Shown here piece by piece: positions 1-64,000 of a stretch of 64,000 bases of DNA. Numbering within the stretch: the first letter of the stretch is position 1; every line of letters starts with the position of its first letter. The position numbers were made by a program, and so were the translations under genes. Under the pieces are notes generated by a model, which saw nothing but the letters and a program-made list of their open reading frames with translations, did no database searches and was not told the origin of the DNA. Source of the DNA: Acanthacorydalis orientalis (taxonomy: Eukaryota > Arthropoda > Insecta > Megaloptera > Corydalidae); assembly GCA_034766995.1 (NCBI GenBank), contig CM068314.1, forward strand, positions 20,311,701 through 20,375,700. The letters are read 5' to 3'.

Positions 1-704
1 TGCATGTGCGAGTGTGTATATAGCCTCGCTTATTGATTTTCGCGGTCGCCAAGATCGGGGTCAAAGAGTATGATGCTGATACTAGAGTCATCGGGGCGGT
101 TCGTATCACCACAGTCATCCATCGGCCAGCCGCGTCGACTTAGTGGTTGCCGTTGTAATAATAGTTGTCTCCGTTCTTGTTTGATGCGATGTTGTTGCCG
201 TACATATGTCCATATAAAAAATTAATCTGAATTAGAACAAATATTATTTTTCCATAATGATCTGTATTTTACAACTGATATATTTTTATTTTAGAATTTT
301 TACTATTTTTTAATATATGTATCATCGTTTATGCATACATTAGTATTGAACGTTAAATATTTATACTTAGTTACACATCATTCATTTAACTTCACATATT
401 TACTTTCTACATATTACACATTTATAGATATGTTATTTATTTACGTACTCATATTCTTTATTTAAAAGCATATGAACTGCATGTATTTTGTAAAATATAA
501 AAATATACTAATAAAAGTATTCGAGTAAAATGTTATAAATCATTAATTTCAAAAAAGAATATATTACTGATAGTCTTAAAGATAGTAAAAAAAAATCATA
601 TACTAAGCCGTATAGACTAACAAGCCATACGCTTTTAAATTAAGTAAAAAAATATTAAAATGTATTTGAATTACATATGATATATTATTATTTTTTTTGT
701 TACA
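1..704 (+). other. Intron segment upstream of first recursive splice site
   Basis: No exon is recognisable. Bases 40-200 form a G+C-richer, CpG-containing block (for example around GCCAGCCGCGTCGAC at 127-141) that could be a regulatory element cut off by the window start. Bases 210-690 are plain AT-rich sequence ending in the T-rich tract of the site at 705. Assignment to an intron rests on the splice-like site at its end and on the TLK exon downstream on the same strand. Confidence 0.5.
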
Positions 705-711
705 GGTAAGT
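683..711 (+). other. Recursive splice site 1 (zero-length exon, CAG|GTAAGT)
   Basis: A T-rich tract (T8 followed by GTTACAG) makes a strong 3' splice site ending at 705. It is fused to a consensus donor GTAAGT at 706-711. A 3' site joined directly to a 5' site is the signature of ratchet points that let long insect introns be removed in steps. The core TTTTTGTTACAGGTAAGT is the same 18 bases as at 33955-33972. The site lies on the same strand as the TLK exon, in the presumed intron before it. The pattern is seen directly; use in splicing is inferred. Confidence 0.8.
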
Positions 712-751
712 GAAATGATACTCTTTTACAATATTTCAAGATTAATGTTTG
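706..751 (+). other. Candidate RS-exon 1 (46 nt)
   Basis: After the recursive acceptor a second donor-like sequence, TTG|GTAAGTTC, occurs at 752. The 46 bases between fit the model in which a recursive site is first recognised by exon definition with a downstream donor. Two of the three frames meet an immediate stop (TAA or TGA). The third is open and contains ATG codons at 715 and 745. Joined directly to the exon at 19670, that open frame continues into the TLK frame (46 + 14 bases before the TLK ATG is divisible by three). Normally such exons are skipped, so inclusion would be rare or regulated. Confidence 0.5.
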
Positions 752-790
752 GTAAGTTCTTCAAAAACTGTACAATATAACTAGTAGGCA

Positions 791-810
791 AACGTGTGTG
801 TGTATGTATG

Positions 811-880
<70 letters not shown>

Positions 881-893
881 TGTGTGTTTGTAT
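791..893. repeat. (TA)n microsatellite with TG/TATG arms
   Basis: A pure TA run of about 62 bases at 817-878 is flanked by TGTG and TATG repeats on the left and by TGTGTG on the right. It starts about 65 bases after the candidate RS-exon donor. Confidence 0.95.
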
Positions 894-1075
894 GTTTATG
901 ATTTATGTTACAATTTATGTTAGAATTACTCCAATATTATAAATACTTCAAATATATTTTACATGAATAAAAATGTATCATTTAATAGAAATTGAGATGA
1001 GTTATCTCCGTCTACTTTATTTTTTTTCAATATGCGTATATTATCATCTTCTGGTTTTTTGAAAATCACTGACGA

Positions 1076-1080
<5 letters not shown>

Positions 1081-1145
<65 letters not shown>
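1081..1145. repeat. (TA)n microsatellite
   Basis: About 65 bases of uninterrupted TA. Confidence 0.95.
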
Positions 1146-1147
<2 letters not shown>

Positions 1148-1410
1148 TAAAGGAATAATAATTGTTTCTAATTATATTTACTTGAAATATTCGAAAAAAT
1201 TTGTAGTGAAAACATATAATAGTATTTTTCATGTCAGTTTAACCTTTGTGTGAATCAATATTCACGGCGACTCGGCACAAACTGTACATGATTAAACGAA
1301 GTCTGAGAGAAATTTCTACGGTGCTAGTATATGAGTGAATGTGGTGCGATAGATGTTACCTTCTTTTTTCTTGAAATCTTTTATTGTCCACCAATGTAAA
1401 AAGTATGAAC

Positions 1411-1413
<3 letters not shown>

Positions 1414-1475
<62 letters not shown>
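1414..1475. repeat. (TA)n microsatellite
   Basis: About 62 bases of uninterrupted TA beginning after GTG. Confidence 0.95.
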
Positions 1476-1481
<6 letters not shown>

Positions 1482-1544
1482 TCGTGATAATAACGTGAGA
1501 GAGTTGTCTAGAGACTCAACTGATAGATAGCAAATGAGATGGGA

Positions 1545-1760
1545 CGAACAAGTCAACCGGCATAGGCAGGCAGCTTTGTTGGTGCTGAATAAGGGAGCTG
1601 TTGGATGAGTGGGCGATTCCGTGGGGATAAAAACACCCCGGAGACGAGGTCGCCGACTTCAGTAGAACCATACGTTAGTAAAATGGTGTAGTCGACTACA
1701 ACTGGAATACTAGCGCCTTGAGGTAGTAGTCGTCAGTTTATACACGACTGAATTGAGTAA
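1545..1760 (+). promoter_or_regulatory. G+C-rich island with core-promoter-like and palindromic motifs
   Basis: The block rises sharply in G+C above its surroundings. It holds a TATA-like ATAAAAA at 1627-1633, an initiator-like TTCAGT at 1659-1664 about 34 bases later, and an AGTCG match to the downstream promoter element at 1690-1694. The 12-base perfect palindrome GTAGTCGACTAC lies at 1688-1699, and AGTCGT (1728-1733) can pair with ACGACT (1744-1749). No open frame of note. It could be an alternative promoter or an enhancer; the TATA-initiator spacing is a little long, so confidence is low. Confidence 0.35.
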
Positions 1761-2890
1761 TATAACCTTTTGGATCCTTTCTTGTGTGGAAGTTTCTCGA
1801 CTTAACATTCATTGATCGTTATTGTATTAAATAATCAAATTCATTACGTTCTATTAAAAAAATCTTGATCGCAAATAATAGGAGTTGCTTGTTGAATATA
1901 GATTTTTGGAGTGCATGAAATCGCGGGTTATACTTTTATTATATAATTTATTCAGGATGAATAAAATTTCCTTTTAAAAGAAAATATTATTGATAGAATA
2001 ATGGAGGGTAAACTCTATTGAACGTTTATTGTAGGTGTATTACTTTCAGTGTTTTATTTTATTCAAATTTCGGGTGTATGTTAGCCTTTTTTGTTTCCTT
2101 TTGTATCGATTTTCGTTTATACTGAAAATGTGGCTAAATACTGTCAGAAAGAAAAAAATGAACGAGAAGTTATTATTTTTAAGATGATCATTCGTTTAAT
2201 TCAAACATACTTTGAATTATGTACATTTATTATTTACTTATTTCTGAAAAAGATATGTTTGTTACTTGCAAGATATTTCAACTGTTGGTATATAATGTAT
2301 GTTATGTTGAACAAATAAGTTAATTTGCAATCAGTAATTATAAAAATTCTAATATTTTATACCAGGTCCTTTTAATGAAATAGTTTCAATAAATGATACA
2401 TTTATATTTCGTAAATAGTGTTAAATATCTTCAGATTAAAGAAATTAAATTTAGAATTGTGTATTAAACTGAAATGTTTTAATTTAATATTATTATAAAA
2501 TTATTCAGATTTATATATATATATATATATATATAATATGTGTTTAGTTGAGAAATTATAAAATTCTAGGTTAAAGCCATGAACATACATTTTATAAAGT
2601 GAATGAACACATTATATGATTGTTTTTTTTTATACACCGATCACGAGATATTTTTGTTTTTTTTGTATATATTTCTCAGGTTTTTGTTCTTTGCGTGCTC
2701 TATAGTATCAAAATAGTATTTAAATTCGCGTCTTTCTGTAAATTGTACAATTTTTTCTGGTACGTATACGTTTTACTAAGCATGGTAAAACATTAACTGC
2801 AATCGATTTCAGTTTTTCTAGAACACATCGACATCGTTTCATATCAGGGAATCAGATTTTCATATAGACTGTATTTGAAAATCCTCCGTC
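1761..2890. other. AT-rich intronic sequence
   Basis: Apart from a short TA tract at 2512-2535 nothing is recognisable. The open frame at 2091-2318 has no recognisable domain and ordinary AT-rich composition. Confidence 0.6.
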
Positions 2891-3295
2891 GATGCCCTGT
2901 TTCCGTTTGCATCACACTTTTCTAAAGAATGTACATGTTCTCTCGGCTGCCACGGCCTCGTCCCGCACTTCACCCACCCACCGCCATAGCCCGGGTCTCC
3001 TATCTGCTTCTGTGTACTATAACAGCTTCCATACTAGTATGTGTATGTATAGATCTTTGTATGTATGCGTTCTTGTATGTGTGTATTTATGTGTCTGTAT
3101 AGTGGTGTGGTACCTTTTTATTCTAGCCGTCGTGTCCCATCCAACAGCAGCCGGTAGCCAGTTCTCTCTGTGTGATGTGGTGGCACCAAGTGATCAATAT
3201 TGTGTAGGTTTAGCTCTCCGCACTGTTGGTATGCCTGCTTGCTTGCCTGTCTATATGCCGGTGGTTATGTTGCCGTCCTGGACATTTTAATGTAT
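2885..3295 (+). other. G+C-rich island with 132-codon open frame, function unknown
   Basis: A frame is open from the ATG at 2892 to 3290 because the block is poor in A+T. It contains runs of TGTATG/TGTGTA that translate to a valine/cysteine/tyrosine-rich low-complexity stretch, and I recognise no domain. The 3' end has GGTATGCCTGCTTGCTT at 3228-3244, nearly repeated at 60762-60778 in another island. I read this as a regulatory or untranslated-exon island rather than a protein gene. Confidence 0.3.
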
Positions 3296-4629
3296 ATCAG
3301 CTTTGTATCTTTGTACTAGCGAAATATTTACCTAGAATACTTTACTTTTCAACCGGAAAAAAGAGGAAATTGTCATTTTTATCGAAGATACACGATTTTA
3401 CTTGATATTCTGATGATTATATGTTACATGTCACAAAGGAACAATTGCAATAATTCTGTTATTTATTTGTGACTTATTAAATTTTCTTTATGTATTCAAA
3501 ATTCATGAAATTTTCAGTTTAGATTGAATATCTTAAGACTCGGGATGAAGAACATGACCGAAGAGCTTACAATAATATCTCGCTGATAATATTTTGTCCA
3601 TTCAGTAAACATATTTTGCATATATATCGTAAAAATCAGCAGAAACAATAAAATTGATATTGTAAGATATGTTGTTGAAAAAAGGGCCTATGCTTATTTT
3701 TGGTTAATACTTCTAATATTGGAGTTGATCATTCGTCTTTGACTAACAGAGAAAAATGAAAAGGAAAGCTCGTTTCTTGCTGTTTGCTAAAACTGATATA
3801 TAAAGTTTATTGAAACTCATATAAAATTTATATTATTGTACTATTAATGTTAATAGTACTAGAGTCACTATTATTCGATTGCATTGCAATATAAATATAT
3901 TCTTTTTTAACGCCTATTTTTCACACAAGTCTTTGATTTTATAATTTGTTTTGGCCTGGTTAATATTCTGGGAATAAATAATTTCATATATAAAAGTGAG
4001 ATTAATTTTTCATAATTTAAGAAATATTGTTTTTATAAAAGAAATTTCATAGGTCCGTAAAAGGACTTTTCGATTATTAACATTTTTCTATTAATTTATT
4101 GTTTTGATTTGCATGTGAAATAAAAATGTGTAAATATTTAAAATAAATGAATACACAATATTTTTGGAATAAAATTTTGTCGGTTGTAGGAAGTAAAATT
4201 TTTATAAATAAAATATTATTTTATTATATTTGTTATATGACAAATAAACAGTTTTGTTCGGAATTTATTGAAATATATACTTATGGATTAAATAGTGAAA
4301 ATAGAAAGTCTGCTATTTTTTTGGAAAACAAATTTTATATTTAAAAAAAAATCTGGTAAAAATTACTACTAATCGACTATTTCAAATTAGAATTAAACTT
4401 TTTTATTTGGACAATAATAAATTTATTTAATAAATGAATATATTGTTCGTATCTTCACATATCCTGATTTTTATTTTGGTACATACAACTATGATCATGT
4501 TTTCGTACAAAAAAAATAGTGTCCAATTATTACTTTTGTGAAAAATGTCTATTGTAATAATTATAATTTATGTGTGATTTATACGTCTATTATAAACGTT
4601 TATTACGCAAGTCAGCAAGCATATATGCA
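3296..4629. other. AT-rich intronic sequence
   Basis: Nothing recognisable on either strand. The open frame at 4147-4344 is AT-rich sequence without a known domain. Confidence 0.6.
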
Positions 4630-4985
4630 GTGTTGACGATGTTTAAATCGTTGCCTCATGAGGCCACCCTCGATCACCATCAACGAAACAGTAGTTAGCA
4701 GAAGCAAGCTCACTGTGGTTACAACCACGCGTTTCTGCCATATGTATTTCACGACTGCGCACACTTTCCAGCACACTTTCCACTGCCAGCAGATCCTGTC
4801 CTTCAGTGTTATATACTTGCACTATACAACTTTTCTGCGATATGTAAGCATAACGAAGCACGCCGGATCGCTTAAACTCGTTGGACGTCGTTGTTTACTC
4901 GCATTACCGCTGAAAATTCAAATACTTGCTTAATTCGCATTTTCACTCCTCTTATCTGTCATCTTTCGTTCATTAATGGTGTTGC
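4630..4985. other. G+C-richer island
   Basis: The block carries open frames on both strands (minus 4643-4861, plus 4658-4933), as expected of low stop-codon density rather than coding. It contains ACAACCACGCG near 4720, resembling a Runt-family site. No protein domain is recognised. Confidence 0.35.
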
Positions 4986-5210
4986 ATGCTTTTTGTATGT
5001 ATGTTTGTGTTCGTATGTTATAACAATATTTTACGTGCTTGAGATTACTTATACCAACGGTGGCAAATATGGTTCAGAGGTAATAAAATTAAAATAAATG
5101 TTTATATTTATTCTTTATTATAATGACCATTTTTTTTGTAAATATATTAAAATACCTTAAAAACATTGCAATACTTACATGTGTGAGAGGTATGTGTGTA
5201 TCTATCTATC

Positions 5211-5216
<6 letters not shown>
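4986..5216. other. AT-rich intronic sequence
   Basis: Nothing recognisable except short TATG and TCTA repeats leading into the next TA tract. Confidence 0.6.
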
Positions 5217-5282
<66 letters not shown>

Positions 5283-5290
5283 CATATATG
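5201..5290. repeat. (TCTA)n/(TA)n microsatellite
   Basis: TCTATCTATCTAT is followed by a TA run at 5217-5275 and a TGTATGTACATA tail. Confidence 0.95.
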
Positions 5291-6700
5291 TTTACGTGCA
5301 TATATAAATATATATACCTTATTTTATTGCAAATTGAAGCAATTTTTAAACAATTTTCTAATTTATAAAATAGTTACGTTATGGAAGTAGCCTATTTTTT
5401 ACATTAATATGAGAAATGATTACGAGTTGTTTTTACTTATTTTAAAATGATAAGTATAGTTTCTTAGTAGAATATTAATTAGTACATCTATACAGAAACT
5501 ATTCTTTTAAATTTAGACATTATGAATTATTTAAATTGTCAGTCGAAATGGATGTCTTAAGAAATTGTAAGTCTATAAACAAACTAATGTATCCACAAAG
5601 TTAGATTATGCAATTAGATATATACTGAAGTATTTTCAAATTAAGGCAGTGAAATGAAACTAAATGGAAACCAGTGTGGTTTATGAAATAAGAGAAATAA
5701 AAAAGATACATTAAAACATATTTACTCATAGAAAAACATACTTGTATTACTTATTATTATGTATATTGTTTTTATATTTTGTTATCCGGGTTTTTTTTTT
5801 AATGTAGAGATGGTTCTTTATGAATATTCTGATTAATAATAGCAATAATTCATTAAATGGCTCAGTTAAGGCTTATGAGGATAGTTATTTAGTTGGCAAC
5901 TTCAATGTATTAAAAATAAAATACACAGGAAATTATACTTATTTTTTTTTATTCGATATTATTTTTAAACAAAAGTGGCTTCTGTGCAAAATTTTTATAA
6001 AACATTCACTACATGTTTTATGAGGCTATTCAATAAGTATTCCGAAAATAAATAAAATTACATTTTTATTGGTGGTTAAGCGATAACTATTTTAGTATTA
6101 AGAATGAGCTCTGTAGATTGAATTAAAAAATAAAACTTTGTAAATTAGATACATCCACTAATGTAATTTTATAAAATATTTTATTAATAAAATACAGCTA
6201 AAATTAATAAAAAAATAATATGTTAGTTATTTACCATCAAATTATGTGTTAATTTAGGATTAATTGTTTTTATTTCATTTTTCATTTAAAAAAAAGTATT
6301 GTACGCATAGTAGAGACATAATCTAGAACTAAAAGTCGTATTTTATTCTATCCAAAGATTTATATATTTATTTTCGTCTTTGACTATTTTTCTTGTTATT
6401 GAAATCTAAAATTAAACAGACAGATGTAATTAGCAGATTTAGAAATAGATCACTATTCCTAGAAGTGATATACGACCCCGAAGACCATTTAATGTCAAAC
6501 TAAAGCCTGCTCCTTTTACCGAATCAATAGTTTAATAAAATATTTTACGTATTGACGTTTAGAATATTTAGTGTATAAAAGTGAGTACTAGTTTTCAAAA
6601 ATACACACGCAGTTTATTTTCCGAAAGAATTATTTCGTACCTACAATGAGAGTATATAGAATGTGTTATTACAATTGAACGTTTCTAGTAGACGGATGAA
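5291..6700. other. AT-rich intronic sequence
   Basis: No gene, hairpin or repeat of note seen. The open frame at 5820-6023 has no recognisable features. Confidence 0.6.
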
Positions 6701-6714
6701 ATTTTCCAAATTAA

Positions 6715-6851
6715 ATTTGCTTTCCGCTCATGTCGCACTTGTACATCAGGCAACGCCTTCTCGTTCGCGTTTGAGTCTCTGTTATCGATCCAAAAGCAAT
6801 GTTAACAAAAATAAACCCGTCGCCCCGCGACCACCGCCATATCTACGTACC

Positions 6852-6907
<56 letters not shown>

Positions 6908-7205
6908 TACACACACACATATATATGTATATATATATATATATATACCGCCAGCATCGTCGCCAGCGTTGCTACTCACTACCTCAACCATTCCGTTTCA
7001 CTATAACCCACCCACTTATCCGGCTCACCCGACAAACCACCCCGACCAACCACCCAATGCACCATACCATTACTCTGCACCGCGCTGCTATACCCGTGTG
7101 TTCGTTTTGTACTTGCCTGTGTTGACTGTACTCTACACCAAAGCAACATGCCCTGAGCACAAGAATATTGTCTATCTATCTATCCACTGTTTTGGGACAA
7201 ATGAA
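6715..7205. other. C-rich island interrupted by TA/CA microsatellites
   Basis: Two G+C-richer parts (6720-6855 and 6948-7170) flank TA tracts at 6860-6899 and 6928-6947 with a CA-rich linker. The right part is strongly C-rich on the + strand (CCGACCAACCACCC near 7042-7055), which keeps frames open and produces a proline/threonine-rich 191-codon frame from 6663. That frame runs straight through the microsatellite, so I do not accept it as a gene. A regulatory or untranslated-exon role is possible. Confidence 0.4.
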
Positions 7206-10200
7206 ATGATGCCCATACAGAATATATCGCAAATATAACAAGAAAGCACGAAAATCCAGTTCTTTCTCTTTAGACGACCACAAAAAGTTTCTTTTCAAAA
7301 GAATCTTTCTCGTTTTTAACTAAATCATCCAGTTATTTATAAAATTCTAGCCTAGAATATCGAATTTGTATGCTTCCTTTACTAATAAATATATTTTTTA
7401 GTAAATTTTTGCAAATACATTCGAAATATACACATTATTATAGTTCTTGTATGTTATTCTCTAGTTTACTCGATAAGTATGTACAATATTTGTTTTAATT
7501 TAGATATTCAATATGTGAAATATTTATTTTTAATCAAAATGTTAGATTTAGTTGAAGTATTTTAGTTTACTTTCGAATAGAATAGTTTACGTATACTCGA
7601 AGATAAACATAAAATGAAATGATTATTGTGAATAATTTTGAAAAAAATTTGATTAATTTGACAACCTTTGATATGCTGTCAGTAACTTGTTTTTTAATGT
7701 GAGCGTTTGAATAACATCCAAATGTATTACAATTAAACTGATTTTAAAAATAGAAAATACGTAAACGCTTAAAATCCAAAAAAAAACGCATACGTAAAAA
7801 ACATAAAATGAAAATATGCATTCTTAAGAAACAAGTCAAAACAGTCTATCAAGAATTGCTTTTATTATTATTGATACCTGTATTCAATTTATTCGTAAAT
7901 GTTTTTATTGAAGAAGGAAGTAACGGTAATATTAAAAATAAAATTATTTGATTCGAAAGAAAAATAAAGCTATGTAAATATAATGTGTTGTATTTATCAA
8001 CGTTTTTTAATTTTTATAATATAGTGAAAAAATTCCTCTCAGATAGGATTCTGTTTATATAAAAATATGCGTGAAGATCTTATTTTTTTATGTAAATGAA
8101 AATATTTCTTTATAAGACCATTATTTAAACATAATGATCATGTTATTGTAAATATGTAGTAACGTAACTTATTCCAACACATCCTAATGTGTATGTAGTA
8201 AAAAAAATATATGAAGTATATGAATAAAAGTTGGTGTATCAAATTGTCAGTACTCAGCCGACAATTGGAATATGTAAAGCACGAATGGTAAATGAATGGT
8301 CAACTAATGGCACTCGTGCCGAAAATAGCATCTAAGAGAAAATTCCTGACAGCAATCGAATGAATTATAAAAAAATGTTTAAATATTAAAATGACAAAAT
8401 GAATTATAAAAAATCCTTATGATTGGTACAATTTTCAATAATTTGACGATACTACAAAATTGATTAAATATCAAAGTACACTAATATTTGAATAGATAGG
8501 TTCGTAAAGTTTGGAAATGAAATTGATAACTTTTTTAGTATAGTTCAGTATGGAAGTAAAATTTCAATTGGAAACAGTCTCTACATAGAAAAATTGAGTT
8601 AGAAGTAAATATGATGGGTTAACTGTGTCAGAAAATGCAAATGCCGAAAATGGAGTTTTGAAAATATTGTATACTATTTCGGAATTTTGATTATTATTTG
8701 AAAAAGTGGCGATGGCTACTTTAGCCCTCTTCTTTTTTCGAGGTATTTTTCTTTACAATAAATTTTATAAAATCTGGTGTAAGAAATACGCGTGCGAATA
8801 ATAACAGTGGTTCTTATATATTGTTAAAAGCAACAACTTTTACTCCAAATTGAAATGAAACATAAATTATCTGTAACCCGTCGCACAGTATCAAGGTTTT
8901 CATTACTTATGAAACTTTATATATTTTTTACAATAGTTTTTTGTTTAAGTTAATGTGCTGTAAATTCATTTATACATTTTTATTATTTTTATAAATACCG
9001 GATGTATTTCAATATAAATTGACAAATATTCATAAAAATAGCATTCGAGTGACTCATTATAAAATTATTTTGTAATTTTCACATGGAAATTTAAAAATTT
9101 TGCAATATACATTCTCAAAAAGGTTTGACATTTGAGAATAGTAGTATAGACTGTGAAATAGTTGGATGTGAATTCTTTTTATTTAATTTTGTGTCGTATT
9201 CAATGTTAAAAGTCCACTATTAACATAGAATATATATTTTCCACAACTTTATCAACCAGCGATCTTGAAGTCAATGTTTAGTGCTATTTTTAATGAAAAT
9301 TTATTGAATTTAAAGCAGTTATCTAAAATAAAGAATAAAAGAAGTACACCCAACATATGTGTTATTTAAATATACAATAGAAAAATGAAAACGAGGCGCT
9401 TGATCAGATTTTCTGTCAAATGGGCAATGGTCAGTCGGATTAACTAATTTTACGTGACTATAAATAGAAATTCGCTATATAACAAACATATTTTGTTGCG
9501 TTTAGTTATTTTTAAGTTGTCTTTATATGTCAGTTCAAAACTAGTACATGAAGAAACGAGTTAGTAAAACAAGACATAAATGTAATTATCATACATTTTA
9601 ACTTTAAAATTGATATATAAAAGTATAGATAAAGAGGTGTGTATGATTATGCCACTTTATCTACGTTTGTAATAAATTTTATTGAAAAGTTGTTTGTATT
9701 ATTTTCACTTAGAATATGTACATTTCCACGTAATCACATTCACAAAAGTGTTTAGAAATGTGTACGTACTTTAATATTTTATAAATCAATATAAGTTTAA
9801 ATATCTTTGTGAAATTTTAGTGCACTAGCGAACTATTTCACCTAGATTTTTTACGAGTACATATTCGATTTTGTATGTATATTATTGAAATAGCAGTTAT
9901 TGTGACAAAATATCATGCTACAATATTCTGACTACACGTAATTGGACATAATATCAAGGCTAAATTCGATGTTATTTCTATAAATATACTTCCATAGTTG
10001 CTTTTATAATCAATACTTAATAACTGTTACCTTTATATCTATAACTTCTGATTAACGTATATATATAACAAACAATATCGATTACAGTAAATTAATAGTA
10101 ACATTATTTTGTCACTTACTATGTGTACTAAATATAATTAGTTATTTCTAGATCATAGTGTGTATTTTTTCACTTGCACAAATAATAGTTTTATAAAACT

Positions 10201-12128
10201 TATGCTCCACTTTGAAAGAGATTAATTATTATATGTAATATTTTTGAATATAATTTTCTACTTCAAACACATTTTATTTAAATACAGTAAATTAAAAAGA
10301 AACTAAAACCATTAGTAGTATAGTTGATCATGTATGTGAATATGGCCAATAGATAATCCATATAATTAATTATTATCTTGAAAAGCAACTGGATAAGTTT
10401 TAATACTAATATAGCATGCATTGATACCACGTTTAACTATTTGAATGCATTGACTTGAAAAATTGTTTCAATTAAACTTTACTACATAAGTGAACTGAAA
10501 GGTCATTGACATGTGCGAATATTTTCCAGACAGTTATACTGTACAACTTACGTCTACTTTTTGGGTTATGTGAATATGTAAACAAAGAAATATTTGTTTC
10601 TAGTTGACAAGTTTATTGTGGTTGTATCAAAATATTAGAAAGACGTATTTATTTTTTATATATAAAATATTCAAGTGGTAATTTCTTTTTGCTACTTGAT
10701 CGGCGCTCTTTAATTAGATTTGAAATATAAAAATAATTAATATAGAATGTGTTGACTGAATTTATTTTTTAATTAGAAGTTTTTTTATCTAGTAAACGTC
10801 AAATTGTCGAATTATTTTGAATTAAATAAAACATTTCATGTTTTATAAATATTGTTTTGAAATTGTTTGTAATACTAGTTGGATATTGTGACTAAAATCG
10901 GTAATATAAATAAAATAATCCTCAAAGACAGTATTTTTTTTACCAGAATATTTAGTGACTGCATATTGTTTGTGTTCGTTATTGTGCTGTTTTCATGTTT
11001 ACTCGTTTAGGAGTGCTTAATTTAAATCTTGGATCTTACGTATAAGTTCGTTTCTTCGATAATTCGTCATTAGTCATTTTTGGATGGATTTTTAATTATA
11101 TTGAATTTAAAAAATCTATCTGAAGATAATGAAAGTCGAAACTAGTCGTAGGAAAAAAATTTTCATGGTGCCTAGGATTCAAACAAAGAAAAAATCTGTT
11201 TTAATTACCATATTAAAAATTAACTATTGTCATAATGACAAGAATTAACATTTAATATTAATTAATAACAGAAAAAATTAAAGTTTGTGGAGTTAACACA
11301 GTTTTGTAAGTATTATTGATGTACATATTCCAAAGAAATATAAAATGATTTAAAAATGACGATTACACTTTTTAATTATTATAAACTACAGGTAACGAGA
11401 ACAGTAATGAATTAATTGTTAACAGTAAAACATATCGTTTTTTATTTATTTTAATCAATATTATTAAAGTATAGATTTTAATGGATAGTCTTAAAGTAGA
11501 TACATTAAAATATGAACACGAGTGTTTGTTTCATTGTACAGAAATTAAAATATTGAATGCTGAATGTATTTAATATTTTTAGCATAGTTTTTGGCAGTTA
11601 TATCGAAGAAATTTTAACACATTGTGTACTATATGAGTTTTATATAATTTTTTTTATATAAAAGGTGCTCATTTTATCATTGAAATGTTAATCAAAGTTG
11701 TATAAAGAATAATACTGTTTTAAATTATCCGTTAATGTTTTCAATATGTACAAGAGAATATTATTTAAAAATTAAAAATCTTAAAATTACTGATCATTTG
11801 TGGAGTATTAAACAGTGATATTTAAGAGGAATTTTATTTTTATTATTTTTTTTTTAATCAACTTATTTAATTACATTAAACTTTTTACTTTTAGCAGTAA
11901 GTATAATTTGTATCTTGAATGTATTTAATTTCATATTGTATTCTGATATTGTTGAACTATGTTATCCCGAATATTAATTTTTACTCAAGATATTTGTAAA
12001 ATTGTATGATGTCTTCATCTTCTTTACTATTTGTATTTGTCGACACATCTTTGGATAAAAGTGGGCGTGGCAAATTGTTTCCGCTGCCATTGAATTGAAT
12101 AGTATTTGAATGTATTTAACATGAATCT

Positions 12129-12131
<3 letters not shown>
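7206..12131. other. Long AT-rich intronic stretch
   Basis: Nearly 5 kb with no long open frame and no G+C-rich island. It contains an acceptor-donor lookalike CTACAG|GTAACG at 11386-11397 that lacks a pyrimidine tract. Nothing else is recognisable. Confidence 0.6.

Positions 12132-12192
<61 letters not shown>
12132..12192. repeat. (TA)n microsatellite
   Basis: About 61 bases of TA. Open frames on both strands here (12106-12342 plus, 11974-12216 minus) are artefacts of the Tyr-Ile repeat. Confidence 0.95.
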
Positions 12193-12195
<3 letters not shown>

Positions 12196-12850
12196 TATTT
12201 GTGTATACATATACATACAAGATCACATATCTATACACACTTGTTCATTTTCTGGATGATTTACTTATCTGCATTGGTAGTACGGAAAGTGATGGCCTGT
12301 GATGTTTTCTGCTTGAAACTTCGATCGAAGTCTATGTATTAGAAATAACTACGACGTAATCAAATGTCTTCATACAGATGTTTTTGTATTTACAAACTTA
12401 AGTGTGTTGATAGTGTTGAAATAAAGTATTTAATTTATATTACATAATTAATATTTATGTATAAAATTATATATTAATTTTTTATTGCATTGAAGTACAT
12501 TACATATTTAATTATTTCTTTTCTGGAAAAAGTAAGCACTTTATGTATATAAAGAATATATTAAATAATAGATCTTTTTATATTTTCATTATTAGTCTAC
12601 TTTAAAACAAACGACATGCTTTGTATAGTATGTAGGTATCAATTACATGTTTGTTAATATTAAATCTATGGTTGTCTATTTTATTACCATACTAGCTTAT
12701 TTTACAGATTGAAAAAAATCTTACAAGTACTCATATTTTGTCGTCTTGACATTTAAATCTAATTAAACAATTCATGTGCACATACTTATTTTATGAGAAA
12801 TGTATGTGAGTAATTACATTAAAGTTTGGATTCATGCAAATAAACTTGTG
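12193..12850. other. AT-rich intronic sequence
   Basis: Nothing recognisable. Confidence 0.6.
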
Positions 12851-12856
12851 TGTGTT

Positions 12857-12858
<2 letters not shown>

Positions 12859-12904
<46 letters not shown>

Positions 12905-12940
12905 GTGTGTGTGTAGATAGATAGATAGTGAGAGAGAGGT
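12859..12940. repeat. (TA)n/(TG)n/(TAGA)n compound microsatellite
   Basis: A TA run to about 12900 is followed by TGTGTGTG, TAGATAGATAGATAG and GAGAGAG. Confidence 0.95.
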
Positions 12941-13187
12941 GTATGAATGTATGCATAATATGGATTCATGTTTTTATTGAATTCTTGTTACACGTTTCAT
13001 GTTATTTTTTCATAAACAATTAAATTTTATATTTAATGATAGCATCTGTTATGACAATGTTACTTGCCACACCCAAATTCATTTATCGATTTCAAAAATA
13101 ACGTATCTAAATAAATAAATGAACACATATGTAACAAACCTGTATGTATATACATGTATTTTTTTTATCATTCCACTTGCCTACCAC

Positions 13188-13440
13188 TAGTATATATAAC
13201 GTATGCCGAACACGTCGTTAGCTAGCGACTCGTGCCACCCGACGAGGCTATTAACGCCACACCACTGCGTCGATATTATCACCAAAGGCGCTGCACAGTC
13301 AGTCCCTCTCGGTTGGTGGCTGTGTGATTCTCCACAGTCACCTTTTTATTGGCCTCTATATATCGATATGAATTTGCTCACAACAGTGGTTCTCGAACTG
13401 ATATGTACATGCATATATTCAAAAATCGTATAGAATCTTC
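13188..13440 (+). promoter_or_regulatory. G+C-rich island preceded by TATATATAA
   Basis: A TATATATAAC sequence at 13191-13200 stands directly before a G+C-rich block that contains a near-palindrome around TTAGCTAGCGACTCG (13218-13232). A 76-codon frame (13203-13433) is open but shows no known domain. No clear initiator lies at the expected distance, so this is only a candidate promoter or enhancer. Confidence 0.3.
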
Positions 13441-14179
13441 ATATGTATCCGACAGCTTCAATTTTTTGATAGTGCTAGTCATAACTTAGTACATTCTAAA
13501 GGGATTTTGATTTTATTTTCTGTTAATTAGTCCTACTGAAAATAACAAATGTTTTATATTCAGGACTAAATAATTTTTTTTAAAAAAACTAATTTAACCT
13601 ATATTTTATTGTCATTAATGTGTTAAGTTCAAAATAAATTTTGAAAAATAACAAAATAGAAATGTAATAGAACAATTGAAGTATATTTTTACTACAACAT
13701 ATATTTTTGATTAATTATAATGCAGATTTTTTTATAAGAATCATTGCTAGATTAAAATTATTTACTAAATTGATTATTGTAATGTAAATTATGTAATATA
13801 ATGTTTTTAATGTCGCCCCTCATTTTTTGTATATGTTTATATCACGCTTTGATGATATGGGGGTCTATAAGCATTTTCTAATTTCTTCCACTTTTAAGAT
13901 TAGAAAATTGTATTAATCATTTGAAAACATAATTGTTTTTACAGTATTTGAAAATTAAAAAAACAAATATGAAGAGTTCTTCGAGATACGTAAATAGTAA
14001 TGAAAAACTACGTCTAGCCTCAGTAACTGTTAACAAATTTGATTTATTAGTATAAAATACTATAATAAATGTTTCTTGTCGACAAAATAGTAAATATTTT
14101 TAAAAAAATACAAATACTATTTTGTTTTTTTTTTTTATTTTATTGTACATAAGAAGAGTTTTCAATACACCACTCGAAA
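13441..14179. other. AT-rich intronic sequence
   Basis: Nothing recognisable. Confidence 0.6.
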
Positions 14180-14850
14180 AAGGATAATTTTTATGAATTT
14201 TTTCTAAAGAAAAGAAAAAAGATAGTTTTGTGCGGTTTTCTGCATTTCATTGAACATATATTTGAGATTACAAAATAATTTTTGCCTTTTAATTTTTTAA
14301 AAAACAAAATGGCGTCGGGATGGTTTTCGTAGTGAACCTCTTCTTCGACGGTAGGACGTCTAGCTCTGTAAATGTTGATTTGAAACATGATGAGTACAAT
14401 TTTCCAAGACAGTGACCTTCGAATACTAAAAAAAAATTTTTTTTAACAAAGTTATGATGTTTTCAAGTTAAAGTACATATATTTACCATTTTTTTTTATT
14501 CTTCGACCATTTAAAAAATTTAAATTATTAAAAGGTTCACTGCATGGTAAAACGCGATTTAAAAAAGGTTCACGTAAATCGATCAATTAGTTTTTGAGAT
14601 ATTTGTCCACCAGTTTGAAAAATGACATTTCGAAAAAAGCGCGTTTAAAGTTTTACGCTACAAGGATTTCCCCATGCGCTGGCTGCTATTTTAAACGACT
14701 GTAACGCAGGGAATTTCTCGATTTTTAAAATTTCCTTGGAACTGAACATTCTTGAAATATTAAAGAATCTAAAAATAAAAAAACAAATCGATTTTTTGAA
14801 AGTTCTAGGTAGGAAACTTTCCTTAATACAGTTCTGCAAGCATTAAAATT
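14180..14850 (-). repeat. Probable dispersed repeat, family unassigned
   Basis: The block differs from its surroundings. It has open minus-strand stretches (14191-14388 and 14645-14839), an AAAATGGCGTCGGGATGG segment near 14306, and phrases such as GATATTTGTCCACCAG (14599-14614) and GCGCGTTTAAAGTTTTAC (14639-14656). From general familiarity these resemble non-coding interspersed repeats of insect genomes, but I cannot name the family and see no clear terminal repeats. A9T8 at 14428-14444 lies inside it. Confidence 0.4.
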
Positions 14851-15295
14851 TTTGTGATATCCATGTGTCAGGTATTTAATTTTCCGAGAAAATTTGTTTA
14901 TATTATTGAACTTATATATATATATATATATGTATCAAAATTTGTGCATTGTTTAGTTAACAGATTACCAAGAATAAGAATTTAGGTCTTTTAATTATTT
15001 ATGTTTCAAGTTCTCAGATGAAGATTAATAACATAAAGAGTTTAAATTAGTTTCAATTACATTATATTAACGATGACTTGTAAACCAATTTATGTATGAT
15101 GAATACATTAAAATTTTATATTGTACTTTAATTATAAGCATTGGCCACTTATTTGTTTGTGTACAAAAATATTTTTAATTAATGAGTAAAACGTGAACAT
15201 AACATGAAATATCGCATAGAATAGGAATAAATATTAGATTATTGAAATAGAGTAATTTTTTATGATGTGAAACATGATTGTAGTTTTTCTGATAC
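14851..15295. other. AT-rich intronic sequence with short TA tract
   Basis: A short TA run lies at about 14912-14931. Nothing else is seen. Confidence 0.6.
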
Positions 15296-15490
15296 TGTTT
15301 CTCTGAATCTGTACAACAGGGATATGTATCGTTCCTTTTCTGCGACGCAACACTATTTTCCCTTTACACCTCGTCTCTCAACGACGTCTGCCACCTTGGC
15401 TGCTTAAATCGATTTCATCCTGCTGGTTTGTACCCGTCTATCAGCGCGTGTTGGCCCATCTGGCATCTCCAGGCACGGCTAATATTTTTA
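15296..15490. other. G+C-rich island
   Basis: A 190-base block with dispersed CpGs, for example TCTCAACGACGTCTGCC (15375-15391) and ATCAGCGCGTGTTGGCCC (15440-15457). No open frame stands out. Best guess is a regulatory element. Confidence 0.3.
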
Positions 15491-16995
15491 TAATAGCTTT
15501 TTTTTAACTAATGAAAAATAATATTTATTGTTTATCAGTTCAGTATTGTTATTTGTTTATATTTTTTTATCATTATTCTGTTAGTTATTATGTAGCCGGA
15601 TAATTTAACAAGTTACATACATTTCGATAAAATTTTTATTTATTAAACATACATTTTTATATTATTCTTTTTGTTCTCGAAGATTCATTTTTAAATCGAC
15701 GTGTACATTACTAATTAGATTTGTGAAGCTATTAAATATGATAGTCAAGCTATTAAATCAAAAACAAGATGATTTGAGTACAAGATTATAAATATTAAAT
15801 GATTATGTATTCAAATTTGTATCTTTCGTTCGTTAGTATTTCTGTTTTCTGTTAGAATAAAAAGCATTCAAAGTATACCTATTTATTGTATATTTTTTCA
15901 GTTTTTCGACAATTCATTCAAAATATATTTCTTATTAATCATTAACCGTGTGTCATTTATAATTTTCATTTACTATTTGTAACTTACAGTTGATTTGTTT
16001 TTTGTAAATAAATTCTTATTTTAAAAGAAGAGTTAATTTTAATATTTAATAATGTAAGCATTGCCAATAAAAAAGTAAACTAAGAGGCTTGTGATAAATT
16101 TTTTGGTTTCATCACAAGTTAATAATTTCGAATTGACTAACACTCTTCACATGTGAACGTATCATTTGTATCTAGACAATGGTGACAAGATGGGATGGTA
16201 CATATAGAGCGACGTGAAGTTAACTCTCAGATTTTTTGAACTTAAGAATGATTTTGGACTGGAGAATCAAATCGTAATAAATTGTACTTGTTAATAGTGA
16301 TGGTATGAGGAATTTACAAATACAGTAATATAGATATTGTGTATAATCTTCTTTTGCCACTTTGTTGTGTTGAAAAATTGTTGTTTTTTTTCGAAAAAAA
16401 ACGATATTTTTTTAAAATAAGAACGTAAATGACATATATTAAGCGAAAGTCGTTTTATATTTTAACGGTTCGTTTTGCATTTAATTTTAATTTTGAAGCC
16501 TTAAATTTAAAACATGATTCAATATAGCTTTTGTTAAATGTTTTTCGACATATTGGTAAAGTAAAATTATTATTGGGTCTCGATTGTTATTTAAAATTGT
16601 TTGCCAGTATGAGTATTGAAATTGTAACATTGTTCATATCAATTCTATAACAGATGTTAACAGAGTGTTATAGACTATTAAAACAATTAAAAACATTTTC
16701 GGAACAAGATATATTATCTAATGGTTAGAATTAGTGTTCATTGGAAAAAGTTATAAAGTGCACAGAGTTAAACAGGTTTATTTGTATATGTTTGTAATTA
16801 AATCGTAAGGATTTAATGAAAAATATATTTAATTTATTAGTTAGTTTCGGTCTTTAATTTTTGCCTATGCCAAGAAAATGATACTGAAATGTACACTTCA
16901 GTGATTTAACTCACTGTGACAACTTCAAAACTCATTGTATTTATATTTTATTTACTGAAAACGGTACTTGTATGTTATGTAATTTTGTTACCGTG
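15491..16995. other. AT-rich intronic sequence
   Basis: Contains the 20-base perfect palindrome at 16383-16402, listed separately. Nothing else is recognisable. Confidence 0.6.
16383..16402. repeat. Perfect T8-CG-A8 palindrome
   Basis: GTTTTTTTTCGAAAAAAAAC is self-complementary over 20 bases. It could extrude as a hairpin or exclude nucleosomes; no function is established. Confidence 0.9.
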
Positions 16996-17280
16996 CTTTA
17001 CATGTATTTATACTCCAAATGCACAGCCGGCTCTGCTTGTCTGTATGTATGTACAAACAGTCGTCGCTAGCGTCGTCACAGGTCCAGATATTGATTCATG
17101 GAAATGCGGAAGCAACCAGCCAGCCAGTTGACTGACGAACCGACCGACCAACTCAATATGTATATTGTGGTACAGGTGTGTGTGGTGGGTTATTTGTCCA
17201 TTTTCTTTTTTTCGAATATTGTTGTAAAAACGGGATTGAAGTAAATATTGAAATGTCGAGTAACCGAAAGGGTTCATAAA
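16996..17280. other. G+C-rich island with CCAG/CGAC tetranucleotide runs
   Basis: Contains CAGTCGTCGCTAGCGTCGTC (17060-17079) and then runs of CCAG and CGAC-type units at 17115-17153. Frames are open on both strands (plus 16916-17131, minus 17008-17277), again without a known domain. Confidence 0.35.
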
Positions 17281-17740
17281 TGATTCACCACCTCATTTAA
17301 CATTGTCAGCTATTTTGTTCAGTATTTAAAATAATATGCGATAGTTGAGTATAAGTCGATTAAATAAACTACATCGAAAGAGAACAATATTTTAAAGAAA
17401 ATACCTATTTTTTATATATGTGGTTATTAATTAAATATTTATTTTTCAAGAGTCAGTATGTGTTTGGAGTGTAAATATTATTATTTTTTTAAAATTTCAT
17501 ACATAGAATAGAGCCTTTTTTTCAAAAAAAATTTTATTTATTAGAGAATTTATAAAAAAGTCTTATGATTTAATGCTGGTATCATCTGTTAATGCTTATG
17601 TAAAAAAACGATTTTTTTCATAAAATTGTACTTCGGAGATATTTAATCTTTTCTATTTAAATTACAGAAGAACCAAAATATGTGCATAGTATAAGATATA
17701 AAAAAATAATATAATATTAAAGAAATGCCTTACACCTGAA

Positions 17741-17742
<2 letters not shown>
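17281..17742. other. AT-rich intronic sequence
   Basis: Nothing recognisable. Confidence 0.6.

Positions 17743-17804
<62 letters not shown>
17743..17804. repeat. (TA)n microsatellite
   Basis: About 62 bases of TA. Confidence 0.95.
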
Positions 17805-17810
<6 letters not shown>

Positions 17811-17874
17811 GTATAATATAATATTAGATATATAAATTAATTCAGTTCATTTTTTATAGAAAAGAAATGTTTAC

Positions 17875-18135
17875 GGAAAAATGGGGTACATTTCAATCCT
17901 CAAAATATCTCTCATTATTTTGTATAACTTTGCTGTCCGATAACTGACGAATCGCTTGTCGAAAAAAGATGGCGGGTTTGAGTCGATGAAGTTGTAATGC
18001 ATTTTCGGACCTTGTTTTAGAATTTTTTTTTGTATGTTTTGTGTGTCATGACACCTTCCCCAAAGCTGTACAAATCATTCCCGTGGCTCCGGCAGCATTT
18101 TTTTCAACTGGAATGAGAAAAATATGCAATGCCTA
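17875..18135. other. Moderately G+C-rich block, possibly a repeat fragment
   Basis: Less AT-rich than its flanks, with AAGATGGCGGGTTTGAG (17967-17983) and ACACCTTCCCCAAAGC (18051-18066). No open frame or terminal repeats. It could be a transposon fragment or a regulatory block. Confidence 0.25.
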
Positions 18136-19153
18136 ATATACTATTTTTCGAACACCATCGTGTTCAAAATTGTATTGTGAGATTATACCAACGCTTAGAC
18201 AAGATATGTAATGTTTTTAAGTGTTAAAGTTGACACTTGCAAATGCTAAAACGAGAAAATATTTTAATTTAAAACAATTATGATTAATTCAATTTAAATA
18301 CACCGAATTAACTTTTACGTGTTATATATATATATGATAAATATTTCATATAATTGTTTTAATAGTTTTAAAATTTAATAGTATTAAGGTGTTAAATAAA
18401 TAAAAAAATGATACTTTTTCTCTTGCCTTTCTAAATAAAATCAGCTTAACTACATTAAAATATTTTAATCATCAAACATATACATTTTATATGTGTGTGT
18501 ATATATATATATATATATATGGTATAAGTAGATAGGTGTGTTCTTTATGTAAAACAATACAAGTTTTAAAAAATATTTGTTAAGAAATTTAATTCTATAA
18601 GTATATATTACTGCAATACTGTTTTGCCACGGATAAAATTCGATGACACAATTGATTTATTTTTCACTCCACAAATCAAAAAAAAAAATCTGGTGAACAA
18701 TGTTTAATAAATCATTATTGATTGTTAAGTACATAATTGACCATTTTTGACCAGATATTTTTTTGTGGTTTATGGAATGAAGAAACTATGAAGAAAAAAG
18801 ACATACTTTGCTAGACAAAAGCACTGTTTAAACATTCTTTAAAACTGTTTAGAAATTATTCTTCGTTACTGAATAATGTAAAATATGAATTTCTTTGTAT
18901 GATGATAATATTAGTATTTAAGAAAAATATCTGATATAAAAAGCGCCTAAGTTGAATATACAACTACATATATCACAGTTTACAGTTATTGATTTATTTT
19001 TACTCTCATTTATATTTTTAGTACGTATGTTAATCTACTAGAGAAATTATTTTATTAAAAATAAAATGATGTTCATTAAAAAAAAGAATTATAGTTAATA
19101 TATAAAAAACTAATGCTTATGTAGGAAAGTAAAAGTTGTGAAAAAATTGCAAT
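18136..19153. other. AT-rich intronic sequence
   Basis: Short TA tract at about 18500-18520. Nothing else is recognisable. Confidence 0.6.
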
Positions 19154-19212
19154 AATCAAGGAAAACAAGATTTTTTTTAAAAAAAATCTTTTTAACATCA
19201 TTTTTCTTGATT
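19154..19212. repeat. Long imperfect hairpin
   Basis: A 24-base perfect palindrome at 19167-19190 (AAGA, T8, A8, TCTT) sits between outer arms AATCAAGGAAAA (19154-19165) and TTTTTCTTGATT (19201-19212), which pair at 11 of 12 positions. It lies about 460 bases upstream of the TLK exon. It may be a transposon remnant or an RNA structure in the intron. Confidence 0.75.
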
Positions 19213-19669
19213 ACCATTTAAGTTTTATTTATTTTTATATCGTTGATAGTATTACGAATGGTAAGTTTTGTATTATTTGCCGGGAAAGTCAATTATATTC
19301 TTGATTTATATCAGATTTTCTGTAAGCTGTATTAAAATCTTTTTTTTTTCTCTTGAGCAATATAACTATCTAATATAGTAATTTATCGAAATAATTTTTT
19401 TGAAAAAAAAATACGAACCTTTTATTAATAAGTACACATCATTTGCTAAAATTTATTACAAAATTGTATAAGATACTAATTTGTCAATATAAAAGTTAAC
19501 TTTTTACTGCCATCTGCAACAAGTGACATACTCGTAAATTAAAAATTCTTTTTCATTAGTCAAATATTGTGTAATTTGACAATTTTGTTCAATGATTTAT
19601 AACATTCTACGTTAAAAAATATGTCTCGACTAGTTTATACAAGTAACATAACGCGTGTCCTTGTTGCAG

Positions 19670-19755
19670 GCGCTGGCGTGAAGATGGAACAATTCCAGGC
19701 CGCGCTGGATCCACGAAAACAGGAACTTCTAGAGGCGCGGTTCCTCGGTGCTAGG
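19670..19755 (+). CDS. tlk: Tousled-like kinase (TLK), N-terminal coding exon
   Basis: TLK is a nuclear serine/threonine kinase that acts in chromatin assembly through the histone chaperone ASF1. This exon encodes only its conserved extreme N-terminus. From the ATG at 19684 the frame contains DPRKQELLEARFLGAR, closely matching the DPRRQELLEARFTG peptide near the start of animal TLK1/TLK2. The exon is bounded by TCCTTGTTGCAG (acceptor, ending 19669) and by AGG|GTGAGT (donor at 19756), and ends after a complete Arg codon (phase 0). Fourteen bases precede the ATG; they are open in frame (Ala-Gly-Val-Lys), so the true start may be here or in an upstream exon. Coiled coils and the kinase domain are not in the window. 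Both flanking introns appear very long and each carries a recursive splice site. Confidence 0.9.
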
Positions 19756-19892
19756 GTGAGTCTGCAGTTACAAGTCCGTATCATTTTAAATTATATTTTA
19801 ATCTTTAATGCTATTTAAAAATTATATACTTAATATTTTTGCCTTTTTGTAATTATTCTCAATTTCAATTTCATGTATCAATGAAATTGTAC

Positions 19893-19898
<6 letters not shown>
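19756..19898 (+). other. Start of intron after TLK exon
   Basis: Begins with consensus GTGAGT. The frame runs on into intron sequence for 21 codons to a stop at 19818. Nothing else is seen. Confidence 0.8.
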
Positions 19899-19961
<63 letters not shown>

Positions 19962-19968
19962 GTATGTG
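19899..19968. repeat. (TA)n/(TATG)n microsatellite
   Basis: A TA run to 19948 followed by TATG units to about 19968. Confidence 0.95.
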
Positions 19969-21035
19969 CAGATAGTAATGTGCTGAAATAATTAATCGTT
20001 TTAAAGTTTGGAATATTCTGGACAGTTTTTATATTTTTAATATATAATAAACTATTTATTAGTATAATAAGAAGTTGTGAGCCTATTTTTGTTTCTTAAA
20101 GTAAATTTTAATATTTATTTTAAAATTTAGAGCTAATAGTTATTTCACTCTTTATATAATAGATCTTTTATTTTTCCGTAAGTAATATGACAATATAATT
20201 TTATTGAAAAAATAATATAAATATTTTTTCAATAAAATTTTCCGAAATTATGAGAAAGTAAAAACTGTACATAGCGACTCTTATTTTATTACTTTAATAT
20301 ATACTAATAATAAATAATTACGTAGGATCGTTACTAAATAAGTACTGATATACCAATGTTTATTAAAGAATTAATAGTCAGTACATTATGAGATTTTCTT
20401 TACTGAAATAGCAAAGCTAACCAAGTGACAATATTGCATTTAAGAAAAGTCTTCATTTTTGATCTTTAAGCTATAAAATTTTGTTATGATATTTCGAGTA
20501 TCGAATGGTTTTTTTTCAGTACATTTTTATATTTATTCACATACTCTTTCGTGCTTTCGTTGGCTTTACTATAAGAGTAAATAATTGTAGTTATTTTTTA
20601 ATATTTAATTATAAATTTAAATGTTTGGTCGAAAATCAAACAGGTGATTACATAGATTGTATGGGATGTTAATTCATTTAATAATAGTAAGTTCAGCTAG
20701 TGTGCTAAACTAGAACCGTATAGTGTGATATATTAGTCAAGGGTCGAGTATATTGGAGCGATTTTATTTTTAAATTTGCAGAGTAAAAACTTATTATTTA
20801 CTTTGATAATATCGCAGCACATGTTTCTTTTGTAGTTATTGTGATAATGGAAAATATGATTACGGTTTTTTTTTCTTCCTCTCTATGTACACTACACATA
20901 AGTCGTTGAAACAATGCTTATTTACAAACTTAGAAAAAATCGTACTGTATGTTTCGTGATTTGCGGACATTTTTCTCCTGTAATCACCTTGCACATTCGT
21001 TAATATATAATAAATAATGGCTCTGTTGTAATAGG
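19969..21035. other. AT-rich intronic sequence
   Basis: Nothing recognisable. Confidence 0.6.
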
Positions 21036-21039
21036 AAGA

Positions 21040-21505
21040 TTGTGAGGGCTAGACAGTTGATAAATGAAAATTGTAGAATTTATTAGATGACGATGCTCGT
21101 CGAGCGCAGCGAATGACTGTGCATACAGGCGTCGCGACGTGGCCATACAGATTAATACGCCCAATCTATCCGCACTATGTAGCGGTCGTGTCGTTGCCGC
21201 GTTGAACTGTGTGAATGCTTTCGCTGTATAGTCTCTCTGAGAGTGCGTCACTTTTGTGCACGTCTGTTCTGTTTTTGTACGTATGCGTGGCCGTTTGGTT
21301 GTGTTTGTACGTATATTTTTAGCGTACGCCGTTGTCGCTCACGGCCTTGCTCATCGCCTGACGTCTCTATATTGATTGTTTCGTGCGGTAATTGTAGAAT
21401 ACATACCTCCTACTGCTTAACCAGAGAGCAATCGTACATATACATCGTATCCACTTTAATCACGCAAATGTCACATATAGTGTTTATCAGTATTGTGTCA
21501 TACGC
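21040..21505. promoter_or_regulatory. CpG-rich island with GCCAT motif
   Basis: A 460-base G+C-rich block with the perfect palindrome CGTCGCGACG at 21130-21139. It overlaps CGCGACGTGGCCAT (21133-21146), which recurs with one change in the island at 41600-41613. Frames of 83-88 codons are open on both strands without known domains. It is a candidate enhancer or alternative promoter inside the TLK intron. Confidence 0.35.
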
Positions 21506-22827
21506 TTAGGGACTATTGTTTTGAAAGCTCTCTAATTGAAAGACCATGGTATAACGCAACTTTGATGATTTCGTAGCTGAGTTAAGCTGTTAAATAAAAC
21601 GACTTAATAAATACACTTTTAATATTTATATGGCAAAGTAATAAGGAATCATACCAAACAAAATGTATTTAAAAATGTTTTTCAGTGTAACGATTGATTT
21701 ATATTTTTCATTCTGTTATTATTTTGATAATAAAAGCTATTTTGATTCGAAACGATTTTTTATTATTTTCTTACATTAAACAATCTACTCTTAGTGGTTT
21801 AATAACTAAACTCAGTGGATATATTCCTCTCTTAATATATGACATAAAATTTTATAAATATATTTTAAAATTGAATGCTTAGTCTTATGATGAACGTTGA
21901 TGTATGTCAAAAAATCAAACTCGGTGTTCATACTGGTCTCTCCAGTATTCACAATTATATGCATTTTTTCAGTAAGAAAACATGCATTTACATCTGTATG
22001 TAATCAAAACTATAATTATGGGTACTACTATTTAAGAATTTTATTATAATGTAGGTAATTTATTTTTTAATACGCCGTGGTACAAAAAAACTAGATACCG
22101 TTATTCTTGCCGAAATAATAATTATTGTAAATGTAGATAAAGTCTATTATATAATATTTTAAGGAAGTCTGCAAAAACATGTTAAAATACTTTTTTCATG
22201 TATTTTAAATATTTAATTTTAATATTTTGTATTTTTAGCTCAGATGTTCATTACTACTTGTATTCTATATTCATATATTCTATTAATTTATTAATATCCT
22301 TATAAGGACTTGTTTCTTATTCCTCTAGAACGACTGTTGGGGAAGCTCGATTATATTAATCATGACTGAAGTTCAATGATGAACTTATTGTTTTGGTTCG
22401 TCCATATATGCTTAGTTATAATTATAACCGAGCTATAAATACTACTCAATTCATAAAAATTATTTTTATGTTATGAACGGAATCATCGATGCATCTGATA
22501 GTGTGTAATCGGTTTTAAATATGTGCATTGAGAAGAATGTTTATTATTTTTTCTCCAAGTCTATTCAGCCATTTGGACCATATAGCGAGATCTTATCTCA
22601 ATGATGGACAATATTCTTTTCCATTTGTTTAAATCGTTGTCCCTGGTATACACACACTTATTTTAATCTGGCTATTTGATAAATTCTTTCGATTTTAACT
22701 TCAATTTGTTAAGCACTTATCTTAGGTTTGTTAATTGTATATTACTTTATGGTAGCATATTTGTAACTCTGTGAATACAATAAAACCAGCATCTTGCCTT
22801 GAAATAATTTTCTTTGCCTCGAATCCA

Positions 22828-22830
<3 letters not shown>
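21506..22830. other. AT-rich intronic sequence
   Basis: Nothing recognisable. The 62-codon frame at 21694-21882 is AT-rich and featureless. Confidence 0.6.

Positions 22831-22897
<67 letters not shown>
22831..22897. repeat. (CT)n/(TA)n compound microsatellite
   Basis: Fifteen CT units (22831-22860) pass directly into a TA run to about 22897. Confidence 0.95.
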
Positions 22898-22900
<3 letters not shown>

Positions 22901-22953
22901 GTACATACACTCATACTTATCTCTTGACTTACATACTACTTTATACTCAGTTT

Positions 22954-23034
22954 TTTATGCGGTAAAGGATTCCTCCATTTACGCGATACTTTTTATATGC
23001 GATCTCAGTTTTACGCAATCTCATTTTACACGGT
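22954..23034. repeat. Degenerate short tandem repeat, TACGCRATCTCATTTT-like
   Basis: Four imperfect units follow one another: TTTACGCGATACTTTT, TATATGCGATCTCAGT, TTTACGCAATCTCATT and TTACACGGTTAG. The first is preceded by TTATGCGGTAAAGG. This may be the decayed end of a DNA transposon with sub-terminal repeats. The family is not identified. Confidence 0.4.
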
Positions 23035-23640
23035 TAGAAAATATATTTTTTTATGGAATTTATTGATATTATTGTATAGAAGTGAGTGAAAAATTCTAAT
23101 TTTATTGTACCTATTACATCATTCTGACCTTTTTTGTTTGATTTGCGGAGAGAATATCAAGCTTCTCTGCACAAGTGATAACAAATTTACTTTTTCGCAC
23201 TTCGTGTAAATAAAGCAAATACAAAAAACCAACAGGGCAGCGCAAACTGCGCATAGAGAGATACTGAATAGCTGAAAGTTAACTATTAACTAGCACAAAG
23301 TTATTTATAAGAAAGGTACGTAATGAAAAAAGGCGTAAGTATTAGAAACCAAAACCGAAATTATAATCACAAAAATATCGAAACCAAAACGAAGCCAAAA
23401 TCAAATAGAAACAAGCAAGAGAAGCATAACCTTGTTAGTACATACGTTATAGTATACATTTAATCGTAACAACAGTAACCTTATGTTTAAAAGGGATTAA
23501 TTATCAAACAGATAGTAAATAGCCAACTTTTTATTCAGTTATTGATAATTGTATTAATTTTTGTGGCTCAGCAATGTCAAGTAAATGTTCAAACTTCAAT
23601 TTGATTTTTTTTTTCTGAGCAACAACACTTGAATGAGTAA
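23035..23640. other. Intronic sequence, possibly transposon-derived
   Basis: Contains CTGCGCATAGAG (23248-23259) and a purine-rich stretch with repeated AAACCAAAACCG-like units at 23346-23412. No open frame. It lies between the degenerate tandem repeat and the mariner relic and may hold the lost 3' end of either. Confidence 0.3.
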
Positions 23641-24160
23641 CACATTGAACTCCAAAAGTGATGTGCAATATTGGTCAGTAACTGTTTTTCCCTTTTGAAA
23701 ATAATCTACCTAGAGAATTCCTTTCGCATCTTAGAAAATTGACGACATCACTTTTTCAACCGAGTGAACCATCTTTGCTTTCTTGGAGCGTTTTATCGCG
23801 TTTCTGCTATTTCGCTCATTTTCACTCGCCGGTCAGACAAATCAATATCGTGGACTTTATCTATGATTTCTGGCGTGACAGCTGTCCTCGGGCCTTGTGA
23901 GCGTAGTGCATCTTCGGTGTTCGTTGTGCCACGTTTAAATTCATTCTTCTAAAATCGAATGGCTTTGTAGAAAGAACAAAATTCACCCAATGTTGGAAAT
24001 ATCTTCTCATGGATTTCATTTGCTGTTTTTCCTTCCAAAAAAAGAACTGAATCACACCTCCGATTCCGATTTTATCCATTTTTCACATTCACACGAAACG
24101 CTCATGTTAAAATAACTGTCAAACGAAGAATTAATGGTGGAATGACTCGTTACTTCACAT
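23641..24160 (-). mobile_element. Mariner (Tc1/mariner) relic with internal deletion
   Basis: On the minus strand the start codon at 24079-24077 begins MDKIGIGGVIQFFF. After a frameshift the frame reads LEGKTANEIHEKI, then, past a stop, EFKRGTTNTEDALRSQGPR, TAVTPEIIDKVHDIDLSDRR and VKMSEIAET. These are the N-terminal helix-turn-helix parts of mariner transposase. The sequence then jumps to SKKAKMVHSVEKVMSSIF, a stop in place of the expected Trp, DAKGIL and a stretch ending SLLEF at about 23645, which belongs to the catalytic domain. The segment between, including the first catalytic Asp, is missing, and the C-terminus with the remaining catalytic residues is not recognisable. Sequence just above 24079 resembles a mariner 5' leader. 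Terminal repeats were not found. The element is dead. Confidence 0.85.
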
Positions 24161-25095
24161 CCATTACTAAAAGAGAAGAACTAAATGAAAACATAAATAG
24201 CTGTCTCCTTTTCTTTCATAGAACGCACGGACTAAGCTACTCTTCAAACCGCTCATGAGTGAATATATGTGTATGTATGTATGATGTATGGGATATATAT
24301 ATATATATATATATATAGTGATGAACATTTAGAATAAATATTAGTATAGGAAGTTGACGAATTTTATTTAAAAAAAAAACATCGAATAGTGTAATATTCT
24401 GTTTTTTTCAATATAATATTCATTTACTTGAAAAGTCCGTAAATATGGCGTCTAAAATATGTTTAATAAAAACGCACGAATTATTATAGTTATCTGTTAA
24501 TAACTATTTAATGTCGCAAAAGCTAGAGCTGGTAATTTTTTTTAATAATTTTATCAGTGTAGAACTTTTGCAATAGTAAAAGAGAAATTAATTACTGTAC
24601 ATCTATATTTTGTATAATGTGCATTGACGAGTTTCTCTACATCTGAAATATTTTAATATTATGCAGTTTTTAATTTTGAAAATAAATTTTTATTAATCGG
24701 TTTGTTAGAATTGTTTCATCTTGTAGAAATGTATGCCAGTTATAAATCATGTTACTGTATACAGAGATATTAAAATACGTGAATAAATATATTGTACGTG
24801 GGATGTGTAAAAATCTTATACTTGAAGCGGACATTTAAAGAAAGCTTATGTGTTGTATTATGTTTTAGTAACATAGATTAAATTTAGAAGTTATTTGAAA
24901 TTATTTTATTCATAAATTATGAAGTTGGATAAGACTGAAGTAGTGTTCACTTTTCGAAGTATGATATATTAATCATATTTATTTGCTGTCTTGTTAAAGA
25001 TTATCAGTTTATAATCAGTGCATAGGCCTACTATTTACCTGCGACGATTAGAGAGCTTCATTTTATCAATAGTTTACTTCGTCAAGAGTACTGTA
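24161..25095. other. AT-rich intronic sequence
   Basis: Contains a short TATG/TA tract at 24266-24317. Nothing else is seen. Confidence 0.6.
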
Positions 25096-25295
25096 TAGGC
25101 AAACGTCATTATGTTCCCAAGCGGTGTCTCACCGTCTGCAAGTTGCGTTCAACTGTGTGTGGATAGCCTGGTCGGATTTGGAGCAATGAACCCTGTCGTC
25201 TGACGCAGCCTCCTGCCGCCACCGTATCGTAGCCCGTGCTACGCGTTCTTATACCATTTTTCGTATAACATCGGATTATAAGATTATTCATTAAT
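25096..25295. other. G+C-rich island
   Basis: A block of about 190 bases including GACGCAGCCTCCTGCCGCCA (25202-25221). A 60-codon minus-strand frame (25109-25291) is open, with no known domain. I tested it by eye for a tRNA-like T arm (GGTTCATTGCTCC on the minus strand) and found no cloverleaf. Confidence 0.35.
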
Positions 25296-26654
25296 GCATT
25301 TTTTTCTTAATGACGATAAGTTAAATTGAATCCATATTTTTTATCGTTTCAAAATAGTTATATATATAAATGAATAAAGTATATTTTTATCATCTTTAAA
25401 ATACACGTTTTTATTTGTAGTATATTTAAAAATATTTGTCACGAATAAAAAACGTTATCATGTCTGATAATTATTATATTCGTAATTTTTACCGGTCAAT
25501 ACGTATACTCAGCTAGAGTGTACCTAATACACTTGCGAATGATGTATCTTGGAGAGATGTAAAATATTTTTATCCCTAATATTTGTTGTTCTTATATGTG
25601 GAATGCAAGTCTTTTAAATGTAAAAATATTTCTTTATAACAGATATTAGATAAATAGCATGCCCTTTAAAGAAATAAATCATTAATTTTAGGTTTTCGAC
25701 AATTTTACGGTATGGGTTATTTTTTTTAAGCGGTTTTTTATAATTTCGATATTAATAGTAAAAGGAGATTAAAAAAATCATTCAAGTAGAAATAAAGATA
25801 GGTTTTTATTCATAAACAGTATATTTATGCTCTAGTTAAGACTCCGAGATTCGAAATTTATATGCTGTTTGAAATCGAGTGAATTTTTTTCCATAATATT
25901 TAAAAATATAATTGTCTTCGAAAAAGAATTGTAAAGCAGTTAATTAATTATTTAAAGATATATATCATATAACTTGTAGAACTGTTATTGTGAGGTATAT
26001 ACTTTTCTTAACGTATTTCTTGAATGGTTTTTAACAATTTTTCGAATTTAAATTTGGTTGAGTTTATAATAGTTGAAGAATTTTTTATACTTTTTATAAT
26101 TCCTTTTATACATTAGATATCGTGTAGACCGATAGATGGCTGTAATTATTTACAATCATTTGTCATACTAATATTTTTAATCTTTTTTTTTTAAGCACGA
26201 GAATATAATTTGCATATATTCAAAATAATAATTGTTTTTTATTAAATTGAAAACAATAATAGCGATAACTGATTTTGTAATTTTTGGCAATTTAAAGATT
26301 GTATAACTTTTTTGCGTGATAAATTATAATGTTTTTTTTTAATATGTTGAAGCAATCAAATACCTGAAACGTAAAAATATGAGTGAACTTTTTTATTTGC
26401 CAAAACATATACCCTGTTTTTGAAAATAAATGTAAAATTCACCTTATTATTTTATTCATGACAATATAGTTTTCGAAAAGTAATGACGCATGAAACCTTG
26501 AAAATTCTATTTCTGAATTATGTTTTGTAATAAAAATTGTGTGTTTATAAATTACAGATGTTCTTCTTTGATGATTGAAATCAATTTTTGTACACTGCAA
26601 TTTTGTACATCAAATATAGAACATACAAATTAGTTTGGTATTTCATTTTTTAAA
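25296..26654. other. AT-rich intronic sequence
   Basis: Nothing recognisable. Confidence 0.6.
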
Positions 26655-26799
26655 TTTTATCAAATCAAAAACTGAAATGCCAGTACATACATAGTCCGTT
26701 CGCATTTCTTACAGCAATCAGCCATGATGATTACAACAATGGCGACACGACAATAGAGCAGTGTCGATCGTATGAACAGATCATAGAGCGAATTTTTAC
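26655..26799 (+). repeat. Duplicated segment, copy 1
   Basis: Matches 27140-27289 with 12 substitutions and one 4-base indel by hand count. The copy contains GCCAT (26721-26725) and ATGGC (26739-26743), that is, two YY1/Pho-like cores in opposite orientation, 18 bases apart. Nearly all differences from copy 2 are transitions with A or T here. It has no open frame or terminal repeats. Confidence 0.9.
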
Positions 26800-27139
26800 T
26801 GTACTAATTCTGTGTTGTCTTTTAAATTAAATATGTTTTTACTCGAACAACAAATTTAAAAATAAAATATTACAAACTGTTCTTTTCGTACTTTTTACAA
26901 GTTAAATTTCAATGTGTATGGTCTGATCGATCACGATTGTTTTTGTAGTATCGATTTGAAGGTTTTAAAAGCATATATTTTTATCGAAACACATTTTTGG
27001 ATATTCATCATATATGTAACAAATCAATTGTCGTCGACTTTATTTTGATAGTCATCTGTAACGAATTATAAAATCTATACATTCTAGAGCTTCGTTGTGT
27101 GTTAGATACACACACCATCAGAGTAGACTTGCTCATACC
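26800..27139. other. AT-rich spacer between duplicated segments
   Basis: 340 bases, ordinary AT-rich sequence with GTCTGATCGATCACGATTG (26921-26939). No similarity to the flanking copies is seen. Confidence 0.6.
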
Positions 27140-27289
27140 ATTTTATCGAATCACAGACTGAAATGCCAGTATATACATACATAGCCCGCTCGCATTTCTC
27201 ACAGCAACCAGCCATGATGGTTACAACAATGGCGACACGACGATAGAGCAGTGTCGATCGTATGAACAGACCATAGAGCGAATTTTTGC
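27140..27289 (+). repeat. Duplicated segment, copy 2
   Basis: The less AT-shifted copy. It keeps GCCAT (27211-27215) and ATGGC (27229-27233) at the same 18-base spacing. A third GCCAT core in a good YY1-like context, GGCGGCCATTATTA, lies just beyond at 27313-27326. The shared segment could be a regulatory module or a small interspersed repeat. Confidence 0.9.
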
Positions 27290-27329
27290 TCTCATTGTCA
27301 AATTGGCATGTCGGCGGCCATTATTATAA

Positions 27330-29135
27330 TGATTCTGATGCTTAGTTAACATTGTTCCTAATAGGTGGCTTTACTTATTGTAATTATAAATATTTTGTTT
27401 CGATTACGAAAATAGCTCGGGTTGTGTATTTTTGTATTACAATCTAAATATTGCACAGCGTTGAATATTTCTGTTACATATGTTACAATATTATTTCTTC
27501 AATTTCATTTAAGTCCACTGATAATTACTGTTTGAATTTCCAAAAGTTTTCATTTAAAATTATCAAACATTTTTTTATAATATTGTTACGAATTGATAAA
27601 TAGACAATTATTTCATTAATACATTTTAAAAATATGACCAAGGTATATAAGTATGTATAAATAGTTTTAACATTAAGTTTATAAAAAATGCTAAAGAACT
27701 ATCAAAATAATTAATAGATGACAAATACAACCGTTCATATAACCGTGTTTTCCGGAAAATAACTCGAAATTCTATGAACATTTAGAAAAAAGTAAACGAA
27801 ATATACATATAAATAATTTTATATCTCTATTGATGATTCTATTAGGGGTCATAAGTTCTAATAGTAATTCGATATTTGATTGTTAAAATTTGCTCCTCAC
27901 AGGATAAATATTCCTGCATTGTTGTATTTAATGAAACTCTTGTTATTTAATTTGTTATCCTAACATCAAAGAAAAGTATGAAATGCAGCAAGTTTACACG
28001 AACAGCAATGTGAGCTATGACCAAAGTATTTAACATAATAGTTCTCATTATGCAAAACAGTTGGTATATAATGTAAAATATTTTTATAAAAATATTACGA
28101 AAGGATTAAACAGCTTACTAAACAGCTTTACATTAGCCTATAACCTCCATTTCTTATGATATAAATGTGCTTTTATTTTTATAATTAGCGTTTTTTTTTT
28201 AATAATAATGTATGCTTTAAATTAGGTTAAACTTCATTCTTTTAATACATTTCAGCTCAAATAAATACGTATTCTATTAACAATAGTATACTTACTTATA
28301 TTATTTACGAGAAATATAAAAATACGTTTGTAATAAAATGAAATTGTTTTAACAAGTATTAAATCATTTTGTATAAGATTATCTTATAACTCATTCAATT
28401 TGTAATATTCTTTTATTAGCTGCTAAAGTGTTTTTATTTTTAATTCATTTTTTAAAAATGTTCTACCAATAACAGAATTTAGTTTACAATGGTTTGAAAT
28501 ATTAAAGAAATATTTTTTCTCTAAATTGAAGAATATATATAAAGTGAATAAGATGCATTGAAAACTATATATTACATTTTAAGATTGTTTTATATCAGTT
28601 TAAAAAAAAAAGGAAAAATTTTCAGTATTAGTAATAGTGTTTTTTACATTACATTTGTATGTATATATATATATCTCAAAAACATGTACTATAAAGAATT
28701 GAAAATTTGTTGCTCGTATAATTATAAATTATCCAATGTTTGAGAATTGCTATGTTAGTTTTACAAAATGATTTTCAAATATGCAAGTTTATTTTCATTT
28801 GTAATTATATAAATAACATATTTTTCTCAATTTTACATATTACACGTTTTTGATATTTATCTATGTAATATAAAGGTATATTAAAGAAAATTTATTGTAT
28901 ATAAAACATTTAGTATTATTTAAATTAAACTTTTCGGATTTTTAATGTAGTCATTTAAGTTTCATAAAACATTTTTTATTACGCTATAAATGTATTATTA
29001 TTATTGGTGTACTTATTTAGAACTAAAATTCCGTTATTATTAAATATGAGAGTAATATGTGTAATCCTGTTGTCTAACAGTTGTTTTTTTTATATAAAAG
29101 CGTACGTTTTTTATCCGACCGGAAAGAGTTGTTAA
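27330..29135. other. AT-rich intronic sequence
   Basis: Nothing recognisable. The 61-codon frame at 28558-28743 is AT-rich and featureless. Confidence 0.6.
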
Positions 29136-29139
29136 GTGG

Positions 29140-29390
29140 GTATTAATACAAGACAACTATTTTCGTTCTGCATTAACGTTCCATACCAAAATTGACCACA
29201 CTTGCATTATGGTGTAAAGTTGTGGTTATTATAAACACACTGCATTAAAACAGGTACGTCGCCATGCTTGTTGTCCTTGAGGTTGATTGCTCGCACGAGC
29301 GCAACTCTTCTTCCTGAGCATATGTGATCACATCGCTTTTGTCTGTCTCAGTTATTCGAGCAGTGGCGTGGCGGAACGCATAAATACTTA
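29140..29390. other. G+C-richer island
   Basis: Contains TACGTCGCCAT (29255-29265), similar to the GACGT-GCCAT motif of the islands at 21133 and 41600, and GCTCGCACGAGCGC (29289-29302), a near-palindrome. CAG|GTACGT at 29251-29259 looks like a fused splice site but has no pyrimidine tract. Candidate regulatory element. Confidence 0.3.
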
Positions 29391-31091
29391 GTAATTATTT
29401 CAGGAAATAAAGGTGAAAAGTAATTAAAAAACAGTACATTGATTTATAAACCGAGTATTTTTTTTTGATACTTTCAGACAGGTTTGAGTTCACGGCAGTG
29501 AATGGCGCCTTTTTAATACTGCTTCTAAAAATATCAATTTTAATTCTCTTAGATTTTTGAGATATCATTTATTTTGTATTCTTTTATGTTTAGTTTACAT
29601 TCTAGTTGTATTATTTAATTTTTATATTCAACACATTTTGTATACCCTTTCCATTTTGAGATACATTTAATCAAAGGCTAATGCCATTTTCTAATATTTT
29701 TCGTATTTTTTACATATTTATTTTTTTCTACAATTTATCTTTAGTAGAATTTTATAAATGATAAAAATAAAACGTAAGTCTACAAGTGACAATTTATAAA
29801 ACGTAAATATAATTAAGAGAAATTGAAAAATCGAAATTGTCGGTAAGCACCATACGACTGAGAAAATGAAAGATAAGTAGCATTCATGTACTGAATGCTG
29901 TCGATTACTGGTGTATGTGCAATGAATTTAATATTAATAAAACACTGAAAATTATTTATTGATTACGATTCGTCAAATAAAATATGAGCAAATATTGGTT
30001 AGTCGTATTTAACAGTATTAATTTCAGTGATGATAGACAGTTGAAGATGATCGTTTATGATTTATGTACTTAAGCATATATTTTAATACATATTTAAATA
30101 ATGCCAAGTAAAAGATATTGTCATTGCAAGTTTTACTGAAACTAATAATACCATTTTAATACTTGTTACCTTATTCTCTGTTGAAATACTTGGATATATG
30201 ACTTTTCTTCTCGATATGTCTTTGTATCATTAATGATAAATCTTGACCATGTATTCAATCGTGACAAGCAACGAATGATTATACATTTATGATCAATTTT
30301 AAAAGGTACCTTTTTATACAACTTTCTTTATATGTAAGTAAAAACGGTATTATTTTTTCAGCTAATATTGTGTTAAGTTACTGGCCGATGTGTGAGCTTT
30401 TATCAATTAACAGATTATTAAAATAATGGCCAGAAATATACTATTTTGAAATCGTACACACATACGTACGTACATACACATATTTATACGTAATGAAAAT
30501 AAATATCAAACATTATCTATATATAAAGTGAAATAGTTATTTTTCTTGTAGGCAACTTTATGTAAATAAAGCTATATAAGTCGTGTGCAAATTTAAGAAC
30601 AAAAACTATGACACTAGTATGATATAATGTATTACTCACTTCACAGTCATATCAATATATCGCTTTTACTGTTGTATTCCCGGTCGTCTAGCTTCCATAT
30701 TTGTGCGACATTTTACATTTGCATAATTGGATTGTGCTTACGTTGAAAATCGTTACAGAATGTTACATGGAAAAAAACATTCATATGTCCTGACTGAACG
30801 TCCAAGTCAATCTTTATTGTTGGCATTCACTTAGGTTAATAAAATAAATAATATATTTTATATAAATTCGACAATTTCTATTTACAAAAATTAACTGTTT
30901 TTTCAAAGAATAAAATTTATATACACACACATAATAGTAAACCTGTTTATGCAGGAAAAAGAATTAAGCTTATGTATAAACTAGAGAAGACACTTTTTTC
31001 ACTTTTATATTTTGTTGAAATATTAATTATACTTGTTATTCAACTTTATTAATATTTACTAAAATATTGTAATGCATTTTCGTATATTATA

Positions 31092-31094
<3 letters not shown>
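29391..31094. other. AT-rich intronic sequence
   Basis: Nothing recognisable. Confidence 0.6.

Positions 31095-31152
<58 letters not shown>
31095..31152. repeat. (TA)n microsatellite
   Basis: About 58 bases of TA. Confidence 0.95.
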
Positions 31153-31157
<5 letters not shown>

Positions 31158-31547
31158 GTTATATTTATTCAAATTTTATAAAACAATATTGTGTGCAGAC
31201 AGTAAGTGACCAATGTGAAGTTATTTCAGGACACAAGACTGGAATTTTCACGATGACATTCACATAACCTTATATGGAAGCAACATTGCGTCTGCCTTTT
31301 ATATAGTTGCGTACAAACACATACATAGGATGACTGTGTGTATACAGATGAACATTTTTTAACAAACTTCCATTTATATTTATTTGTTATTGATTTTCGT
31401 ATTCTTTTTTTTTAAAAAAAAAACAAAGGAATAAAATATAAAGATTTTTATATTATTATTATGCAAATATAGATGCATTTGTTATTTGCAAAATAATTAT
31501 ATTCGTTTAAATAAAACATACGCGTGTGTGAATATATTAAGTGTGTG

Positions 31548-31579
<32 letters not shown>

Positions 31580-31943
31580 TACACATGCATGCACACATAG
31601 TCTTTCAAACAAGGTGTGCTGATATAGCATAATAAATTTTTATTTTATTAACTTATTCTTTATGATTTTTCATTAAATGTTTACCGAAAAACGATAAATG
31701 TATTTTTGTAGTGACCATTAATTTTCAAAGATAAATTTTCACCAAAATTGTTAATCGCTTTTATTTATGTCAGATTTTTTTTTATATATACTTCACGCTG
31801 TTTATTTATGAAATTATATTATTAAATTATTTATATTTTATAATTTGAAACAAACTTAAAAATAATTGAAAATCAATGCATGTAAATATAAAGAAAATAG
31901 AAAAAGGGAACATTTATTTTATATTATCGTTAATATTCATTTG

Positions 31944-31946
<3 letters not shown>
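31153..31946. other. AT-rich intronic sequence with T9A10 junction and short TA/CA tract
   Basis: T9 followed by A10 lies at 31405-31423. A TGTG-TA-CACA compound tract runs through about 31520-31600. Nothing else is seen. Confidence 0.6.

Positions 31947-32009
<63 letters not shown>
31947..32009. repeat. (TA)n microsatellite
   Basis: About 62 bases of TA; first of four TA tracts within 600 bases. Confidence 0.95.
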
Positions 32010-32014
<5 letters not shown>

Positions 32015-32122
32015 GTAACTAATTTTATATTTTGTTGACATCAAGTGTGACCACAATTTCCTTATTAACATCACTATAGACGATATATCTTATCATATTA
32101 ATAAATATTTTGTTATCTTATT

Positions 32123-32124
<2 letters not shown>

Positions 32125-32168
<44 letters not shown>
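32125..32168. repeat. (TA)n microsatellite
   Basis: About 44 bases of TA, flanked on the left by ATCTTATTCA and on the right by TCAATAAGAT. Together with the tract this forms an inverted repeat (ATCTTATT / AATAAGAT). Confidence 0.95.
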
Positions 32169-32170
<2 letters not shown>

Positions 32171-32434
32171 ATAAGATAAGATGCATAGTGTTATTTGTCT
32201 CACGGAATTGATGCCAAAACATGTAACTAATAATTAATTTTGATAAAAGACGTATTTTCACAGAAATAATTTCAATGAATATTTTAATAAAATTATGGTA
32301 AATATTCAATTTTTTATAAACTAATATCTGTTCTTATTTTACAATAATTTATTTAACTAATGTATGTTCTTTAAGTACATGGAATTAGAGATGATGGTTT
32401 TTTGGTCGTAATTATTTATTTGTAAACAAATATA

Positions 32435-32438
<4 letters not shown>

Positions 32439-32483
<45 letters not shown>

Positions 32484-32490
32484 GTATATG

Positions 32491-32541
<51 letters not shown>
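32439..32541. repeat. Two (TA)n tracts separated by a short linker
   Basis: TA runs at 32439-32480 and 32497-32541 are separated by AATGTATATGTATT-type sequence. Confidence 0.95.
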
Positions 32542-32545
<4 letters not shown>

Positions 32546-33940
32546 ACATGTATACACTCACGAACACATACACGTATATAATGTATGTATTATGTTATAA
32601 ACAAAATTGTACTTTGCAGATAATTTCACTCTGTTGAAAACATACTTATCAATTATGATATATTGTTTGCTATTTTTTAAATTTGTTTCTACTTTATGAA
32701 ATGCATTCAATTATCTTTATCAAGTTACATACTTTACATCGACTATTCGTTCTGTTCAGTTGAGATAGTTCTAATTCTTGTGCCCATCCTGGTTTATATT
32801 ATAAATTTGGCTCTATTTTTAGTTCTAATGGAATCTTGTTTATCTTTAGCCTGACTTGTTCAACATAAAGTATCGTAATCGATGTTTAGTTTCAATTAAT
32901 ATTGCGATAAATATAACAGATTCGCTAATAAACCATGAACATTTTTACCGTGGTCTTTCATTTTTTTACGCTTCTTCCAGTTCTGTATGTGTTTTTTTTT
33001 ATTATTAAATATTAACCGTTTTTGAGTCGATATCATTGGCCATAAAAATATTACATGTCTTCTAAATAATGAATGTGTCAGTGATTATATAATGTTTAGT
33101 ATAGTATCATATCGGTTTAGAACGACATTTGTAAAAAAAAACATGCTATTAGATTTTCACAGTTTCATCAGGTTTTTTTTCTTTGGAAAAAATGAATTCA
33201 AATCAAATATGGTTTCGAAAAAATAACATTAGTACTACATCTAAATTATTTATTTCGTTGACTTGGATTTTTAAATTTACCTCAAATGTTTTTCATTTTA
33301 CACACAACAGTAATAGTTTTTTTGTTAAGATTTCAAACAAAAAAATGAAATAATTACTGTTTTAAAAGGATACATTTAAAATATTTTCTATGGATGTCCA
33401 AGACCTTGCAAGCTCCAAATTATTTTCTTAGTTTGTTTATTACAAGAATATGATATTAGGATGATAGCATCGTCATCAAAATATGCCTAGGCAACAATTA
33501 AAAATGACCAATAATAATCGTGTATGTTATTTTTGGCCAAGAGTATATTTTGTAATTTCTGGGGAAGAAGAATTAATTAATGAGTGTTTTTTTTCAATTT
33601 AAACAAAGACTGTCTTGAATTTAAATAAGAAACATCAAAATATATATCAAGAGTAAATAGTTATTTATAATTTATTTTCTAATACTGTATTGATTTTTGT
33701 TTTTCTTCTTACGAACTTTCCATAAGTTATTTCCTACGTGAAACAGAACTTTGACATAATGTCGTCGATTTTTATTAGCACCATAAAATCTTCATGCTTG
33801 TAATTTTATTCTCTAACAAAGATTTTACAATTTTTTAAATTAATAAGTACTATATGTTATGTCAAAGTATTTCTGTATATTAATTTTAATTTTTTAAATC
33901 TGTTCTTGAATTTAAGATGTGTATGTAACGAGTAGATGTA
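32542..33940. other. AT-rich intronic sequence leading to second recursive site
   Basis: No exon or repeat is recognised. Confidence 0.6.
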
Positions 33941-33972
33941 CTAAAAATGTTTTCTTTTTGTTACAGGTAAGT
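33940..33972 (+). other. Recursive splice site 2 (zero-length exon, CAG|GTAAGT)
   Basis: TACTAAAA at 33939-33946 is a plausible branch site about 22 bases before the acceptor. It is followed by a T-rich tract and TTACAG ending at 33966, fused directly to donor GTAAGT at 33967-33972. The 18-base core TTTTTGTTACAGGTAAGT matches site 1. The site lies 14.2 kb after the TLK exon donor, on the same strand. Juxtaposed 3' and 5' sites in a long insect intron are the recognised form of a ratchet point; actual use is inferred. Confidence 0.85.
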
Positions 33973-34011
33973 AGTGCTTCCTTTCTCATAACATATAACC
34001 AACTATTATTG
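33967..34011 (+). other. Candidate RS-exon 2 (45 nt, in frame)
   Basis: A second donor, TTG|GTAAGTTG, at 34012 defines a 45-base exon after the recursive acceptor. It is the same arrangement, with nearly the same length and donor, as at site 1. The TLK exon ends in phase 0. If this exon followed it directly, the 45 bases would read through as 15 codons (VSSASFLITYNQLLL) with no stop and no frame change. Use as a real cassette exon is unproven; the usual expectation is that it is skipped. Confidence 0.5.
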
Positions 34012-34077
34012 GTAAGTTGTAAAACCATCAAACTATTTTTAAATGCTTAGATATGTTTCATTATTTTTAGAACATCG

Positions 34078-34081
<4 letters not shown>

Positions 34082-34141
<60 letters not shown>
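34082..34141. repeat. (TA)n microsatellite
   Basis: About 60 bases of TA, 70 bases after the RS-exon donor. Site 1 is likewise followed by a TA tract about 65 bases after its donor. Confidence 0.95.
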
Positions 34142-34145
<4 letters not shown>

Positions 34146-34464
34146 GGAGTATACTTTATATACAGAATGTATTTTTTATAATTCCAAATTGTTTTTTTTT
34201 TTAATTAGAAATTGTATTTCGGGACTTACTGATCTTAGAGAAATCTTGAACTTTTTCAACAGGTTTTAAACAGAAGTATTTGAGATTGAAATGTATTCGA
34301 TTGAAAATTTTTTATATTCTTTTATTTTCCAAAAAGTTAATGTTACATTAGATTTGACAACTAATTGATATTTTTATTTTATCCAGTTGCTATTTCTTTA
34401 AACATTTTTATTTATGGTGTTTCTTTTCAAATTGTTTGCATATTTGAATGTTTTCTGAATATGG

Positions 34465-34465
<1 letters not shown>
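34142..34465. other. AT-rich intronic sequence
   Basis: Nothing recognisable. Confidence 0.6.
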
Positions 34466-34525
<60 letters not shown>

Positions 34526-34534
34526 CACACACAC
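34466..34534. repeat. (TA)n/(CA)n microsatellite
   Basis: A TA run to 34520 followed by CATACACACACAC. Overlapping open frames on both strands are repeat artefacts. Confidence 0.95.
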
Positions 34535-34924
34535 TTATCTATATGTATGTATAACATATACAGCAAATACATATTTATGCTCACGTTTGTGTGTTTATTA
34601 TGTAATGTATTGGAAATGATTTCTCTATTGAAATAAATGATTATTTCGATTTGCGATAGTCTATTGAATCGTTTTTTGAATCCGTATATAGAAATAAACT
34701 TGTTTGGTATTCGTGTATTAAAAACAAATAAAATATTCATCTATGCTTGATATTATATACATGTACTTCTGCTACCTTGTGGAAAAATGTATAACTACAT
34801 CTAAGGTACACAAAACTTATCTATGCATTCGTGAACGAGTGTATATTCACTAATGTAAGAAGTACACTACCGTGAATAATCACATACATACACACACGTA
34901 TGCATACACAAACTTTGTATATAG

Positions 34925-35155
34925 TGAGAAAACACTGACAGTTGGCGACGGTCTGTTGGTTAGCTGGATTGGTTGCCTGCCTGACTGGTGGGATTCGTTT
35001 CCTCTCGGAAGTGCGACGGGTCATGCCACTTATAAACCGGGGTGTACCGATGATCAATAAGAGGAGAGCCCAACTATATACTCCTATGTTGCCGCATTCC
35101 TTGTTGTATGCTGCTCACTTGGCATACAATTGTATGTATGTAGATAAACGTAGAT
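34925..35155 (+). promoter_or_regulatory. G+C-rich island with TATA box
   Basis: Contains TTGGTTGCCTGCCTGACTGG (34968-34987) and CTTATAAACCGGGG with TATAAA at 35031-35036. GATCAAT follows about 25 bases later, rather close for an initiator. Open frames on both strands (34821-35057 minus, 34872-35157 plus) carry no recognised domain. Candidate promoter or enhancer. Confidence 0.35.
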
Positions 35156-35428
35156 AGAAATGAATTCATGTTTGTAAAAAATCGGACGTCATCGAATTTT
35201 ATGTAATTTGAAATGTATTTTCATATCGAAAACCCAGTCAGTGTATGACGTATTCTCCTCGATTAAGTCTGGATATTATTTTTACAATGTGCAAATTATT
35301 TTCTGCATGGAGAAGAATATCACGTAGTTCAACTAGCAATTTAAAACACAAATGCGTTTTCTTTCTAATGCCAATATAAATTTATGAACATACTATATAT
35401 TTAACATTTTTTATTTTACGCACATAAC

Positions 35429-35430
<2 letters not shown>
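35156..35430. other. AT-rich intronic sequence
   Basis: Nothing recognisable. Confidence 0.6.

Positions 35431-35483
<53 letters not shown>
35431..35483. repeat. (TA)n microsatellite
   Basis: About 53 bases of TA. Confidence 0.95.
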
Positions 35484-35486
<3 letters not shown>

Positions 35487-37180
35487 CATTTAATTTTCAC
35501 CATTTCTTTTATTCAATAATTTTCTCATAATCGGTTTTAAAGTTCATTGTTTTGCAAGAAATAGAGTATAACATTTTTTTAATTTCCTTCATTTTGTAAG
35601 ATAAAGTATGGAAAAATTCGATGAAATTTCTTTTTTTCAGTGAAATATTTTATAAACAATTTTGCAAAATTATGTTTTCAAATATTGTCCTAAAATTACA
35701 TTTCACTTCTTTTCCCCGTTATATGGTTATCTTAAATACTGTTTTCTTTCTTTATGGATAATTTATAATTAAATTCAGTTTTAATACTTTCAAAATTCAA
35801 CTTTTTAGCAAGTTTTTTAATTATTGGAAGAAAAAAATTGGAGATGATTGACGATAATCATAGTGAAATTAAAGATTTCGTATCAAATTTATTATATTTT
35901 ATTTTTCATTTAATAGAATTTTCTACTAATGGAAGTAATTTTGTCTTATGAATTGTTGTTGCTTCTGTTTTTCTTTCTTAATCCTTTGCATCAATTTGGA
36001 TAAAGTTACAAAATATTTTTATTGTTTATGTATCTTAAGTATAGTAACAAGCAAGGATACTATAGTTGACGACATTGGTACGAAATGAGCTACTATGAAA
36101 TATTACTACGAAAATGAATAACTTGCCTGGTATACTTTTTTTCAATATTTAATTTGCTGTGTTTTTTACTGCTTGAAATTTAAATAAAATCTGTTGGGAA
36201 AACAGATGTTAATGTATTAAATTATAAATTACATTTATATTTGTAATAAAATATGTCAAAGTTAAAACGACGTCATTATAGCATTTATAGATATCCAATA
36301 TCATCGTTTTTACATTATTGTATTTTGAATCAAATTTCGTTTAATATGTACGTTTGATTATTTTATAGAACCTGTATAGTGTTTTTATACTTTATTAGAG
36401 TATTAAAATATGTTGTTATTACAACCATAATTAAAAAGAAAACAAAAGCATATTCTTCAGACGCATTCATACTAATTTGAATATTTTGATGGTTCACTGG
36501 TTCAACATATGACGTCATTATTTGGGCGTTTAGTTAGTTCTACTTGATCTTCATGTATATTCGTATGATTGTGTTGTATAGATCATTTTAGTGGGCGATA
36601 TTCGTACAAACTTAACAGTTTGAGTTTAGTGTTTTAAATACTTATTTTTTAAATGGATATGAATACCAATAAAAGAAACTATCTGTGGATGAAGTGTATA
36701 CCGTATTGATTATTGTGGTAAATATGAATCAAACTAAATAACTTTTAAATTAAATCATGAATGCATGAATCATTTCACCATGACATCTTGTGTTATGAGG
36801 GTTACTGAAAGGTAGATATGTGTGCATTTGTCAAAAGTTAGAGTATATTTTTATATTGTAACTTTAAAGTATTTGATTTGTAAAAAAACAGTTAAACACT
36901 ATAGGTGCTTGTGCGTGAAAAAAAATATAATGAAAATAAGTACTTTTTAACTACCTATATTTTTAACTCGTTAGTTAAAAATGTGTTCTTAAAGAAAGAA
37001 AAGGAATATGCTGTGATGGCAAATCTTTTTTTATTTCTAAGTAACAAGTGTTCACTTTGCAAACTTGTAAATTTAATATGCAATTATCACTTTTGTATAA
37101 ATTACATTTAATTTATTATTTCTTTAAAAAATGTGAGTATGATAATTAATATAATTTGTTAACTAAATATTGGGATGGAT

Positions 37181-37182
<2 letters not shown>
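35484..37182. other. AT-rich intronic sequence
   Basis: Nothing recognisable. The 68-codon frame at 36905-37111 is AT-rich and without a known domain. Confidence 0.6.

Positions 37183-37222
<40 letters not shown>
37183..37222. repeat. (TA)n microsatellite
   Basis: About 40 bases of TA after GGATGGATGGA. Confidence 0.95.
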
Positions 37223-37227
<5 letters not shown>

Positions 37228-37645
37228 GATTTCTAAAATAATGGATTTTTTTAATTATGAACATTCTCTTCATTTATCTATGACTTTATCTAGTTCTGCC
37301 TTTATCTCGTTCTTTTTTTTAAAAAAAGAAGAAAATAGATTAATATTTTTAATATTTAATATAGCGTTTGAAAGTCATTTAAAATGTATGATAATTGAGA
37401 ATTATATAATATTTAACACAAATATTTAAAGCATATGAAGGTATTAAATACTTTTAAACATTAATGATTCAAGTACAGCAAGTACCAAGGTAAAATGTTG
37501 TGTATCATTATAGTGTTCAGAAAGAGTAAATATAAAATTCGTGTCAACTAACTATATAGTACAGTCACATCAGATATTCATTATATAATCATATAAGTAT
37601 TTCATGTTCAGTTCGTAAAAAGAGCATAAAGTGACCCTTATTATT
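37223..37645. other. AT-rich intronic sequence with T8A7 junction
   Basis: T8 followed by A7 at 37313-37327, flanked by TTC and GAA so that the palindrome extends. Nothing else is seen. Confidence 0.6.
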
Positions 37646-37649
37646 TTCT

Positions 37650-37870
37650 TCACTGTACGTTATTGTAACATGGCACTCTCATGCAACTTTACACGTATTC
37701 CTTACGTCTTGCGTTGACTGACCATTGCCTCGATTATTCAATCATAATAATCAGGTTTAAAATCTTCCCTTATCCGAGGGGAGTTTGTAAAATCGACTAG
37801 CTACTGCATTGCATGTCGAGACAAGTTTTACTTGTTCCCTCCCGCTTTCGTTCAGTATTGTATTCTAGGG
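37650..37870. other. G+C-richer block
   Basis: Contains TTCCCTTATCCGAGGGGAG (37767-37785) and TGTTCCCTCCCGCTTTCGTT (37834-37853). No open frame. Possibly regulatory. Confidence 0.25.
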
Positions 37871-38335
37871 TGATTTTTGTTTAGTTATTACTGTATTTGA
37901 AGGGAGTTATATTACATCGTGACCTGTGATGAATGTATTTTTTCTGTGACGAATTTTCATTTTTAATGTCATGTTTGAACACAAATTAATTACGCTTATA
38001 GTAATGAACATATGAGAATACTTTTGCATTTAAGTTGTAGTACAGTTAAAGGACACAAGAAGTTTTATGACAGCGTATAATTTTTTTTAATAATGTTACA
38101 TATCTTTTAATATCGTGGCATTAAAAATGTGTACGTTTATGTATTTTAATTATGTTAAGTAGCAGGTTGATGATATTGAAAATCAGTTGTTATTTGAAAA
38201 GTGTAGTTGGGCATCGTTTATACTATTTTGATATCTATCAGATGTATTTGTTTTAATATAGCCATATATATATATATATATGTATATATGTTCATATACA
38301 TATATTACTGAGTGTAGACACCAAAGGCTAAACTC
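37871..38335. other. AT-rich intronic sequence with short TA tract
   Basis: TA/TATG/CATATA tract at about 38262-38305. Nothing else is seen. Confidence 0.6.
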
Positions 38336-38725
38336 TGGATTGAAGTGAATACGAACACGACGGTTGTGTTTCTATTATCCCCGCACCTCATCCCCATGGG
38401 CTCTACTATGTTTCCGACCGGATCACCCCGTCCTTTGCTTTATTGCAGGCCGCACGTTTCTCCCCTTACCATTCTACATCCCAAACCATGTCTTCAGTAC
38501 TTCTCAGTCATCGAAGATGCTTTCCTTTGCTAAAAGGAAGCATAGCATTGGATCTTCTACCGTTATAAACCCAACCAACAGGCTGAGAAATGGTACGAGT
38601 AATGACAAAAAGTTTAGCAATCCGTGAACGAAGTAGGATATTCTCGCATTGCGAGTGATAATGCCGTCTTTGTTGCTTTTCAGTTCTCTATTTTGACATT
38701 TTGGTTCGCTGTCCTTCACATACAC
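38336..38725 (+). other. G+C-rich island with acceptor-like site and 87-codon frame
   Basis: CCTTTGCTTTATTGCAG ends at 38448 and is a good 3' splice site. A weak donor ATG|GTACGA lies at 38593, which would give a 144-base exon. The plus frame 38364-38627 runs through it and ends with a basic, serine-rich tail (KMLSFAKRKHSIGSS). I recognise no family. It may be an alternative 5' exon, a processed fragment or a chance open frame in a C-rich block. Confidence 0.25.
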
Positions 38726-39705
38726 GTATAATTTTTCTCTGTCTAAAAGTCATTTTGACGTTGCCGTATTTTTACTTAATGCACCATTGCGACGTTGTCG
38801 GATTTAACGTTGATACAAACACTTCGCATAAGATATATTTGTGTCTGTGTTCATAGAATATGTTCAGTACATTTTACCTATATTTATTTTTACATATTTT
38901 CAATTCCTCATAGAAATATATTCATATTTTTTTGAACGCCTGTGCTGTTCTATTTTTTTCATATTTCTTTTAAACATATTGTAAGACTCCTACGATTGTG
39001 TATAAATCGTATTGTTGGAAATTATTGATTTTGTGTACTTTGTATGTTTTATTGAAATCGTTCGCTTACTGTTTATCTGTAATAATTTTTTAAATGACTT
39101 TTAACCCATCAATTCTACTTAATTTATTTTTTTTTACATTTTTATCTAAAGACGTAAAAAATGATTACAGATCATAAATATATTGATTATTGCCTTCTTT
39201 AAAAAAAATTTATTCTTTTCACAATAAATATTTCAAATTGTTTGAATTTACAAATACTTGTCATTACATGTATTTTCAATTTTATAACAGAAAAACAAAC
39301 TACGATGCATAAATTTCTAACGAAATATTTATAATTAGGTCATAATCGCAGTTCGTCAATTCTGGACGAACATTGTGAATGAGAAAGTTTATATTAAGCT
39401 GTATTTCTTTAATGTTTGTATTTGTTATGCGAGTGATATATGAACGAAACGCGTTGGTCCGATGAAAGAACACTATAGACGATGAAAGGTAAATGTAATA
39501 TTCACTCTTCAAACAATACTATCGTGAGCCTATACAGTTTAAATTGTATTTGAAAAATATTTCTGGAAACGAAATTATTTTGAAAAATTCGTTACACTCA
39601 AAAACAAATTATATGCTGTTTTCCGAAATGTTTAAACTTGTCAAATATTCTATGCAATTCGATGAACTTAATAATAATATGTATATAAATAAATAAATAA
39701 AACAT
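38726..39705. other. AT-rich intronic sequence
   Basis: Starts with a small CpG cluster (GACGTTGCCG at 38758-38767, GCGACGTTGTCGG at 38789-38801), then plain AT-rich sequence. The 70-codon minus frame at 39300-39512 is featureless. Confidence 0.5.
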
Positions 39706-39709
39706 TCAT

Positions 39710-39970
39710 ATTGTTACGCGTATTTGTGGAACACGATCGGCGAGTAGTCGTAACATCGCTGCAGCGTGTGCCGCGACCACTGACAACAATTCATAAAACA
39801 ACCGCGCGCTGCCACTTGCAGCGAGCAAGTGAGCCACTGACCGACCGAGCGAGGAAGCATCGTCGGCTGACGGCAATTGCCGCCGCAGCCGCTGTCGTAA
39901 TCGTTCTGTCAACGACGCAACGTGCGTTTATAGTCGTTGTCGTTCAGGTTGAACGATACGTCATAGGAAT
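39710..39970. promoter_or_regulatory. CpG-rich island
   Basis: One of the most G+C-rich blocks in the window, with GCTGCAGCGTGTGCCGCGAC (39759-39778), ACCGACCGAGCGAGG (39839-39853) and GCCGCCGCAGCCGCTGTCG (39879-39897). Frames of 68 (minus) and 119 (plus) codons are open. The plus frame runs on into AT-rich sequence and lacks a known domain. Best read as an enhancer or promoter. Confidence 0.4.
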
Positions 39971-41470
39971 ATATTTCATTGATTACATTTACGTATTTGA
40001 TTTGTACATGTACTATTTCATATTAATATTTTTATTCGTCGTCTTAAAATGTTATTGCAACAAAAGTTAAAGTTCTTTTATATATGTATTTATATATGTG
40101 TGTGTGTATGTACTTTTAACTTTTGAAGATAAAAATCTTCCTCGAGATAAATAAGTTTAAAAATGTATTACAATTATTTAATTGTAGTAACGGGTATTTA
40201 TAAATTATGCAGTATTTACTAACTTAATGGCAGTGGATGAGAATGTAGCCTACACTAGATATAAGTATTTAAAGGGAGTAACTATACATTTAACTGGTCT
40301 GCTTATATTAAAAAATCTATTTTTTTTCAAATAAAGTAAATTTTTCCACTTAATCGAACGGCTTTATCAAAGTGAAAATTCTATCTTTTGTTTATTCTAC
40401 TGTTGAATTTTTTAATATTTTTATTTTTTGTAATATAATATGAATTATAATAACTAACTAATATAACTCTATGTGATGAAAATACAACATGAACCAAAGA
40501 TACGTTAAAAAAAGAAAATAGATAAAATATCGCTGATTATTTTATTTTAATCACTCTATTTTCGTACAATCAAACTTGTTAAAGTAACTTTCGTTTTATG
40601 GCGATTTATATTAAAATATTTATTTTGACTGTCTTCGTCTAATTATTATTCAGTCATATTTTGTAGTCTTTCTAGAACGTTATCAAAATAACAATTATCG
40701 TACCTAATTGTAGAGGGATTGCTCTTTGTCTTTTTTATTTTAATAATAAATCATTTGAACTTTTAAGTTTATTAAGTTTTTTTTTGATAAAACTACTTAT
40801 TACCGTTCTTCTCATACAATCCGTAATTTTAATTTTTTGTGTTTGACGTAGCATTATTTATGTGTACTATTTTAATGAGAATAATTAAATCATTTTTATA
40901 AATTTTATCTCGACAGTGTTTTTGTTAGACAACGAATTAATGAACTTGCATAGTTGGCTGTGTGAACGTTTAGCGAATACGACCTGAATGATATTATTTC
41001 GATCGATTACGAACAGTAGTCAGTTCATGCAAATATGCAGTTTGTCTGAATAAAGCTTAGTTGTCGATAGTGCATCGAATGTGCAGGCAAGGTTTTATAG
41101 AGAATCGGCGAAATTTCATGTATTTTAGTAAAAAAATACATCATTTATTTCATGTGGATGATTATTTAATATGAATTTTTTGAATACTTTGTTTTTTTTT
41201 ATCTATTTATGTATGAAGCCAGTATATCAATCTATTTTCGTTTACAGATTAAAAAAAAATTTTGTTACTCTCCTCAAAATTAATAATGTTTTTGTTTCGT
41301 TTCGGTTGTATTAATATTGTTTTAGTCGTATGACTGCGAATCACAAGGTTATTGTTATTAACATTCGTTACTGTTCGCAACATGTACATTTTTTAATTTT
41401 CATTAAAACTAGAATTGTTTATCTGTCCTATTTAAATCTCAGAAATGCTGTATAACGTATATTCTTTGAA
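39971..41470. other. AT-rich intronic sequence
   Basis: No repeat or exon recognised. 40930-41110 is slightly richer in G+C (contains TTATTTCGATCGATTACG at 40994-41011). Confidence 0.55.
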
Positions 41471-41474
41471 TACT

Positions 41475-41765
41475 ACTATTTAATCATGAACCGTGCGACT
41501 AGCGGGCGGAGCACGCAAGGCAACATCGCACTACCGCCAGCTGATAGCTCGCGTCTGGGTGCGGGGTTTGAGACGTGCGGAATCACTGGCGGTGTGGCGC
41601 GCGACGTTGCCATGTAGACGATCCGTCGCAGAACAGTTCTGTCTGCTTTCTGGTTTGGAGTGAATGGCATTGCAAGGTCTGCGTCGGACCGAGCAGGGTG
41701 TTGTGTGTTGTGCGCGCTCTGCGGCACACACAAAACAGCTGAACGACGCGCGATATATTATACGC
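41475..41765. promoter_or_regulatory. CpG-rich island with GCCAT motif
   Basis: Contains CGCGACGTTGCCAT at 41600-41613, 13 of 14 bases the same as 21133-21146, plus AACAGTTCTGTCTGC and a CpG-dense left half. Three overlapping minus-strand frames of 66-85 codons are open in different registers, which argues for base composition, not coding. Candidate regulatory element. Confidence 0.4.
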
Positions 41766-43500
41766 CTGGCAAATGAAAAATACTTTTAATAGACATACGT
41801 CATCTTGTTTATAAATTAACACTGTTTTACCGACCACATCGGATAATAAAATTTCACGTGAAAATGAGATACACTAAATATGTTATTAGACGTGAATGGT
41901 GTTTGCATTTGAGAATTGTACAATTGTAAAACGCTTTTCGTGTATTATTGATGATATGGTATGCTGTACACGAAATTTAGAAGTATATTTTTAAAATGTT
42001 CTAAACCAAACGTCTAGATTTAAAATAAAATTTAGTTTTTCTAATTCAACAAGTGTGTGACAGTGAAAATATGTTGTCGAAATACTCTTATTCAATTGTA
42101 TATAAATTATAATGAGGAAAAAATGTTACAGAATAATAAAAATTGACTTTAAATAATTTTATTTCATTTCGTTTTTTAAAGTAAATTTCTTCAGATTAAA
42201 AAATAAAAATATTAGAAAATTATTTAGTTTGAAGGAACTGAATGTGTATTTAAATATAATTTGTGTATTAAAATTGTGTAAATTCGCATACATCTGTGAT
42301 ATTTTTTTATCAGAACTTCAAGATAAATACATTCGTCGTTTTCCAAATTCCAATTACATACTTTGAGGTACATTATTATAAATAAATATTCACTTCCTAC
42401 ATAACTAATTATAGAGTGTCTTCTTGTAAATGGTTTTATAATTATTTTTTGTGCTGGACATAAACGTAAAAAATGTCGATCGTGTTAAAATATTGGTTTA
42501 CAGATGTTACATTTGTAAATTCTGACAATGCAATTTTTTTTTTGTTGATATCATTGGCTGAACTTCGATAATCATCGCCATGATTCGTCGATAAATACAA
42601 AATCAGCAGTGCTTGCCTGCTGCTGATTGGTACATATCCATTATTTCCTTTAAATCTGTGATAATATTGAATGGTTTATTTAAATTGAGCTCTCTAATAT
42701 CAAAGCTAGTCTCGTTTTTATAATATTCCGTTTATTATTCAATTTAAGTAATTTAATGATATTTTGGAGAATATTGTGTACTTTACTGACGCAAATTAGT
42801 TTTATTCAAACTCTGTGCGAACTGACTGATTATTGATTTTTTTGTTTAATAAAACATTGGAGTTTAATTGATTTATTTATACGAATAACTTATTAATAAT
42901 TTAAATACGAGTAATATATGCGGCAAGAACAATGAAAACAAGGTGAATAAAAAAAGTGTAAATCGTATATTTAAAAATGTAAATGTACCAAATAAATGCT
43001 ACTTTGTAATTTGGAAAATCATAAATATTGTGATTTTTCATATTGAAAGTTATTACAAATTTCAAGTGTAATCAACATTATTGCTCGACAGTAAAGTGTG
43101 TTTTGTAGAAAATATAAATTATAGTTTATATACAACATTACTTTCATGTATAACAATTGTTACAAGTCCATTTCAAATACTCTTTTTATAATTTTTATGA
43201 TTAATAAATGTGCGTATAATGTCAAACATAGCAACAAAATAGTTGTGTAGTTTAACTGCGGTTGAAAATAATTCGTTTCCAATCAGAGTCTGACATTTTC
43301 TTACAATTGTGCTTCTTGACATGGATATATACAGCTTTCGGTCAATATGAATAATGTAGGTCAACGTACGTATTTTTCATAAATACGGACAGTAAATATC
43401 ATGTAAAAGTAAATCTTGTTAACAACTTGATAATTGAATTTTTGCATGTAATAAAAGTTAATGAAATAGTTCGGCGAACGAATGAATTTTTAATTGTTTA
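41766..43500. other. AT-rich intronic sequence
   Basis: TCAGCAGTGCTTGCCTGCTGCTGA (42602-42625) is a small near-palindromic stem. Nothing else is recognisable. Confidence 0.55.
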
Positions 43501-43720
43501 TAAAGTGGTAAAAACGTACTTTCAGTGTTGTCAAAAAATCAGTATTTTCTATATTAAGTTTTGTATTTGAGTTTAGTATTAGTGGATGTTCGAGTGATAA
43601 AATGTGTCTCGGTGTGAAAAGTCTCGTTAATTGTGACCTGTCGCAAATATTTGTGAATTTTTATTTGACGCCTGTTTAATATAAACGCACCTTTTGCGGG
43701 TGTGTGTACGTTTTTTTAGT

Positions 43721-44143
43721 ATGTGTCAGTGTTCCGAAGATCTTTATAGTTTGACTTCGAAATTATATCTGGTTACGGCGAAGAAATTTATTAACGCGTA
43801 CGTGCAACTTGTAAATGCGCTGAAAGAAGAAAGAAATTCACAAATATGCTTCTTTAGTACAAGAAGTAATCTGAATATTTTTTTTACGTTCAAGTCGACA
43901 GGATATTTGTTCTGTGTGTGCGATACCATCTTTTTACGGGAGTGTTGTAGTAGTGTATCTGACGTTAGTGGACGTCTACCATTGTCGGTGTCGTTGATTA
44001 GAACGCTGCCGACATCAGAGGCGCCAACGTCGACGTCGTCTTATTGTTATCATGGATGGAATGCTACGAGCGCTTTTACTTCATTATTGGCATTTTCAGA
44101 AGGTATTGATCTTGTTAAAATATGTCGAATGCTTATATATTGA
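43721..44143 (+). CDS. Candidate alternative exon or small gene, 140 codons, unrecognised
   Basis: A strong acceptor, GTACGTTTTTTTAG, ends at 43719, two bases before the ATG at 43721. The frame is then open for 140 codons in sequence that is only moderately G+C-rich. The N-terminal third contains a plausible amphipathic segment (SKLYLVTAKKFINAYVQLVN, then ALKEERN). The remainder is Ser/Thr-rich and contains a cysteine cluster. An in-frame ATG also lies upstream at 43694. I see no strong donor inside, only AAG|GTATTG at 44102. No family is recognised. It could be an alternative first or internal exon, a non-coding exon, or chance. It is the longest non-repetitive open frame in the window. Confidence 0.3.
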   Translation: MCQCSEDLYSLTSKLYLVTAKKFINAYVQLVNALKEERNSQICFFSTRSNLNIFFTFKSTGYLFCVCDTIFLRECCSSVSDVSGRLPLSVSLIRTLPTSEAPTSTSSYCYHGWNATSAFTSLLAFSEGIDLVKICRMLIY

Positions 44144-44198
44144 AATAGTGTACATGATACATTTTTTTTAAAAAAATAGTACGCGATATGAATTCTGC

Positions 44199-44205
<7 letters not shown>

Positions 44206-44250
<45 letters not shown>
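44206..44250. repeat. (TA)n microsatellite
   Basis: About 45 bases of TA; a T8A7 junction at 44162-44176 lies just upstream. Confidence 0.95.
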
Positions 44251-44253
<3 letters not shown>

Positions 44254-46366
44254 ACATCATACATACATATACACATACATAATGATACATGCAATTTCAG
44301 TTATTTGAGCGAATATCAATAAAATCGTTTAAAAATCATAACTTCAATATTAAACGACTATTAATATTTTTATAAGTTGAACTATACAATTTTTTTCCAT
44401 GTAATTTCATTTTTCAAATACCGAAACATTGCACAAACTAACGTTAGTTTTTTGTAATACGAACATATATCTGTTTGTAATAAATATTTGACTTAATGTT
44501 TATTTCGTTGATATCCTGTACTATAAACAGTAACGGCATTAAAATAATACACAACCGTTTTTGACGCGTAGCGATTCAGTTTTGTACGTGTATATTGTAT
44601 TTAACAACACATCTGTCTTTGGATAGACTGTTATACCTTCATTCCAACAAGCTAGGTTCAGTTTTACTATACATAATACGACAAAGATGTACATAGTATA
44701 ACTATTTCATTTATAGACGATTTCTTTAATTACAATGTTGCCGGTTTTCGCTCTGCCATTGTAGAGAAATTTTAGCGTTTACAGTTTACATATTTTTATA
44801 TGATCACGGTAGTACATTGCTGTGTTATTTTTTGTATACTAGTCACTAGGCGACCATACTGTTCTTATTTAATTACAAATTAAGACGGAGTCGACGTTGT
44901 AGGAAAATTTTAATGAATTTTATAATTAAATGTTCGTAGTTTATAGTGCTCACTACATTTTCGTATTTAATGTATACTACGAAAAAAATCGTTTATTTAG
45001 ATATCTAATACATTATCCATAATGATATAATATACATGAATAAATGAATGCATTTTATTATTTAGTTACTATTAAGCTATTATCAAGTAGGTTTGTTTTA
45101 TTAATCTAATTTTGTTATAATTTTCAAAGTTAAAATTGCGAAAAACTAATCATGGTAATAAATCAAATAATGTATTTTTGTAAATATTATTTTTAATAAA
45201 GATAAGTATTATGTTCAGTCTAGATTTTCGTATTATAGTATCATTTCCTATTATTAATTATTATTATAATTGTTTCCGTTATTATATTCATTGTGGCATT
45301 CATCGAAAAATAAAGTACAAAAAAACTTATTTCATATACCACATAACTTTTGAGAAAAATGAATCAATTTTAGGTAATTTTTTTGTTTAAATTTAGTTAC
45401 TTTTATTTTCGTGCATTTTTCTGTAGTTAATTTGTTTTAATAATTTAAATATTTAAATGTATGTGTGAATGCAATTATAGATATTCGTGTAAAAGAATAT
45501 AATTTAATTTATAAAGTTAGCACAATTGGATATACGATTGAATTTTGTCATATCCTTGTATTTTATGCAGTTGATGTAGTTATTTAAATTATAATTTATT
45601 GTACAGGAAAAATATGATTCTAAATGAAGGTTTTATTGCATTGAAAAAATAATAACCTAAACAGTATATGAGGTTATTATAAATAAAAATAGAAAGTATT
45701 CAATATAATTTAGTGTCTTTTATTAATAAATAGTCATGTATTGATATTATTTTTTTTAAAAAAATTCACAACAGTTGTTCAATACAAAATATATACGAGA
45801 TTAACTCCATATCCATATCTGAGTAAAGAAATATAGACTAATTTCACATTTTGTAGTCAAAAGTGCTTAAGATTTTCATTTAAAACGTTTACATTTTGTT
45901 CAAGATTTCAGTGAAAAAAAAAAACTTTCTACCCCACTATGATTATATTAATAAACCGGTTTTGATATTTCACCGTTGACTGCACATTATTGTATTGGAA
46001 TTATGTTAACCATCTGCCAAGCTTTGCTTTTTCTAACTGATATAAATACATAAAATTTGTTCTTATTACAAGTTATCGTTTTCTCTAAAAAATAAAATAT
46101 ATTTATGATATAGAGTTCCATTACTACTTGTTCCAAAGAAAAAATAAATTGCTGTGTACTTTTATTAATTTTGATTTATTTTTTTAACAAAATCTAGAAT
46201 TCATTTATTTTTATTTAACTTATGGTCTTACTTCTTAAATTTTAACGTTTATGTTGGTGTGTATTAGGAGATCTGTAAGTTCTTAATTGAAAAATTATGT
46301 ATAAAAAAATGAATGTTTAATAAAGTGAGTGAAGATGTATGCTGTTTTTGGTTTCGTTTGTCAAGA

Positions 46367-46369
<3 letters not shown>
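44251..46369. other. AT-rich intronic sequence
   Basis: Another T8A7 junction lies at 45750-45764. Nothing else is recognisable. Confidence 0.6.

Positions 46370-46411
<42 letters not shown>
46370..46411. repeat. (TA)n microsatellite
   Basis: About 42 bases of TA. Confidence 0.95.
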
Positions 46412-46413
<2 letters not shown>

Positions 46414-47139
46414 TTTGAAATGGTAGCAAAGTAGTATCAAAGGGTTATATTCAAAATTTAATTTTCAATTTCTTAAAATTAGACCCTTGACAGAGACTGA
46501 TTTATAAATTGGATGTCGGTTAGCATAAAATGTTAAGAACCGCCGATTTGAACGTGACAGATATTGATTTTCTCTTTTAGAGTGTGTTGCGTTCTTTTTT
46601 ATAATATTTTCATATAACGCCCGTTTATATATAAATATTATTATTGACAAGATTTTTGGATAAATAGGAATGCAAATAATTAGATTTGTAGATATTTTTC
46701 TTTACTCAGTACTTAATTTGTTTTCGTAAAAATCTAGTCAATAAAAGATGAACATTTAAAAATATTATATTAAATAAGTTTATTATCAGTCAAAAGTACT
46801 GCAAATATTTAAATTTAATTTTTGATTATATTTACCATTTTATCTTACGGTGTGAGGAAAAATATAAATATTTAATTTACACACACTTCATTCCTTTATT
46901 ACTTTTAGATAAGATTACTTACCTACATAAGATTATGTTCGTATGTACCTTTAAATATGTTTCTAATTGATAGTTTTTTAAATAATTTTTAATACAGAAT
47001 AAAATATAACGTTATTGTAATATTCAGACAGGTATCCACATTTTCAATTGTTAACAGTTCCTTAATGTGGTAAATTATTCATAAATATTAATATCTTTTT
47101 TTATACAAGATTAATTGTACCATACGGTGTTCGGTGTTT
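46412..47139. other. AT-rich intronic sequence
   Basis: A minus-strand donor lookalike (TAG|GTAAGT, complement of 46915-46923) has no pyrimidine tract. Nothing else is seen. Confidence 0.6.
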
Positions 47140-47450
47140 AAAAACCAATTTGCGAAAACAAAACACTAACCACTGTGAAATTAGTCATTAGACAAGTGAC
47201 GTAAGAGTTTGGCAACGAACGATATGGTTGTTGAGAGTGAACGCTTCTCAATGTTGTGGTGTGTCTGACCCACTCAAAAATAGAAAACACGTTCTTTTAA
47301 GCTAGAACATGGGAAATTATAGTCGAGTGATTCGTTTGCCTGACTTATTCTCGTCTATAGTGAACTTCCTTTTCTTTCAGTAAGATATCAACGTCCAAGA
47401 ATATTTCTGCATACAGTGTTGCCAACGTTACAGTACATCTGTGTGCATTC
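47140..47450. other. G+C-richer block with bZIP-like site
   Basis: TGACGTAA at 47197-47204 matches a CREB/ATF-type element, and TAACCACTGTG nearby (47168-47178) a Runt-type core. No open frame stands out. Candidate enhancer. Confidence 0.3.
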
Positions 47451-47672
47451 ATTAAAATGGATATGCTTTAAAATGTAATCGTATTATTTTTTTCCGTGAA
47501 TTGAAATTGATAAATGGTATGTATTGTGTTACTTTTTTTCAATATTTGTGTTTTAATTTATAGTTGAAAGTTTTTGTTGAGTATAATTGTTTCAATTTAG
47601 ATATTAAAAGTGTTTACTAGTTTGAGGAACTTCTTTTCAAATTACAATCTATTTTATAGTTAATGAAACACA

Positions 47673-47710
<38 letters not shown>

Positions 47711-47855
47711 CATTTCTACTCTGATATAATTTATAAATAAATATTGTTAACAATTTATACCCATCTTGTTTTTCGTACTCATTTCATAATTAGTTTACTT
47801 TGTATGGTCATTGTCGGATCGAATAAGTCGAACGAGTGAAATATGTATGTGCTTT
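47451..47855. other. AT-rich intronic sequence with short TA tract
   Basis: TA run at about 47679-47705. Nothing else is recognisable. Confidence 0.6.
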
Positions 47856-48135
47856 ATTTGTTTCTGTTGTGTGTTTAATCGATTAACCGAGTAGTTCGAC
47901 ACATAAGATTGTTGGATAGTGAGGGAAGAAGTAAAGTTAAAAGCAGCCGACAGTGCAACGGATAGATGGCTGTCCAAGCACTGCAATGGCACTGGTTGTT
48001 GCGAATTTAGTTACAGATTATTTCGTATTTTGTTCGTAATCGCTCGTAATGATTCGCGTTTCTAAACGGAACTAGAAAGGATATCCGGTTTTTGAACGCT
48101 TTTGCGACAATTAACATCGATTGTTTTGCACGTCC
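47856..48135. other. G+C-richer block
   Basis: Contains GAAAGGATATCCGGTTTTTG (48074-48093) and TTCGTAATCGCTCGTAATG (48032-48050). The 65-codon minus-strand frame at 47795-47992 shows no known domain. Confidence 0.25.
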
Positions 48136-50625
48136 ATATTTTTTTTAATTTGTATTTTAATTCCGTGGTTATATAGATGGTTCTTCTATTTACAACGTAT
48201 AAACACGTAAAAAAGGTATAGATAAAATCAGTTACTTTTTACAAAAACATATTCATATTATTTCGTTGAATTGGTGTGATTATCAAGGAATTTTATGGTG
48301 TACTGAGTCTTGATATTATTTTACATCTATAATTTGTCAAAAATTCAACTATTGGCTTATAGAAAATCTAATATTATATAGAAAAAACGGTATTAATCAT
48401 TAAAAACATCATTTATTAATTTACTAAAGAATAAATTCTTTATTCGTGTTACAGAAATTTTTACAATTAGGAATAGTTGTTGACAATAATAACTTGTAAG
48501 CTGTTTAATTCGTCAGGGTATTCTTTCTGTATTTTTTATGGCTGTGTTGAAATATATTGTTTATTTTTTCAATTCGATTTCAAAATTCCAGTTGACTATA
48601 GTTGGTAGTATTTTTAGAATACAATTCAAATATAACTATTGTTAAGTGTAAGATGAAAAAATATATTTGTAAAAAAAAGAACTAGCCGATATGTTATATT
48701 TTTTGATACACTACTATTGTCATCACTTCTAGTTACTCTTTATTTGATATTAAATGTACATTTTAAGATTTTGTTTGATACTATCTATTTTAGCTTATGT
48801 ATTTTTAATTCTAGGCATGGGATTTAATTATCTGCATCCTTATTATTTTAACTACTTTGTCTGTCAAGTTTTAATACGAACACTCAACTTCATCATTATC
48901 GATTTTGTTAGGCTAACATTTACAATTACAGTTGTTACACGTGTATATGTGTACTGAATATAATTGTATAGGAAACTCGTCCTGCAAGGCATGCCAACAT
49001 AACACTGCACATAAAAGTTGTAGTTGCGTATTCAAATATAGATGTACAAAAATAATTTTAGTTTTGATTATTTATTAATTGAATTTAATCTTAGTATTAC
49101 TTCCATGTACGTAAATTATTCATTTACTTATAACTTAATCAAAAATATTTTAATAATCTGACTTTTAAAACGTGTCTTTCAGAAAATAGCATTTTTTAAT
49201 CGCGTTTTTATTTTTTGTAAATTTTAATACTTTTTATGCACAGTAATTTTATATTATTACTATATAATGTCAATAATATTTTGTTGTATATTATTTCGAA
49301 AACTAGAAATCGACTTCTTACCAATTTTGTGTAGTGGTTATAAACTTAATGAAAATATTTTATTAATTAATAGTAGATATTTTATTTCTTCTATTGTACA
49401 GAAAGAGATACAATTATTTAAGAAGATTTAGTCTTCTTTCTTTAATATAGGCAGTTCTTATTTCCGTATATATAAATTCAATAATTACCGATTAGTCAAT
49501 GACACTTGCAGACTATTTTACATAGACTGTTTTGTGTTAGTGTCTCCTCTTCTCATCGGCATTTTTAAATATCTTATTGTGATTTATCGGATGGGTTTTT
49601 TAAAATATTTTTTTATTTTTGTAATTAGAAGTGTTAATTTTAAATTGACATAATTACTTTAATTTTGACAACTGCATTAAAGAACAACTTTAAACCTGGC
49701 CTTTAACCCCATTTTTCTTAGATTAATTTGCGTTAATTGAAAGAAAAGACACCATCCATTTTCATGGTGGTATACTTTTAACATTTTGTGAGTGGAAAAA
49801 TATGCAAATGTAAAATGACAATACGCTTTTTGTATGTATTTTTATAAAATGTTTATATAAAATATTTTGATGTCTTATGTTCATTTAAACAGTATATTTA
49901 ATAATAAAACTGTTTGAAAAAACTTTATAGGGTTAGAAAGTTACAAAGATAGTAAATGAAATTTATAATACTTTAAATGAAAAAATTAGTAACATTTTTT
50001 GAAGTAAATGTACAAACTCTGAAACAATAATATTATTATTTAATTAAATACACATTACATGAAAATAATGTTATAAAATATAATATATAAAACGTTTATT
50101 AAATTGTTAATCAAAAAATATCAGTAGGTATATTTAGAATAACTCAAATACTATTATCTCAATTATCAACCATTATCAAATACTATTATTCACTCAATTA
50201 TCTATTGCAAATTTACAAATTATGTTAAACATAAAAAAAATTATAACATAAATTAGGTTATAAATTATATATTAACGATATTTTTTTATTTTATGTTTAG
50301 AAATGTGCATAAAATTTATTTTGATATATAATTCGGAAATAACTTCATAAAGTACTCTCCTTAATTAAACACTCAGTGTTTTTGTCCATGTTTCTCCCTT
50401 ACTGACCGTCTAATTCTCCTGTATGAATGTAATTTTAAAGTTGTGACTGGTATTTTTTTTTAATAAAATACATTATCTTTTTTGATTGAAGATATCAATT
50501 TGCAATTTTTTATGTTTTTTTTATATTCCTTTATGTTGTGATATTTTATTTTTTCTTGAAAATAAAACTACGTTAAATATTAATTAAAACAATGATACAT
50601 GTACTGTGAATATAAATAAGATTTA
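48136..50625. other. Long AT-rich intronic stretch
   Basis: The 67-codon frame at 48754-48957 is hydrophobic because it is T-rich; no homolog is recognised. Nothing else is seen. Confidence 0.6.
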
Positions 50626-50627
50626 AT

Positions 50628-50720
50628 GTGTGTGTGTATATACATACAGACATATATATATATATATATACACACACAGACACACACACACACATCATAC
50701 ATATACATACACATATATTC
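50628..50720. repeat. (TG)n/(TA)n/(CA)n compound microsatellite
   Basis: TGTGTGTG, TA and CACACA blocks follow each other, so the tract can fold back on itself (TG pairs with CA). Confidence 0.9.
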
Positions 50721-51415
50721 TAAATGGATAGAGGATCACTATGACCACAGGGTAACATATGTTTCAGGTGTATTGATCGAAATATCGTATTAGTGATCAG
50801 TGGATTGAAAATGAGTATGCTCATTTTTATTTTATTTTGTACATGGTTCTAGTGATAATTTCTCCTTTACGATGTATTATACATGTAAAAAAGCGACAGA
50901 TAAAATCAATTTTTGAAAAATATACTTGCATCCTTCATATAATGTTTCGTTGAATTGACGTAATTATCAAATATCATGATCATCATCATATTTGATTATC
51001 TAAAACTGAGTCTTAACATGATTTTACATTTATACTTTCTATTGTCTTGTTAAATTCCACTAACACTGACTCTAAGATAGCAACAAAGACAGCTTTAAGA
51101 TTGTCTTTAGTTAAGTACTTAATAATGACACATATTACGCTTGCATATAAAGGAAGATTTAATGTGGACATTAATAATAGGAAATCAGTAACTTTCATTA
51201 ATTAACAATACATTTTTTTATTAATGGAGAAGCAATGCAGTGAAAAAACAGGTCAAATACATAGTTTAATATAAAAGTCTGATTATATGTTCCAGACCCA
51301 GTATTTATAATGTGTGAACTTGATATGTTTATATAAAGGGAGATTTTTAAGGCCTTATTTGGCTATATAGACTTTGTATCGTGCAAGTTGAGTCACCGTA
51401 ACAAGTCTTAGTATG

Positions 51416-51420
<5 letters not shown>
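50721..51420. other. AT-rich intronic sequence
   Basis: Nothing recognisable. Confidence 0.6.

Positions 51421-51504
<84 letters not shown>
51421..51504. repeat. (TA)n microsatellite, longest in window
   Basis: About 84 bases of uninterrupted TA. Confidence 0.95.
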
Positions 51505-51508
<4 letters not shown>

Positions 51509-53140
51509 AAAATATAATATAATATATAGCAGTAATGTATGAAGTTATAAATTATAAAAATAATAAACTGTTGACTTTATTAAAATTTTACAAAATATTT
51601 ACCTTTATGTTAGGTATACAAATTGCAAATATTATATATTGTTCGAATGTATTGAGTTTTTGATAGTTGATTGTATAGTCTTGAATAAATTTGTAAATTT
51701 ACTTTGCAGATTTGGCGATCACTGTTACCTTGATAAATTATTTCAATCATTTGTAAATTTTTTGCACCTCTTCACGGCCTCTGGCATTGAACATTTAGAT
51801 GGAGTTGACGAAATGTATCGTATTCTTAGCATATTTTAAATATATGAAAGTAATAACACTTGCAAACTAAATTCTGAAAGTGTCTGCAGAATGAAATCAA
51901 TTCATAATATTAAGTATCAACAAATTTGATTTTTTTTTTAAATTTTACGATCATTGTTATTTTAGATAAATGCTTACTGATTCATTCCCTTATCCAGAAT
52001 TTGTACATTTTCTTTATAATAAAATAATACAAAACAAAAGTCGTCTTAACGAAGAAGTTAGGTAACATCTAATTTGAATAAATAATTAATTGTTTATTTC
52101 TGTGTTAAAGTTGTTATTTGAATGAAGTATTCTTATTGAATGTAATGTCGTATTTTTAAAACGATTTTAATAAGAAGGGATGGAAAAATAGCATGCCTAT
52201 AATGGGCGTTAAATGTATTATACATGTGAGTAAACTGAGCTTGTTCTACTAAAAGTGAGCAGTTAGTATGTAGGCATTAGTGTTCTAATTTTTTATGTTT
52301 AATTTGAATCGTTATTTTGTTCAATTTTAGAGTCAGAATGTATTATGTTTATTACATTTATTTGCAAATTTATTAAATTGTCTGTCGTTTTTCTCGTACA
52401 ACCAGATATTTTGAAATGCCGATAAAAATTCGATATTAGAATCAACATTTTAAAGTCATTCACCTGTAACATATGATAATATTGAAATGTTAACAAAATT
52501 AAAATTTACAATAACTTACTTGAAATAATTTCGATATGGAGTGAATTTAAGAAACGAAGCCATATGTCAGGTTGAAGTATTTTCTCGTATTCTATGCATA
52601 TATTCGTGCTGTAACAGAATATACATTCAGTTTAAATAATACACTGTAATCTGCAAGTTGTGTATTGTTAGTTCTTTACATTCGTTTATTTGTCCGAGTG
52701 TTTCCGAATCGTGTCGAAGTAACCATGTTTGGTGAATTAAGCCTATAATTAGATATCCGCAGCGTATATTGGGGCTATTAGCACCGTTAATTAATTTTTA
52801 TCACGTGTTATGTTTATCTGCTTGCAATACATTCGTGTTGACAGTGGAAAGTTTTCATATATTATGTACATTTATGTTTAATAAAACGTTTTATATACAC
52901 GGAAAAAATATTGACATTTAAAACAAATTTATTTGTTCATCAGTGATGAGTAAAAGTGGTAAACCTGTTACAACGTAAATTGTCGTTCTGAAATTTTTGT
53001 CTGTAAGTATTAAACGTATAAGAATGTACATTTATTTATTCATTACGATATAAAGTAAATATTTATATTTGTTCCAAAAAGGGTATTATTTAGTGTTCAT
53101 ATTTGTTTTTGAGTATGACTATATCGACATTTTAACAAAT
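51505..53140. other. AT-rich intronic sequence
   Basis: Nothing convincing. 52670-52800 is slightly richer in G+C. Confidence 0.6.
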
Positions 53141-53155
53141 GTATGTATATATGTA

Positions 53156-53202
<47 letters not shown>
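53141..53202. repeat. (TATG)n/(TA)n microsatellite
   Basis: GTATGTATATATGTATATAT leads into a TA run at 53163-53202. Confidence 0.95.
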
Positions 53203-53204
<2 letters not shown>

Positions 53205-53735
53205 CTAAGAATAATATAAACTATATTTGGTTTGGTTAAATCAATGTTATATTCAAATAACTTCAATATTAATGCATTCGAATGTACACATTGAATACAG
53301 AACTGTTATAAATGTGAATTGAATGGTCAAGAGTAAAAAATGCTGAGTTTTACAATCAAAAACTTTTAGAATAGTAAAAAGAACTGTTAAACAACGTTCG
53401 TTTTCTTTTTTGTTTAATTGTTCGCGAATAGACAAATTATTTTGTAAAAATGGAATATTTGTATGCAGAAAAAGTCTACAAACCATTCTTATGCTACATA
53501 AAACTAATTATTTATTTTTGTTTTATTTTATTTCTGTTCATAACAGTTCAATTCAAACTTATATTTTCCGTGTATATAATTAATTTGGCATGTACATTTG
53601 TTTTTAAATAAACACTTTATTAGTGTCTACATGCTTTTTTATAATTAATTATCTAAATGGAATTACTATTGCAATAAATTAAATTTTGTAGAAAGAATAC
53701 ACTAATTTTCAAATGAGAAAAAGAAATCTATCCGT
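53203..53735. other. AT-rich intronic sequence
   Basis: Nothing recognisable. The minus frame at 53253-53486 is featureless. Confidence 0.6.
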
Positions 53736-53739
53736 AACT

Positions 53740-54045
53740 TAATCCGTGCGAATCAAGCACATCTCTGCGATCGCAGTGCGCGCGTGTCCCAATGTGATGT
53801 TTGCCGTTGCGTTCGTACGTACATAACAGTGTGTTGTGACCATGGCACAGCTCAAGGTCTCCGACGATCCAATATGCACCCGCTGTGTCCTCGCTCGCTT
53901 TTATAGCTTTGCTGCGGCGGCGGCGTACATATGTCCCCGTGCGCGCAACCGCGAGAAATAAAGACAGTACGTCGCGGCGCCACAACCGCACATGACCTTT
54001 ATCGCTTTCTCTTTTCAACATATTGTAGTGGATCACTAGTAATCG
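53740..54045 (-). promoter_or_regulatory. CpG-rich island with minus-strand TATA box
   Basis: On the minus strand TATAAAAG (53905-53898) is followed about 30 bases later by GCATAT (A at 53875), a possible initiator. The island contains two AACCGC-type Runt cores (in GCGCAACCGCGAG and CACAACCGCACATGACC) and GCTGCGGCGGCGGCG (53911-53925). A 102-codon minus frame (53728-54036) is open but starts upstream of this TATA box and matches nothing I know. It is a candidate antisense promoter or enhancer in the TLK intron. Confidence 0.4.
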
Positions 54046-54664
54046 TTGAACTCGTATTATTTTTACATTTATGCCGCATTGTTTTAATTTTTTTTTAAAA
54101 ATGATAAGTATCTCACTTCTACTTTATAGTTGCGTACACGTTTCGTCGCGCAAAATAATTAGATGTTGTAAAACAAATCTGTGAATGTTTATTAGTTTGC
54201 CGTGAATAATTTCTCCTTTTTTGTGATACTCGGAATGGATCAAGTTTTAAATCTTGTCATTTCTTTTTTGTACACTGTGATGTAATTGGTTGTGTCTGTC
54301 TTACGAATTAATTTTAACGCTGTTGCTTACGTTTATCTTTTTTTATACTGTGTATTTTCTTGTGTTTATAGTTCTATTTTTGTTGCGTTGGAATTAAAAA
54401 AAAACCATAAACACCACTGTGTCTTTGTCATATTTTAAATCGCGCTGATTATCTATCTTTATTGATTAACAAGATTTATTGTTATTTATATGTAGTATTG
54501 TAAATTTTCAACGGAACGTTGTTGGCAATATCGGTATATAATCGTTAAGCTACCATCTTGTACTCTCACATTCATTTGAAATAAATATTGTTTAAAATAA
54601 TCGGATGCGTGCGTGGCTATATTGGTATTACTACGTATGCATTATATATATATATATAAAATAT
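54046..54664. other. AT-rich intronic sequence
   Basis: Nothing recognisable beyond T-rich tracts. Confidence 0.6.
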
Positions 54665-54667
54665 ATA

Positions 54668-54725
<58 letters not shown>

Positions 54726-54728
54726 TAT
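54665..54728. repeat. Perfect 64-bp palindrome: ATAGTC-(TA)26-GACTAT
   Basis: Unlike the other TA tracts, this one has unique complementary flanks, ATAGTC at 54665-54670 and GACTAT at 54723-54728. The whole 64 bases therefore form one perfect inverted repeat able to extrude as a cruciform. Confidence 0.9.
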
Positions 54729-55790
54729 TTCTCAGTTGATAATGAACTAAAAAAAATAATATGAATTTGTACGCATACGTTGCAAATAAATGCAAATATA
54801 ACCTAATTGGATAGGGAAATAAAACTAATATTTAATTTAAATACCTACGAGAACTATTTAAAGTAATCTAATTCAATGTTGGTATATATAATCACTTTTT
54901 TTTTCAATTGTATAATTTAATATTTTAGTTCTTTGCAAATTATAAATTTAAATTCGTATATTTAATTTTTATCTGACTGCTACTATTGTATGAAGGGGGC
55001 AGGTAATACACATTTGATGTTAATTTTCGATTGAATGATACGTAAAAATAGAAGAATAGAAAATGGGGAAACAATGAATGTTAAGCTTCATTGATGTTCA
55101 TAGCAGATGGACCCAGTATGCTACAAAATGAAATCGGTATATTTAAAAATGGCCACGAGTGTCAAAAGCCTTTGAATTGTGAAGATGATTTGTATATCCA
55201 TGTTTGTGTGTTCTCCATGCGATATGTACATTTCAGTGTTTTTAATTCGGCCATTAAGGTTTCATTTCATGTTCAATTTATTATGTATCATTTTTAATTT
55301 TTTAACAAGTATATATTGAAATTATATTTGTAAATTATTAATATTTTTTTTTATTTATAAACGTCTTGTCATTCAGTGAATTATTTTTTTATGGAATTGT
55401 TATTATTAAAATAATAGTTTTTAACATTGGTAAAATCACTCATCACGAATCTATGAAATAAACAATCTTTTCTAATCAGACTTTCATTAACTCTTTATTA
55501 ATTCTGTTAATTGTTGTTTATGCACATTTTGAAAAGGATTCCATTATTCTAAAAGCACTAAGGTACATATAAATATTTCATCGTTTTGTGGACGAGTAAG
55601 TAATTCATTTATGAAATAAAGTTATTTATTTACTATATGATCGTAGAAGTGGTATTATTTTTCTAATAATTTGATTTGTACGTTCTTTTTAAATTTGAGT
55701 AAAAGGTAAAAACTTTTTTTTGGTAATAATACAAATAAAATACCTACTCGAAATGGCCTCATATTGACTAAAACTTTAAATATATACATT
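54729..55790. other. AT-rich intronic sequence
   Basis: The 68-codon frame at 55091-55297 has no known domain. Nothing else is seen. Confidence 0.6.
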
Positions 55791-55866
55791 TTCTCTCTCT
55801 CTATATATATATACACACACACACATGCACGCACACACACACAAAACACACACACATACATATACA
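55791..55866. repeat. (CT)n/(TA)n/(CA)n compound microsatellite
   Basis: CTCTCTCTCT, a short TA tract and a CA-rich tract to about 55866. The minus-strand frame crossing it (55655-55978) is a repeat artefact. Confidence 0.95.
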
Positions 55867-56645
55867 AGTAGGTAAGCACAGATAGATATAGGTACTTGTA
55901 AATAAGACGATTGGATGCGGTTATTACTGCATTCATTTTTGTCTTGCCCCTAGCTATTCGTTTGAATAGCTTGTTCACTGGTCACTTTAAGTATTTATAT
56001 TTAAATTTTTAATTATTTGATTAAATATTTTGTACCTATTCGAACATTTAGTATTTGAAAATGTACGATTCGTAAATTTGTTTGCCTTTGTTTAACAAAC
56101 CATAAAAAGTCATGATGTCATAGTGTATCTTATAAAAACTTACGCATGTTTGCATACAAAATTTAGCTTAGTTAATCAACTAAACAGCTTAAAATTTCCC
56201 AGAAAGAACAGTACATTTGTTGTACGATTAATAATAATGTTAGTAAGAGATAACAGTAAAAGTTTGTTAATAATATTTTTTTTTCTTTAATGTTTAATCG
56301 TAGGAAATATAAAAGAACAGATTGTGTGTTTTTACTAGTGATTTTATTCACGTATTATATTTCTCAGAGAATTCATATGTATATATTTCTATATATATAA
56401 AATCAAAATTATCCACAAAAAAATTTAAATGACGTCGACTTATTTATGATGTTAAGGTTTTATGGTACCCAAATATGTTTATTTCATATAGAAAACACCA
56501 AGTTGCAATCTGTCTGCGATAATGATTATATAACATAAATGAGTTTTAAAAAAATATGTTTATTATTTGATTTGGTTACATGTGAGGCTTATAATTGCAA
56601 GTGAACGAGCGCAGTGAGAGTAGTGGGCGAACCTCCTATTGTATG

Positions 56646-56649
<4 letters not shown>
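55867..56649. other. AT-rich intronic sequence
   Basis: A small G+C-richer stretch, GAACGAGCGCAGTGAGAG (56603-56620), stands next to the following TA tract. Nothing else is seen. Confidence 0.55.

Positions 56650-56700
<51 letters not shown>
56650..56700. repeat. (TA)n microsatellite
   Basis: About 51 bases of TA after GTATGTATGT. Confidence 0.95.
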
Positions 56701-56705
<5 letters not shown>

Positions 56706-56884
56706 ACTTTAAAAAAATATGCTTCTATTAAAAGACTCGACTAAGCGATAGGAATACTTTTATGTTCAGTTGATATGTAAACATAATGGAGCAATAGATT
56801 GTTATTAATGTTCACATTTAAATATCCTTTTGAATGAATATGTATAACGTTTTACTATATTAGTTAATTTGCATTTAATAATTT

Positions 56885-57070
56885 AAACGATCGAAGGGAA
56901 AGAAAAGAATGAGAGAACCAGTGTTCGTTTGTCCGTATCCGTCCGGTCACAATAGTAGAACTGAGTAAATGTCTTAGCTGGGTTGATTGCGCTGTTGCTC
57001 TGGGCAATCTCGTGCCGACAAGTTGTTTGGAATGCTACTCTTGCGTTTATTGTCGAGCATTAGTGTTCTT
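56885..57070. other. G+C-richer island
   Basis: Contains GTCCGTATCCGTCCGGTCAC (56931-56950) and an inverted pair ATTGC (56986-56990) / GCAAT (57004-57008). No open frame. Candidate regulatory element. Confidence 0.3.
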
Positions 57071-58143
57071 GTTTAGTGGAATATGTTTAGGTATTATAAA
57101 ATTTTAAGTGTATTTTTTGCTTGTCTCATTTTTTTTCGTGCTGTTTTTAAATTATATATATATATATATTTTATATACATACATGCATACAACATACATA
57201 TATACATACATTTAAGTACATGTATAAATTCTTGGTCTCTTATTCAATTTCGAATATATTAAACTTTTTTGTATCAATGAAAATAAAATTTTATGAATTG
57301 ATTTATATTTGACTATTTACTAATAATGCTTGTAAGAAGTGTTCCAGAATGTAACTTAATATGCAAAATAAAATCACTAAGCAGTCAGGTGTATCTTACT
57401 TTATCAGATGTATAGAGACAGTAAAGTGTGTCTCTGCATATGTAACTGTTTTATATAGATCTGTTGTGCTAAACATTGACAATTGAAGATGAATGTGATA
57501 GGTTCAAATCTCAGTATAGTTAGATAATAATCATCTTTATTAGTAAAACATTAGAGTTAGATTGAACGGGGAATTCAAGCGAAAACTATTCATGATATCT
57601 GATTAAAACAGTCTACAAATTCTTCAGTCTGTAAGCACCACTGTGTACTACTACCACTTTTATGACCATCAAACTTTAATGAAGGTATATAACTACTTGA
57701 ATATCAAAGAATCTCTTCGAATTATAAATACATTGTAATAAAACATTGTTTAATTTTTTTTCCAACTCTTATTTTTTTAGCATTTTTTAGCATATGTATG
57801 TGTATATATATACGTGAACTGAAATCCATCGTACATACATAAAAAAGTATTAAATAATATTCTAATGAAATAAAATAAAAGTACGTAGCAACCATTTAAT
57901 AACAAGATAAGAAATAAATGTTACTAAACAATACGACCTTTTTTTAGTCGTTTCTCTTATAAATAGACATTATTCTGTTACTAAACTGTTCTTTTTACAC
58001 GGACAGTTACGAATCGTAAGCAAGAAAAACAATTTGATAGTGGAATCGTAGTATTGAATTACATGAGTGTCATTATATATTGTTTATTGTGTTTCTCCTA
58101 TAATTTAATTATTTTTTGTTTTTAAAAATATGATTTTATTATG

Positions 58144-58149
<6 letters not shown>
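57071..58149. other. AT-rich intronic sequence
   Basis: Short TA and CATACA tract at about 57152-57212. Nothing else is recognisable. Confidence 0.6.
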
Positions 58150-58200
<51 letters not shown>

Positions 58201-58215
58201 CATACATACATATAT
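58150..58215. repeat. (TA)n/(CATA)n microsatellite
   Basis: A TA run to 58193 followed by CATA units. Confidence 0.95.
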
Positions 58216-58484
58216 GAAGAAACAAAGTTAATTTTATTCAATTGTTCATATGTTATTTTCTTTTTTTAGATTGATAAAATCTAGAATACAGCATGATTCA
58301 TAACTAGTTCTATAAATAAATAATAATTAATCGATTCCACTTAATTTTTTCCATATTAATTGCTAACACTCGGGAAAAATTCCTGATGAAAAGTTTTAGT
58401 ACGAAAATATATTTTTCTTTTATTAATTATGTGTTAAGATTTTTTTATAAAACATATTCAATCTTATTTAAGTTAAAAAATTCT

Positions 58485-58765
58485 GTAACATATACCGACT
58501 ATCTAACAGTAGTCAGCCGAAAATCAATATGTTTTCAACGCGGATTTCGTGGACAATCCCCACTGTGTTGCTCTATGCTATTTATCCAACACGCCTAGCT
58601 TGGCTTCTCTCGCACTAACACGTATATAACTTTCATGTTCCACCTAAACTTAGCTGGAAGTTTATCGCACAGCGACCGCTAGAATACATATCTCGGCGAT
58701 GCTCACTTCACACTTGTTTCTTTTCTCTTTCTCTTTGAAATAATCTCTTTGTCATTCCTATATTC
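58485..58765. other. G+C-richer island ending in a pyrimidine-rich run
   Basis: Contains TTTCAACGCGGATTTCGTGG (58532-58551) and TATCGCACAGCGACCGC (58663-58679), then a CTTT-rich stretch after 58710. A 70-codon frame (58386-58598) reaches into it without a known domain. Confidence 0.3.
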
Positions 58766-59235
58766 CTATTGTTTCCTTTAGTTCATCAGTTTCCGTCAAA
58801 TATCTAGTTTCCCTGCTTCCTTTTGTAATACCCTTGTGAAGTATTATATTTCGACTCCATTTTGTGGTATTTGTAAGCGATTGTTGATTAAACGGTTGAC
58901 CACATTAAATAAGATGTTTGCGTTAATGGGATGGAATAGAATGAAGATTACATTTGGTGTATTTATCACATGATTTAATTGTTAATTAACAATTAATTGC
59001 AATTTGTTAATGAAAACTATTACAAATGACACACATTCACAAATGTTTAATATTATGAAGTATTTAATTCTTTATCGACTTTCAAACAGCAATTTTTATC
59101 CCCCATCGGTTAAATTACTGCAAATATTGTTTTTAAAAAATGTATTCAAAATTTTACTTGTTTGATGTATAATATCTTAAAAATCTTTAATTAATTAACC
59201 ATTAAATTCTTTTATTTCAAATGCAAAAAAAGTAT

Positions 59236-59239
<4 letters not shown>
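58766..59239. other. AT-rich intronic sequence
   Basis: Nothing recognisable. Confidence 0.6.

Positions 59240-59302
<63 letters not shown>
59240..59302. repeat. (TA)n microsatellite
   Basis: About 63 bases of TA. Confidence 0.95.
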
Positions 59303-59304
<2 letters not shown>

Positions 59305-60745
59305 ACATTTTATTTATTTATATTATTTTCTGTTCATTACTTTGTCGGTTGTTATTGATTATTTTATATTAAATCGTATTTCAAAACATTAATGTAATAA
59401 GAAGCAATATAGTTCAAGTTTCATATAAATCGAAGAATAATACTTGAGTAACTGATACAAGATTATTCTTATATTATTATTTTAAATGCTATATACTTTT
59501 ATTACATTCTAGTAATATTATTTCAAGAACTCTACTTAGTGTCTTTTTTAATGAATGAAATTAAATGCAAAATATGAATTAAATGCATTCACTATTACAT
59601 TAATTGAATAAAAAAATAACCTACCCAAATATTTTTAATTTACAACCTAAGAGAATTCGAATCATCGGTAGCAAAAATCAGGATTTTAGTGGAGAACTAT
59701 AAAATATTCCAAAATTTAATATAACTACTTGAGTATTTATCCGATTAAACACGAATTAAGAAATCAATAATCGCAAAAAACCTTTATTGTAAATTAACTC
59801 GAAACTTATGCTATAAAATATAAAAATCATTGTTATAGAATTACATTTTAAAATGTATATTTTATATTGATGTAAATAGTTCTGGTTGTCCTAATTATTA
59901 TAAGTTTTCAATTGTTTAATCAAACGTTTTCGTGAGTTTCATTATGAATATAAAAATGATTTATATTGGTTGGTACCAATAGAACAAAATCAACAACGAA
60001 ATGTTTTATAAAGTTAAAACAGGCTGGTTTTCTGTTTTTAGTTTATTAATTAATAAAATGTTTAATTAAAATATGTGTAGATTATGTGTTCTGTCACCTT
60101 TAATCAAAGTGACTTTTGTTATTACTATTAAAGTTTGAAACTTTTCGTACAAGTTTTGTTAAAGTCATCCATAATTGTTATGAAAGTAAAAAATGTATTA
60201 CGACAAACCGTAATATGAATTATAATTATTTTTTTTAACCCCTAAAAATTGTGGTGACCGTTGTTATATTATATTTTAATATCAAGAGTATAAGTTTATG
60301 ATCCATAAGAAGTTTTTACAAACTGCAAATGGATGTGATTGACAATCATTGCTCTAAGGTATAGCAATTCATACGGTATAGAATAGTAGGTAGTTATATA
60401 TGTATGTGAATGAATAGGGAAAGACGCATGTACATTTTAATTTTAATAGGTATTTGGATATGTGATTTAAAAATAGTTTAGAGTGTATATTAAAACAGAA
60501 TGCCATTTCAATGTTATTATTTTCTTGTTAATTTAGTTAGTACTAAATGGTTTGGCCTTTAACGCAGTAAAATATTTGTGCTAAATTAATTAATGATTAA
60601 CACAAAATATTTTGCCCATTCTTTTTGTTAATGTATTTAGGTTGATAGAAAATTACGCAAATATTAATTATTGTTCAATGTCATCGTGTCAACTGTTGCA
60701 CTGAAACATCCACTTAACCTCTGATTTTACGTACTTATGTAGCCA
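59303..60745. other. AT-rich intronic sequence
   Basis: Nothing recognisable. Confidence 0.6.
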
Positions 60746-60749
60746 GTAA

Positions 60750-61055
60750 TAATTGTAATGTGGTATGCCTGTTTGCTTAGTCTCACATTTGAACGTGTGA
60801 TATTGGTAACTATGTGCACCAGGTCTGATGTCGCGCGTTGGTCGGTCCCAGGGCATCATCAGTACTACTCTATATATTTGTTTTTGCGCTTGTTGCTATG
60901 TGCATCACAAGTCGATGTGTAGTCTGGGTTCAGCTCACACACATACATCGACAACGAAAAAAATATCCATACAACGTCATTGGCCGGCGGAGAACTAACT
61001 AGAGGTATAAAGACAATAGCTTTGTACTATAATCACAGCGTTCAGTTCTTTCTAT
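60750..61055 (+). promoter_or_regulatory. G+C-rich island ending in TATA box and initiator-like sequence
   Basis: The island holds GATGTCGCGCGTTGGTCGGT (60827-60846) and TTGGCCGGCGGAG (60980-60992). It ends with TATAAA at 61006-61011, followed by ATCACA (A at 61035, 29 bases on) and TTCAGTT (A at 61044, 38 bases on). Upstream G+C-rich sequence, then TATA, then an initiator is the normal order of a + strand promoter. The frame just downstream (61078-61299) is hydrophobic and AT-rich with no known domain. If real, this may be an alternative TLK promoter or an intronic transcript start. Confidence 0.4.
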
Positions 61056-62115
61056 TACTACGTTTAATTATTTTACTGTGTTCTATTGCTTAAGACGATA
61101 TGTTCTTACATTTTTTGTATTAAAATCCTCTCTCAATGTAAGTTGCATGTTGACAATATTTCTCTATTCTTGGTTAAGACCGTTCTTTTATATTGATGCA
61201 ACTGATTTTGACATGTATATTTTCAGTATATATCAGTGTATAGTAGTACTTTTAATACTTTTTAAATTGATCTTCATTGATACAAAAATATTTTTGTAAA
61301 AAGTAGATGTTTATCTAAAAACATATAATTCAAAAACTCAAACATAGATAAATGTTATTCAAAATCATGCTATATTAAATGGTTAATTTTCATACTAAGA
61401 AGGAGCGTTAGTGAAGAAAACATGCACCAAATTTATTTTTGTGTACAACTCAAAAGGAGAATTAAAACATTGACAAACATAGAAACGAGTACTGTTTATA
61501 TGATAATTATTTTATTTTTAACTTTAATGATATTGAAAATATATTTATTATGTATAATTTTCCTACGTTTTAATTATTTACGTGTTCAGAAAATTCATGC
61601 ATATATTTTTGCATATTTAACATCAATAATGTCTTATTAAAATTCAACGAATTTCATGTATTGAACTTTTACGTATTATGTATGTTATTAAATTGTATAA
61701 ATATAGATCTTAGTGGAATTGTATGACTGTAAAAGTAAAAGGTATCAAATTCAAGTAACATTCTAATTCAGTCCGTTTTAAAAATAAATATTTGAAATTT
61801 GTAGAATTGATTGTGGTTAAATAAGTCTCAAAATGTGTGTTTGTGTAGTACAGTTACTTATAAGATCATTTAAATTGTATATATCGTATACAATACAACA
61901 TTAACATTTCATTGGATCAAAAAGTATATCAATAATGTATACGCATGTAATTCATTTGTCTTTCTTATTAATATGGATTAGTTGTGAAACGGCATGTATT
62001 AACTGTATTTGAAACATTTTGAAAAGAACTGTTCCACAGTGGTACAGTCTTACACTGAAAATATTTTCAATTATGTAAAATTATCCTTATTTACCGAATA
62101 GGCTTCCGTAATCTT
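61056..62115. other. AT-rich intronic sequence
   Basis: Frames at 61078-61299 and 61422-61640 are AT-rich and unrecognised. Nothing else is seen. Confidence 0.55.
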
Positions 62116-62119
62116 ATTC

Positions 62120-62500
62120 TAAAATAAGGATTGGTACATAGTCCAGATATAAAGTCGAGCATGACGTGGCTAGGCGTATCGCTAGTAGAATTGTATACAC
62201 TCAGTTGCCACCCTCTGATACAGGCCGTGCGGCCTGGGAACCGTAGTAGTTCGCGTTGGTGAGAGCAAAACAGTATCACGGTGGTTTGAGGTAGGTTGGC
62301 GGATGGGTGGCAATGGATTCTAGTAGGAGGTGGTGGCTACCGCCAGTGCACAATATTGATTATTCCGCATCTCAAGCTCTCTTCTTCCACATGTTTCTAT
62401 GTGAATGTTACATGTACGCGACTTCAGAGAATCAACGCTGGAGTTTGCTAGACAGTCCGTACATCATTGCAAACGATTCTGTACACTTTCTAAAATTGGT
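62120..62500 (+). other. G+C-rich island with 95-codon open frame
   Basis: The plus frame begins ATGGCAATGG-like at 62307 and runs to 62594, with no domain I recognise. The left part contains ACAGGCCGTGCGGCCTGGG (62220-62238), which includes the stem CAGGCCGTGCGGCCTG. A possible 5' exon or enhancer. Confidence 0.3.
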
Positions 62501-62743
62501 ATGTACATTATTCCATTCGTTTTTGTATATTTTTCATGATTCTGCAAAAACAACGATGATAGTAGACGAACAAGATAATAATACTTCTCCATAATTCAAA
62601 ATTACCAGAAAACTTACCGATTTTCTAGAGATTATGTCTCTTGTTTGTGTAAACAATGGTTCCTATAAAGTTAAATGTATTTTTTACAGTAATTGTTTAA
62701 ATATTTTTATAATTTAAGAACCTACTTCATGTGCTACTTTATC

Positions 62744-62747
<4 letters not shown>

Positions 62748-62804
<57 letters not shown>
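62748..62804. repeat. (TA)n microsatellite
   Basis: About 57 bases of TA. Confidence 0.95.
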
Positions 62805-62806
<2 letters not shown>

Positions 62807-63955
62807 TGTTCTTAAAGTAACTACTTTTCGTAGCTATTTATTAGTCTATTTTCTACAACTAAAGAATTTGTCTAATGTTCTTCAATTCTATATTATTAAA
62901 TCATTATAATTTATTGTAAGAATTGCACAGTTAATTAATGGTAATCTTAACCGGTTATTGAACGCCTTTTGTTAAAATTTTCGCGAAAATGTTTCAAGCA
63001 CGTAACCAAATAATTCATCTATTTTCTACACTTTTTCATTTTTCCTAAAATTTTGTTTAATGTTTCAAAATATAAGTTACATTAGATAATGAAGAAATGA
63101 AGATTGTTTAAAAAATTCAAATCTGTACACTTATTTATGTATATGAATATTATGCGTGTGTCAAGGCAGAAAAAGAGAGAGAGAGAGAAACAAGTGATAA
63201 GAGGTAGAATGTATGTAGACGTATACTTATGAGCTTTTTTTATCACTTCCATATGATTTTATGGTTTCTAACAAAATAATAGACATTTTGTCAGAAACCA
63301 TTGTTTTTTAAATTGTTTTAATTTCACTTTTTTCTCTCATTTTTCATTAGTTTTGTGTGTATAAATGTATATGTAGTTACATTAAAGAAAAATATTAATC
63401 TAATTCTTTGACCGTTGTAAACCGGGCGTGGGTCTAGAAATCCATCGATGTTTTCCAAAGAAACTGTTCTCATAGCAGCACTACCTTTTGGATGATATAT
63501 TTAAAGGTCACTAATCTCTTTCTAATGAATCTAAATTTATAACTTTCTTTCATTAAAAAAAATACGGTCGTTCAAAAATCATAAAAACCAATGTTTTTTC
63601 ATTTGAAAAGCTATAAAAATTGTGAACTTGAGAATTGGCTTGTATAATATATTTGTCCAAAAGTTCATCATTGGAAGAAAGCGTATAAAAAAATTCGAGA
63701 TTGTACGTCCAGGTACAAGATGTGACCGATGTGAAACAGTTTTGTGCACACTTTTTCAGTTATGTTTCCAATCAAGAGATTTACGTTTTCCCTACTATTA
63801 TCAACGATTTTCCACGATATATCAGATAGATGTGAAATTTCTAATAGCTAATCTGAATTGACATATTTTTTCTTGTAACCGACAAAGTTGCAATCTTTAT
63901 TTTGTTTATGTTGAAAGAGTATTCAATTAATCGAAAAATATTTATTAAAAAAAAT
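62805..63955. other. AT-rich sequence, possibly repeat-derived at the right end
   Basis: Contains TTTTCGCGAAAA (62978-62989), a perfect palindrome, a short GA tract (63174-63188) and CGGGCGTGGGTCTAG (63423-63437). The 79-codon frame at 63622-63861 matches nothing I know. Nothing else is recognisable. Confidence 0.45.
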
Positions 63956-63990
63956 TTAACCTTTCCGTCTCCTCGGCTCCAAAAGGTTAA
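63956..63990. repeat. Inverted repeat TTAACCTTT / AAAGGTTAA
   Basis: Nine-base perfect arms (63956-63964 and 63982-63990) around a 17-base C-rich loop. It could be the edge of a repeat element continuing past the window. Confidence 0.7.
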
Positions 63991-64000
63991 TATAGCAGTT

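Follow-up and report, generated by a model that had tools for sequence, protein, structure and literature searches.

The site designated RP2 is in all likelihood a ratchet point of the Drosophila type, equipped with a cryptic RS-exon, that would split an intron of 62,885 nt in the gene for a tousled-like kinase (TLK); it lies in the window (the whole 64-kb stretch of DNA analysed, C2:20311701-20375700), together with RP1, which carries the same 18-mer in the TLK intron upstream. After transcription, the acceptor whose AG ends at 33966 and the donor beginning at 34012 (Table 1) would be recognised jointly as a tiny exon, and splicing of the exon at 19670-19755 to 33967 would remove 14,211 nt and leave the upstream exon with a rebuilt donor, AGG|GTAAGT. 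This donor would then outcompete the RS-exon donor and be spliced to 82641, so that the last 48,674 nt were removed and the mRNA kept no trace of the site. RP1 would follow the same route in two steps of 23,953 and 18,964 nt. That splicing takes these steps in this order and skips the RS-exon is predicted from the DNA, and RP2 would very probably add a sound example to a mechanism that is well known from fruit flies, the mechanism itself not being new.

The TLK gene was rebuilt from the window and 200 kb of flanking sequence (negative coordinates denote positions upstream of the window). From the exon at 19670-19755 to position 93613, the model comprised 11 coding exons and 754 residues in an unbroken reading frame, with the kinase exons located downstream of the window on the same strand. 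The kinase part matched the solved TLK2 chain 5o0y (E 2.5e-155), and the best relative among the 120 listed of 2,369 was that of Chrysoperla carnea, at 91% identity over the full length, from which the host is probably a lacewing or close kin. A further coding exon, ending at -23248, reads MTENRCYSGG, joins GAGVKMEQF in frame and is consistent with TLK N-termini from other insects, such as MTDNCWNSGG. The intron of RP2 spans 19756-82640, with RP2 at 22.6% of its length, and that of RP1 spans -23247 to 19669 (42,917 nt, including 2,500 N), with RP1 at 55.8%. The remaining nine introns of the model measured 126 to 3,253 nt; one predicted recursive site was found in each of the two giant introns and none in the nine others. 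The preliminary description had proposed the stepwise removal of one TLK intron of more than 44 kb: the testable sequence features of stepwise removal were present and the host intron was indeed giant, but the two sites lie in separate giant introns, of the lengths given above.

Table 1. Coordinates of the TLK exons, intron segments, ratchet points and predicted RS-exons
Feature	Position	Strand	Remark
TLK coding exon upstream of RP2	19670..19755	+	reads GAGVKMEQFQAALDPRKQELLEARFLGAR; phase 0 end AGG|GTGAGT
First predicted recursive segment of RP2 intron	19756..33966	+	14,211 nt
Second predicted recursive segment of RP2 intron	33967..64000, on to 82640 beyond the window	+	48,674 nt in total
Next TLK coding exon after RP2 intron	82641-82731	+	outside the window
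RP2, pyrimidine-rich acceptor and donor joined	33955..33972, junction 33966|33967	+	TTTTTGTTACAG|GTAAGT; from sequence
Probable branch point of RP2 acceptor	33939..33946	+	TACTAAAA; from sequence and distance
Predicted cryptic RS-exon 2	33967..34011	+	45 nt; stop-free in the upstream exon's frame, VSSASFLITYNQLLL
RS-exon 2 donor	34012..34017	+	TTG|GTAAGTT
RP1, same 18-mer as RP2	694..711, junction 705|706	+	in upstream 42,917-nt TLK intron
Predicted cryptic RS-exon 1	706..751	+	46 nt
RS-exon 1 donor	752..757	+	TTG|GTAAGTT

A total of 264 kb (including 7,500 N) was scanned on both strands for YAG|GTRAG preceded by 14 bases of which 8 or more were pyrimidines, which yielded five sites on the + strand and none on the - strand: RP1, RP2, the end of an ordinary TLK exon (87567) and two sites past the gene (153806 and 189629). 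A locus scan for more AG|GTAAGT motifs with a pyrimidine tract had been suggested earlier; at the above threshold it recovered both ratchet points but no third within TLK and no second recursive site in the 62.9-kb intron. The site at 189629 (C2:20501329, L021, + strand) is a candidate ratchet point past TLK, which reads ATCTTTCTTTTTTTCAG|GTGAGT and is followed by a GTRAG-type donor 34 nt on. Within the 62.9-kb intron, two G+C-richer islands (39693-40070 and 41476-41873), in which open frames overlap on both strands or on the - strand, are possibly alternative first exons. The neighbourhood of TLK also included, in the upstream flank, an Avl9-like transport protein (PF09794; + strand, about -32100 to -31200) and a LanC-like protein (PF05147; - strand, about -35162 to -34824). 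Broken transposase fragments, which from their appearance we take to be mariner-like, were located at about 115987-116382, 178006-178287 and 190892-191200.

The ratchet-point consensus (Y)nNCAG|GTAAGT, with AG and GT joined, is present exactly at RP2, in the sense orientation of TLK. The 18-mer TTTTTGTTACAGGTAAGT was confirmed to be identical at RP1 and RP2, both copies lying on the + strand at a distance of 33,261 nt, in agreement with the roughly 33 kb first estimated; CAGGTAAGT had two occurrences in the window, both on the + strand and none on the - strand, and no third match to the 18-mer with up to 3 mismatches was found on either strand of the window. As 0.24 such matches were expected by chance, and two were reached in 2 of 100 shuffles, the identity of the 18-mers inside the window is modest evidence, and most of the shared 18-mer is plain consensus of recursive splice sites. 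The branch-like sequence earlier placed about 22 bases upstream was also recovered: by the branch-point rule, the presumed branch A of RP2 is 33944, exactly 22 nt upstream of the AG end at 33966. Inspection of the region before the RP1 acceptor gave no branch sequence as good as that of RP2.

Absent from the preliminary description is a second donor, TTG|GTAAGTT, which follows both junctions, at +46 nt in RP1 and +45 nt in RP2. The + strand of the window contained two instances of AG|GTAAGT with a second GTAAGT 25-70 nt on, as against one in total over 120 simulated windows (60 order-1 and 60 order-3 Markov). By simple U1 duplex energy (a crude measure rather than a trained splice-site score), the rebuilt donor of RP2 was the stronger of the two, at -11.6 versus -9.1 kcal/mol for the donor of RS-exon 2. 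In Drosophila, according to Joseph et al. 2021 (PMC8605326), recognition of the RS-exon, of about 50 nt, has to come first, and its later skipping is attributed to the greater strength of the rebuilt donor. With RS-exon 1 retained, the frame would meet a stop two codons later (SGGGK, then the stop), and its skipping would therefore be needed if protein is made from the upstream start.

The motif and its spacing recurred across the genome (548 Mb in 27 contigs), in which 13 exact copies of the 18-mer were found and none of its backwards-read control. GTAAG followed 25-70 nt downstream in 12 of the 13 copies (observed range 29 to 67), and in 10 of 11 when the TLK pair was left out, relative to a background of 17 out of 767 46-nt windows from the same loci. 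The exception (L001) lacked GTAAG and had AAG|GTAACA at 46; a looser donor pattern gave 13 of 13, and the strict count was preferred because the loose pattern had been widened after L001 failed its first version. A related motif, TTTTTTNCAGGTAAGT, gave 60 matches in the genome, some of which may be due to chance since its reversed control gave 13. GGTAAG was present at a gap of 25-55 in 25 of the 60 (reversed control, 0) and at a gap of 125-155, a window of equal width, in none, while 35 matches were without GGTAAG in the tested range. The spacing rule held in sites other than those that formed it. All 17 neighbouring pairs less than 150 kb apart among the 73 sites of both lists, the TLK pair included, were on the same strand, as expected were several sites to serve a single giant gene. 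For 38 predicted RS-exons, 25 of them confined to lengths of 32-62 by the search pattern, the lengths modulo 3 were distributed 13, 16 and 9, and no clear frame preference was therefore seen. Runs of four same-strand ratchet-point motifs, spaced by approximately 20-76 kb, were observed at C4:40095218-40297000 and C12:4493993-4602792 (both on the - strand); each run probably marks one giant intron or gene that is spliced in several recursive steps.

A decoy, that is, a chance match of acceptor and donor ignored by the spliceosome, is very improbable as an explanation of RP2: the motif does have a chance background, seen in the 13 reversed-control matches, but the double-donor pattern was far rarer in the simulations than in the real window, and the spacing rule was valid in sites not used to derive it. 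The 13 exact genomic copies of the 18-mer could also suggest that RP1 and RP2 stem from a repeat or mobile element carrying it, a reading which we regard as barely credible because 50 nt of upstream and 110 nt of downstream flank, compared by eye, were dissimilar from copy to copy. A repeat family was ruled out on this comparison, in which the donor at a short distance recurred and the flanking sequence did not. Two properties of RP2 depart from the fly pattern and count against a ratchet point with a cryptic RS-exon: the site is off-centre in its intron, while single recursive sites in flies tend to the intron midpoint (PMC6110457), and RS-exon 2 is open and in frame, unlike most cryptic fly RS-exons, which are out of frame (PMC8605326).

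The latter property, a length divisible by 3 with an open frame, would also suit a regulated 45-nt micro-exon at 33967-34011, included in some TLK mRNAs and adding VSSASFLITYNQLLL between LGAR and MSAG, with the donor at the exon start switching inclusion as in the 51-nt Ubx micro-exons. This reading, which would be compatible with recursive splicing, is considered unlikely, though less so than a decoy. It gains from the TLK relatives: of the 120 listed out of 2,369 under the threshold, 81 contained the junction exon, 77 of them parsable, and among these listed matches 44 had no insert at the LGAR/MSAG junction, 17 had an insert starting with V and 16 had another insert. The 17 entries came from beetles (4), a leafhopper (1) and moths or butterflies (12), several of the latter being isoforms of one species, and their inserts opened with VS (13), VK (2), VN (1) or VR (1) and were 16-19 residues long, with a single exception of 39. 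Such starts fit an expressed RS-exon, since GTRAGT-like donors can encode them, but lengthening of the upstream exon, by way of a donor of its own, would account for the inserts equally well. The predicted peptide VSSASFLITYNQLLL is unlike all of these inserts beyond V-S, the Chrysoperla entry (the one member examined of a cluster of 9 sequences) is without an insert, and the rebuilt donor is stronger than that of RS-exon 2, all of which counts against a regulated micro-exon.

An extension of the exon at 19670-19755 was rejected as the source of a V-S insert in this gene, its frame stopping at 19816-19818, and no good donor was seen by eye between the exon end and that stop. Searched against this intron by tblastn, the inserts of beetles, moths and Hymenoptera gave no convincing match, the best one (E 0.075) being on the wrong strand. 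A second type of insert at the same junction starts with G or T and holds C-G-x-P-T-(T/A)-x-x-(I/V)-D-W; among the relatives listed, it was seen in Orthoptera, stick insects and Hymenoptera (P0002, P0007, P0008, P0060, P0104 and others), and no counterpart of it was found in this TLK intron. We put forward as a tentative and rather doubtful proposal that the TLK ratchet point is ancient, and that its RS-exon is the element which beetles, moths and the leafhopper express as the V-S/K/N/R insert.

So far as the literature examined goes, insect recursive splicing with cryptic RS-exons has been worked out in Drosophila, in which a high-confidence recursive site was reported in 63% of introns longer than 40 kb (PMC6110457) and recursive intermediates were reported from embryos (PMC8906543). 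The Drosophila ratchet points described in PMC8605326 (kuz, Bx and others) share with RP2 the motif YnNCAG|GTAAGT, a long intron and a short RS-exon with a weaker donor of its own, and the same zero-nucleotide outcome would be expected at RP2; the TLK site differs in being from another insect and read from DNA alone, with an RS-exon that is in frame and open. The Ubx exons m1 and m2, as presented in PMC8605326, are expressed 51-nt RS-exons which resemble RS-exon 2 in micro-exon length, donor start, very long intron and frame, whereas RS-exon 2 is a prediction and its peptide is unlike the inserts in the TLKs of other insects. Vertebrate RS-exons are likewise defined first and then skipped by way of the rebuilt donor, but according to PMC8605326 those of mammals are mostly expressed, with only nine fully suppressed long-intron sites. 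An excess of the ratchet-point motif has already been published for large introns in the fly, mosquito, bee and beetle (PMC2773006), and the sense-strand excess, the motif and the large insect introns agree with the present case; in the portions of that report available, the motif was counted without a downstream RS-exon donor or a gene-level case. One bee exon has been remarked upon as not recursive (PMC8553928). The main texts of PMC6110457, PMC8605326 and PMC8906543 do not contain the term 'tlk', and none of the papers searched joined recursive splicing with tousled.

The full architecture is present, and recurs across the genome, in an insect outside the usual models. At TLK and elsewhere in this genome, the joined acceptor and donor, with a second donor in a short, narrow range, can be recognised without RNA, and sequence-based catalogues are therefore feasible where nascent RNA is missing. 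With RS-exon 2 in frame and V-start inserts at the same junction in other insects, ratchet points as a source of coding micro-exons are now directly testable. If the TLK ratchet point is indeed ancient, one splice element would have changed between insect orders, from a zero-nucleotide stepping stone to a coding micro-exon.
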